DNA of 64,000 nt from Bryoerythrophyllum caledonicum. Lineage: Eukaryota > Streptophyta > Bryopsida > Pottiales > Pottiaceae. Position 1 is the stretch's first letter, and each line of letters opens with the position of its first letter. The notes below the pieces were generated by a model. That model had not been told where the DNA came from, did no database searches, and saw nothing but the letters and a program-made list of their open reading frames with translations. The position numbers and the translations under genes are program-made. Shown piece by piece: positions 1-64,000 of this stretch. Where the stretch lies: contig OZ020521.1 of the NCBI GenBank assembly GCA_963971425.1, positions 7,643,519 through 7,707,518 on the forward strand, in the 5' to 3' direction.

Positions 1-1374
1 TGACACGCAAAGTTCCGTTGATCGCTTCAACGGGTGGGAATAGCAACGAGAAACTGTCATCGCGCGTGCCAGATCATCAGCTCCGAGGTCGGCAACGGTT
101 GCTGGAAAGTGTTCAGGGTCCCCGGGAAACCAGTGTTTTCCTTACTTCTTTTTTACTCAGTGCAAAAATCTGGCGACACCACAAGTTTTCACGAGAGCAT
201 GTTTGCACTGTATCATTTTTATTTGTGGCATTGAAGAGGATGTTTACGCCGTCTGCTACTTCCCACCAAAACATGACCAAAACATTGTACCAGTCACTAT
301 ACAAACATCTCACTACTGATGGAGGCATTAATCTATCTTCAGTCAACATTGGATATCTTGTTTCTTTGTAGTGGGTGTTTCAGATATCTTCAAGGATAGA
401 AAGTGTGCTTGGTGAGCTCCTGGAAGACTCCAATTGCTGAGTCAACTAAGTCGAGTTGGCTGCTATCTTATTCCATGTCAATCATTCATGTGAGTTCTCT
501 GAAAAACCGGACACCTCCATCTTTTTGATCAGTTTAGAGATCACTTTCTTTTGCATATTTTCCTGTGTTGTACTGTGTGTATCAAGCCTGACCAGTCAGA
601 GAGTGGTCGCCAACTTTGAGATGCTATTTTGTCCAGCTGTTATATGCTCCTCAATCCACACAGATCACTAAATCTAAAGGTCCACACTTTATATGCACAG
701 CAGCGGTCCCAGAATTCATTTCTGAAAATTAGTAAAAATGCTACATCCTACACTTTGAAGTAGTTAAGTGAGCTATCCAAGCACATAATATCTGGAGACA
801 CCTAGGCCATACTCTACACTATCTGTGATATACCTAGATGATATCCATGATATACCTATGTGATGCCCGTGGACATCTCTAAAGGTGGCTAAATACTTAA
901 TATGTTGGTCAACATCCTAGCTAATTCTCATTATTTTGTTCAATTATTAACACTGTATTATTAGCATCCCAAATTATCTTGTATCTTTTCAGCTAATTTT
1001 AGATACTTTAGGAACTGCTGATGCACACAAACTCTAAGTGGCAACTTACTGACATTGTGGAACATTTGCATTGTGGCCTACATGTGGCTAATAGTGAAAA
1101 CAAAATTCATCACTATATATCAAATTTAGCAATTTTCTAGAGTGGAAAATAACTTACAACTGTACATTTAGTATAATTATTAGGGTTTCCCACCCCCTAC
1201 TTTGACTTGACATTTACTAGTATTTACTCTACTGCATAGCACTTTCTAAATTTCAACTTGTTTACATTTAGAGTGAGCTACATGCTATTACGTAATTGTA
1301 GATCAACAAACAAAATTAGCGGCAACGATCACACAACAGAGAGATGGCCTTGGGAAATAATTTTTTTTCACTGT

Positions 1375-1495
1375 GCTTGGAAGTATCTTTCAATCCGTAC
1401 GATCAAAACGTTTACCACAACTTCTCACATAAGTTTAGGAGAAGATCCTACGGTTCCATTCAAAAAAGTTCATCTCAACGAAGAAGAGAATTCTC
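1375..1495 (+). repeat. Dispersed repeat fragment, paired with 10188-10300
   Basis: This segment and 10188-10300 share a run beginning with a 'tccaatccg..cg.tcaaa' pattern and the block GAAGATCCTACGGTT followed by a CATTC..AAAA..AGT.CATCTCA pattern. The first part resembles the internal segment of the TTAA-bounded B elements (for example about 62944-63030, 'aatccgtgcggtcaaag ... gatcctatgg'). It is probably a decayed fragment of that element group. Seen directly by eye; the family assignment is inference. Confidence 0.5.
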
Positions 1496-1827
1496 TAAAA
1501 TGCTGGGTCCTTTGCAACTCCTTTCCAACCGACACAATTGGACTAATTCCAAAGGCCGCCCCCAAAACCCAGAAAACCGGGACTCCATACAACCGCCACA
1601 GTATCAGACCACACAAAAGGGCACCGACCCGTACATCAACCCAGAAGCGCCGGGTATAGACTCCTCAACAGTCACTAGAAAGTGTCCCCCGCTCTCGCAT
1701 ATTCCGGCACTCCACATTCATACAAATCACTACAGTCCCCAACGAACTTGCTAAGTCTGGCATCGCGACATGACCTCCATGGCGCTAGATTTGGCCACTA
1801 ACAGAACATGCGAGCAAAGAGACAGAC

Positions 1828-1918
1828 ACATCTGGCAGTGGAAAGAGAGGACTCATCAGGTGGAAAGAGGGGACAGATCTGGCAGTGGACAGAGAGGACT
1901 GATCAGGTGGAAAGAGAT
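1828..1918 (+). repeat. 47-bp tandem duplication
   Basis: Two copies of a unit starting TCTGGCAGTGGA begin at 1831 and 1878, a period of 47 bp, differing at a few bases. It lies about 150 bp upstream of the first gene's start codon, so it may sit in its promoter or 5' leader. Confidence 0.7.
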
Positions 1919-2065
1919 TTTGGAATGCCGCGTTGAAGCTGGATGAAGGAGCTAGACTACATTTATCAGTGCCACGTGATTGAGGTGTTGCTGTGAGGAA
2001 GGGAGAGGTAGCAGGAGGTGGAGTTCGGGTTTGAGGAGTTCGATGGTGTGGAGGTATCTGGAGCT

Positions 2066-5000
2066 ATGGGGTTGTGGAAGGGTTTAGCGCTTGTGGTGGT
2101 CCTGTGTTTGTTGCAAGGGTGGGTGTTGGAGGGAGCTGGTTTGGATGACGTTGGGAGCTTCGAGGCGGAGCTGCTGGGGTTTCGGCACTTTCCCGGTAGG
2201 TTATACCTGTGCGCTTGGTTGTACTATGAGTGCATTGTCTTAGTTTTGAGCTTCAAGAGTGGGTCGGAGTGTAGTTGCTGTCCTCAGATGACGAGGTTTA
2301 CGGTTTCGGTTGTGGGATCACCCGCTTGGCCGCATCACTTGGGAAGCAGCTAGCGCGTCTTTCCGGAACAGGTTCAGCTGTGGTGTTCATTGTGGGTCGC
2401 CCTTCTAGTACTCTGTTTGGTAAAGAGTATCAACAACGTTTTAGGAAGTTACACGATTTCTTCTTGCATCATCTCGGTTTTCTCTTGTGATTCTTGAGCT
2501 GCAAGAATGCGGTGGAGGTACTGGCTCTGGTACTAAGCGATGGCCATGTCTAGTTCGAGGACTTGTCACACGCAGAGCTTGTTTTTCCGGGCGAGAAAGA
2601 GCAACTCACTTGGTTCTTGGTGGGCCTGCAGACAGAAAGCTGTTGCAAGAAGTGACCCCCGGTACCGGCAGGAGCAACACCACCATCCGCAAATTGGCAG
2701 TGCGCGGCGACCGCCGAGACCCCACCAACGGCCTCAAGAAGTACCGAGATGGATACGACGTGCAAAGCTCCCGCTACTGGGCGGTACTGCAGCTTCCTCC
2801 CATCTCATCTCATTTCGACCTACCCCTCCTCACCATCTAGAAACGTAGAGCGGTTGCAGACTCATCTCCTTAATCCATGCCATCGATGTTTGCTGATCTT
2901 GGCTTGTGTGCACATTGCAGTCGGTGGTGTACACGGCAGTGTATGGGTTCTCCATTGGTGTGGCGTGGATGCTGCTGGGCGCGCTCATCGTGCTGTTCGC
3001 CTGCTTCCGCTGTTGCTGCTGCCGAAGGAGGATGCCATATGCGCCTCGCAACCGGGCCTACTTTTGGATCCCCCGCATTCTCGCGTTCCTGCTCTCTCTC
3101 TTCGCTATGTACGCTACTTCTCTACAGTTCTCTCTCCTCTTTTGACTCCTCTTTTCTTGTATCTAGTCCTGACGCTGTTGTTGTTGGATCATGCAGAGGA
3201 GTGATTATAACGATGTTCATTCGCAATAGGCAATTGCGAACAGAAGCGTTTGACATTCGCGACAGCATCGCCATGTCCGCAAACGACGCCACAGGCGCGG
3301 TTCGGAACGTGACCTCCACTCTGACGCTTGTGGAAACCATCGTGAACAAGTACAACGTCCAGGGCTTGAGCAGTGGCACAATCGGCTCAACTGTGACCGG
3401 CTTGAATAACCAGGCGGACAGCATCACAAGGAAAGTGAACGAGAATACTAGTACTCTCACCAGTCTCATCAACGGAATGTAAGTCCATAACCTGCATCTT
3501 GGTCCTTGGATTGGTAAAATGTGGTTGTTTGGTTGATGGAATGTGAGTTCGCTAGAATTCTGTTGCTACATCTTTTTGTCTTTGGATTGTTTTTGTGGTG
3601 AGTTTTTGGTTGATTTGGAAGCTGACCCCAGACTTGGTTTTTTCTTGCTTGCAGACAGATTGTGTTAATCATAATGCTATCAGTTGATCTCTTCCTCGTT
3701 GCAGCTGGAATGCGTAAGTGATTGATTGATCTTTGAGAAGTTATCCAATTTCATGTTCAGGAAGGGCTTTCTGAACTTTGTGAGTAATTTCATTTTGGTA
3801 TTGAATCTTTTGCAGTGGCGGCTCTTATGGGATGGAGGACCGTCTACTTCTTGTGAGTTTCTGATACCTCTCTTGAAAGCAACCTCTGCTTAAACTTTTT
3901 GATTGTGTTCTGAATGTGTAATCTACTACTTGCTGAGATGTTATGCCGTGTTCCTCAGGATCATTCTCTTAGGCTGGTTGATCACAGCCTTTACTTGGCT
4001 CTTGTTTGGTCTCTTCTTCGCCGTCAACAAGTGAGTGGCCACCTGTTTCCCTGCAGCCTACTTCTTGAGATCAGTTGAACCCTGGTCAAATGCAAATTCT
4101 GAGCTTGTTGTTTGCCTTGCTTCTCCAGTGTGACGACAGATACTTGCCAAGCGTTCTCCGAGTACCTCCAGGCCCCTGCGAACACCACACTGGACGAACT
4201 CCTCCCTTGTGTGGACTTAGCAACGGCCGCCTCAGCATCAAATGTGGTCAAGCAGGGCGTGAACTCCATCGTACTCCAGGTGTGTTAAAAGAGAACTATC
4301 GATTTGTTCAGAGAGGTTATGAAGTTCTCCATTAATCAGAGAGAGATTATGAAGTTCTTCACTGTAGGTTAGGCGGTTCAGGAATCCCTCTCTAAACATG
4401 TGTGTTTCGAACCTCGAACTCTCATAAAACTCCCAAAGTAACGAACATCTTCATGAAGACTCTCCGGTTAACATTTGCATCTCTGGATCCTAAAATGCGG
4501 ATTTGAACTCATTTTTTTAATCTTTTTTCTTTCTTAGGCGAACGACGCTTTCACTCAGATTGAGCAAACGAGCGCCCTTCTTGGCCGCCCCACCACTTTG
4601 CCTCCAGTTTGTGACCCCATTGGCCCAGCTCCCGACTTCAACGTCATCACATGCCCCAACGGCACTGTGACCATCACCGAAGTACCCAATGTAAGACCAC
4701 ATTTTTTCATGCACCCACCTCACCTACTTCTCTAGCTTTTTGTTCTCCAAATCCGTCACTGATCCATTGCCCTATGATTCAGGTGGTGGCACCTTTCGTC
4801 TGCCCATCGTCTCCAGTCACCACAGCATGTTTAACCCAAGGGCGTTTCGTGAACTCAACTCAAGAGGAAACCATCAAGGATCTCTCAACAGGTGTGTTCT
4901 CATATGCATACTTTCAGACGCTATGTTTATAGATGCATCTCAGCTTTCCCCTGAACCTGGTACCAATCACTTCACATTGTCACCTTCACCTTGTACTCTT

Positions 5001-5445
5001 GTTGTTCTCCCTTTTTCACCTTAAACTCTTGTTGTTCTCCCTTTTTGCATACTTTCAGATGCTATGTCTACAGATGCATTTCAGTTTTCCCCTGAAAGTG
5101 AGATGAAGTGATAGAACCTGGTACCAATCACTTCACATTCTCACCTTCACCTCATACTCTTGTTCTCCCACCTTTTTTGCAGCTGGGAACGCCTTGGTGA
5201 TGATCATTCCAACAGTGAACGCGCTCACCAACTGCTCCTTCGTCTACGACACCTTCAGCAAGATTGTGAACGAAAGCTGTCCTCCCGCACGAACAGCGCT
5301 CCGGAACATCTGGATTCCGCTCCTGCTCCTCTCCATCGCCCTGACGCTTCTCACCATCTCGTGGATATTCGCCAACCACCGCAACAAGAAGCCGCACATG
5401 GTTTACGACCAAGAGCACACCCCCACAGGTACCACTGCCAAGTGA
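2066..5445 (+). CDS. Multi-pass plant membrane protein (DDB_G0292058-like / 'plasma membrane fusion protein' family)
   Basis: I rebuilt 11 exons from GT-AG junctions that keep one reading frame: 2066-2195, 2632-2783, 2921-3108, 3197-3478, 3655-3713, 3816-3852, 3959-4030, 4129-4279, 4538-4690, 4783-4891 and 5183-5445, giving 531 residues. The start at 2066 gives an N-terminal signal peptide (MGLWKGLALVVVLCLLQGW); an upstream in-frame ATG at 2018 would bury it. Then come an RDP.NG..+Y..GYD motif, a membrane helix followed by a Cys cluster (CFRCCCCRRR), a second helix (AFLLSLFAIGVIITMF), a long polar stretch, two adjacent helices, a Cys/Asn-rich extracellular-type region with N-glycosylation sites, a last helix (IWIPLLLLSIALTLLTISW) and a basic tail. 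The layout matches the plant family that includes Arabidopsis AT2G12400/AT2G25270, known only as transmembrane proteins. Function is unknown. The exon 2 start is the least certain junction. Confidence 0.8.
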
Positions 5446-6061
5446 AGGAAGAGAACCTCAATTACAGCGTCTGAATCTACTGTTCACACATCTTGACCTT
5501 CTACATGGAGCTTTGTTTTTTGTTTTTTGTACTGTTATGTATATTTCGTCACTTCAGACTCCAGGTGAGGTGAAGTGATGGGTAGAGTGTACAAATAGGT
5601 GCCGGAGATAACTTTGGTTCATATGGATGCACTGATGAACAGTTTCTGTTAATTAAACAAGAGGTTGATTTCTGTAATCCTCTTGTTATGAATTTCAATT
5701 AAGAGTATGGATTTGGACAGATATTTTTTGTTTACAGATTTTTGATTGTGAAGGGTTAATGATCTCAAGATTGTCTCAGGAGTTAGTTTTATTTTGTGTG
5801 TAATTTTATGCTGGACACGTTATTCATGACATCCCTGAGTTTCATAATATGGTAACTTAAAAGCTTTTGTGATCTCTAATGTATGTGTAAGTATGTATGT
5901 CAGACATCGTGTCTGCTAGAATTAATTTGGTGGAAGTCTGTTGTTTTATGAAACAATTCAGAAAGCTCATACTACTTTTTCTTAATTGTGCTATTTGCTA
6001 AATGATTTCTACTCATAAAACAGAGCTTTTCTGGATAGGTCATCTCATTGTGCTAGAAATC
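5446..6061 (+). other. 3' flank of the membrane-protein gene, no gene seen
   Basis: AT-rich sequence that probably contains the 3' UTR of the preceding gene. I see no coding feature or recognisable repeat in it. Confidence 0.4.
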
Positions 6062-6146
6062 CTTTTACTTTATTTGTACTTAGAAAGCTTTTTACTTTAT
6101 TTGTACTTAGAAAGCTTTTTACTTTATTTGTACTTAGAAAATTTTA
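6062..6146 (+). repeat. 27-bp tandem repeat, three copies
   Basis: A unit containing TTTTACTTTATTTGTACTTAG is repeated with a period of exactly 27 bp (matching points at 6067, 6094 and 6121). Its joint AAAGCTTTTTACTTTA is nearly the reverse complement of TAAAGTAAAATGCTTT, a motif found three more times at about 6153, 6324 and 6359. The upstream region of the secreted-protein gene is therefore built of inverted copies of one short motif. Confidence 0.8.
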
Positions 6147-6401
6147 CTAAAAAAAGTAAAATGCTTTCAAAGGAAAAGGGGCACTCTGAGATCTCCACAG
6201 CATTTAATTAGAACCAGTGTCACATGGGTAAAATGACCAAAAGTAAAGGAGCTTTTATGTTTAAATGAAACCACCAACGAGATGATCAACGTAAAAGGGT
6301 AGAGTGAAATCCACGTTTCATTTTCTAAAGTAAAATGCTTTCTGGAGTAAATGACCTTTCTAAAGTAAAATGTTTCAAAGTAAAAGTGAACATCTCCCCA
6401 A

Positions 6402-6409
6402 CTATATAA
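6402..6409 (+). promoter_or_regulatory. Probable TATA box
   Basis: CTATATAAG lies 106-121 bp upstream of the two candidate start codons of the secreted-protein gene, a normal plant TATA position allowing a leader of about 75-90 nt. The three AAAGTAAAATG motifs lie just upstream. Confidence 0.6.
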
Positions 6410-6514
6410 GAAAGGGTCAGTGCCAGCTTCATTACTAGTTTTCTTACTTCCTTAGTCTCTTGTCCATTTTTCTTTGTTATATATTTTGTTTTGTTTTCCT
6501 AATCTATTAAGGTC

Positions 6515-7204
6515 TTGAAGTATATCAATATGGGTCTTAGGAAGTTTTTGGTGTTTTGTCTTCTTGGATTACAATTCTCGTCACATGTTCAAGCAAGTGT
6601 GCACCAAACATTCCAACTTGGAAGGAAACATGGGCCATTTCCTTTCGGATTTGGACCTCCACCTCTTCCTTCGGGCTCCACATGTACATTCACCGATTCC
6701 GGCTTGACATGTTCATCTGAGGTGTCAAGTTCATATTCACAAATTGTTGTCACCCATAGTTGTATCTATGGAAAGTCATCGGTGACATGTATGGTGGCAC
6801 CCCAACCAAGTGAAGCATCAATGGACCGATCTTCTTCACCAACCTTGGAATCAGAAGGAAAACCTTCGTTTCCTTTTCCAGATGGGCCTCCACCATTTCC
6901 TTTTCCAGATGGGCTTCCACCATTTCCTTTTCCAGATGGGCTTCCACCATTTCCTTTTCCAGATGGGCTTCCACCATTTCCTTTTCCAGATGGGCCTCCA
7001 CCAATTCCTTCGGGCTCTACATGTACTTTTACAGATTCTACCTTCAAATGTACATCGGATGTGTCAACAAGGAGTGCAAATTATCATCCTACTCATACTT
7101 GTATATATGGAGCATTGTCGGTGACATGTATGGTGGCGCCAAATCCAAGTGAAGCACCAATAGACTCTACTCTCCCATCGCCCACGCCATCACCAACACC
7201 ATAG
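6515..7204 (+). CDS. Secreted Pro-rich protein with two Cys4 modules
   Basis: One uninterrupted exon of 229 codons, with a TATA box about 110 bp upstream. A second Met at residue 6 (MGLRKFLVFCLL) is an equally good start. Residues 1-27 look like a cleaved signal peptide ending near HVQA. Two copies of one module follow, at about residues 47-100 and 164-213, each with the exact spacing C-x8-C-x16-C-x8-C (Cys 57, 66, 83, 92 and 170, 179, 196, 205) and shared motifs PSGSTCTFTDS, CIYG and SVTCMVAP.PSEA. They are joined by five 9-residue repeats of the FPFPDGLPP type (residues 119-163). The tail is PSPTPSPTP. I do not recognise the family. The layout suggests an extracellular or cell-wall protein with two disulfide-bonded domains on a stiff Pro linker; that role is inference. 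Confidence 0.7.
   Translation: MKYINMGLRKFLVFCLLGLQFSSHVQASVHQTFQLGRKHGPFPFGFGPPPLPSGSTCTFTDSGLTCSSEVSSSYSQIVVTHSCIYGKSSVTCMVAPQPSEASMDRSSSPTLESEGKPSFPFPDGPPPFPFPDGLPPFPFPDGLPPFPFPDGLPPFPFPDGPPPIPSGSTCTFTDSTFKCTSDVSTRSANYHPTHTCIYGALSVTCMVAPNPSEAPIDSTLPSPTPSPTP
6869..7003 (+). repeat. 27-bp coding minisatellite, five copies
   Basis: Five in-frame copies of a 27-bp unit encode the FPFPDG(L/P)PP repeats of the secreted protein. The inner copies are virtually identical, so copy number has probably changed recently and may vary between individuals. Confidence 0.9.
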
Positions 7205-7951
7205 TCACATTGATCACAAATCAACTCCCAATTTGAAGCAGTTTTTGTCTTAGGATTTCAGGATTTAAGTATTTTAGTATTTTTTCCCAGTGATGTTTAT
7301 ATCCATCATATAGATTTATTTCATTCTTCGACATTTATATTTTGAATTATTAATATCTCCAAAAAACAATCAAATATATTTTAGACTTAGATAGGCAAAA
7401 GTACATTCAATTTGTGTAAAGCATATGACATTGTAGACGAACATTGACAACATATTTTTATTACTATTACTTCAAATAATTGCATCCACACATTCATGTA
7501 CTTGTTTCTATTGAAATTGGGTCTCTGGAGTTCATTTTCCAGCATGCCCATCGCTCTTTACATTTGCTTAGGAATTTGATTGCAGGGAGCAAGCTTTCAA
7601 GGTTTTGCTGTAGTATCCAGGATTTAGGGTTTAAGCTCTGGAATCCATAAAACCCTAAGGTTCAGGGTTTAGGGTTTTCTAGATATTTAGGTTTGGGGTT
7701 TAGGGAGTATCAGCACAGTGGAGATCCTGATGCTTTTATTTCAACCTGCTCTTACAGCATTTCTTGTCATATTTTGCTTCTAATCTTAGGCTTTGATGAG
7801 CTCTCATGGATGTGTTACAGGTTTTCCACTTGCGATGTTTAGGGTCCATACTTCTGTTTACATTTTCCTTCTAATCTAAGGGTTTTGTTGCAGTTCCACT
7901 TTCAGATCTGTTTCTGAGGTTTAGGGTTTCGGGGTTGAGGATCAGTTCAGG
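7205..7951 (+). other. Intergenic region with telobox-like motifs
   Basis: No gene is seen to about 7600. Between about 7615 and 7700, and again at 7918-7935, AGGGTTTAGGGTTT and AAACCCTA motifs cluster. In plants such teloboxes are common in promoters and 5' leaders of broadly expressed genes. Here they lead into the small gene starting at 7952, so the region is probably its promoter and 5' UTR. Confidence 0.5.
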
Positions 7952-8663
7952 ATGAGCACCATGGCCAGCAGCATTGAGAAACTTGAGCATGAAGACAAGA
8001 TGGATGCGGAGATTCGGCAGCCGTCTGAGCCTCACACGGCGCCTCAGACGCTGAATGAAACGACCATGGAGCGCGCCATGGTAATGCTCATTGTTTTCCT
8101 CTTGTTTTGGAATGATTTGTGGAGGTTTGTTTGGTTGATCTGGGAGTTCATGTGGGAGCTGCAGGCTGAGGCGCAGAAGATTTACGCTCAAGATCCCTCA
8201 CAGGATTTTACTAAGGTATTGTTTCCAGCAACTAGGTTTTAGGGTTTGCACCCCCATGTTTCCATCCATGGGATCTCGGCAAATAGCTACTTGAGGAAGT
8301 CTCTAGGGTTTAGGGTTTGCTGTCAGGGATCTACAAAATGAAAATGGGAACTGAGCTACATTTAATAGATGCTTGAGTATGGAGAGTCTAAGTGACCACT
8401 TCTTGCTTGTGCTCTCTTCATTCTTTTTGCCAAAATAGGGTTGTTCATCTTCAATTGGAGGGGCTAGTTGTAGGATCAACTAAACCTTCCCTGATCAGTG
8501 TGAAACATCGGCCTACTATTTGCAGGATGCGATTGACACGGCTACTAGAGAGAACGCACCCGCGACAGATGTTGCAGATGCAGACTCACTCCAGATGCAG
8601 ATACCTGGGAACGTACTTGACACCAAATCCGAGACTCCACCGACAGCTTCAACGGAGAGTTGA
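7952..8663 (+). CDS. Small acidic protein of unknown function, 3 exons
   Basis: Exons 7952-8080, 8165-8215 and 8526-8663 join in frame to 105 residues with GT-AG introns. A second Met at 7961 has a better context (ACCATGG). The protein is hydrophilic: an N-terminal part rich in Glu/Asp, the segment AEAQKIYAQDPSQDFTKDAI, and a Ser/Thr/Pro-rich C-terminus ending TASTES. I recognise no family. The first intron (8081-8164) is 84 nt, a multiple of three, has no stop in frame and would encode a Trp-rich hydrophobic helix if retained. The gene may therefore make soluble and membrane-anchored forms, or the intron may really be coding. Teloboxes upstream support a real gene. Confidence 0.55.
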
Positions 8664-11600
8664 AGGATCATGCTCGTACTCTTTGCACCGGTAATTAGCA
8701 AGTGCATCACTTTTCATCTGCTGCTTTCAAGTCCACGTAGAGTGGAGTAGATAACAAGCAGTAGTTTCGTACTTGGGATAAGCCCATATTTCAAGCGATT
8801 TTGTCGATACTTTCGTATCTTGAAATTCCAACAGTTCGTGAAGTTTCCAACAGTTTCGATTTGCATCAATTTTCCATGCTTGATCTACATACAGGTACAC
8901 TATCCTGGAGCTTATTCCGAGCTTACACTTTGTGAGTTGCGTTGTCAGATCTCATTGCGACTGAGGACGTCCTTCACATCTTCTTCAGCAGGTATTTGAG
9001 ACGTAAGGGGTTGTATCTCTGATGAGCAAAAACAGGAGAATCTATTTAGACATCAACGGCTGCGATTGTCTCATGAGCTCTCAAGGACATGCAGATCCAA
9101 AGACAAATGAGATTAAGTGCCTCGTCAACTCGGGAGACACACCTTGGAAAGCAATTAAGTCACAGCTCCGTCATGAAACGTTTTTGGCTCAGTGGAGTTG
9201 GGTGGGGCACGACATTCTCCAGCCATACGCACAGTTAAGTCAGGTCACTCAAATGTTGGGGATTCAGTTTGATGCAGTAACGTGGTGAGGGCTTGGGTTT
9301 AGGGCCACAAAGAAGTGCTGCCATGGATTTCTGGTGAGCTGTTCCAAGCCTCAGGATCTTCATGGCCACATATTATGCCCTTAAACCTTTGAGGATAGTC
9401 GTAAAGCCATTTGCCAAGTTCGCATGTTGAGAAGAGCATTTAATGATTACAACTGGTGGTATATTTTGCTCTTGTTTTACTGGCTGTTGATTTCAGTAGC
9501 GAATGGCGACTTATGCAAATGCAGCACTGACATTCTGGTACGCTTTCTTAATTTAGGCTTGCTGAAGGTTATTGAACCTTGGTAATTATTCTGAGGCAAT
9601 AACTTTTGAGGAAAAACTACTGTTTGATTTCTTTTTTTTGGGCAAACTAGAACCTCTGAGCTCGTGGATAAGAGTCAGCCATTCCTGTCGCCTTCCGTGA
9701 ACCTCGTACTCTTTTGTCTGTGGCTGTTATCATTGCAGACTCACAATCATTTAGGACCAGAAGATGCTCTGCTATGGACAGCAAACTCAGGTGAATACTT
9801 TGTTTCCATCTTAACTTCACAGATCTAGGATTGGTCTAGAGTTCAGATGTTAGCATGTACTCGTAAATGGAATCGTGCATTTTGCAGCTTTCCAGTCAAT
9901 GACAACGACTCCACCAAGTTAGCCTTTGACCAATCAAGCACCTCTAAACTTTTACTCTTTTGATTCGAGTTACTTTTTCTTTGCTGGAACACTGAATGCC
10001 AAGTCGTACAGCTGTGGATGCCGCTCCTTTTCGTGCATTTCCTGTGGCAATCCTATGTCCAGTTGTGCATGTTTGCAGCTTTTCGCCAGAGCCTCAACTA
10101 CTGTAGGAAAGAAACTAATCACTAGAGTCTTAACCCCCTAAAGCAGCAAGTGTCCGTTTGGGGGTCACCTTGACTGCAATTCTCTTCCAATCCGAACGGT
10201 CAAAGTTCACAATTTTTTTCATCACATCATCTCATGTAAGTCTAGAAGAAGATCCTACGGTTACATTCTCAAAAAGTCCATCTCAGTAATCGTAGAGAGT
10301 CCTCAAAACCCTGTAGGTGTCAACAATAATTCCACGATCCAAACGTGCCACCCTCACATCCGTTCTAGAATCTACTTCCTCGTCTTCTTCTTCTCAATTT
10401 CTTCTCGAAAAACAAATCGATTCTTACATGATGAAAAGTGGATTGGGTTATGACAATCATAAAAGGAGTTCCTGAAAGAGGAAATGGGATCGTTTGGAGC
10501 AGGTACACGTGGAGGAGGCTGGCAGGATGAGGTGCGAATCCAAATCTCCTACTACAGTGCACAAGATGGGCCCACCGAACCAGCACTAAATATAAAAAAT
10601 TTACTGAAAGAAAGGATGAGCCTGAGGCCAAGAAATCAGGTCACCCTTCACCACCACATCCTAGCTCCACTTCCACAAGCACTCAAACGTATGTGAAGAA
10701 GCCACTCGCATCAAGCTTTCGTGTAGACAGACCTTGTGGTACGTGCTGATCGATTTGTGCTTTTCGCCTCACTGCTGATTTCTATTATTTTCTGGTGATT
10801 TCTGAGGTTTTCGAAGGCGGAGGCTTGAATTTTGAGCTAGATGGGACGTCAAAGAGATAGAGTTGGGAAGGGATTTTGTCGACCGACTGTGATAGAAGAA
10901 CTATTGGAGGGATAGCAGGTGGATTCAAGGAATTGGAAACTGGTGAATGAGGCTGAGGAAAGCCTTGCTCTCAAGGTCTTAGTGTTGCTAGTTTGGAGAC
11001 AGTTTGCTGGTAACCTTTCTCTGCATATGTACCGGGGAGCAATGGTGGAGTGGATGCATCCGGGACTCGACGTGCTTACAGTACCGACAGAAAACTGGTT
11101 TAGTTTCTAGACATCTAGATATCGGACGCTATTCTTGCACCTCCAAGTGTTCTGTAGTGGATATGGTTCCGAGAATATTCTGCAAGATGGGTGGCGATTT
11201 TAGGTCTTACACTCGAATCTCTGTTTGGACACCAACTCTGAGCCTTTCTGTCTGTGCAGGAATCTGAGCCATTCTCATTCACTGAGCAAGATGGTGGCGA
11301 AGAAGGTCACAGTCTGTTATGACCTCTTCCGGCACCAGCCACTGTGACACGCCGGTTCGCAAGCCATCAACTACTTTGAGATGGATTCCTGGAGCACAGA
11401 ACCTAAGTCAGATGTCATTTTCGTTAGAACGCACATTGAGTTATCCGGATAGTGGCCCGGAGTTTGGCTGTGTGTTTGATCAGACACTCATGGTGTCTGT
11501 TTCGATAAGATAACACAATATTCAAGGTACTGTCAGTATCTTTGATGGTCCTTGAATAAAAATCTTCGCCGTGTATTTGCAACTGAGGGTTAAACTCCTG

Positions 11601-11687
11601 GTTGTCGCCAGGTAATCCTTTACTTTCATGAGTTTTTCCTCACCACTTAGGATTGATTTGGATCCGGGAGAGAGATTGAGTTTCAGA
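8664..11687 (+). other. Region upstream of phototropin, no confident gene
   Basis: Short open frames (9022-9288, 10484-10696, 10919-11110, 11319-11513) carry no recognisable domain. The right part, from about 10.4 kb, probably holds the promoter and non-coding 5' exon(s) of the phototropin gene: an acceptor-like TTTCAG stands directly before its start codon at 11688. A dispersed repeat lies at 10188-10300. Confidence 0.4.
10188..10300 (+). repeat. Dispersed repeat fragment, paired with 1375-1495
   Basis: Second copy of the repeat described at 1375-1495, sharing AATCCG..CGGTCAAAG, GAAGATCCTACGGTT and AGTCCATCTCA. It is likely a fragment of the TTAA-bounded element group. Confidence 0.5.
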
Positions 11688-17070
<5,383 letters not shown>

Positions 17071-18540
17071 AGAAAAAGGTGCAATTCTCACACGTAAAGT
17101 GAAGACTTGTGAGGAATGGTGAATTTCATTTTTATTCTTATTTTTAAACACCAAGGATATTTTGTAACTTGAGAGGAAGGGTATAGAAGGAAGCCGTATT
17201 GGGTTGCTGGTCGGTTTTGGGTCGTCCTACCTTTACATGAGTTTTAACTTGAAGTCCTTTACACTAGAAATCCTTAAGCTCTTCCGTACTATTTAATTGA
17301 AGGACTCACCACCAAGTTCTTCCATGATCTAATAGCTAATGTGAGTGAGGAAAGAGTACTACTCTGAACCAAAAGAGGGGTTATCTTATTGAAATGTTGG
17401 GTGACTTTGGAAAGAACTCTACTAAATGGAGACTTCTTTTGATGTGCTATAAATTGATTGCCTTGAATGTGGTGTGCAGAAGGTTTAGCTTTGAGTAAAT
17501 GGTCTCAAAGTATTTTGTACTATTTTGATTGAAGATGTTCGCCTCTCTAGTGCAAGTTTGCAAGTGGATCAACCAGGTGCGTTTTGTAGATTATGGCCTT
17601 TAGTAAATACTTAATATCATAACCTTTAGTAAATACTTACCACGGGTGACACTACACTAACTAAATTGGAAATAGGTGTGGCTTGACATCTATTGTTACT
17701 TACCTCACAATGTAAACTCACTCTAAATGTAAAGAAGTTGAAATATATAATATTCTGTACAATGAGGTAAATAGCAATAAATGTCAAGTATTGTTTCTTT
17801 TTTTGTTCAACATATTCCCAAGGTGGCCTCTCTGATACAACTTCCCTCCAAATTGTAATCAAATTCATATTTGACAACAATGTTCTTTATTGTAGTGATG
17901 TCAATCCAAGCTAGAGGTGTGGAGAATGCCTACACTAAATGTACTCTTGTAACCTTGTTTTACTTTAATGTAAGATTTACATTTTCTATTGTTGGCTATT
18001 GTTGGCAATTAGAGTTTGTGTTGGTATTTAGTGTTGCCAACACTTAATACCATAGTTTTTGAGATGTCATTTTTAGGGTAGAAAGAGGAGGGGATATGAT
18101 ACTGAAACTTTGGATAGCTTGTTAAACAATTAGATGCATTTTATGTAGAACATCACTAACAACATTTGCACATTCTTTTTTTTCAGGGTCCAACAAAAAC
18201 GTGGTGATCAAGACTGCCCATGCTATAACATATTGGTCCATGTGGGAAAATGAATTAAATCCATTGGCACTTCCATTTTTTCATTGTATACAGAATTGTA
18301 TTGTAGATAAGTGAGATTACATTATTTTGAATGTAGAGTGAACATGTCTCTAGAATATTTTCTTTTCATTTCAATGGGTAAGGTATATAGAGTGATAATA
18401 ATGCCCTTCCTATATGCCCTTCCTAGCTAGATCTATACAAGAAAGGTGCTCTTTCATGTACAAGTTTATGGGCTTGCACTCACTTGTCAAAAATCTTGCT
18501 TTTTGATCTCATGTATAATTCACATTCTAGAACAAAACTA
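17071..18540 (+). other. Phototropin 3' flank, no gene seen
   Basis: AT-rich sequence that begins with the 3' UTR of phototropin. It contains scattered 'ctacactaa' motifs resembling those of the MITE at 50663-50966 (about 17648 and 17930). No open frame with recognisable content. Confidence 0.4.
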
Positions 18541-21088
18541 CACCTTTCTTTTATTATCATTCTAATAATCTAAACCATGTGAAATTATAGAAGGAATGGT
18601 TGGTGATTGCTCAAATAATTCCAAATCCAAATTGTTTTCCTAATTCAAGCTACTACATTTATCCTAACTTTCAATATAATTAGACTTTTCATTTATTAAA
18701 TTAATCAATGATTATCACAGCCCTTAATATATTTATTTATATACTTAAAGAAAGAAAATAATGAAAAATAAGCATTTTATGTATGAAAATAAAATATCAA
18801 ATAATCCATTTATAAAGTTTAACAATACTAAGAAACCATCCATGGTTATACATTTGCATAATAAAGTGTACATGGTATTTTAAAAAACCTTCAAAACATA
18901 TCCCTCATACATGTGAAAAAAAAGTTTTTTCAATAAACTCCAACAACGTATAAAAATTTAAATTCCTTGATGCTCTTTAGAAGTTCCTTCAAATCCTCAC
19001 ACCTGTTTAGATCTAAATGAGTTAAAAACTTCTAGTCTTTGATGCACTCCTGAAGCGCTTTCAAAGAATATCACATGCTTAGCTTTAAGTAACAAATTTA
19101 TTCCTTGATGCGCTCCATAAGGAAGCACCTAACAGACTTCAACTCCTTGATGCTCTCAAGAAGCTCCTTTATGGAATTACACCTCCATAGATTCAAGTGA
19201 GTGAGAGACTTCAATTCCTTGATGCTCCCAAGAAGCTCCTTCAAGGACATACATTGGCTTAGATCCAAAAAAGTAAGACTTCAATTCTTTGATGTCTTTT
19301 GGAAGCTCTTTCAACACTTACACATGCTAAGATACAAATGAGTAAGAGAATTCAGCTCCTTCATGCTCTCCGGAAGTTCCTCCAAGAACTAACAATCTCT
19401 TAGATCAAAGTGCATAAGACACTTTAATTCCTTGATGCTCTCTGGAGGTCCTTCAATGACTCTCATCCGTTTAGATTCAAATGAGTAAGAGACTTCAATT
19501 CCTTAAATATGCTCTGTGGAAGCTCCTTCAAGGACGTACACCCCCTTAGTTCCAAGTGAGTAAGAGACGTTAACTCCTTGATGCTCTTTAAAAGCTCCTT
19601 CAAAGACTTACAAAACCGTAGATTCAAGTGAATATGAGACTTCAACTCCTTGATGCTTTCAGGAAGCTCCTTTAACAACTCATATCCCATAAGATTCAAA
19701 TGAGTAAGAGACTTGAACACCTCCATGCGTTGAGGAAGCTCCTTCAAGGACTTACACCGCTTATATCCAAGTATGTAAGAGACTTCAATACCTCAATGCT
19801 CTTTGGAAGCTCCTTTAAGGACTTATACCATATTAGAGACAAGTGCATAAGAGACTTCAACTCCTTTATGCTCTCCGGAAGCTCCTTCAAAAATTTGCAG
19901 TTGCTTAGATCCAAGTGAGTAAGACACTTCAACTCATTGAAGCTCTCTGCAAGCTCCGGCTTCAAGAATCCACACCCGTTTAGATCTAAATTGGTAAGAG
20001 ACTTCAATCCCTAGAAGACCTCTAGAAGCTCCTTCAAGGACTTACACCCGCTTAAATCCAAGTACGTAAGAGCTTTCAAATCCTTCATCCTTCTTGGAAG
20101 CCCCTTCAAGGAATGACACTTGCTAGATTGAAGTGCATCAGAAACTATAACTCCTTGATGTCCTCTGGAAGCTCCGTCAAGGATGTAGAAAAACTTAGAT
20201 CCAAGCATGTAAGAGCTTTCAACTCCTTGATCATGCTCCCTGGAAGCTCATTCAAGGAGTGACACCTACTTAGATCCAAGTGAGTGAGAGACTTTAATTC
20301 TTTAATGCTTTCGGAAGCTCCTTCAAGAATCCACACCCGCTTAGATCTATATAGGTAAGAGACTTCAATCCCTTAAAGATCTCAAGAAGCTCCTTCAAGA
20401 ACTTACACCCGCTTAGATCCAAGTAGGTAAGAGCTTTCAAAACTTTCATGCTTCTTAGAAGCCCCTTCAAGGAGTGACACCTGTTTAGTTTGAAGTGCAT
20501 CAAACACTTCAACTCCTTGATGCTTTCTGGAAGCTCCTTCAAGGCCTTACAAAAACTAGAATCTAAGTACATTGGAGCCTTCAACTCCTTGATGCTCTCC
20601 GGAAGCTCTTCCAAAGACCACTCACTTAAATTGAGATACGATATATGTATCATACTAGAGAAGAAATCCCAAGGAAGTGACTTTGGGAATCCACTTCCAT
20701 GGCCAAATGTCATAGGTGATAGCTTGCATACTCAAAGGTTGTGGCCTTCAATAAACAATTGTTGGTCAAAATTCAGAACATGGGCACCCATTAAAGACAC
20801 CCTCTTTGTTGTCTCTTTAATTATGGGAAGTGTCTTCAATACTTTCCTTGTCTCAAATTGACATTCAAATGCCCATTCACCAAACTTAGCATCTCGTATG
20901 ATGTGCATTGCAAGGTCTCGCAAAAGATCATGTATTTTGGCATGTTTTCCATCTTCATCAAGATCAATCAAAGATCGGTTTGTAGCGGTAATCAAGTTCA
21001 TCCTCCCCGTATTCAATGTGTCTTCGACATCACGTGATCCAAATAGTTCCTCAACTCGACAAATGAAATATAATTAATCCATTGCAAC
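18540..21088 (-). pseudogene. Truncated NLR relic (end of NB-ARC plus LRR array)
   Basis: Read on the minus strand, about 21088-20735 is closely similar to the end of the NB-ARC region of the NLR at 29101-32210 (DLDEDGKHAKIHDLLRDLAM, an MHD-type motif). It is followed from about 20620 to 18957 by 24-residue LRR units (..LDLSGCKSLKELPESIKELKSL..) spread over several frames with stops and frameshifts. Everything upstream (RPW8-like region, P-loop, kinase-2, GLPL) is missing. Homology stops abruptly near 21088, where a fragment of a TTAA-type B element begins. The downstream flank 18540-18957 is also similar to 27520-27912, so the copy arose by a segmental duplication and not by retrotransposition. 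Not expected to encode a working receptor. Confidence 0.85.
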
Positions 21089-21670
21089 ATATTCAAAACA
21101 ACTATGCAAGGAGTGGAGGTTAAAAAATTGCCAATTTATGTTTTAATGTTCTGTGAATTCAATATGTTTTAGATTGATAATCCGAGTGGTGAGTAAGAAG
21201 GTTTACATCACATATTGTTGTGGAAGAAATAACAAGTCAAAAATATGAAGATCTCTAAGTTTTATGTGGAAAAAGAGAAGTTTTTTTGGTACCTTGCCCA
21301 ACAATGTGTGACAATGTGTGAAAATGTTTGACTTGGGTGAATATGCTATTTTTCACTAAAGACAAAAAATGGTTTTTAAAAATATGAAAGGAAATAATAT
21401 TACTTGCTAGTATTGAAAATCTCACAATCAAAGGAGTATCCTAATAAAAGTTTTTGGTGGTGCCCAATGTGCCTGCTTTTTCCATTTGAAATTCAAAACC
21501 CCGTAACTTTTTCATTAAATATCAGATTTAGAGAAAAATTCTTCTCCTACTAAGGTTTTAGTAATGCCCTTCCAGAATAAAAATTTCAAAGAGAAATGTT
21601 AGAAATTGACACCATAGGAACCTAACCAAACTTTCAAAAAGCCCATTTTTGACACTTGGTCCTTTAGGGG
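21089..21670 (+). mobile_element. TTAA-type B element, left-truncated (B1)
   Basis: Matches the right-hand part of the B family: the 'tattcaaaacaact.tgcaagga' start, the 'gtaccttgcccaacaatgtg' block, 'ttcaaaaccc.gtaactttttcattaaat', and a right terminus GTCCTTTAGGGG followed by TTAA (21671-21674). The left part is missing, and the fragment directly abuts the broken end of the NLR relic. Confidence 0.75.
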
Positions 21671-21674
21671 TTAA

Positions 21675-21763
21675 AATATTTTTTGACGTTTTCGGTGTGT
21701 TTGCAAGGTGTAAGAATTGATGTGTACAATAGTTACAAACTTTGTAACTGTGTTGAGCCTAAT
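21675..21763 (+). repeat. Short repeat also found at 36004-36100
   Basis: The stretch with 'gtttgcaaggtgtaag...ttgtaa.tgtgttga.c.t.attta' occurs again at 36004-36100. It lies between the TTAA ends of two B-type pieces. Confidence 0.6.
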
Positions 21764-21767
21764 TTAA

Positions 21768-21870
21768 CCCCTAAATTTTCAAGAGTCTCCATGGGGGACT
21801 CTTGAAAGTTCGGATAGGTTCCTACCATTTTCAACATTTATGATTTATAGCATTTTTCTTTAAACTTTGA
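21768..21870 (-). mobile_element. TTAA-type B element terminal fragment (B6)
   Basis: TTAA at 21764-21767 is followed by CCCCTAAA and a subterminal hairpin AAGAGTC...GACTCTT, as at the right end of other B copies but in reverse orientation, then 'aggttcctac...' as in B3 and B4. The element is incomplete. Confidence 0.6.
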
Positions 21871-22019
21871 ACAATGTTGTTCTTTCACTTTGACACCATA
21901 AATACACTTCACTTGCCTACATTTAGATCTTTTACTTTAGTCATACATGTACAATCCAATGATAGATCTTTTACTTTATTGTTACTATTTATTAGTTATA
22001 ATGGATCTTATAAGTGAGA

Positions 22020-22260
22020 GGGAGTGGCTTAAGCATTAAGGCTAGACCTAAGTTTAAAGCACTTTATCGACTATGCTGTATTTCATATACATACAAAATG
22101 ATTTTGGTCTTAAATTTTGATTGAAAATTTGTCTTTGAGAAATTCTTAGTTGTTTTGTGATTGTTGATCTGTGTTATTGCATACAAAACTCATGAATTTC
22201 AGAGAAAGCTGGATTCTGGAAAAAGAATTGACAATTCTAAAATTATATGTTGATAAATAA
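22020..22260 (-). mobile_element. D-type element fragment (D3)
   Basis: In reverse orientation it matches D1 (59432-60175) and D2 (63394-63907), for example ACAAAATGATTTTGGTCTT and the 'gtatgaaatacaacatag' pattern. Its sequence at about 22125-22135 preserves an uninterrupted TTAA where D2 is interrupted by element A4. Confidence 0.6.
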
Positions 22261-23322
22261 CCCACCGTACCGAACAGAAACTAGGGTACTTTAACCAGTA
22301 AGGTAATTGTGAAATTTGGGTGTAATGAGCTCCAGAACATTGTCGTCCTTAATCCCGGTCCTCAACGGTGCCGCAATGTCAAAACCGTAAGGTGTACACA
22401 TCCATCTTCAATGGCTGCAAATTAGGTAGTCTAGCGATTGAATTGTTTGGGCGCCTGAAAACAACATGATGCATGATGTATCAGACTGTAATTTGATCAC
22501 TTATGAGCTCGGAACTACCCTAATTTTGATGTTTAGTGTCATGGGCAGTTAATGACTTGTAAATGCTATAAGTTTTCACTCTTGATGATTATTCTTACGG
22601 ACCATGTCCACTATGATCCCTCTCTTTGAGTAGTGTAGATTGTTGTGCTCTTAGTAAAAATGTATATCAGAAGTAAAAACTTACAGCATTTACAAGTCAT
22701 TTACTGCCCATGACACTAAATATCAAAATCAGTGTACCAAAGTCGACAACCTTCACGTCCAGATTAACATTTGAGCAGGTGAGTCCAACCGACTTTCTGA
22801 TGAGACATTTTGCTTTTAGATCGCGGTGCGAATATTCTCGTGCACATGATTCATTCTCTGAGTAATCTCAACCATAACTTGGTCCCTTAATTTGTTGATT
22901 CCCAAAAGCCCTTGAGGCTGGACGCTTCCGATTCCTACATTGAGCTTGGAGAATAGCGCTACCAAACATAAAAGTGCTTATAAACAAAAAAAAAAAAAAG
23001 TGCTTCCCTACAAACGTGCAATGGCTTTGGAGGGTGATAGGGCTTTTGTACGGGCGTTAGGGTGGGGAGCCACAAAGTGGGAGCTGCTTTGCACACTCGA
23101 AACTGCCCGTTGAGGGAGCTCTCGTGGAAGCCGCTCAAATGCTCTTAACCCTCGTGTTTAAAAACACCATGGTAAGGTTGTGTTCCTCTTGGTTTTTTAT
23201 GGAAGAAATTTAGGTTGCATGTTGTGCCTCTCCTCGTTGTGTGTTTCTGCACTATTTTGGGGAGCATTTATTGTTGGTTGTAGTGGTTTTCGAGAACGCT
23301 AACACTTGTTCTGTCTAATTAA
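22261..23322. other. Intergenic, no gene seen
   Basis: Mixed AT-rich sequence with short open frames only. An inverted similarity exists between about 22555 and 22700 ('agtcatt.actgcccatgacacta' on one side, its complement on the other), a possible decayed hairpin element. No coding content recognised. Confidence 0.35.
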
Positions 23323-23536
23323 TCCCTAAAGTTCCTTGACAATTTCCCTCAAAAACTATAAGTGGTACTAACTTTCAAACCACAAATCCAAAAAATAAAA
23401 TAAAAATATGTCCACGAAGCTCTTATCAAAGGCAATCTAGAATAAAAATTCAGAGAAAATTGATTTTTTTTCGAATTTTAGGAACCTGCCCAAAAATTAA
23501 AAAATCCCCCTGAAGGAGACTCTGGTCCTTTAGGGG
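23323..23536 (+). mobile_element. Short TTAA-type inverted-repeat element (F)
   Basis: A 214-bp unit flanked by TTAA on both sides (23319-23322 and 23537-23540). Termini are TCCCTAAAG and CCTTTAGGGG. The right third ('aggaacctgcccaaaa' and 'ccccctgaaggagactctgg') resembles the right end of B elements, so this looks like an internally deleted B derivative. Confidence 0.7.
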
Positions 23537-23540
23537 TTAA

Positions 23541-24579
23541 TAAGTAGAGTCAAAGTCAAGAGCATGATGGGGAGGTGCGCTGCAATAGGGAAGTGCCCTA
23601 TGATAGGGAGGACTCGGTGCACCGCGATGGGGAGTTGCGGCACAACGGGGAACAACTCCGGTATTACCTTGAGTATACCTTGGTCGCACGCCGACAACAC
23701 CTCCTTCAACTCCTCCTAGTCCATATGTCCCTGAATGTGGGGATCGTGGTGATTATATTCCCGGCCGTGTGCTGATAGGAACTCCAATTCCTCCTGGACC
23801 ATATGCTACGGGTCCATCAACACGTTGACCATCATTTGTTCCTAGAACTACAAGACCCCCACAAAAATTCCCAATCTCTTAAAGTGAAACATCAAGGTAG
23901 GTTTTTTTTTAATATTCCTTGTTTGTTGGTACTATGCACACCACTCCTTCCAAGTTGAAGACATCATCGATGCCATTTTAGAGCCTGTGGTGGAGTAAGT
24001 TGACATTATTATTGACCAAGTGGGCAATCCAAGTTTGGCAAGATGTGACCTATTTTGTTATGCATTTAGGGGTTGAGATTTGTCCAAAGACTAGCTTTTT
24101 GAGACAAATTTGTGTGTGTTATTCGGTTTTTGAATTTGTTGTCCGTGTGGAGGGCGGTTGTGTTTGTTTTGGTCTCACATTTGTGCTCAATTTTTGAGAC
24201 AAATTTTGTGTGTTATTTGGTCCCTTAATTTGTTACTAATTCCCAGGTCTTTTATTTTATTGTTACAAGGACAAAGATGGCAATGGAGCCGTACTATGAA
24301 AATTGCGTTGAATGGAATAAATTTGCTTGTGATGGTAAGTTTTATTGGAGCTGCGGCAACAATGGTGAATAGGCTCTGTCGAATTGTGGAGGCACTACAG
24401 AAGAGGCCAATAGCAGCCAGGGTTGTCTACATAGACGGACAGAGGCCCAAAGACAGTGAACGGATGGAAGGACGGATGGACAGACATGACGGATAACACT
24501 TTTTAGCGGACACTTGGGATAAGTTGTAAATTTGATTTAGGGTTTGTAAAAAAAATTACACACATGGTAAAACACGTGT
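23541..24579. other. Region with possible gene remnants, none recognised
   Basis: About 23560-23870 is Pro/Arg-biased in one frame (GRTPTTPPSTPPSPYVP...), and 24291-24496 encodes a hydrophobic segment followed by a charged tail in one frame. Neither has a recognisable domain, and possible splice sites are ambiguous. They may be fragments of an expressed gene or a decayed element. Confidence 0.3.
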
Positions 24580-25510
24580 GTTGGCACGTCACACCACTTT
24601 CCACGTCACGTCATAGGGCCGGGGTGCGCACCTTCGAGCCGCGCGCGTACCATTGAGGGTCGGGCTCATACTGTTAGGGTCCGGGCGCGCAACATTTGCA
24701 GCGTGGCGTGTACCATTGTGGGCCGCGCGCGCATTTGCATATCTTGCGCATACAATTGGGGGTTGAGCACGTACCAATAGAGGTTGGGCGCGCGCGCATA
24801 GGGGTTGTGCGCGCACGCTTGTAGGGTTGCACGTGTGCGCGAATTGGAAGTTGGGTTTGTTTTGGACATAAACTTCACACCACTAACACTACTAAATGGA
24901 TCGGGCGCGTGCGCCTTTGAAGTTAGGTTCATTGTAAAGATAAGCTTCACTCCATTTAATACCACTAAATGAGTCAGGGGAGTACCGATATGGATATAGC
25001 GAGTACGAATATGAGTCGGGCACGTAACTAAATGGGTTGAGGGCGCATACAAGGGTTGAGCCCGTGCGCACAAGGCTCAAACCTGCGCACACAAGGATCG
25101 GGGCGGGCACGCTTGTAGGGTCGTGCGTGTGCTCGGATTGAAAGATGGGTTCTTTTTAGACATGAACTTTACACCACTAACACCACTAACACCACTAAAT
25201 GGGTCGGGCGCGTACCTAAATGGAATAGGCGTGTGCACAAGGGGCTGAGCGCCCTTGTGCCTTAGAAGTTAGGTTCATTGTCAATATAAGCTTCACTCCA
25301 TTTAACACCATTAAATGGGTCAGGGGCGTACCGATATGGATAGGGTGGGTATGAATATGAGTTGGGCGCGTACCTTAATGGCCAGGTGTATACCATAGAG
25401 GTTGGGCGCGTGTGCACAGGGGGCTTGGAGCGCACGCTTGTAGGATCGCGCGCGTGTATAGGTTGGAATTTGGGTTCATTGTGGACATGAACTTCACACC
25501 ACTAAAAGCA
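24580..25510. repeat. GC- and CpG-rich tandem repeat, about 300-bp units
   Basis: Blocks such as AACTTCACACCACTAACAC recur at about 24868, 25164 and 25489, and 'ataagcttcactccatttaa.acca.taaatg' at about 24940 and 25286, giving a unit of about 300-325 bp in nearly three copies. Between them are many short GGGCGCGTGCGC-like motifs. The high GC and retained CpG contrast with the AT-rich surroundings. No protein function is implied by the open frames across it. Confidence 0.7.
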
Positions 25511-26999
25511 TGTCCGCCCCTTGTACGCAAACCTCGAGCAATTAAAAATTTCTTGAAGACTTTAAATCCACAAATTCCATCATTTTGACTAATTTCATAT
25601 ATTATATATTTTCTAGGACAATATACATGGTATATAGAATACTTATTAATCCAACGCAAGATCATTACAAAACAAAAATATAAGATTAATGGAACATTGT
25701 ATACATTTTTATTTAAGAAATTTCATGAAAATTGGTTCATTTTAAATATTTTTTTTGTAATTTTATGATCTACTTGGGGTCCTCAAGTGATCTGCTTGGG
25801 GTCTCTAAGTGGCTCAACCAAGGCCCCAAGTGATCAAGGATTTAGGATTTAGGATTTAGGATTACAAAGGCGTCTTAGAATTCATTTGTTCTAATTTTTG
25901 GCATTTTGAAATCATAGCCTTAGAGAATCTTGTAACGGGCACTTTGTTTATAAATGGCTTGAGTTCTTTACAATCTTATATCTTATTTTGCTACCTATGT
26001 AGGAAAACTAATTAGCAAAGGAAAGAAAACAATTCAAAGAAGTAAATTGTAGAGTGCGTTACGCCGTTATCCTTATCTTCATTTTGTACACTAAGCCCAA
26101 GACTTCAAAGATCCTAATCAATTCAAGAGCTTTGATTATTGTGTTTAATCCAAATTGTTGTATTTTATTTGGGTTTTTTAAATTTTAGTTGCATTCCTTA
26201 TCTATTTTAATGTTTTGCCATGAGAATGTACTTCTAGTCTTCTACAAACACAATCATAAGTAAACAATATGCTTTTCCTACTTGCTTAATTCATGCACGT
26301 AGAGAATGCTTAAATTCCAAAGTTTCCAAAAAAATTCACGGTAAAATTATTCAAGAGTTGTCTTTTATGAGGGGAAATAAAAGAGGAGGAAATAAAAAAA
26401 TAACATTATTGTTTGCCACAAGATGCTAACATAGACTAATGAATGTCATTGTTAAAGGAATATGAGTTCTTTGTTTTGTTATGTGAAATTATAGAACTAG
26501 AATGCGACTCTGCAAGAGTGCCCGACATGACCCTTGTGTGCACTGTCGTGTAAAGAAAGACTGATAACCACAACACATCAAGAGTCCTAACCAACATCAA
26601 ATGAACAAAAAACATACACTGTAACAAGTATACGCAATACACCCTCAAATGCTCCACCTAACAGATAAAAAGACCCTCTATCCAGCTCGGACCAAACAAC
26701 ACTAACTAGACTGAATGTCTGGTGATGTTGCTGCAATAATTGTACACATCCAGTCGAAGATGTTGCCCATCGCCAAATCAATAAGTATATGAAGAAGTAA
26801 CAAAGAGAGGGTAGGCCGAGTGCAATGTAAGCCCCATATTTAATTGCCTTAGGCAACTTTGTTGCCAATCCCTTGGTCAATCTCCACGTTGCCTAACCTT
26901 GAATCGAAACCAAGAACTCTAACCGGATGGCAACGTACCACACAATGACAAGTCCACAAGGAATTCAAGTTGTTTCATCGGGTGAAATATGGCTCAAAG
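25511..26999. other. Intergenic, no confident gene
   Basis: AT-rich sequence with a short telomere-like repeat (period 7, GGATTTA) at about 25838-25863. The minus-strand frame 26587-26880 has a hydrophobic stretch and lies just downstream of the PHD relic in the same orientation, so it may be the decayed continuation of that gene. Confidence 0.35.
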
Positions 27000-27260
27000 A
27001 CCTCCGACAACAAGGGCAAGTCCAATCCCTGGGTGGTAGAGTAGAAAGAGGCGGCGTCAAGCAAGTCATATGCCAACCACGCTAGCAATGGTAACAAAAC
27101 AACATGATAGCCGCGCCTTTCTTTTCACCACACTCAAAACATAGAAGACCGTCTAGCACAATGGCGAACTCCGGATGAACAGAGCCATCAATGGGTAAAT
27201 GGCAAGAAGCACAATTCTTAGAGTGCTCCCGACACTTCCGGCCATCCGCAAAAAATAGAG
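27000..27260 (-). pseudogene. PHD-finger relic with in-frame stop
   Basis: The minus strand encodes a clear C4HC3 zinc finger: LCFEC, a spacer, MLFCYHC, then a TAG stop, RGWHMTCLTPPL, and DWTCPCC. Upstream in the same frame are further Cys residues (KC...NCASC). All eight zinc ligands of the finger are present. A single stop codon (probably from CAG) interrupts it, and further stops follow. In known proteins PHD fingers read histone H3 tails. I do not know whether the parent was a host chromatin gene or a mobile element ORF. Confidence 0.7.
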
Positions 27261-27911
27261 GTTGAGATTAGTGTAGCAAATGGAAGTAGGGTGACAAATA
27301 AGACCAAAGTTGTGGTTAGGACTTGAGGGTAATTAGAGCATTCAATATACATCCTCCCAATTATTTTTCACATGGTTTTTATCAATAGCATGAAAAAAAG
27401 AAACTTATATGAAGAATAGAAGTGACTAAAGATTGAAGAAAGAGGGTCAAATCCTGGCTAAATGAGATGTAGTATGATAATTCCTAGTCACTTTTAATAT
27501 AAAAATCTTCACACTTTTAACCTTCTTACCTTTTCATCACCATCTTAGGGAACTAAACCACATGAAATACTAGAAGAAATGGTTGTTGAAGGCTCAATTA
27601 TTTCCAAATATAAATGGTTTTATTAATTATAGTTCAATCCTAACTTCCTCTATAACTAGACTTTTGAAATTATCAACTTTATTGCTGATTATCATCACTC
27701 TCGAGTCTCAATATACATATTTACATGCTTGTAGAAAAAGAATTGAAGAAAACTACAACATATGATCCATTTACAAATTCTAGCCACACTAAAAACCCAT
27801 CCATGATTCAGCATTCACATTTCAAACTAGATATGATATTTCAAAAAAAATCTTCAATACAAATCCATCATACCTAACATGTGAAAGAAAAATTCTCACA
27901 ACGTACAAGAC
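27261..27911 (-). repeat. Downstream flank shared with the other NLR copy
   Basis: From about 27520 to 27911 the sequence parallels 18540-18957 (for example 'aaacca.atgaaat.a.agaagaaatggttg.tga', 'aatataa.tagactttt', 'ccatccatg.tt.a.cattt'). This shows that the NLR duplication extends beyond the coding region. Confidence 0.6.
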
Positions 27912-29100
27912 AATTTAACTCCTTGATGCTCTTTCAAAGCTCCTTCATAGATTTACATGACTTTAATCTTTTAACAACAGACAAGGCCAAAAGGGGTTTT
28001 ATTTGGTCACACGGTTATAGGTCTTGTCGTTAAATAGTTATATTTGAACATGTAAGAAACTTCAACTCCAGAATGTTCTCTTGAAGCACCTTCAAGAACT
28101 CACCTCCCGCTTAAATCCAAGTGAGTAAGAGTCTTCAACTCCTTAATGCTCTCAAAAAGCTCTTTCCAGGACTTACACTTGCTTAGATCAATGTGAGTAA
28201 GAGACTTCAATTGCTTGATACTCTCTAGAAGCTCCATCAAGGCCATTTACCCAATTAAACCCAAGTACAGAAGAGACTTCAACTCCTTCATGCTCTTCGG
28301 AAGCTTCTTCAAAGCTCAACACCCGCTTTAATGCAAGTATGGAAAAGTTCAACTCCTTGATGCTTCCTATAAGCTCCTTCAAGGACTTACACCCGCTTAA
28401 ATTGAAGCATTCAAAAGACAAAAACTAATTGATGCTCTCTAGAAGCTCCTTCAAAGTATCATACCCGCTTTGATTTAAATAAATATTTCACTCCTTGATG
28501 CTCTCTGGAAGCTCTTTCAAGGACTTACACCCGCTCAGATCCAAGCCTTTAAGAGACTTTAACTCCTTGATGCCCTCTGGAAGCTCTATCAAGGACTCAC
28601 ACCCACTTAGATTCAACTTAGTAAGAGACTTTAACTCTTTGATGCTCTCCGGAAGCTCTTTCAAGGACTTACACCCACTCATATCCAAGCTTTTAAGAGA
28701 CTTTAACTCCTGGATGCTCTCCGGAAGCTCCTTCAAAGACTTGCAGCCCCTTAGACCCAAGTAATTAAGAAATTCAAACTCCTTGAAGCTCTCTGGAAGC
28801 TCCTTCAAAAACTCACACCCGCTTAGATTCAATCGAACAAGAGACTTCAACTCCTTGATGCTCTCCAGAAGCTCTTTCAAGGACTTGCATCCGCTTAAAT
28901 CCAAGTCTTTAAGAGACTTTAACTCCTTGATGCTCTCCTGAAGCTCTTTTAAGGACTTTCACCCCCTTAGATCCAAGCCCATAAGAGACTTTAACTCCTT
29001 GATGCTCTCCGGAAGCTCCAACAAGGACTCACACCCACTAAGATTCAACTGAATAAGAGACTTTAACTCCTTGACGCTCTCTCGAAGCTCTATCAAGGAC
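27905..29100 (-). pseudogene. Out-of-frame continuation of the NLR LRR array
   Basis: After the stop at 29101 the minus strand continues with the same 24-residue LRR units in other frames. The segment 28904-28488 alone carries nearly six clean units, then the frames drift with stops down to about 27905. The array has therefore been cut by frameshifts, at least one at a deletion junction near 29130. Together with the intact part this makes about 35 units of 72 bp. Confidence 0.8.
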
Positions 29101-32100
29101 TCACACCCGCTTAAATTCAACTGAACAAGTCTTTAAGGACTTGCACCCACTTAAATCCAAGTCTTTAAGTGACTTTAACTCCTTGATGTTCTTTGGAAGC
29201 TCCTTCAAGGACTCACACCTGCTTAGATCCAAGTAGGTGAGACACTTCAAATCCTTGATGCTCTCCGGAAGCTCTTTTAAGGACTTACATCCGCTTACAA
29301 TCAAGCATTCAAGAGACTTCAACTCCTTGATGCTCTCCGGAAGCTCTTTCAAGGACTTACACCCGCTCAAATCCAAGCCTTTAAGAGACTTTAACTCCTT
29401 GATGCTCTCCGGAAGCTCCATCAAGGACTCACACCCGCTTAGATTCAATTGAATAAGAGACTTCAATTCCTTGACGCTCTCTGGAAGCTCTTTCAAGGAC
29501 TTACACCTGCTCAGCTCCAAGCCTTTAAGAGACTTTAACTCCTTGATGCTCTCCGGAAGCTCCTTCAAAGACTTGCAGCCCTTTAGACCCAAGTAATTAA
29601 GAAATTCAAACTCCTTGAAGCTCTCTGGAAGCTCCTTCAAGGACTCACACCCCCTTAGATTCAATCGAATAAGAGACTTCAAACCCTTAATGCTCTCCGG
29701 AAGCTCTTTCAAAGACTTACACCCGCTTAAATCCAAGTCTTTAAGAGACTTTAACTCCTTGATGTTCTCCGGAAGCTCTTTCAAAGACTCACACCTGCTT
29801 AGATCCAAGTAAGTAAGACACTTCAAATCCTTGATGCTCTCCGGAAGCTCTTTCAAGAACTTGCACCCACTTACAATCAAGCATTCAAGAGACTTCAAAT
29901 CTTTGATGCTCTCTGGAAGCTCCTTCAAGGACTCACACCTCCTAAAATCCAAATAAGTAAGAGACTTTAATTCCTTGAAGTTCTTTGGAAGCTCCTCCAA
30001 GGACTTACACCCGTTTAGATTCAAGTAAGTAAGACACTTCAAATCCTTGATGCTCTTTGGAAGCTCCTTCAAGGACTCACAGTCGCTTACATTGAAGTGA
30101 GCAAGACACTTCAATTCTTTGATGCTCTCTGGAATCTCCTTCAAGGACTTACACCCACTAAGAGACAAGTACGTAAGAGATATTAAGCCCTTGATGCTAT
30201 TTGGAAGCTCCTTCAAGGACGTACAAAAACGTGCACTCAAACAAGTAAGAGACCTCAACTCTTTGATGCTCTCTGAAATCTCCACCAAGGACTCACACTC
30301 ACTAAGAAACAAGTGAGTAAGAGACTTCAACCCTTTGATGCTCTCTGGAAGCCGCTTCAAGGACTTACAGAAACTAAGATCTAAATACATTAAAGCCTCC
30401 AACTCCTTAATGCTCTCCGGAAGCTCCTCTAAAGACCACTCACTTAAATTGAGATATGATAAACGTGTCATACTAGAGAAGAAATTCCTAGGAAGTGACT
30501 TTGGGAATCTACTTCCATGGCCAAATGTCATTGGTGATAGCATGCATACTCGAATGTTGTGGCCCTCAACAAACAATTGTGGGTCAAAATCTAGTACATG
30601 GGCACCCATAAAAGACACCCTCTTTGTTGTCTCTCTAATTATGGGAAGTGTCTTCAATACTTTTCCTGTCTCAAATTGACATTCATATGCCCAGTCACCA
30701 AACTTAGCATCTCGTATGATGCGCATCGCAAGGTCTCGCAAAAGATCATGTATTTTGGCATGTTTTCCATCTTCATCAAGATCAATCAAAGATCGGTTTG
30801 TAGCGGTACTCAAGTTCATCCTCCCCGTATTCAATGTATCTTCGACATCACGTGATTCAAACAATTCCTCAGCCCGCCAGATGTGATATAATCGATCCAT
30901 TGGAACACAAAAATCTTCGGGGAAAGCCGCAAAGTATAAGAAACACTTCTTTGCCTCAACACTGAGTACGTCATAACTAAATTTCAAGCGATGGAAGAGT
31001 TCATCCTCTATTGTACCCACATTTGTCCAAGATTCTGCTAACTTCAAGCGACTCAAAGCATATTTCCAACTTCGTTCATCCTTCTTGTCCCATAGTGCCC
31101 TACCAATTATCTTCAAAGCCAATGGAAGCCCCTTGCATTCATTACAAATTTCCATGGCAATCTCATTCACTTCACGCGATGGAGGTACTATGCTAGGTTG
31201 GAATGCATGAAAGGAAAACAATTTCCAACTCTCTTCTTTTGATAGCGACTTAACTTCAATCCTTTCCATGGCTCTTGCTCGGTCTAGCACAGAATTATCC
31301 CATGTCGTGATCAATGTTATACACCCATCTCCTTTGCAAATGTCCAACCAATAAATCATCCCACAATTCTTCTCAGTGTTTCCCCACACGTCATCCAAAA
31401 TAATCAAAGCTCTTTTTCGCTTGAATGCTTCCATCAAGTAGGTACCTGATCTTCCAAATCTCTCTCTCTGATGTCTCTTTCAAAGACCCCACCATCGTTT
31501 AAGAACTTTCCCATCCTTTGATACACCAAGGCAATAGATACATGTTGTCCAATAGTTATCCACAAGATAGACCCTTCCCCATATTTCTTTAGAATTTGCT
31601 CATCATTGTTCACCATCTTTGCAAGCAATGTCTTACCAGCTCCACCTCTACCCTTCACACCAAAGGTTTTGGTAACACCTAGTGGCACCGAGAGGACTAA
31701 ATCCTTTAGTTTCTTGAATGGGTTGTTATCAAATGCCACAGTAAGGGATGGAACTTGTTGCATTTCAAAGGGTGGTTGTTGATCAACCACAAAAGATGTT
31801 GTAGACGAACAAGACACCTTACAATCAATCTCTTGAATAATGTTGAGTGTAACCAAGTGTACTTCTGACGAAAGCATTCCATAGATACAGTGATCAATAT
31901 TTTTTATCTTTGAAGATAAAGCAAACTTCTTCAAAAAAGAGCATCTAGAATCCTTGTCACAATTTTGCACGATGCTTTTTGCTTCCTCAAGAAGCATATG
32001 CAAATCTTTAAGCCAAGCTTGACATGTAACATTCTTAGGATCAACAGATTGTTGAACGCTACTCAACAGTGGCTTAACACCCTCCAAAGTGGCCAAAAGA

Positions 32101-32210
32101 TTTTTGCCATCACTTTGACAATGGTATGCTCTTTTGGCCAACAAAATTAGCTCATTGAGCACCAAACCCACAGCTGCCCCTCCTATCAACTCTGCCATGA
32201 TGCTCTGCAC
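29101..32210 (-). CDS. RPW8-like CC-NB-ARC-LRR immune receptor (frameshifted, possible pseudogene)
   Basis: Two minus-strand frames abut at 31434-31440. The first (32210-31434, 258 residues; a second Met at 32198 may be the start) has an RPW8/CC-R-like N-terminus, residues about 5-140 (MAELIGGAAVGLVLNEL..), then the P-loop GRGGAGKT at 187-194. The second (to 29101) has kinase-2 (LIILDDVW), GLPLAL, an RNBS-D-like CFLYFAAFPEDF, an MHD-type IHDLLRDLA, then LRRs of 24 residues. Such proteins are intracellular ATPase switches that trigger defence or cell death. At the joint the frame slips by one base with no usable intron. The gene is either a young pseudogene or the assembly lost one base. The array then ends in a premature stop after SGCKSLK. 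It has no introns, unlike its neighbours. Confidence 0.85.
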
Positions 32211-35200
32211 ATTTTGATAAATTCATCTTTGTCACAAAATTTCAATGAGGAAAGTCTAAAACACCTAATGCTTTTCATGGTGTTTAATTGGCCATAGTAA
32301 TCAATAAGCAATGAGAAGACTAAATGCAACTTACAAACACATAATCAATGAGGAACAACCGCCAAATCTAATGATATGTCTTCCATACCTGAGAGAAATG
32401 TATATGAAATTATTGGTGGTTACTTGCAAGATAATCCAAGTATTCCAAAGCTTTCTATCGTTGAAAATTGAAGTACACAACCCTGAAGCCTAAACCATAG
32501 GCTTGAAGAAACCTGCTCAAAACATAGTGCAATGGATTAGATGCAACACAACATCAACCCATGCACATTCAAAAGTACACGAGGAATATGAATCGGGCTA
32601 GTAAATGTGCCGACATTGATTCTAGAAGATTATATAGCAAATTTTGCAAAATCACAAGTGGTGGCACAAAAGTTCTGATCTAGTTTCTAGTGCCAACATC
32701 AAGTCTAGCAAAACACAACAGCCTTCACCAAATCACAAGTAAATAGCACTACATATTCCAATAATGAAAAGACAACAAGACATTGTATGTGCATTGGAGT
32801 CCATAATTGGGTGAGCATGTAGCCATGGTCATAGTTGTGACTCTTACCCTCTACCTACAAACCACTTCATCGTAGTTGTGAGCCACAATCTAACGTGCAA
32901 CACATCCACAACCCAAAATGCTAGAGCAAGTCACCCACGCCGTAACCACCTTTGCCACTTCATTGTAGTTGTGAGCCACAATCTAACGTGCAACACATCC
33001 ACAACCCAAAATGCTAGAGCAAGTCACCCACGCCGTAACCACCTTTGCACTTCATCCATAAGTAACACATCTATAACATGTATCTGCAACTTGACAAGAA
33101 AGCTCAAATACAATCAAAAGCTCTAATCTCCTACAAGTGAACGAACGAAGGGACTAACGACTCTCAGACTTCCGCAAGGGTTCAACCATTCCGCTCTTTA
33201 ACAACCCCCAAGTCGAGCACTACAAAGTTTCAAAAAACTAGCTATGCATGTGGATTATAAGCTTAAGCTTGCTAGTCTAGGTGGGCTCCGGATGAGATGC
33301 TAGTCGAAGACAAAGTACAGGCAATAAGTGACTGGACAAAGGTCAAAATGTGTTAAAGAGCAGAATGCCACAAGTGCATGCATGCATGAGCAGTACAAAT
33401 ACAAAGTGATAGTACCTGATTCAAAACACATGTCGCAGAAGCCATCCAGAGAGATCCGCAGACGCCCCTGCTCAAGATGTTCAGCTTGAAGCTCCAAAAA
33501 CACGGAGTATCAGAGTTCAGAGGTTCCTCCAAAAACATTTCTCCACTCATATGATAAATTCAACATGCCTAATGTTTAGAATTTAGAAATCATATCAAAA
33601 CTGAACTTCAAAGTTCAATTGCGCTTAAAATTTGCACTACAGATTAGTACTACAAGAGATTTATTTCACGTTTTTCCAACAAGGTGGCATTTTCAAATTA
33701 ATTATTGCATATTATGAACCTTGACATGTTACCTGAGGTGGACAATGTGGGAGGATAACTCATAAGGTTGGGAGGATTTGTAGGTGGTCAATTTGGAACT
33801 GTAACCAATTCAGGTACTTCTATTTTAGATGCATGCCATGTGCAACTTTCAGATAACTGCCACAATTTAAGAGAGGGATGAGCATTACCCGTACACTCAA
33901 CAAAGCGTCCACTGTCACCTCCTTTGTTGATGGAATAAAAAGCTAGGACCTCCCTACACCACCACAATCAAACAGTTTAGATAATGAAAAGATTGAGTAT
34001 ACTCTTGCTGAAACGGATTATTTTTTATTTTTTTATATCCATGTATTAGTTAGAATTTTGTTGATATCCTAGTCTAATACTTGGTCGATGACACCCATGT
34101 CGTGAAATGGAAATGGACAAGAAGACGATGTTGTAAGCCTAGGAAGGCAAAGGTACCTGATCAAGGAGAATAGATGTTGGAGAAGCGATCCAGCGCACGC
34201 TCTGCGACACACCAAGAACTTCTCTTAATCAGTGTGAAGCTCCAACTTCTCTGTGTACAGGCAACGGCAGGAGGACAGAGTATGAGAGAACTTAAGGTAC
34301 AAGACTACATAAGACAGGTTTTCCTCACACTGATGAAGCTCCTTCATATGCCAGTAAGATAGGAATCTGGTAGGAAGTGTGCCGAGAGGATGCGGAAAAT
34401 GAACCAGGTCCAAGGGGCTCCGCACACCAGTATGACATCTACGCAATACTCACATGATACTCGTGCCAGAAGCGGTCGCCTCGAACCCTGAAAAGCACAA
34501 GCCAACAACATCGCGCACAGACCAGTGAAGGGTGCGGTCTGTGGAACGAGAAGGTCTCTGGTCTACAGCGGATGTTGGATCAGTGTTCCAGCGCACGTAC
34601 GCTCGGCAACACAACAAGCCAACCTGTCCAACAAACAATCTGGCGCAGCTTGATGCTCCGAGTAGAGAGTAGTAGCGGCAATGGCTGCAACAAGGAGGAT
34701 CAGAGTTCGGAGTCTCAGGCTTCAAATGAAGCCACTGAAGGAGTAGATACAGCGCTCAGAGAACAAGGTCGAGAGAGACTACATTGTGAGCCAATTGCAG
34801 CACCTGCTCTGTACCGTAGTGGTCAAATAAGCATGTGACCGAATGCTTTCCAGTTCCCTACGTTGTGGTCGCTTTCGTACATAATTAACTCAAAATGGAG
34901 AGGTGATACCATGTAATACTTAGGTGATGTCCATTGTGTCCGAATCATTCTTTCGACATCAAAAAAATAATTCTTTCGACATAGAGGTGTTGCAAGCGAC
35001 CAACTGTACCTATGTATTACCACCTATACCACCCGTACCTATGTCGACACAGGTACGGTATTAACAATAGTTTTTCATCCTCTGAATGTCGTAATCAAGT
35101 TCACGTGCTTAGACCGCCACTGGCCACGCTGCAGACTTTTCAAGTCCTTGAATCCCACCCAGGTACAGTAACTTACAGTGTTCGTCACAATACATAGTCT

Positions 35201-35405
35201 CGAATTCTGCGTACAGTGGTCCAATTGTAGTTGAAGAACACTTGGCAACACAGAGTGCCAGAATCAGCGTCGAGGTGACATGAATCAGAAAAGATAGAAC
35301 AGCAGCCCTCCCAAAACCTGTGTTGTAGCCCATGCATGCCGAGCAGCCACGTTTGACACGATCCAGTGAGAGTAAATCTCTTCACGGAGACAGCTGAAAC
35401 CTTAA
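32211..35405. other. Region upstream of the NLR, no confident gene
   Basis: The first few hundred bases are presumably the NLR promoter. A 93-bp tandem duplication lies at 32868-33055. Around 33350-33550 (minus) and 34174-34840 the sequence is less AT-rich and contains exon-like frames, for example a minus frame with FLELQAEHLEQGRLRISLDG ending at a good donor (FES|GTACTATC), but no family is recognised. Confidence 0.35.
32868..33055 (+). repeat. 93-bp tandem duplication
   Basis: Two almost identical copies, e.g. GAGCCACAATCTAACGTGCA at 32879 and again 93 bp on. The near identity implies a recent duplication. Confidence 0.9.
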
Positions 35406-35787
35406 GAGCATCTCCACCCCTGGCAGGGAATTTCCCATGCCAGGGCGGAAAACTTCTGTGCATGGTAGGGATAGTCTGAAGGATGGCAGAGGTGATGTGC
35501 ACCCCATGAAAAATAAAAACGCCAGCCCGGGATATCAAAGCGACGCCGGAGATTCGGGAACACGGGACACAAACGTTGGGACGTGTGGCGAGATAGCAAT
35601 AGCCGGCTACAATGGCAAATTTTGATGTTGACCCGGCATACAATCGCCTTTTGCCGTCGTCCAGCGATCGCCACGTCAGCCTGGGGGACCGGGATGACGG
35701 AATGCTGCCCACGGTGAGCACCGTTTTCAAAAACCGGATGCCATTCCGGCGAATCTACCAGGGCACCGTGCCCCGGTGGAGATGCTC
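35406..35787. mobile_element. Tourist/PIF-Harbinger-type MITE
   Basis: A 382-bp unit with terminal inverted repeats GAGCATCTCCACC / GGTGGAGATGCTC, flanked on both sides by TAA (35403-35405 and 35788-35790). The TWA target duplication is the signature of PIF/Harbinger elements. The interior is GC-rich and carries no transposase. Confidence 0.8.
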
Positions 35788-35790
35788 TAA

Positions 35791-37045
35791 GGACATGGCC
35801 AGATGCTCTCGGGATATCCACATTGAACATTACTTCTCTGTCTCAAGTGCATCCATGGCTCATCAACGGTTCATCTCATTTTCGACCGGCCTCGAGTTCA
35901 TCGCGATTCCAGACTGACATCTTATTCAAGTTCCACGAAGAATATGAAGGAGCAAATTCACTAATTCATGGAATTAGGGTCGCCCTGGATGGAACTCAGT
36001 TCTAAATATTTATTTTAAAATATTTCTATGATGTTTTCTGTGTATTTGCAAGGTGTAAGTGTTATTTCCAAAATCTTGTAATTGTGTTGAACGTGATTTA
36101 ATGACACATGGCGTTTCAAATTCAGATTGTTATTGCATCTACTACATGTTTGAGTTAGAAAAGGTTATAGATTGAACTTAAAATGGTAGAAGATGCGTTC
36201 AAAGATAAGAGAGTTTGGTAAGAAAAAGAGTTGCTATGTTGCCTCATTGGGGACAATGGAACGGTATACTAGTTGGGGATGGGGAGGGGGCATGGGGATG
36301 GGGAGGGGGCATGGGGATGGGCGTTGGGGACGGGGAAAAAAAGTAAGTAGCTACATTGCCCTGTTGGAGACAACGGGTCAGTGTGTACTATTTTTGGATA
36401 ATTGTAACTAGAAAATCCCAATAGTATGCTATGGTCATGGAGATGTGTAGTTTTGGATCATTCCACTGGTGCAAGCTCATTAGTGGCGGCCTTAACTCAA
36501 CAGGCCGGTGCAATTTTGGGTCATGTATGGCATGTCTTTTGTCTTTTACTTACTTTCAGTTTGTAGAATTGGATAAGGGCGTCATAAAATTCCAACTGGA
36601 CTCAAGACAGTGCCACATACTCTACAACATATTTCAAGGCCTTGGGGTTTTGAGGATTTAAATTTTGTATCAAGTTGGCGCCTTTGAGATTAAATTTGAA
36701 ATACTGCTCGTTGAACTTCATTCCAAGTTCTTCATATTCCTACATAGTTCTCTTTGACAAACAATGTGATTTTCAACCCCATCTGACTTTAAAGAAGGTT
36801 TAGGGTTGCTCAACGTTAACGCTCAAAGTCCCTTCAATTGTGAGCTAAAATGAAGTCCATGCCTTGCAAGGTTGTTTAGATAGATGGAAGGGGCCCTTTA
36901 GTTGTCCCCAATGGACATGATGAGTAGATAAGGTCTTTTACAAGTGATGAAATCAAGTGGAAGAAGTTTTAAATTTTTTTACACATTATCATGAATATAT
37001 GAAAAAAACGATGGATTTGAATGATACTTATTTCACATTTTTCTA
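35791..37045. other. Intergenic, G-rich tract and small repeat
   Basis: Holds a copy of the short repeat of 21675-21763 (36004-36100) and a G-rich tract (36274-36336). No coding content recognised. Confidence 0.35.
36274..36336 (+). repeat. G-quadruplex-prone tract
   Basis: Two copies of a 19-bp unit (GGGGATGGGGAGGGGGCAT) followed by three more runs of three or four G. With many G-runs separated by 1-4 bases, the plus strand can form quadruplexes. Confidence 0.8.
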
Positions 37046-37175
37046 GTCTACCCTCAAAAGAGGGAAGTAGATCCATACCACTAATCTATGCCCGGCAGGT
37101 ATAGACATAGTGGCGGAATGAACAGAGACTTTATTCACGCCGGCCCCCAAATGGGGACCCGAAGTTCTTCTTCTT
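37046..37175 (+). mobile_element. Short TTC-tailed repeat module, copy 1
   Basis: About 130 bp: TCTACCCTC..GAGG.AAGTA, a 'ctaatc.atg.cc..gta.acat.g' hairpin, 'tagtgg.ggaa..aacagac', TTTATTCACG..GGCCCC, and a TTCTTCTTC end. Four other copies are at 41799-41926 (+), 43425-43510 (-), 44636-44715 (-) and 55165-55290 (-). This copy is a direct repeat of the module at the 3' end of the retroelement beyond it. Confidence 0.7.
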
Positions 37176-39461
37176 TCACATGTTTCCAACATGAAAACCT
37201 TTTCTAGCATACCCTATGCGTTGGCCGGGTTTGTACATAATGAATTCAAAATGGAGGGTGTCCAAAAAATTTGGAAAATATAAAATATTTGTCTAAGGTG
37301 ATACCCATATAATGCCAAGGTCATACCCTTGTAATATCTAGGCAATACTTGTGTAATCCCTAGGTGATACCCATTTTGTCCAAACCAATGCATCAAAAAA
37401 AAAGTTGATTCGTAGAGGGGGTGTCCGAACTAGACCAATGCATATGGTAATTTCAAAACCTACAATCCACATTGTTTGACTTGTGGAGCTATGCAACAAT
37501 CCTACCCATTGTTGCAAATGGCATTATTTGTGGTAGCAAAATGAGGGGGGTGCCAAAAAACTCCAAAGACTTAAGAAAATTTAGTTGCATGTGGTTCTCT
37601 ATCACCTATACACCCTTTTTACTCAAAACAGAAAGTCAAACATTTCTAAAAAGCACATTAAAAGATTTTCTAATTGGCCCCGCACTACTAGAACAAATTT
37701 GGTCAAACAAAATCCATAATCTCTCTAGACTCAAGTGACAGCTATCCTCTAAACTTTTACAAAAACTATTCTCGATAAACATCACCAACATAAAACAAAT
37801 TACACTCCCAAACAATACACCTTACGGAAAAAAATAACTGTATAATGTTTTATGGTGCTCCACCCAAACTTGTAAAAAGAGCGCTCAATATTGCTAAGCA
37901 ACCATTCTGCCACACCCCCTCATGCCTTTCTACAGGCCTTATCCCATGCCCCACTCATGCCCCACCTTGCACACTTAAAGAACCATACATCATTGATAGC
38001 TATGACATCCAACTTGGCGTTCGCTCCCCACCAAATCGCCCCCCCCCCCACTTTCTCCTTCCCACCACCATACATATTAAAAAAATCTTACTATATATCC
38101 TATCAACAACAGAAATAAGCAAACATAGAAAATATGTAGACTCTAACAAAATAAGCAAAAAAAGACACATCATACCAATGCGGTTGGCAACACGACAACA
38201 CCACCTATAGTAAATGGCTCATGCAAGGAAATATTTTTCCTTGGCACAATCGAAACGCCTCTCTCCATAACACCAAAATCCTCAAACCTTACTACCACAA
38301 AGTCCAATTCGACTTCTACCCAGAAATTATGAAACTACATCACCCCAAGAACAATTTAGAGATACAAGATTTATTACACCACCAATCAACATCCCTCTCC
38401 TCAATGTCTCCACGACTAAATGTAACCCCAAAATCCACATTTTTACACAAACAAACACAATACAAATACAACAAGATAATGCCTCCATATATGAAGGAAA
38501 GGATAGACATCCAATCACTATACTGGCTGCCAGATTATAATGGTTGTGGAACCAATATCATGACGCACTACAAACCCCCTTTACAATTGAACCAACACCT
38601 CAAACATTTGAAAGTGAAATTGTTTGGCTATACCGGAGATACAAATATTGCTTAACAAAAAATGACCACCTTAAACATGCACATTACACATTACCCGCTC
38701 CTATACTAGATTTTCTTATCACATATTTTAATATAACACAATTATACTTTTCATCCCCCATCACATGATCCACACAAATTTCAAAATTTTGTTCTCCGTT
38801 CGAACGGGATAAAATATTTGGCTCACATGGAAAGCATTTGACTATTGGTGGAACAGCATAGGCCTTGCACACCCCCACAATGACAAAAAAACACAATAAG
38901 CAATACATTGGGCGCGACTAGCAGCAAACAACGACTACAACCATACCACCACTATTATTATCACACCCAACACTAATTGGTACCAAAATTTTAATCCACA
39001 CTTGAGTCCATTTCCGGACTCCCATATCATCGCATTATTTGAAGTGGATTCAATGATGTAAATTTAACCTACTATACCACCAAAAATACAAAAACCCCAA
39101 CTTGAACCTTCAACCTTACCTATCCTTGCATAAATCATCAAAACCAAGAGATTGGCAACTTAGAACACTTCAATCAACTTACACTAATTGCAAAAAATAT
39201 AACCATTAATAATGTTTATACAGCAATTGTTCTACCCACATCCACACCAATCCATGTAAACCGCAATAAAAAAAATGGTGTAAGACCCCTCCCATAAATA
39301 CCTTCACTCCACTAATAAATGTGCCTCTTCCTCACTTCCCAACTACCAAACTCACACCCCTTTAAAATTTGACCTCAACTTTAGTTATTAAACAGACGGC
39401 TCCTTTAAAGAACCATCCGAAGTAAGTCCGAGCCATTGGCACCTGAAAAAAACCGGCTATG

Positions 39462-40203
39462 GAAGAAGAAGAAGAAGAAGAAGAAGAAGAAGAAGAAGAA
39501 GAAGAAGAAGAAGAAGAAGAAGAAGAAGAAGAAGAAGAAGAAGAAGAAGAAGAAGAAGAAGAAGAAGAAGAAGAAGAAGAAGAAGAAGAAGAAGAAGAAG
39601 AAGAAGAAGAAGAAGAAGAAGAAGAAGAAGAAGAAGAAGAAGAAGAAGAAGAAGAAGAAGAAGAAGAAGAAGAAGAAGAAGAAGAAGAAGAAGAAGAAGA
39701 AGAAGAAGAAGAAGAAGAAGAAGAAGAAGAAGAAGAAGAAGAAGAAGAAGAAGAAGAAGAAGAAGAAGAAGAAGAAGAAGAAGAAGAAGAAGAAGAAGAA
39801 GAAGAAGAAGAAGAAGAAGAAGAAGAAGAAGAAGAAGAAGAAGAAGAAGAAGAAGAAGAAGAAGAAGAAGAAGAAGAAGAAGAAGAAGAAGAAGAAGAAG
39901 AAGAAGAAGAAGAAGAAGAAGAAGAAGAAGAAGAAGAAGAAGAAGAAGAAGAAGAAGAAGAAGAAGAAGAAGAAGAAGAAGAAGAAGAAGAAGAAGAAGA
40001 AGAAGAAGAAGAAGAAGAAGAAGAAGAAGAAGAAGAAGAAGAAGAAGAAGAAGAAGAAGAAGAAGAAGAAGAAGAAGAAGAAGAAGAAGAAGAAGAAGAA
40101 GAAGAAGAAGAAGAAGAAGAAGAAGAAGAAGAAGAAGAAGAAGAAGAAGAAGAAGAAGAAGAAGAAGAAGAAGAAGAAGAAGAAGAAGAAGAAGAAGAAG
40201 AAG

Positions 40204-40253
<50 letters not shown>
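39462..40253 (+). repeat. Giant GAA microsatellite (248 units) plus 16 CAA units
   Basis: A perfect (GAA)248 from 39462 to 40205 continues as (CAA)16 to 40253 and two CGA units. I saw no interruption. Read on the minus strand it is (TTG)16(TTC)248, directly following the 5S-like head of a retroposon. Long GAA/TTC tracts of this size form triplexes and silence nearby genes in other eukaryotes. The long open frames of single amino acids across it are artefacts. Confidence 0.97.
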
Positions 40254-40347
40254 CGACGACATTCTTCGGAACCGGGCATGGGTTAAGGCGCTTAACTTCA
40301 GAGTTCTGATGGGATCTAGTGTAGTAGCCTTGGTATGACCGCATCAC
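39464..40347 (-). mobile_element. 5S-rRNA-headed retroposon (SINE-like) with TTC tail
   Basis: Minus strand from 40347: GGTGATGCGGTCATACC, GATCCCATCAGAACTC and GAAGTTAAGCG match, in order and spacing, the 5' about 60-65 nt of plant 5S rRNA including the box A of its internal Pol III promoter. A short non-5S stretch follows, then (TTG)16 and (TTC)248. The unit is flanked by a near-direct repeat (minus: CCATAGCGG before the head, CCATAGCCGG after the tail) and interrupts the RNase H reading frame between TGYG and YGIYNSS. Head with Pol III promoter, simple-repeat tail and target duplication are the marks of a SINE or retroposed 5S transcript. Confidence 0.75.
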
Positions 40348-41798
40348 CCGCTATGGAATATATAACTCCTCCAAAGAATTAAACTAGCCAAAAGACTACA
40401 TGGACTCCAAAATATTCTTAGAGCCAAAATGATCGCTATCCATAAAATCCTTAAGATAATTTCCATACAATATCCCAACAAACCGGTACACATTTTCATG
40501 GATAGCATAAATGTATTATACCTTCTAAACACACACATAAAACACTCAACTCCACACAATAGTCATCCAGACCAAACTATCCTACCTCCAAAATTGCACA
40601 CAAATCACCACTCTATAAAGTTAGAGCCCATGCTAACATCGAGTGCAATGAACAAGCTCACAAATTAGCAAAGGAAGGTAGAGAGAAAACCTACCGTGAT
40701 GCCAAATACTTCTACAAACACGCCTATGCCACCCCATATTACTTTCATAGATATGAATGGCCTTTTATTGACAAAACCCCCCAACAAAGGCCCTATAAGA
40801 TTCTTGGATAAATACCTCAAAAAATACAACCTCAAAAATATCTTGGAAATAATTACAAGGAAATTCCCCAATATTGATAAATGGACCAATAATACAAAGC
40901 TTGACAACAAATTATCCACCAACTTTTGGAAAAACCCCATAATCACGGACTCACAAAAAACAAGGCTAACCAAATTCCGCACCGGACTATATATGGGAAA
41001 CGCCTGTTAACAACTCTTCCTTGGCATATAGAGATCCCCCTCCATAACGTGCTCAACATGCAACTCTATAGACCCGGACACTTGGCTATACGTTTTACTC
41101 AAATGCCAAAACCGCCATATAGACTCCCTCATTGCCGAACACCACAACAAAGCAGTGTGGGCAATTTGTAAATTAATTGTGTCATTAAACAAATCTCTTT
41201 GCTTCATACTCATGAATGCCGGAAACTTTAATGACAACCCGCAAGAAAATACGATTCCTCCATGGTTATTACCATGCACATGCGGTACTCAAAGATGCCA
41301 TGGTAATGCAAGATTTAAACTGGACCTATTATGTGTTGAAGGGCTACCATACAAAGACTCCCCTCCAACCCACCTAGACCCAAATCTTACTATTCAATTT
41401 ATTGAATTCAAATATTGTATTGATAGATTTTCACCGGAAGCCATTCAAACAAAATAAATAAATACCAACCACTTGTCAATGATATTCAAGCACTCATATG
41501 GAAAATAGACCCCCTCATGTCATTACCGACGGTGCTAGAGCCACCACCTTTATCCCCTCAATGACAATCCTTGAAGAAACATTCAAAATCCATGACCTCA
41601 ATCACGACCACCTATACAAATGTTAACACCATCGCAATCCAACATGCTATGTCCATACACAAAAGGAAACTTGAAAACAACCAATCCATCCCGGACACGC
41701 TAGACCCCCCATGAAAACTTACTAAAACACTTCGTTGCATAAGCCTTCTTGATGCCATTTGTTCCTTGCTCTTGGTTACTTGTTATGTGTTACATAGT

Positions 41799-41926
41799 GT
41801 CTACCCTCGAGAGGAGGAAGTAATTTCATTCTACTAATCCATGTCCTGTAGACATGGACTTAGTGGTGGAACAAACAGACACTTTATTCACGTTGGCCCC
41901 TTCACGAACCAAAGTTCTTCTTTTAG
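41799..41926 (+). mobile_element. TTC-tailed repeat module, copy 2 (retroelement 3' end)
   Basis: Same module as 37046-37175, here directly downstream of the decayed retroelement ORF. It contains a perfect hairpin CCATGTCC-TGT-AGACATGG and ends GTTCTTCTTTT. Its position suggests it is the 3' UTR of the retroelement and that the solitary copies are 5'-truncated insertions. Confidence 0.65.
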
Positions 41927-42170
41927 CAAAATGAGGTTCTTCTTGAAGAAACCAATTTAGGAAGATAATGATGATTTTCAAGTGGCCAATTTAGAACTGT
42001 AGCCAATTTTGCCATAGATTGCAACAAAGATGGAAGGTCTCTAATATTTACATATTGATCACATTGTACTAATATATAGTATATATACTCTATGTTTAAT
42101 ATATGATCTTATAATCCTGTTTTCATCCAATAATATAATTCCACTTCATCCCATTTCATCCATGACATAA

Positions 42171-43027
42171 ACCCCTAAGTCCCAAGGCATTTTTACATCA
42201 AAATATTTCAAAGCCGCTTGTTCTAGTGCAATGAGTAAGGAAGAAAACAAAAATTTGTTTTTCTACATTTAATCATAGGTTCTTGATAAAGACTTTTGGT
42301 GTAATCTACTCACAAAGTTTCATAAACTTTGCCCACACAGATTGAAAGATTTTAGTTTTTGAAGTAGAAAAAATGGTTCATTACCTTCCTTGCGTTGAGT
42401 GGATCAGCAGATTTCACTTGGTGTCAAAATATGCACTACACAAGGTCTAGATACTTTACCATCATGTGAAGCATTATGTTAGTTCCTTGCACACCAATTT
42501 TTAGAGGTGGTGAAGGGATGTATCATATTCAAAATAACTGTGCAAGGAAAGGAGGTTTCAAAATTATCAATTCACATTCTTTTTTAGAGCTAAATATGTT
42601 ATAGAATGAAAATTCAAACGGTCAACAAGGTTTACACCACGTTTTGTAGTAGAAATGTTAAAAATATGAAGATCTCCAAGTTCTATGTGGAAGTGAAGAT
42701 TTTTTTGGTACCTTGTCCAACAATGTGTAAAACATTGTTCATGTTAATTTTTAATGTTAATGTTAATGTTAATGTTACTTTTGTAAAACTAATTAATGTT
42801 ATTTTCCCCTAGACAAGAAATTATTTTTGACAATTTAAAAGGACTAAACAATACTCGAAAACTTATGTCCTTTTATAATGAGCACTTATTTCAAAATGTG
42901 CTCACACAAAGCTTTTAGTAACGCCCATCTCCATTAAAGATTTCAAAGAATAATGTTCAAAATTGACATCATAGAAACATAACCAAACCTTCAATAGTCC
43001 CTTGAGGGGACTCTTGGAATTTAAGGG
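42171..43027 (+). mobile_element. TTAA-type B element (B2)
   Basis: 857 bp with left end ACCCCTAAGTCCCAAGG (flanked by ATAA, probably a mutated TTAA) and right end 'ctcttggaatttaaggg' followed by TTAA (43028-43031). The internal blocks match B throughout, including 'gtaccttgtccaacaatgtg'. It lies just downstream of the DUF707 gene's stop codon. Confidence 0.75.
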
Positions 43028-43176
43028 TTAAGAATTGCAACAAAGGATGTGACTGCATTGCAATGGGTTCTTCTCAGATGAGTTGAATTACAGGTTCCAG
43101 AACTGGGAAATATGATACAGAGGGTAAAAACCTAAGCTAAATATGAACTAAATATAATACTAAATGTTAACCCCTT

Positions 43177-46100
43177 TCACCTGAGCTTGGGGTAATTAGC
43201 TGATGAGTCATTTCTGGGTGGAAATGGGTCCACCCAAGATGCATCTTCTGCCGCAGCCTTCTTCCACCTTTCCAAAAATTCCACCATTTCATTACGAGCC
43301 CGTTTCCTCGCCTGAATATACCAACATATTCATAACCATATTAGAACATAATAAAACATAATAAAGCACTTTGTAGATATTCATGAAACTCCTTGTTGAA
43401 TTTTTCTTTTTTTAAATTCTCTTTAGAAGAAAAACTCCGGTCTCTAGTGAGGCCGGCGTGAATTAAGTGTGTGTTCATTCCATCAAACATAGGTTAGTAG
43501 TATGGAAGTCCCACGAAAACAAGATGTTATTTGTTTAAAATCCCATCTTTTAAGATAGTGGAAAAGTGATATTTCTAATAAAAGCTAATGTTCCTAGAAA
43601 CTATGGTATGGCGTTTTTTGTACTTACTTTGGATCTAAGGCTCTCCTTGAACTGCTTCTTTTGTTCAGAAGTAGTAACATTGTTGATGTGAGGGCCTCCA
43701 AGAGATGGAATGCCCTTGTGCAATATATATTCAGCATCTATCACTCCCACTTTCTTGCTTCGGATGCCCTGGAAGTAGAGGAAAGACAAGGTTATCTCCA
43801 ATTATCAAGGGTTACTTTGAAGTTGCCCATAATGTCGATGAGGCCCATAATTGCACAACCATTGGAAAAGATTAGAAAGTTAGTATTAGAAAGTTTACCT
43901 ATACGATCGTAATTAGGAAAGATTTGATGAGATCCAACTGGTGCCATTCTGTGCATAACTAAGGTAACTCATGTACTATACACTCTATAAATATATCCTT
44001 CATTTCTTACAAAATATTCCAAAACTCCTTGTCTAAATTTGGTTTTTAACTTTTCATATATATAATATTCTGATTATATTATAGGATATCTAAGCTAACA
44101 TAAACATGGTGAAGTTAAGGCTCTTGAGTTATACAAAAGCTTCCCCAAAATCTAAAATATACCTAAATGAGTGCCTTAACTGGAAAGGACCCAGAATCAA
44201 ATTATTTCGACACTGAAGTGATGAAACCAACAGTGAATGTGAAGATGAAATGTACACACCTGTGAACAATAACCAATTTTGATGTCAAAGCCCCAGCCAT
44301 GCACCAGATCATTCTGTGCATACAACCACAGAATTGAGAAATAAGGCACATAATTCATAACATATATGCTTGTTTGTCCTCATGACAAACTGGGCAATAC
44401 TTTTTTTTAAAGTCTTGAAAAACATGGGCAAATTTTCAATCCATCCTTAAATCATGCGCACCTGAATCATGTGCCAGGCACACCGCCAAGCCGCTTTTGA
44501 GAACACTGGTGCCATTACCTCAACATACCTACATCTCACACAAAATCACCATCCAAATGTTTAACTCAACACATAGACCCGACCAGACTTCTGCATAACA
44601 AAAACAAGAGAAAAACAAAATAAAGAAGAAGAATCCTGGTCTCTGAAGAAGGCAAGAGTGAATGTCTTATTCTACCACAGGACATAGATTAGTAGTATCC
44701 CCTTCTAAAAGGGTAGACACTTAAAGTTAAAGTTTTGATAAGGAGTGCGCACCCTGTGCACGGGGGCCCATTGCTCTCCTTGTTGCACAAAGTTGTGTTG
44801 TGATGTGCCATAATCATCCTGGTCAAAAGCAAACCACCAAACAACAGTTTTTTACATATAAAAGTCGAACAAATTGCCAATCCTACATCTAAATAATTAA
44901 TTACACATTGTCACAACCTGATATCAACATGTTTACATCCATAATTTAGATGTTATTTTTTATCCGAGTCTTTTATTTCTCTGTGATAGTTGTTTGAAAT
45001 TTTTTGAACTTCACAAATATGAAGTAAAAGTACTAAGTTGTTTTTGGGTTGCAAAACTAGTATGAGTTATTCGGGCAAAGTCCGTACGAGTGGGCTCTTC
45101 CGGAAGGTTGTCGCCGTGTAAGCATATGGTGAATCTCTGAAGAAGCAGGGTCAAGAGCAGGCTGAGAAATCTCAAATCCTTCCGCCTCCATAATCTCCAA
45201 ATACCTGATCACAATTTTATGTCCAAAATGAAAAAGTCAATTTCACAAGTACTAGAAAAAAAATGTAACTTGCCCCAAGAAATACTTGCTCGGTCGGACT
45301 TCGATTAAGAACTCATTTTGGAATTAGAACAAAGTCCCAGACTCCAAATCGTGGCTCTCAAAGAAGATTTCATAATGCTATATAATGTCTTACTTGTCAG
45401 CGTGAAAATGTTCCACTCCCAAGTCCTCATCCCAAATGAAGACATAGTTGTACTCCGCAACAATGTCCGGATGCATAAACCGCTTTACAAACCACCTACG
45501 CACAACAAACACAATGTTAGAATATACAATAAGCCAGGCCTAGAAACATTAACATTAGGTTCATCAACAAAGCCATATTCCCCTTACCACCAAAGTCATC
45601 AGTTAATCTCAAGACAAAAGAAAAGAGTTGGCATTATAATGATCATAAGAGTGTACCATTTGGTTTGATGTAGGCCGACGATGTGTATGGATTTGTTGCT
45701 CCATGGGAGGTCATGCCATTGGTCGACGACGCCATCGTAGTGGAACAGCATGATGATAAAATTGCTTAATGGAAACTGGAGGAAAACACAAGAAGAACTA
45801 GGTTAGCTGTATTTTTTTTTGTAATAGATGTAACAAAATAAAGGATAGCAAAATCACCCACTCTGTTGACGATGTCGTTCACTATCTGCTTTTGCTTTAT
45901 GCCCACCGCCATTGCCAACAAATTCTTGGGCACTGTTTGCTCAGCCTGCAGATTATGGAAAATGTTAATGGTAAAGGCAAATCAAACAAGAGTTTTGACC
46001 TCTTTCCTCATTTTGAAATCAGCCCTAAATAGCTTTAAATATCTATAATCAGCTCAAAGGATTCATGGTACAATAAGGCCTTTCATTCAAAAAGGAGCTA

Positions 46101-46860
46101 ATACTTCTAACTTGGGTTTGAGATCCACATCTAGTACAAGGAAATAATTATAAACCAAGAGTCTGATTCTTATTAAAACCTCAACAAAAACTCACAAGAA
46201 AGCATCCAAAATAAGTCAGAAACTAAATTATTTTCTATAAAACAAGAATAGAGATGCTGAAACAAATGTGCTAGTACCTTAATCTCTTGTTCCAAGTCGA
46301 CAAGAGAGCGGAGCTGTAAGTCAGTTGTCTCCACAATTATTCCCTTCGGTAAAGCATCAGTGCCACCTCTCCTACAATGGGCCTTACTCGAATTTAAACG
46401 CTCTTCACTGGCCTGTAAAAAAAAATCCAAAAAATATTTTTAAAAAGAGTCAAATGATAAGAACAAAGAGGATAGTGGTAATGGATAGTTTAGGGTTTAG
46501 GGTTCAGGCTTACTTGTAAAGCTCCAGATAACCTATTCACAATGGCTTTCTGCACCAACAACAAACCACTACTGTACTCAATACTCAAATGACTTCCATA
46601 AACAGAAAGTATCCTCATAAAAAAAAAGGTGAAGTTGGAGATATATTCATTACTTCGCCAAAATGACTTGAAATACACCACATGGTACTCATGTCTTCCT
46701 CAACCATGGTGGACAAAGTAGAATTGAAAAGGAAATACCATAGAAACGGAGAAGTGAGTGTACATACCTTGACGTTTTGGTCATTGGCCACCATGGTGGT
46801 GACAAGAAATGTGATGGCAATGACCGCCATAGCCAAGTAGGGCAGCTTGGTGTACCACAT
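43177..46860 (-). CDS. DUF707 family protein, single-pass type II membrane anchor
   Basis: Twelve coding exons on the minus strand keep one frame: 46860-46768 (exon from 46908), 46549-46514, 46412-46278, 45945-45862, 45775-45657, 45495-45394, 45204-45088, 44818-44753, 44528-44462, 44313-44260, 43768-43628 and 43311-43177, giving 382 residues, normal for the family. A signal anchor (LPYLAMAVIAITFLVTTMV) follows the start. Family hallmarks in order: ALPKGI, KNLLAMAVGIKQK, FIIMLFHYDG, YNYVFIWDEDLGVEHF, ISQPALDP, GPPCTG, YVEVMAPVFS, HGWGFDIKIGYC, and GVIDAEYILHKGIPSLGG. The family is plant-specific, Golgi/secretory in topology and annotated in Arabidopsis as 'lysine ketoglutarate reductase trans-splicing related'; its activity is unknown, though DED suggests a glycosyltransferase-like site (inference). 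The first exon is open upstream of the ATG, so the start could lie in a farther exon. Confidence 0.9.
43425..43510 (-). mobile_element. TTC-tailed repeat module in DUF707 intron, copy 3
   Basis: The reverse complement matches the module (ACTACTAACCTATG, TGGAATGAACACACAC, TTCACGCCGGCC). It lies in the last intron (43312-43627), in the same orientation as the gene. Confidence 0.6.
44636..44715 (-). mobile_element. TTC-tailed repeat module in DUF707 intron, copy 4
   Basis: The reverse complement starts GTCTACCC, has CTACTAATCTATGTCCTGTGG and ends with a TTCTTCTTC tail next to the intron's AT-rich part. It lies in the intron 44529-44752, again sense to the gene. Confidence 0.6.
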
Positions 46861-48736
46861 CAGCTTCTTGACCCTGCTGTTGTTCGCAAGCAGGTTCTTC
46901 CCTGAGGCCTGAAAACATGAATACTTATGAGAAAAACTTGTTTCAGAGATAGGTTATCCTAAAGCACTTGCAAAAACCTATTGTTTATCCTAAGGCAATT
47001 GCAAATAACTAGTACTAGCTAGGTATTCTTAACAATAAAAAGTGTCAAAAAACCTGTGTATGTTACGGTAAAAGTGCTGAAAATCTGAGCGCTGTTTGCA
47101 CTACAAACGCTGCATGTAGTGTGGACTAAAGTAGTTTGAGATCCTACACTAATTGGAAATTTACATCCAATCCGCGACTGAAGCACACTTGCTTGAAAAC
47201 AAATAGCCATTAAAATTGACATGCATGTGCTTGATGAAAGCTAGTGTGGGTGGTCCACATCAATTATGAATCCACGCTGTATTCAGTGTTTGGTGTAGTG
47301 ATTGCGGGGAACCGCATCGGACACTTTGCGTAGTGGAAAAAAAACAAGAGCGCACTTCCTATAGTGCCAAACGATAATCATAAGAATCTTCCATTATAAT
47401 GTGTAGAGATTGCGCACCGAGGGAGTGAACGTGGGTAAAATAACTGGTGATTGCTTCAGCCATTTGCCTAAAGCTTGCGACATTGCTCCAGAGTAAGCAA
47501 AACCGCTCCGTCAGTGACCTAGAATTTTGTGCCTGCAACGGGAATGCAACAGAACTAGATAAGTGGTGAGAATTCAACAAAAATGAATGCTCCCCTGAAA
47601 GAAGACCGGAGACATCTTGTCTATCAGGATTCAACAGACGTGAACGATTCCCTGAGTGAAAATAGCATGCACGCTTTCTCAGGAGACTCGCCACTAAAAT
47701 CTGCATCTAGGCTAGCACCAAGGTCTCCCAGAAGGCTGCATTCATACTCAACCAGATTATGACACAAACTCTTGCTGAAAAATCGATTGGCAATCGAAAC
47801 ATCCTTTCTAAAAGGACGAGAGCAACGATCAGAACTGCTTCAAATTTACAACCAGATAGTAAACCTAACTGAATTCATACTTTCTACTAGCAAACCAGGT
47901 CACAACACAAAATCTTCCTGAAAATGTAATCACAGCAACGTCCTCAACTGGGAATCTGACCGTTCAAACTGCCCTCAAACTCACAAGCAGGAGCAGCTCC
48001 AGAAACTGAGGCGGCAAAGCTCGCAACCACTCTACTCCCAACACTAGAATCACATTCTAGCAAACAAAGATAGAGAAAACTCCAATCCCTGGAGTGAATA
48101 GATTAGTGAAAACTGCTGCCCCACTTCAGTTCTAGCAAACCTCCACATTAGTACCAACTCACCCGAAACAGACAGACCACATCAAAGTCGTGGCTACCTC
48201 ACCAGTGACGATCGTGATGTCGAGCTGTACTGTCTGTCTGTGTTGTTTCTAGTGTCTGTGTTCGTGTCTGTTTGCTGGTTCGGCGGGGCAGGACTTTGCT
48301 GGTTGTGATTGACTTTGAGCAACGGAGGTGGTGGTCGGAAATAGCATGCGTCCGATGCAACGGTGGAGCCGGGTCACTAATTGAGGGGCGTGCGTTATTA
48401 TTGCAGCTTGCGGCGCGGCCCCACCCTTGCATGTCCTGATCTGGACTCTGCCGCGGCGGCGATGTGGAGGATCTCCTTGTGTGCAGTAGCTGTTGTTGGC
48501 GTAAAGGACGGTTGGATGTCATTAGAGTTTTCCTGAAAATATCCAGTATGGCCACCTCGGATTAGATCCTGCATCCTTACTTGGCTTGAATTTGGACTTC
48601 CAAAATTAGGACACAAAAAGGTTGGGTGACTAGGTGAGGGTGTAGCCGGATTTAGGGTGCAGTCATGAATGGAGGAGGCTATATGGAGATGTAGAAATCA
48701 TGCACATGTGCATGTCGGACCTAGGTTTATGGGTGG
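46861..48736 (-). other. Probable 5' region of the DUF707 gene
   Basis: No second gene is recognised. A GC-richer block at about 48203-48616 (minus) ends at a good donor (CACTG|GTGAGGTAG, exon end 48203) and may be a non-coding or partly coding first exon, spliced to 46908. If so the gene's promoter lies around 48.6 kb, next to the PIF/Harbinger element. Scattered 'ctacacta' motifs occur at 47080-47160. Confidence 0.4.
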
Positions 48737-49549
48737 TTTACACTATGGACCACAAGGATTGACCAAGTGAGATCATTTGTTTTCATGGTCATGGCTCTTG
48801 GTCTAGAGCTGTGACTATGAAAAATGAAAAATCATTTTTTGAGTGTCTTGGTTACTTCTCATAGTGTAAAGTGCATTTGGACTGGGACAAGTGTGGGCTG
48901 ATTTTTTAATGTATATTTACTAATCCGGGAAATTTTTAATTAAAAATAATAAATAAAATAAATTTCAGCCAATCATTGATTTTGGCTCAACGGTCCCCTT
49001 GATTTCCGTTGAGTCGGCCTATTTGCCTCGACCAAACTAAAAACACATTATCCACTCGGCAAAAAATAGTATACTTAGGTAACCTCGAACTTCGTGGTCA
49101 ATCTCCTTTTTTCAAGGTAGTGTAAAGCGAACTTGGACCGAGACAACTTTCTTGGCCAATCACAAATTTTAGAGGGCCGTGGTCAATCTCCATGGTCCGC
49201 AGTGTAGAGCGCCCCTCACCCTCTCCTTCTTCCTCCTTGATTCCACCTTCCCTCTCTTCTTGACTTTCTTTTCTTCTCTTCTCTTGAAATTTCAGTGACT
49301 AGGGTTGCAATGGAGGGGAGGAGGAGGGATGCTTAGGCTATATATGTGCTTGCACATGCTTGTTTCACACATTGTGAGCATCTAAGCACTAATTTTACAA
49401 TGAGAGTGGGAGAAATTGGCAATTTTCAGCATCTTTTGGAAGAGTAAGGGACGAGGAACACGAAGCATTTGGAGTTTTGCAAGATAAGGTGGATCTATGG
49501 ATCGATTGTTATTGGACTCATACACCGAAGGGCAATTCAAGGTAAGAAC

Positions 49550-50443
49550 ACGAGGTAAATTTGCTACTTTCAAATTTCTTTGTGAGAAGTTAGGGCCGTT
49601 TTTGCAAAAAGACATACACCTTTCATAAATTCAATTATTGTGGAAGCTAGAATTAGAGATACGTTGACAAGGCTAGGATCTGGCAATGGAAAATTGCTCA
49701 TAGGAGATTTGTATGGAGTTGTTGAATGTACAGTTTCAAAAATTATGAGAGAATTTTGTAAAGCCCTTACACAACATTTGCAACAAATATTTGTTTCAAA
49801 TGCCTAGTGAATTGCAGTTTAGGGCTATAGCTAAAGAGTTTGAAGCACTACATGGCATTCCGTACAGTATAGGCACAACAGACGGGTCGCATATTGGAGT
49901 ATTGTGCCAATGGTTGGTGGAGAAGATTATTATTGCCAAAAGTTGTTCTATTTGGCTTTTCTTCAAGGAGATGTTGATGTAAAATGCGGATTTTGAGATT
50001 ACGAGTTTGGTTGGACTAGTAGTCTTCAAGATTGGGCTATTTTCAAGTTACAAAAATTGGAAGGGCTTGTATGGAGGAAAATTGCATCCGTACAAATTGA
50101 TAGGGGATGCAACATATCCTGTTAGATTGTAGATGTATTGTCCATTTAAGGGAGGAAAGACCAAACTCTCACAAATACATACAAATTGGAATTTCATTCA
50201 ATCTTCAACCCGAATGTATGTGGAGAGGGAATTTGGAATCTTAAACAGGCGATGAGGAATTATCATGAAGAGGTGTGATATACCATTGAGGATGATACCG
50301 GATATTGTCTCATCATGGATTGTGATGCACGATTTGTACATCACATTCAAGGATAGATTCAATGTGGAATGGATTACAGAAGCCAAGGAACAACTACAAG
50401 AAAGAATAGATAGTGGTAATTTAAGAGAAGGTCAAGAATTCTA
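49550..50443 (+). pseudogene. PIF/Harbinger transposase relic (DDE_Tnp_4)
   Basis: Fragments in shifting frames read FLCEKLGPFLQKDIHLS, LYGVVECTVSKIMREF, IPYSIGTTDGSHIG (first catalytic D at 49881), GDATYP (second D at 50106), MYVEREFGIL (region of the catalytic E), and DIPLRMIPDIVSS. The order and spacing are those of HARBI1-like transposases. Several stops and frameshifts make it inactive. Confidence 0.8.
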
Positions 50444-50662
50444 AAAGGGCATCAATTCACGAAGTAAAGAATGAAATTTCGAGTAGGTATAATTTTATGG
50501 CAGCAAATGAAGTGAACGATGAAGAGGTAGAAACCTTCTTATCGAAGGAGAATGAAAGGGTCTGAAGACTTGTTTCGTGAAATTACAACAACGCATGAAG
50601 TTCTGGCCAAAAGCCTATGGCATTACAAAATCCAGAAGGAGTAAAATCTAGTGTTTTCTGAT

Positions 50663-50966
50663 ACTACACTAAACATCGCATTTAGTGTTGTCTACACTAA
50701 ATACGAACCCTTACACTAAATGTAAGAATCACAATTAGTGTAATGACACAACATTACACTAAATGTGAAACATTACACTATACGTGAATGGCAGTAAAAA
50801 TGGGTGTTTTTTTTTTACTTGTGCACAATTAGTGTATGAAAAAGCTTGTCGCAGTGAATAAAATGACTATTAGTGTATGAAAAAGCTTGTGAACTTGTTC
50901 GCAAATAGTGTAGTAGGATAATTGCACTATTTGTGTGACTACACTTAATGCGATGTTTAGTGTAGT
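50663..50966. mobile_element. MITE with 29-bp terminal inverted repeats
   Basis: A 304-bp unit with ends ACTACACTAAACATCGCATT and its inverse, about 29 bp with two mismatches, flanked by TCTGAT direct repeats (50657-50662 and 50967-50972). The inside holds many copies of 'ACACTAAAT', subterminal repeats as found in CACTA or hAT elements. It is inserted between the two PIF/Harbinger ORFs. The superfamily is uncertain because the target duplication is 6-7 bp. Confidence 0.85.
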
Positions 50967-51099
50967 TCTGATTCTATGGAGGAATAGCTAAAACCTCTCT
51001 AAAAGTGCTACAAAATTACAATCCATGTTTTTCAACAAATCTGCAAACTGTTGGAAGGTAGAAATCAAAATGATAGAATTTCCTACCACTTGCTGCAAT

Positions 51100-51474
51100 A
51101 GCCCTTCAATTGTGTCTTGACTTTTTTTTCTTTTCTTGTATACTTGGTCTTGTAGAGGAATTGACTTGTGCCAATTCGAGAGTTGTAGGTGGTGAAGTAA
51201 TTGTTTCGAATGTGTTGTCTTCTTCCATAGCACTTGGCGGGATTTGGTTGTGAAGACTTGCACGTTTACTGATCCATATGTCCATGTCTTCAAACCAACA
51301 ACACTCTTGTTTTTGATCCGTCTCCAAAATTTCATTTGCCCTCTTGTTATTTCGAGATTCAGTCAAGATAGTTTTGTACTTCTTCTTACAAGAAGTCATG
51401 TCCAATTGAATCCTCAAATTCCCGCAACTGCTTGGACTTGTAACTTCATTCACACATTCATTCCTACAACACAT
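51100..51474 (-). pseudogene. Myb/SANT-like ORF of the PIF/Harbinger element
   Basis: The minus-strand frame has CKKKYKTILTESRNNKRANE, then a Trp-containing QECCWFEDMDIWISKRA motif, resembling the last helices of plant Myb/SANT-like domains that partner PIF transposases, followed by a Ser/Thr-rich linker and a C-terminal segment continuing out of frame to about 50988 (ISTFQQFADLLKNM). The N-terminal helices are not obvious; a frame at 51650-52003 may hold decayed upstream sequence. Confidence 0.55.
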
Positions 51475-52380
51475 GTCTCAAATAGGATAATTATGGCCAA
51501 AAACAAGCTCAAAAGGGGTGAAAATGCAAAGAAGAATCTTCTTTGGATGCGGTAAATAGACACCTTTATTGTACCTTCCTCTTAATTCACGTCCAAAATT
51601 TCCTTTCCTCTTGTGAACCCACTATGTGTGATTTGAGTGCCAATTTCTTCTAATTCTCTCTCACTACAAGGAAGTATTCTAAAAAAAAAGGTGTAGAAAT
51701 AGGGAGAAATGCACTACAATGTGAAGCAAACAAATTTGACCCATGCCGAAATTGCACTTCAGAAATTTCAGATGGTGCATCTCTTAGAGGCAAAGAAAAT
51801 GTTGTTGCAAATTTCATCCACTCGGAGTTTTGCGACCATGTCTGTCCTTCCAAATCTCTACGCTCCCCATCCGTATTATATCCCTCCATTGAAGGAAAAA
51901 ATAGGAAAAAAAATTCAGCGACAATCAACACAAAACATGCAAAAATACTGCATACACAAGAAATGAGAGAGGGAGGGAAACTGAACATAAGGCCTTTATT
52001 CACTTCTTTTGCACTCCAACGGCCTCAAAAAAACAATGTAAAAAATAGTGTCCCAACATCCTACAATAACATGGGAAAAATTAGAGAAAAATAATTAAAA
52101 GATAATAAATAAAATAAAATTTAACCAATCATTGATTTTCAACCCAATGGCCCCCTTGATTTCCGTCGAGTTGACCTCTTTGCCTCAATCCAACGTAATA
52201 TCCACTGGACCAAGAAACATTATCTACTTGGCAGAAAATAACATACTTAGATAACCTTGAACTCCGTGGTCAATCTTGTTATTTCAAGGTAGTGTAAAGC
52301 AAACTCGGATTAGGACAACTACCGTGACCAATCACAAATTTTAGAGGGTTGTGGTCAATCTCCGTGGTCCAAAGTGTAAA

Positions 52381-53350
52381 TCGCTCCTTAGGAGCCTAGG
52401 TGGAGTATGTAATACTGTAGTATTATTCAAGGAATGCGAGCCTATGGTCCATGAAATACGCACGATGAGATCTCTCACCCTCTCAATATTTCTGTTTTTA
52501 AATCTCACCATGATTTTGCAATTAGAAAAGAAGACAAGGTCTTCAAAAGGTACTGCAGATGGTCTTTCTGGCTGACATAAGGTGGCCACCCTCCAAAAAT
52601 CAGACTTATAGAAAAACTCTATAAGGTAAGCCCCTCTAAATCCGACAAGTTAAGGATGTGCATATATGGAGAGAGGAGAAAATTATACTATTATTTTTCA
52701 GTGATAGCCAATAGAATTACAATTCCAACCCAAGTGATTTCATATTTTTCCGATGAAAACTGAAGTAGTTATGAATTTTCAAACTGTGCAGCCATGTTTA
52801 GTGGTGGCCAACAATAGGTACCCCCATAAAACCAACAACCAAAAGTAAGGGTCTTGACTAATAGCAAACCTCCATTTGGAGCTCAGTTGTTGGTAATGGG
52901 ATGGAAGATGTTTGAATATACCCCAATTTTATAGGCGTTGGCCATGGATTTTTGTTGGTTATGGGGAGGCTTACCTTAACATAGATCTCAATATTATATT
53001 GGTTGCACAATGCATTTTGGAGAGGTGGACCCTTGTCTTAATGGCACCCTCTTTTTTTTCTCCTTCTTCCACTTTAGAAGATCCAAAAAAAATTGCCTCA
53101 ATTTTATCGAGGCCTCGACTGCTTTAAATAGGTCTCCTATCCAAAACTAAAATGGGGGCCATGTTTAACCCCACCCCCCCTCCGAAGATACCTTGTGCAA
53201 CCAAAATATTGAGATCCTCATTTATTATACCTTTAGTTATTACACCAAACTGACTAGTATTTAGTGTCATATGGCAATCAATAATTGACGCTCCTTGTAT
53301 ATATTAATGATGGTATTAAGATAAGCCTCCTCCCCCTAGTACTGCACAAG
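52381..53350. repeat. Intergenic with repeat H (52650-53010)
   Basis: No gene. The stretch 52650-53010 is a contiguous copy of a repeat whose second copy (53658-53804 plus 54849-55010) is split by about 1 kb of TTAA-bounded sequence. The contiguous copy serves as an empty site. Confidence 0.6.
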
Positions 53351-53354
53351 TTAA

Positions 53355-53653
53355 TCCTTTAACGTCTACGTGGACGACGAGAGTCAGAGGCAATCTACGA
53401 GTGTAGTAGATTAGGTAAAACATCATCCACACTGTGGATACATTTTAGCACAAAAATCTACAACCCCACTTCATAGGAATCATTGTAGTTTGTTGATGCC
53501 TGCATGGATTAGAGATTGGAATGATCTGTTAGAAAGTTAATGAGGAGCTCAAAATGTTCAGAGTACGCAACATACAATAGACTATTGTAGAAAGAGTTAC
53601 AAGAGAAAAAGCACAAAAAAGAACCCTGCTAGGGCCTCTTAGGCGCTAAAGGA
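53355..53653 (-). mobile_element. TTAA-type C element (C2)
   Basis: A 299-bp unit flanked by TTAA at 53351-53354 and 53654-53657. The right terminus TTAGGCGCTAAAGGA mirrors the left end of C1. Internal similarity to C1 in reverse orientation includes 'gcatggattagagattgg' and 'aatctac...gtgtagtagatta'. Confidence 0.8.
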
Positions 53654-54042
53654 TTAAGCAATGTGCATATATGAGAGAACAAATATTTATACATTTATTT
53701 TTAAGTGATACCCAATAGAATTACAATTTCAATCCAAGGGATTAGATCTTTTTCAATAAAATAGAAATTAGTTATGAATCTTCAAAGTGGGTTGCCATGT
53801 TTAACCCTCAAACGTTAGAACTTAGAAGGTGCCACTATGTTCATAGTGACCACAGTGTTATGTATTTATGGTGTTGTATTTGAACAAGTCAAAGTTCAGA
53901 TATTGAAATGGCCTCCAAACGAAAGATGTTAGTTGAAGAAATTCCAATTGAAAGGTGTAACTCTTGTTGTACTTGAATACATCTTTATTATTCTACAAAG
54001 TAAAGTACGTGCATGTATATACGGTTCCAGACTGACATTTAA

Positions 54043-54848
54043 CCCCTAAAGGACTAGGCCTTGTGCTTCACCAAAACCACTCCAAAATTGCCACTTAGAC
54101 ATGAGATGTTTTTAGATTAATTAAAACACCTATTTACTATTTTCAACCATAGTATTTTCAAGATCGCTACTAGAAAAGACACCCATTTTTTTTTGTAAAA
54201 GTTGACCGTGCGGATTGTGAAATACCTACATTTGAAGAGTGCAAATTTGTTTTAATCAATGTGCCTGGACAGAGCTAGCATACTTTGACTCAAGATAATG
54301 GCATATTTTTTCCACTACATATTGCATAAGCTCAATGGATCTATGTTCTACCTTGTGTTAGGTCATTGCACGCCAAAAATCACAAGTAATGGAGGTGTTT
54401 ACGACAAGAAAAATGGACATGTAACCACTAGGGATATAGAAAGTGGCCCTTTACTTAGAAAAACAATTTTATTTTTTAAATAAAGAAATAATTGTTGGAT
54501 CAAAACTCCAAAAGGTTAATAGAATTTTTGTGACTTATTCTAAAAATATACAATATTTTTCAAAAAAAGTAAAATCCTCAATTTCTATGCGTTTTTAAGT
54601 GAAAACAATGAAGGTTGCCAAAGGGAACATGCTTCGTATGTTTGAAACACCATAAAAAATTTCCTATAAGTTCAAATAAAGATTAAAAAAAATTCTCGCA
54701 AAGATAATCCTTATTTTTATTCTCACTATAAATTTCAAGAAATTATCTTTGAAAATGGATTTCTAGGAAGTTCCTAGAAATCCATTTTCAACCTACCTAA
54801 AATCAATTTGTAGCCCGCAATGTACAAATGGTCCTTTAGGAATAAGGA
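54043..54848 (+). mobile_element. TTAA-type A element (A1)
   Basis: About 806 bp starting CCCCTAAAGGACTAGGCC after TTAA (54039-54042). The right end carries GTCCTTTAGG and a slightly altered tail before TTAA (54849-54852). It is similar along its length to A2 and A3. With the preceding TTAA-bounded stretch (53805-54038) it forms a composite that splits repeat H. Confidence 0.8.
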
Positions 54849-54852
54849 TTAA

Positions 54853-55164
54853 CCAATGGCCGCCAATAGGTACTTCCAAAAGCGTTGACCAAAAATAAAA
54901 AGCCTTGACTAATAGCAAATCTCTATTTGTAACTGAATGGGATGGAATGGGATGGAAGTGAGTTGGACATATTTCAACTTCATAAGTGTTAGTTATGGAT
55001 TTTGGTAGAGGCCTAAATGTGTTAAGAGAGGATAAAAATCTAAGACTATTTTTCAACTTTAACGATTTTGGAGTAGAACACTCTCAGGACTTTAATTGAC
55101 TTCACAAATAAACAAATTATTATCTTTTTGAATATAACTAGCATTCCATTTGTTCTTTGGAGCA
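54853..55164 (+). other. Second half of repeat H and AT-rich spacer
   Basis: 54853-55010 continues repeat H after the TTAA-bounded composite. The rest is AT-rich without recognised features. Confidence 0.5.
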
Positions 55165-55290
55165 AGAAGAAGAACTCCAGTTTCCGAAGGAGACCGACGT
55201 GAATGTAGTGTTTGTTCATTCTCTTCACTAAGCATATGGCCATGGGACATAGGCTAGTGTAATAGAACTACTCCCCCCTCTCGAGGGTAA
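55165..55290 (-). mobile_element. TTC-tailed repeat module, copy 5
   Basis: The reverse complement begins GTTTACCCTCGAGAGGGG, has the 'CCTATGTCCCATGG' hairpin region, TTCACGTCGG, and ends GAGTTCTTCTTCT. Same family as the retroelement 3' module. Confidence 0.65.
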
Positions 55291-55429
55291 ACACTTTTCT
55301 ACACTAAGTGCTTCCCTACACTAATTACCTTAGAGACAACCAACATGTCATCTCCCCCAAGGGCTTTGTGGGTCCCATACAACAAGGCCTTGGGACCCCC
55401 CACCATAATTGGGTGGACAATGGTGGTAC

Positions 55430-55870
55430 GCCGGTGTGCCATGACTCAAACCACAACCACCTCACCGGTGTGCCATGACTCACGTAGGCACCTCACCGGT
55501 GTGCCATGACTCACGTAGGCACCTCACCGGTGTGCCATGACTCACGTAGGCACCTCACCGGTGTGCCATGACTCACGTAGGCACCTCACCGGTGTGCCAT
55601 GACTCACGTAGGCACCTCACCGGTGTGCCATGACTCACGTAGGCACCTCACCGGTGTGCCATGACTCACGTAGGCACCTCACCGGTGTGCCATGACTCAC
55701 GTAGGCACCTCACCGGTGTGCCATGACTCACGTAGGCACCTCACCGGTGTGCCATGACTCACGTAGGCACCTCACCGGTGTGCCATGACTCACGTAGGCA
55801 CCTCACCGGTGTGCCATGACTCACGTAGGCACCTCACCGGTGTGCCATGACTCAAACCACTACACCAACG
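55430..55870 (+). repeat. 31-bp minisatellite, 13 copies
   Basis: From 55463 to about 55855 thirteen head-to-tail copies of a 31-bp unit (CACCGGTGTGCCATGACTCA + CGTAGGCACCT) are virtually identical; diverged copies flank both sides. Every unit carries TGACTCA overlapping CACGTA, and can fold into a hairpin through CCGGTG / CACCGG and GCC / GGC. Confidence 0.95.
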
Positions 55871-56303
55871 CCGTGGTGCCTGCTCTTTGGAGCATGTCTA
55901 TGGTGAGCGCTGTGCAATGCATCCATATCTAAAATTTTAGAAATTTTAGCACATGGTTCAGAAACTGGCTATTCATACCCCAAACTCCTATGTAAAATTG
56001 ACCAATGAAACAGTATTAAAACCAAACATGTTCTACAAATTAATATATAGTTTAGGTTTGTCCCTTAAACTGAGCAGGCAAGTATTGAAAGAAACATACA
56101 AGTGGAGATCATGCAAGGAACTATGGCATGTATCATGTAATTTAGGACACTCTAATTAAAACCGCATGCAAAGAAAATGAAAATAATAGAGGACATGTTT
56201 GAGGAATGTTTCAAGAAACCAAATAAAGCTTTGTTTGGAATAAAAATAGGGGTCATTTTTTGTCCACACTCCCCTTCCCATACCATCCGTCTAGTAACAA
56301 AAT
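55871..56303. other. Intergenic spacer, no gene seen
   Basis: AT-rich sequence with one short frame (55953-56159) lacking any recognisable domain. Confidence 0.4.
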
Positions 56304-56307
56304 TTAA

Positions 56308-58132
56308 TCCCTAAGAGACTAGGCCTTATGTTTCACCAAAACCACCCCAAAATTGCCACTTTGACATAAATATTATTAGAATAATTAAAACATTCTTTTA
56401 CCATTTTCAACCGTAGGATCTTCAAGACAATTACTTAGAAAAGACACCCACAAAATTTCATAAATTTTGACAGTGCGGATTGTAAGATACATGCATTTAA
56501 AGAGTGAAAATTTGTTTTTTCCCACTGTGCTTGGATAGGGTCAGCATACTTTGACTCAAGATAATGGCATATTTTTTCCACTACACATTGCATGCACTCA
56601 ATGGTTCTATGTTCTACCTTATAATAGGTCATTGCACACCAAAAATCACAAGAAATCAAGGTGTTACGATAAGAAAAATGGACTTGCAATGACAAGGGGT
56701 ATTAAAAAGTGGCCCTTTACTTAGAGAAGAAATTTTATTTTTTTCATTGACAAATAATTGTTGGATCTAAAATCCAAATTGCGAATAGAATTTTCATGAT
56801 TTATTCTTAATATAGAAAATATATATCTCAAAAAAAGTAAAACCCTTAATTTCTATGCATTTTTAACCCTAAATTACCAAGCCATTTTCAAACCAAAAAT
56901 ACTTCAAAACTACTCGTTTTAGTACATTGAGTAATAAGGAAGAAAACCAAAACTTTTATGTGTGATTTAAATCATAGGATCTCAATAAAGACTTATTAAA
57001 TAACATACTCACAAGATTCCATCAACATTTAGGGCACGGGTTGAAAGATTATAGTGTTTGAATCAAGAAAAGGGTTCGTTTTCTTCCTTGCATTTTGTGG
57101 ATCAACAAAATTTGACTTCACTTGGTATCCAATGTTTGCACTACACAAGGTCTAAGTCCATTACCACCATATTAAGCATGATCTTTCTTCCTTGTACACC
57201 AATTTTTAGAGGTAAACAAAAGGTGTAGCATATTCAAAAGAATTGTGCAAGAAGTGGAGGTTCAAAATTGTCAATTCACCTTATATTTTTTTGTGAAGTA
57301 AATATGTTTTAGAATGAGAATCCGAATGGTGAACAAGAAGGTGTACACCACATACTGCCGTGGAGAAAATAAAAATAAGAATTATGAAGATTTCTAAGTT
57401 TTATGTGGAAAGGAAGAAGATTTTTTGGTACCTTACCCAACAATATATGACAATGTGTGAAAATGTTTGACTTGGATTTATTATGCTATTTTTTAGTAAA
57501 GACAAGAGAATTTTCATGACAATCTGAAAGGAGATTACATTGTTTGTTATTATTAAAAATCTCACATCCAATAGAGTGTCCTAGCAAAAGTTTTTGGAGT
57601 TGCTCGACGTGCCCACTCTCCCCATTTGAACTTCAACACCCTATAACTTTTTCATTAAATGTCGGATTAAAGAAAAAATTGGACTCACACAAAGCATTTA
57701 GTAGTTTTCATCTACAATAAAAATTTTGAAAAATAATTTTATAAATTTACACAAGAGGAACCTGCCCAAACTTTCAAGAGTCCCCCAAGGGGACTCTTGG
57801 TAAATTAGGGATTAAGTGAAAACAATGAAGGTTGCCAAGAACCTTCTTTCACTTTTGCCCTCTTCAAAAAGGTGCAATTGACAACTCTACAATAGCACTA
57901 TTCATCTTTGTAGCACCTTGCCTAGCTGCCAAAATGAACATGCTTCTAATGTTTGAAGCACCATACATTTTTCCCTGTAAGTCCAAGAAATAAATAAAAA
58001 TAAAAATCCCGGCAAAGATAACCCGTACTTTTATTTTCACTAAAGATTTCAAGAAGTTATCTTCATAAATGGATTTTAGGAACCTACCCAAGATCGATTT
58101 GAACCCCGCATGTACAAATGGTCCTGTAGGGA
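56308..58132 (+). mobile_element. TTAA-type A element (A2) with nested B element
   Basis: Starts TCCCTAAGAGACTAGGCC after TTAA (56304-56307) and ends GTCCTGTAGGGA before TCAA (58133-58136). It is split by a B element at 56867-57811; without it A2 is about 876 bp, matching A3 (869 bp). The A-family consensus across the break is seen uninterrupted in A1 near 54597. Confidence 0.85.
56867..57811 (+). mobile_element. TTAA-type B element (B), nested and complete
   Basis: A 945-bp unit with left end CCCTAAATTACCAAG and right end CTTGGTAAATTAGGGA, a clear inverted repeat, flanked by TTAA (56863-56866 and 57812-57815). A subterminal hairpin AGTCCCC..GGGGACT lies at the right end. No transposase. It is inserted in A2 at a TTAA. 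Confidence 0.9.
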
Positions 58133-58136
58133 TCAA

Positions 58137-59005
58137 CCACTAAATATTTGGGCCTTGTGCTTGACCATAACCACCCCAAAATTGCCACTTTGATATGAGA
58201 TATCATTAGACTTATTCAAACAACCATTTACTATTTTCAACCGTTGGATCTTCAAGCTAACTACTACAAAAAGACACCCTCAAAATTTCATAAACTTTGA
58301 CCGTATGGAGAAAGATATATGCATTTGAAGAGTGCAAACTTGTTTCTTACGACTATGCCCGGACAGGGCCAACGTACTTTGACTCAAGATAGTCGCATAC
58401 TTTTCCACTACACATTGCATAAACTTAATGGATCTATGTTTTACCTTGTGTTAGGTCATTGCATGCCAAAAATCACAAGAAATGGAGGTGTTTACAATAA
58501 GAAAAATGGACCTGCAACAACTAGGGTAGAGAAAGTAGCCCATTGCTTATGAAAGCCATTTTTTTTTAAATAGAGAAATCAATTTTGTATCTAAAATCCA
58601 AATGGTATATAGAATAATCATGACTCATTCTAACAGTAGAAAAAAACAGCTTTCAAAAATAAGCAAAATCCTCAATTTCTACAAGTTTTTTTGTGAAAAC
58701 AATGAAGGTTGCCAAGAACTTTCATTCACTACCACCTGCCTAAAAAAAGTGCAATTATCAACTCTATAGTAACACTATTCATCTCTATAGTACCCTATCG
58801 ATTTTCCTAAAGAGTTGAGCATTTTATGTTTGAAGCACCATAACTTTTTTCTTGTAAGTCCCAAAAAAAAATAAAAAATCCTTGCAAAGATAACCCGTAT
58901 TCCTATTTCTACTAAAAATTTCAATAAGTTATCTTGAAAAATGGTTTTTTAGGAACCTGCCCAAAATCAATTTGTACCTTGCAAGTACAAATGGTCTTTT
59001 ACGGG
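58137..59005 (+). mobile_element. TTAA-type A element (A3)
   Basis: An 869-bp head-to-tail neighbour of A2, separated only by TCAA. Left end CCACTAAATATTTGGGCC, right end GGTCTTTTACGGG followed by TTAA (59006-59009). No coding capacity. Confidence 0.85.
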
Positions 59006-59029
59006 TTAAAAAAATCCCTATTTATTTAA

Positions 59030-59305
59030 CCCTTTGGCGCCAAAGAAGCCTAGGCAGGGTTGATTTTTGTGCTTTTGCTCATTTAGCTCATTCTACAATA
59101 GTCTACTACTCTGAACGCTTGTCGAGCTCCTTATTAGCTTTTCAACATATCATTCCAATCTCTAATCCATGCAAGCATAGACAAACTATAGTGATTTGCA
59201 CAAAATGGAGGTGTAAATTTGTGTGTTGTGTAGATGATGTTTTGCCTAATCTACTACACTAGTAGATTGTCTTTGACTCTCATGGTCCACACAGGCGCTA
59301 AAGGA
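59030..59305 (+). mobile_element. TTAA-type C element (C1)
   Basis: A 276-bp unit after TTAA (59026-59029) with ends CCCTTTGGCGCCAAAG and GGCGCTAAAGGA, the right flank being TTTA. The C termini carry GGCGC in place of the CCTAAAGG of A and B. Same family as C2. Confidence 0.8.
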
Positions 59306-59431
59306 TTTATAGGACCACCAAGTGGAACAACCATTCTTATTTTCAATTGATTAAAAAATGTTAAGTGCTATAATTTAGAGATTGATTTTAATAATTGGAA
59401 ATCTGAAAAAATGGTCAATAGTTCTTGGCTT

Positions 59432-60175
59432 CACTTTAGAGCCCATATCATGTTTCTTCAAAACCAAGATATGTGCTGATTTTTTTCTTTGAACTAACTT
59501 TATGGAAGTATCCAACCTTACAAAATTAAACTCAATCCATAACCTAAACTTTGGGGAAAATTTGCACAACATCCAACGATTGATGGAATAGATTATAGTG
59601 TTTGAAGATACTATATATTGGTAATGAAAATTGTGGACTTTGGAGGGTGTACTATTTTATCCATCAATAGATTCTTGCAAGAATTCTTGTACTTTGAATA
59701 AAAGAGGTTTGCATGTGCACTAGGATGATAGCTTTGCATTGACATATCATACGTGAAGAAAACATTTATGCATGATTGTTGATGATTTTCTTTTTCTTTT
59801 TCTACTTGATTGTATACAAAAATGTTCCAAACTTATACAAATTAAAACCAAAGTTTTGTATGCAATGAGAGAGATGAACAATCATAAAATGATGAAGAAT
59901 CTCTAAAAGATCAAAATCATTTTGCATGTGTATGAAATACAACATAGAATGCAGCATGTATTTCAGTGTATATGATGTATTTTGTGTTGAATTCCTAGCT
60001 TTTCTAAGAGTTCTATTACTTTAAATCATGATTTGGTTTTTGGAGAATGTTCATGTATTGTGTGCACAAATCTCAACATCACATTTCACAACCTAATTCC
60101 CCATGGATTTTGTGAAAGTTGAGTTTTAACACCTCCAAAGTCCCATTTTGGGTCTCATGAGCACTTAAGGATAAA
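59432..60175 (+). mobile_element. D-type element (D1)
   Basis: Similar over more than 450 bp to D2 (63394-63907), e.g. CTTTGGGGAAA, TTGATGGAATAGATTATAGT and GTTGTATACAAAAATGTTCC-like blocks. The left end (TTTAGAGCCC) is a mutated form of D2's TTAACCCTTTAGCGCCC. The right end is not clear. Confidence 0.6.
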
Positions 60176-60280
60176 GTGCGGAAAATAATAGGAGCCACTT
60201 TATCGATGAGAGCCAAATGATAATTACACTACAATAGTTAATGCTCTTACTGTCATTTAAAAATTAATTTTAAAATTTAA

Positions 60281-61200
60281 CCCCTAGAGGGTCAAGTGTC
60301 ATAAAATAGCATTTCGAAGGTTTGGTCATGTTCCTATGGTGTCAATTTCTAGCATTCCTCTTTGAAATTTTAGCTGTAGATGCGCATTACTAATACCTAA
60401 GTTAGTATAAAAACAAATTTTTCCAGATCCAACATTTAATTAAAAAGATATAGGATTTTGAATTTCAAATGGAGCGAGCGGGCACGTTGGGCACCCCTAA
60501 AACTTTTTCTTGGACACTCTAGTGAATGTGAGATTTTCATTACTAGCAATTAATATTATTTCTTATCATATTTTTTATAAAATTCTTGTCTTTAGTGAAA
60601 AAAAAATATTAACCCAAGTCAAACACTTTCACACATTGTCACACATTGTCGCGCAAGGTACAAAAAAACTTCTTCCTTCCTACGTAAATATTCCTATTTT
60701 TTACTTTTTATTTTTCCAAAACATTATGTGGTGTAAACCTTCTTATTGACCATTTGGATTATCAATCTAAAACATGTTAAGTTCACAAAAAATTAAAATG
60801 TGAATTGGCAATTTTTGAACCTCCACTCCTTACACATATGTTTTGAATATGCTACACCCCTCCTCTACCCCTAAAATAAGTGTTCAAGGAACTACCATGA
60901 TACTTAACACAATGGTATTGGATTTTGACCTTGGGTAGTGCAAAAATTTATCACAAAGTCAGGTCAAAGTCTATAAATCCACTCAATGCAGGGAAGAAAA
61001 TGCTCTACTTCAAACACTATAATCTTTCAATCTGTGCAGCCAAATTTATGAATTTTTGTGAGGACGTCACTCAATAAGTCTTAATTGAGATCCTATGATT
61101 AGAGGTAGAAGTTTAATGTTATGTTTTCCTCGTTACTCATTGCACTAGAACAAGCAGTTTTGAAATGCTTTTGGTGTGAAAATGCCTGGGTCTTCAAGGA
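60281..61200 (-). mobile_element. TTAA-type B element (B3)
   Basis: 920 bp, reverse orientation, ends CCCCTAGAGGGTCAAG and GTCTTCAAGGA, flanked by TTAA at 60277-60280 and 61201-61204. Colinear with B4. Confidence 0.85.
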
Positions 61201-61589
61201 TTAATATGGTGTGATAATTTTACCAAGTGTTAGGAAGATATCAAGATATAGAAAGGCTCTTGGTTACTTTTTAATGATTAAGAAATGTTGTATGTAAGAA
61301 GGACCATTTCCCATGGAGGAACATTTTCCAATTGTGGTCTCAATTTTCATTGTAAATTTCTCAAATTTTGTGGTATAATAGGAGTTTTTTGGAAATACTA
61401 CTCTTTTTTCACACCACCATTAAAAATGAGCTATCCCATTCTAAGTGCAAGGTTGAGGACTTTGGGCAAAACAAGAAAATTGCTACAAGTTTTTATTGAT
61501 ATTTAAATACACATAAATAATATTTGTTTCTTTAATGTTGTAAAAAATAAAAATTCCTAGTAGGAAAAACATTTTAACATGTTCAAAAA

Positions 61590-61945
61590 TAGTCAGGAGA
61601 GAGTACCAAAAATAACTTCTTCTTTTTCACATAAAAGCTAGAGATTTCAATATGTTACTTCTTATATTCCTACTACAAGATGTGGTGTAAGCTGTCTTAT
61701 TGACCGTTTGGATCCTCATTCTAAAACATATACACTTCACAAAAATTAAAATGTATTATAGCAGTTTTTGAACCTTCAATCCTTGCACATTATTTTCAAA
61801 CATGTTAAAACCCTTTTCTACCTCTACAAGTTTGGTGTCCAAGGAACTAATATCATGTTCAACACAATGGTATAGAATTTAGATGTAAAATACTCTTACA
61901 CATGTAGGTGTTTACCAAAGGCTTGTTTTGACGTTTAAGGATTAA
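61590..61945 (-). mobile_element. TTAA-type B element fragment (B5)
   Basis: Internal B blocks in reverse orientation: 'agagtaccaaaaa.aacttcttctt', 'gatgtggtgtaa.c..tcttattgaccgtttgga', 'ttttgaacctt.a.tccttgcaca'. Both ends are lost or too diverged to place. Confidence 0.65.
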
Positions 61946-62173
61946 ATTGGAAACAAAAAGTTTAATTTTCTTCTGCACCCTCTTTACAATAGTTTCAGCA
62001 CTTGTCAATAAACTTTAGAGGTTGAGCCAAGTTGTACGTGTGGAACCACCAACCCTTTAAGGACGATGGTCAATTCTGGTTGTTGACAGAATCTCCAACG
62101 GTCGTAGATTTTTTGATAGAATCTATGACACTCGTAAATTTTGTTAACGATCAAAATCAACCATCGTTTTTAA

Positions 62174-63121
62174 CCCCTAAAGACCCAAGAGCCCCCTCGG
62201 AAGACACTTGAAGGTCTCGATAGGTTCCTATGGTGTCAATTCATAACATTCCTTTTTGAAATTTCTAGAGTAGATGGACATTGCTAAAAGCTTTGTGTGA
62301 GTCCAATTGTTTTTCTTCTAAATCCGACGTTTAATGAAAATGTTATAGGGTTTTGAATTTCAAATGGGGAGATTGGGCACCTCGGGCATCTCCAAAAACT
62401 TTTGCTGGACAATCTATTGAATGTGAGATTTTCAATACTAGCAAATAATATTATTTCCTTTTATATTCTCAAAAAACAATCTCTTGTCTTAAGTGGAAAA
62501 TTGCATAATAATCTAAGTCAAACATTTTCTCGCATTGTCACACTTTGTCGGGCAAGGTACCAAAAAAACTTCTTCTTTTCCACATAAAACTTAGAGGTCT
62601 TCATATTTCTTACATTTTATTTTTTCTCCTACAAGATGTGGTGTAAACCTTCTTATCCACCATTCGGAATATCATTGTAAATCATATTTACTTCACAAAA
62701 AATAAAATGTGAATTGGCAATTTTTGAACCTCCACTCCTTGCACATTTGTTTTGAATACGCTACACCCCTTTTCTACCTCTAGAAATTGGTGTACAAGGA
62801 ACTAACATCATTTCCAACATGATGGAAATATTTTCTGACCTTGTATAGTGCAAGAAGTTGACACCATGTGTAGTCAAAGTCTACTAATCCACTCAAAGCA
62901 GGGAAGAAAAAGAACGGATTTCTTTACTTAAAACATTATAATCTTTCAATCCGTGCGGTCAAAGTTTATGAAATTTTATGAGGACGTTAACAAATAAGTC
63001 TTAATTTAGATCCTATGGCTAAATGTAGGAATAAAAGGTTTTGATTACCTCACTACTCATTGCACTAGAACGAGCAGTTTTGAAGTGTTATTGGTGTGAA
63101 AATGCCTTGGGTCTTTAGGGG
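62174..63121 (-). mobile_element. TTAA-type B element (B4), complete
   Basis: 948 bp with ends CCCCTAAAGACCCAAG and CTTGGGTCTTTAGGGG, an almost perfect 16-bp inverted repeat, flanked by TTAA at 62170-62173 and 63122-63125. The best-preserved copy for a family consensus. Confidence 0.92.
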
Positions 63122-63393
63122 TTAAGATTTAACTGAAAATAATTGACAATAAATTACAATGGCCACCAAAAGGCAACAGTACTTGCCTTCAGATCACTAT
63201 TATACTTCATTCTCCATTGGACATTTGGTTGAACGCAAATTTGTATGGTATGGCGAAGGTTCATAGGATAGTGAACACATTCCTTGCACTTTCAATAGAT
63301 TTGACTATTTAGCGGGTCATGCTAGACAATAATGCGTAGAAGTATAACATCTCTAAGGTTTATTTCAAGTTTCAAGCAAGGCCAATTCATTAA

Positions 63394-63907
63394 CCCTTTA
63401 GCGCCCAGGGATGTTTCTGGAGAAACCAAGAATTCTGCTGATTTTTTTCTTTGAACCGGAATTGATGGAAATACAATGACTAATATTAATATCTAACCTT
63501 ACAAAATTGAACTTAACCCATGATCTTAACTTTGGGGAAATTTTGCACAACATCCAACCGTTGATGGAATAGATTATAGTGTTTAAAGTTACCGTATATT
63601 GGTAGTGAAAACTGTGGAATTTGGAGGGTGTACTAATTTAACTATCAACAGAGTCTTGCAAGAATTTTGTTACTTTGAATTAGAGCGGTTCACATGTGCA
63701 CTAGGTTGATAGCTTCGCATTGACATATTATATGTGAAGAATTTTTTTATACCCAATTATTGGTGATTTTTTTTCTTTTTTCTACTTGGTTGTATACAAA
63801 AATGTTCCAACCTTATACGAATCAAAACCGAAGTTTCGTGTGTGAGGAGAGAGATCAACAATCACAAAACAATGAAGAATGTCTCAGAGACCAAGTTCAA
63901 TCAAAAT
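63394..63907 (+). mobile_element. D-type element (D2), interrupted by A4
   Basis: Begins CCCTTTAGCGCCCAGGG after TTAA (63390-63393), so its terminus is of the C type, then runs parallel to D1. It is cut at a TTAA (63908-63911) where A4 begins. The D3 copy near 22130 shows the uninterrupted site. Confidence 0.75.
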
Positions 63908-63911
63908 TTAA

Positions 63912-64000
63912 CCCCTAAAGGACCACGACCACTTTCGCTCTAAAACCAGTCCAAAACTGCCACTGCCAAAAAGAGACATGAAAATCACATCTTAAAGTGA
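63912..64000 (+). mobile_element. TTAA-type A element (A4), left end only
   Basis: CCCCTAAAGGACCACGACC after TTAA, then 'aaccagtccaaaactgccac' as at the start of A1-A3. It runs off the window. Confidence 0.8.

Follow-up and report, generated by a model that had tools for sequence, protein, structure and literature searches.

Gene-less TTAA-bounded elements of a land plant (probably a moss) very probably belong to the piggyBac superfamily

Introduction

The piggyBac superfamily of transposable elements is chiefly known from animals, fungi and protists, and for this reason a land plant is an unexpected host. Two points of reference are available: the transposases piggyBac (PDB 6x67, 6x68) and piggyBat (PDB 9c0f), with chains of 594 and 578 aa, and the piggyBac-derived MITEs of animals, which are short and gene-less, lie at TTAA and have ends in common with coding elements. 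Termini of the superfamily are given as 5'-CC..GG-3' (PMC10045372), and those of beetle piggyBac as CCCT and CCCTTT (PMC12732532). For land plants, a review names PiggyBac among angiosperm MITE superfamilies (PMC10004981), and PiggyBac appears in a repeat table of the fern Ceratopteris, a non-seed land plant, where a classifier gave this label to 1,230 repeats (about 122 kb) with neither ends nor transposase described (PMC6890710). These mentions temper the view of the initial annotation that the superfamily is barely described in land plants; what stands is that no paper describing piggyBac transposase genes native to a moss was recognised in the openly licensed PMC literature, assessed mostly by title.

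We analysed a window of 64,000 nucleotides (the whole stretch of DNA presented here) together with its own genome. The short elements found resemble the animal MITEs in the features listed above, but occupy another host, and several diverged families lie side by side. The transposases of this genome have in common with piggyBac and piggyBat the DDE_Tnp_1_7 domain, the aligned D-D-D positions, a C-terminal Cys-rich part, the TTAA target and C-rich 5' ends. They differ by their reading frames of 813-1059 aa in several copies, by a long N-terminal part which has no Pfam match, and by a similarity limited to E of about 1e-25 to 1e-30 in a PDB search, in which the two proteins tried matched piggyBac and piggyBat only; their elements measure 4-7 kb in the copies compared and reside in a land plant.

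Structure of the cluster

Eleven TTAA-type units of four families were counted in 52650-64000 (A1, A2, A3; B1, B2, B3, B6; C1, C2; D1, D2), in agreement with the initial annotation, which had proposed at least ten units of four such families. Its size classes of about 0.28, 0.8-0.87 and 0.92-0.95 kb also agree with the measured lengths of the C units (283 and 307 bp), the A units (about 807-884 bp) and the B units (928-956 bp); the D units measure about 0.75-0.8 kb when the nested element is excluded. Within a family, the copies of the cluster are 74-83% alike.

The leftmost unit, C1 (53351..53657, 307 bp), sits within a repeat called E2, which also carries X (53801..54852), a TTAA-bounded insertion with ends TTAACCCTCAAACG and TTAATCC and with A1 (54039..54845) nested near its right end. 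Further on, A2 (56304..58136) is split by B3 (56863..57815) and shares its right end with A3 (58133..59009), followed by C2 (59026..59308, 283 bp), the decayed D1 (59420..60175, approximate ends), B1 (60277..61204, 928 bp), a B-like fragment (61439..61945) with right end TTAATCCTTAAACG, and B2 (62170..63125, 956 bp), which has TTAACCCCTAAAGACCCAAG at both ends. At the edge of the window, D2 (63390..64000), which has TTAACCCTTTAGCGCCCA at each end and runs on to extended position 65126, is split by B6 (63908..64000, running on to extended position 64840); the right ends of both were read from the extended locus L029, beyond the window. The family given to the unit at 63908 had to be corrected, as its left end is A-like, yet it belongs to B (74-77% to B copies).

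TTAA is intact at both ends in six of the 11 units (B1, B2, B3, B6, C1, D2) and at a single end in four: the left one in A1 (right ATAA), A2 (right TTGA, inward) and C2 (right decayed), and the right one in A3 (left TCAA). D1 has it at neither end. Further copies lie outside the range 52650..64000: B4 (42166..43031, left ATAA, right TTAA), the shortened B-family copy B5 (21074..21674) and a 222-bp unit (23319..23540) with TTAA at both ends and related to the A and B ends.

The termini, CCCCTAAAG and CCCTTT(A/G)GCGCC, fit the 5'-CC..GG-3' pattern of the piggyBac superfamily. Allowing at most one mismatch, the whole window has 11 occurrences of the motif TTAACCCYTWWRG, against 1.46 expected, a count reached by none of 100 shuffles. 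The units have the characteristics of MITEs, being short, many-copied and without coding capacity, with terminal inverted repeats; comparison of the six frames of 52501-64000 with Pfam for coding remnants gave one match, at E 0.55, which was taken as noise.

The TTAA target and the copies in the genome

Nested insertions, compared with sister repeats, provided two clean empty sites and one with a mismatch, all pointing to duplication of TTAA on insertion. The site of C1 in E2 is empty in the sister repeat E1, and that of B3 in A2 is empty in A1, which reads TTTTTAAGTG; at the empty site of X, E1 reads TTAG and so differs by one base. Genome-wide, 444 exact D termini and 874 exact B-type termini were counted, of which 382 and 658, respectively, stand immediately after TTAA; reversed-pattern controls for the terminus counts gave 1, 0, 0 and 0. 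The TTAA target claimed in the initial annotation is thus upheld by both the empty sites and these counts. The check it proposed, for TTAA at both ends of genomic copies, was run on copies with differing flanks and found it in D (10/10), B (8/11), A (7/10) and C (3/10); copies failing this test are mostly one base away from TTAA. C is the oldest-looking family.

Tourist-like MITEs of the PIF/Harbinger superfamily are abundant in plants and have termini of a G-rich type, unlike the CCC found here. Their target duplications are TAA/TTA (PMC10004981), so that a 3-bp duplication could mimic TTAA. Here, the full four bases are repeated on either side of the elements, most of the counted termini follow TTAA, and the two clean empty sites have one TTAA against two in the occupied ones; we therefore reject this origin, whose probability is close to nil.

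A first look at the genome gave 11,332 candidate places for B, 3,255 for A, 2,696 for D and 785 for C, with 40 candidates per family scored. The listed copies are spread over many large contigs, with differing flanks in those read, and near-identical copies occur at unrelated places; among the D copies are some that are 96-97% identical. On contig C1, some D ends follow one another in tandem, 840 bp apart, as tandem duplication would produce. Together with chance motifs or contamination, such duplication is nevertheless an extremely improbable source of the elements as a whole, which is contradicted by the dispersed copies, the controls and the plant genes in the same window. A search for relatives in viral contigs gave 57 pattern matches, none of them confirmed.

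These plant genes also bear on the host. An RPW8-NB-ARC-LRR gene in the window, a phototropin-like LOV domain and LEAFY in the same genome support the land plant named in the initial annotation; LEAFY, with 101 of 107 residues identical to PDB 4bhk, suggests that it is probably a moss.

Transposase genes of the same genome

The piggyBac transposase family PF13843 has 120 matches in this genome (437 Mb), the best with E 6e-81, and none in 14 control genomes. DDE_Tnp_1_7 was found in all eight element proteins scanned, and the alignment shows the D-D-D triad to be kept. Six Cys columns and one His column are kept in all 13 frames reaching the C-terminal cluster, which by resemblance would be the known cysteine-rich domain of the piggyBac transposase. 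Ka/Ks was calculated for 10 pairs, of which four were saturated and yielded no value.

Comparison between copies was possible for seven transposase elements; all of them terminate in TTAA followed by CCC(C/T)T within unrelated flanks, with boundaries at TTAA-CCC in the groups L009/L011/L012, L014/L019 and L023/L026. For L009, L011 and L012, the right ends were taken at 9248, 8987 and 8952, because the copies diverge there, while automatic pairing preferred 8278, 8468 and 8433. End pairs were accepted in 14 of 20 loci and in none of the other six (L010, L016, L020, L021, L022, L027). The best pair of L010 resembles a B copy, and L027 has a weak CCCCT pair. Some of the pairs may be wrong, since the gene in L017 and L024 is oriented oppositely, relative to the ends, to that in L009, L011, L012 and L015. 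Because PF13843 served to choose the coding loci, another transposase with the same ends would have escaped. The search for autonomous copies through DDE_Tnp_1_7, proposed in the initial annotation, yielded copies that code for this domain and whose ends are of the same kind.

These copies also bear on Kolobok (T2-type) MITEs, which share the 4-bp TTAA target (PMC9587614, PMC6004289). Kolobok termini are given as 5'-RR..YY-3' (PMC9587614), against 5'-CCC here, and the transposases encoded in elements with these ends are of the piggyBac type; for A and B the two facts contradict a Kolobok origin, which has next to no likelihood for the elements. The TTAA duplication, the 5'-CCC termini and the PF13843 coding elements support assignment to piggyBac.

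Linking the four families to coding elements

The ends of A and B are homologous to those of transposase-bearing elements, the A1 right end scoring no higher than its null against L009/L011/L012. C and D share little with the coding elements read beyond the terminal motif, which makes their piggyBac link weaker. Against the coding elements, all but two of their ends give scores equal or close to the shuffled null; the exceptions are the C1 right end (15 with L014, null 5) and the D2 left end (25 with L024, null 10). No coding copy with exact C or D ends was present among the 20 loci read, and setting the PF13843 matches by eye beside the listed motif places (about 100 of 382) established no D-type coding copy. 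Among the places listed, only the one at 24536558 on contig C2 lies, by eye, within about 6 kb of such a match (24542010).

Sola3 also targets TTAA, and C and D could belong to this or an unknown TTAA superfamily, with only A and B being piggyBac. The scarce similarity to coding loci and the missing exact-end partner speak for such a separate origin. Against it, 5'-CCCTTT termini with TTAA are typical of piggyBac (PMC12732532; PMC10045372), and the first 17 bases of D match one end of L014, which encodes a piggyBac transposase, at 15 positions; we consider it improbable.

Proposed mechanism and significance

We conclude that A-D are very probably non-autonomous, MITE-type piggyBac members moved by transposases encoded elsewhere in the genome, and that their land-plant host is probably a moss. 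Apart from the moss, the initial annotation had proposed as much: the units carry no recognisable gene and the genome has transposase genes, while the movement itself is what we infer. Mobility would be supplied by piggyBac transposases acting on ends beginning CCC(C/T)T, with cut and paste into TTAA sites and excision presumably restoring TTAA without a scar. The PF13843 transposases presumably moved A-D, and C and D might perhaps use the CCCTT-type clade, although the match of the D2 left end to L024, a CCCCT-type element, speaks against a simple correspondence between D and clade II. An unpaired CCCTT-like right end in L022 would also conflict with the clade pattern.

The kind of element is known; the host and the scale are new. 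More tentatively, with slightly less than an even chance in our view, the moss would harbour a native piggyBac system, very recently or still active, with at least two deep clades distinguished by CCCCT and CCCTT ends and thousands of satellite MITEs; we lowered this estimate because the D2 left end best matches a CCCCT-type element. If true, this would be a naturally plant-adapted piggyBac, in which transposase and terminus diverged together within one genome. With 120 matches to the transposase family and candidate satellite places in the thousands, this land plant widens the host range and offers natural material for plant genome tools. Two questions can now be tested: by what route piggyBac came into land plants, and whether ends evolve in matched pairs with transposases.

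Units of the cluster and their target site

Self-comparison of the window and reading of the ends gave 11 units of four families between positions 52650 and 64000, in agreement with the initial annotation, which had claimed at least ten units of four related families with sizes of about 0.28, 0.8-0.87 and 0.92-0.95 kb. We counted three A units (about 0.81-0.88 kb), four B units (0.93-0.96 kb), two C units (0.28 and 0.31 kb) and two D units (about 0.75-0.8 kb), the edge of the window truncating one B unit and one D unit; the sizes of C, A and B correspond to those claimed. The ends of A and B present TTAA followed by CCCCTAAAG-like bases and those of C and D TTAA followed by CCCTTT(A/G)GCGCC-like bases, in each case inverted at the opposite end; in older copies the ends are decayed. 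Taken by their coordinates, the elements account for 15% of the window and for 71% of this interval, and D2 and B6, which extend beyond the window, have their expected right ends in the 2.2 kb downstream. With one mismatch or none, the motif TTAACCCYTWWRG is present at 11 sites in the 64-kb window, where 1.46 would be expected, a count attained by none of 100 shuffles. The interval also holds a near-perfect 43-bp palindrome within A1 (54749-54791) and an array of a 31-bp unit (55458-55854; 12.8 copies, 100% matches by TRF).

TTAA is the target of these elements and is duplicated on insertion. Four nested insertions sit in repeats whose other copy provides the empty site. B3 in A2 has the junctions TTTTTAA and TTAAGTG, and the empty site in A1 is TTTTTAAGTG; C1 in E2, one of two copies of a repeat E, has the junctions ACAAGTTAA and TTAAG, and the empty site in E1 is ACAAGTTAAGG. 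For X, a further TTAA-bounded insertion in E2, the corresponding E1 site GTTTAG differs by one base, and for B6 in D2 both sides align to D1, in which the target bases are not preserved. Repeat E itself (52620-52980; 53316-55020, interrupted) presents ends like TTAAG(G/A)TAAGCCYC, purine-first and adjoining TTAA or TAA, and is perhaps Kolobok- or Harbinger-like.

Copies across the genome

The genome searched has 437,360,962 bases, spread over 894 contigs, and the window belongs to one of 27 Mb. First-look candidates numbered 11,332 for B2, 3,255 for A3 and 785 for C2; for D2, of which the left 518 bp served as query, there were 2,696. These totals are not copy numbers because only 40 per query were scored. 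Queries excluded, all 39 scored D copies were 96-97% identical to D2 and the scored C copies 73-78% identical to C2, while the main matches were 79-86% identical for A (query A3) and 78-89% for B (query B2), the 78% being the window's own B1. The proposal that genomic copies carry TTAA at both ends held for D (10/10), B (8/11, from 12 fetched loci minus the query) and A (7/10), and failed for most copies of C (3/10); the D, A and C samples each comprise the ten copies listed first after exclusion of the query. Since the queries themselves contained TTAA, counting termini alone is a less biased test: TTAA directly precedes 382 of 444 occurrences of CCCTTTAGCGCCC and 658 of 874 of CCCCTAAAGGCCCAAG, against a share of about 0.8% expected, by our own arithmetic, from base composition (40% G+C). 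Reversed-pattern controls occurred 1, 0, 0 and 0 times. At G000:C1:6093807-6161988, exact D termini recur on one strand at 840-bp spacing, which suggests tandem amplification of D units.

Transposase genes and their elements

The piggyBac transposase domain PF13843 (DDE_Tnp_1_7) was found above its curated cut-off in at least 120 places of the genome (116 of 305 candidates scored), some being two parts of one gene, and had no match in 14 control genomes. Twenty of the best matches were read over ten kilobases each. Sister copies share 4.9 kb at 97% (L014/L019), 4.0 kb at 98% (L023/L026) and 5.8 kb at 99.4% (L011/L012), and L009 resembles the last two at 95-99%, in pieces. In these seven loci the similarity ends at TTAA followed by CCCTTAAACG, CCCTTAAATG, CCCCTAAAG or CCCCTAAAAG; beyond that point the bases are unrelated. 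An end pair surrounds the gene in 14 of the 20 loci, including these seven; the pairing is less sure in the seven lacking a sister copy.

All eight element proteins scanned contain DDE_Tnp_1_7; two neighbour proteins scanned alongside were a kinase and a protein with no domain match. For the two transposases compared with PDB structures, piggyBac and piggyBat were the only matches. Fifteen frames, some being near-duplicates, were aligned: the aspartates of the presumed D-D-D triad are kept in 15/15, 15/15 and 13/13 sequences, and 13/13 also keep seven Cys/His columns towards the C-terminus. Which aspartates are taken as catalytic follows the alignment with 6x67. Frames of 813-1059 aa at L011, L013, L021, L024, L026 and L028 have the domain beginning at residue 329-577, hence a long N-terminal part with no Pfam match. 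Ka/Ks was 0.06 for L013/L014 and L013/L019, 0.15 for L020/L021 and 0.22 for L016/L024, rough values because Ks exceeds 1.3 in all of them; four further pairs were saturated and yielded no ratio. The recent pairs L011/L012 and L014/L019 had 1.32 and 0.79, on very few changes. Between lineages the transposase has been under constraint, and no constraint is seen among recent copies.

In a tree of the 20 domains, a branch of 0.87 with 100/100 support sets six loci, all with CCCTT ends, apart from the remaining 14 (eight with CCCCT ends, six with no assigned ends). Where ends could be assigned (14 loci), end type thus follows the transposase clade. The CCCCT loci by themselves are not a single group, and L015, L022 and L025 have long branches.

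Link between satellites and coding elements

The outer 250 bases of each satellite end were compared with 24 coding ends, keeping the best, with six shuffles per end as null. Left ends of the A units match L009/L011/L012 at their 5' ends (38-56; null maxima 9-14), and the right ends of A2 and A3 match them at their 3' ends (25-37; null 7-13); the A1 right end had no match to these 3' ends (11; null 11). B matches the L015 5' end on one side (95-104; null 7-16) and the L009/L011/L012 3' ends on the other (31-49; null 9-13). Within the L009/L011/L012 elements, B-like sequence adjoins the transposase gene, perhaps as an old nested copy. Scores for the C and D ends lay at or close to the null, with two exceptions: the right end of C1 against L014 (15; null 5) and the left end of D2 against L024 (25; null 10). 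Coding copies with ends of this kind do carry DDE_Tnp_1_7; for A and B the ends are homologous to those of coding elements, and apart from the terminal motif C and D have little in common with them. The first 17 bases of D2 are identical to one L014 end at 15 positions. There is no more than a suggestion that C and D are members of the CCCTT clade, against which the best match of D2, L024, speaks. Gene orientation relative to the ends is opposite in L017 and L024 to that in L009, L011, L012 and L015, hence some pairings may be wrong or some elements mosaics.

Other features of the window and the genome

An RPW8-NB-ARC-LRR gene in the window has LRR units of 72 bp (24 residues) in tandem, and a comparable stretch of LRRs lies close by (18549-20618, 27532-32222). 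The window also encodes a LOV domain, for which Phototropin-1 (2z6c) is the best match in the PDB. Runs of (GAA)248 and (AAC)17 (39462-40346) directly adjoin a minus-strand match to 5S rRNA (41.8 bits, for a gathering threshold of 38). SAM_LFY has seven matches in the genome; the DNA-binding part of the LEAFY protein at L102 is identical to chain 4bhk, from the moss Physcomitrella, at 101 of 107 residues (241 bits, versus 112-173 for the four other LEAFY chains). These plant genes place the host safely among land plants and make a moss likely.

Proposed mechanism and relation to known elements

Most likely, a coding copy would make the piggyBac transposase, which would bind the CCC-type ends of a satellite, excise it at TTAA and insert it at another TTAA. 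The TTAA target, the ends and the enzyme genes are present in this genome; by analogy with the known family, the enzyme would bind and cut these ends, repair would be seamless and the elements would be active at present. PiggyBac figures in the repeat table of a fern (PMC6890710), a review includes it among angiosperm MITE superfamilies (PMC10004981), and two other articles refer in general terms to such elements in plants (PMC8086355, PMC10813416). Our literature search recognised no description of moss piggyBac transposase genes with cognate MITEs. The piggyBac superfamily is already known; it is the land-plant host that is unexpected.
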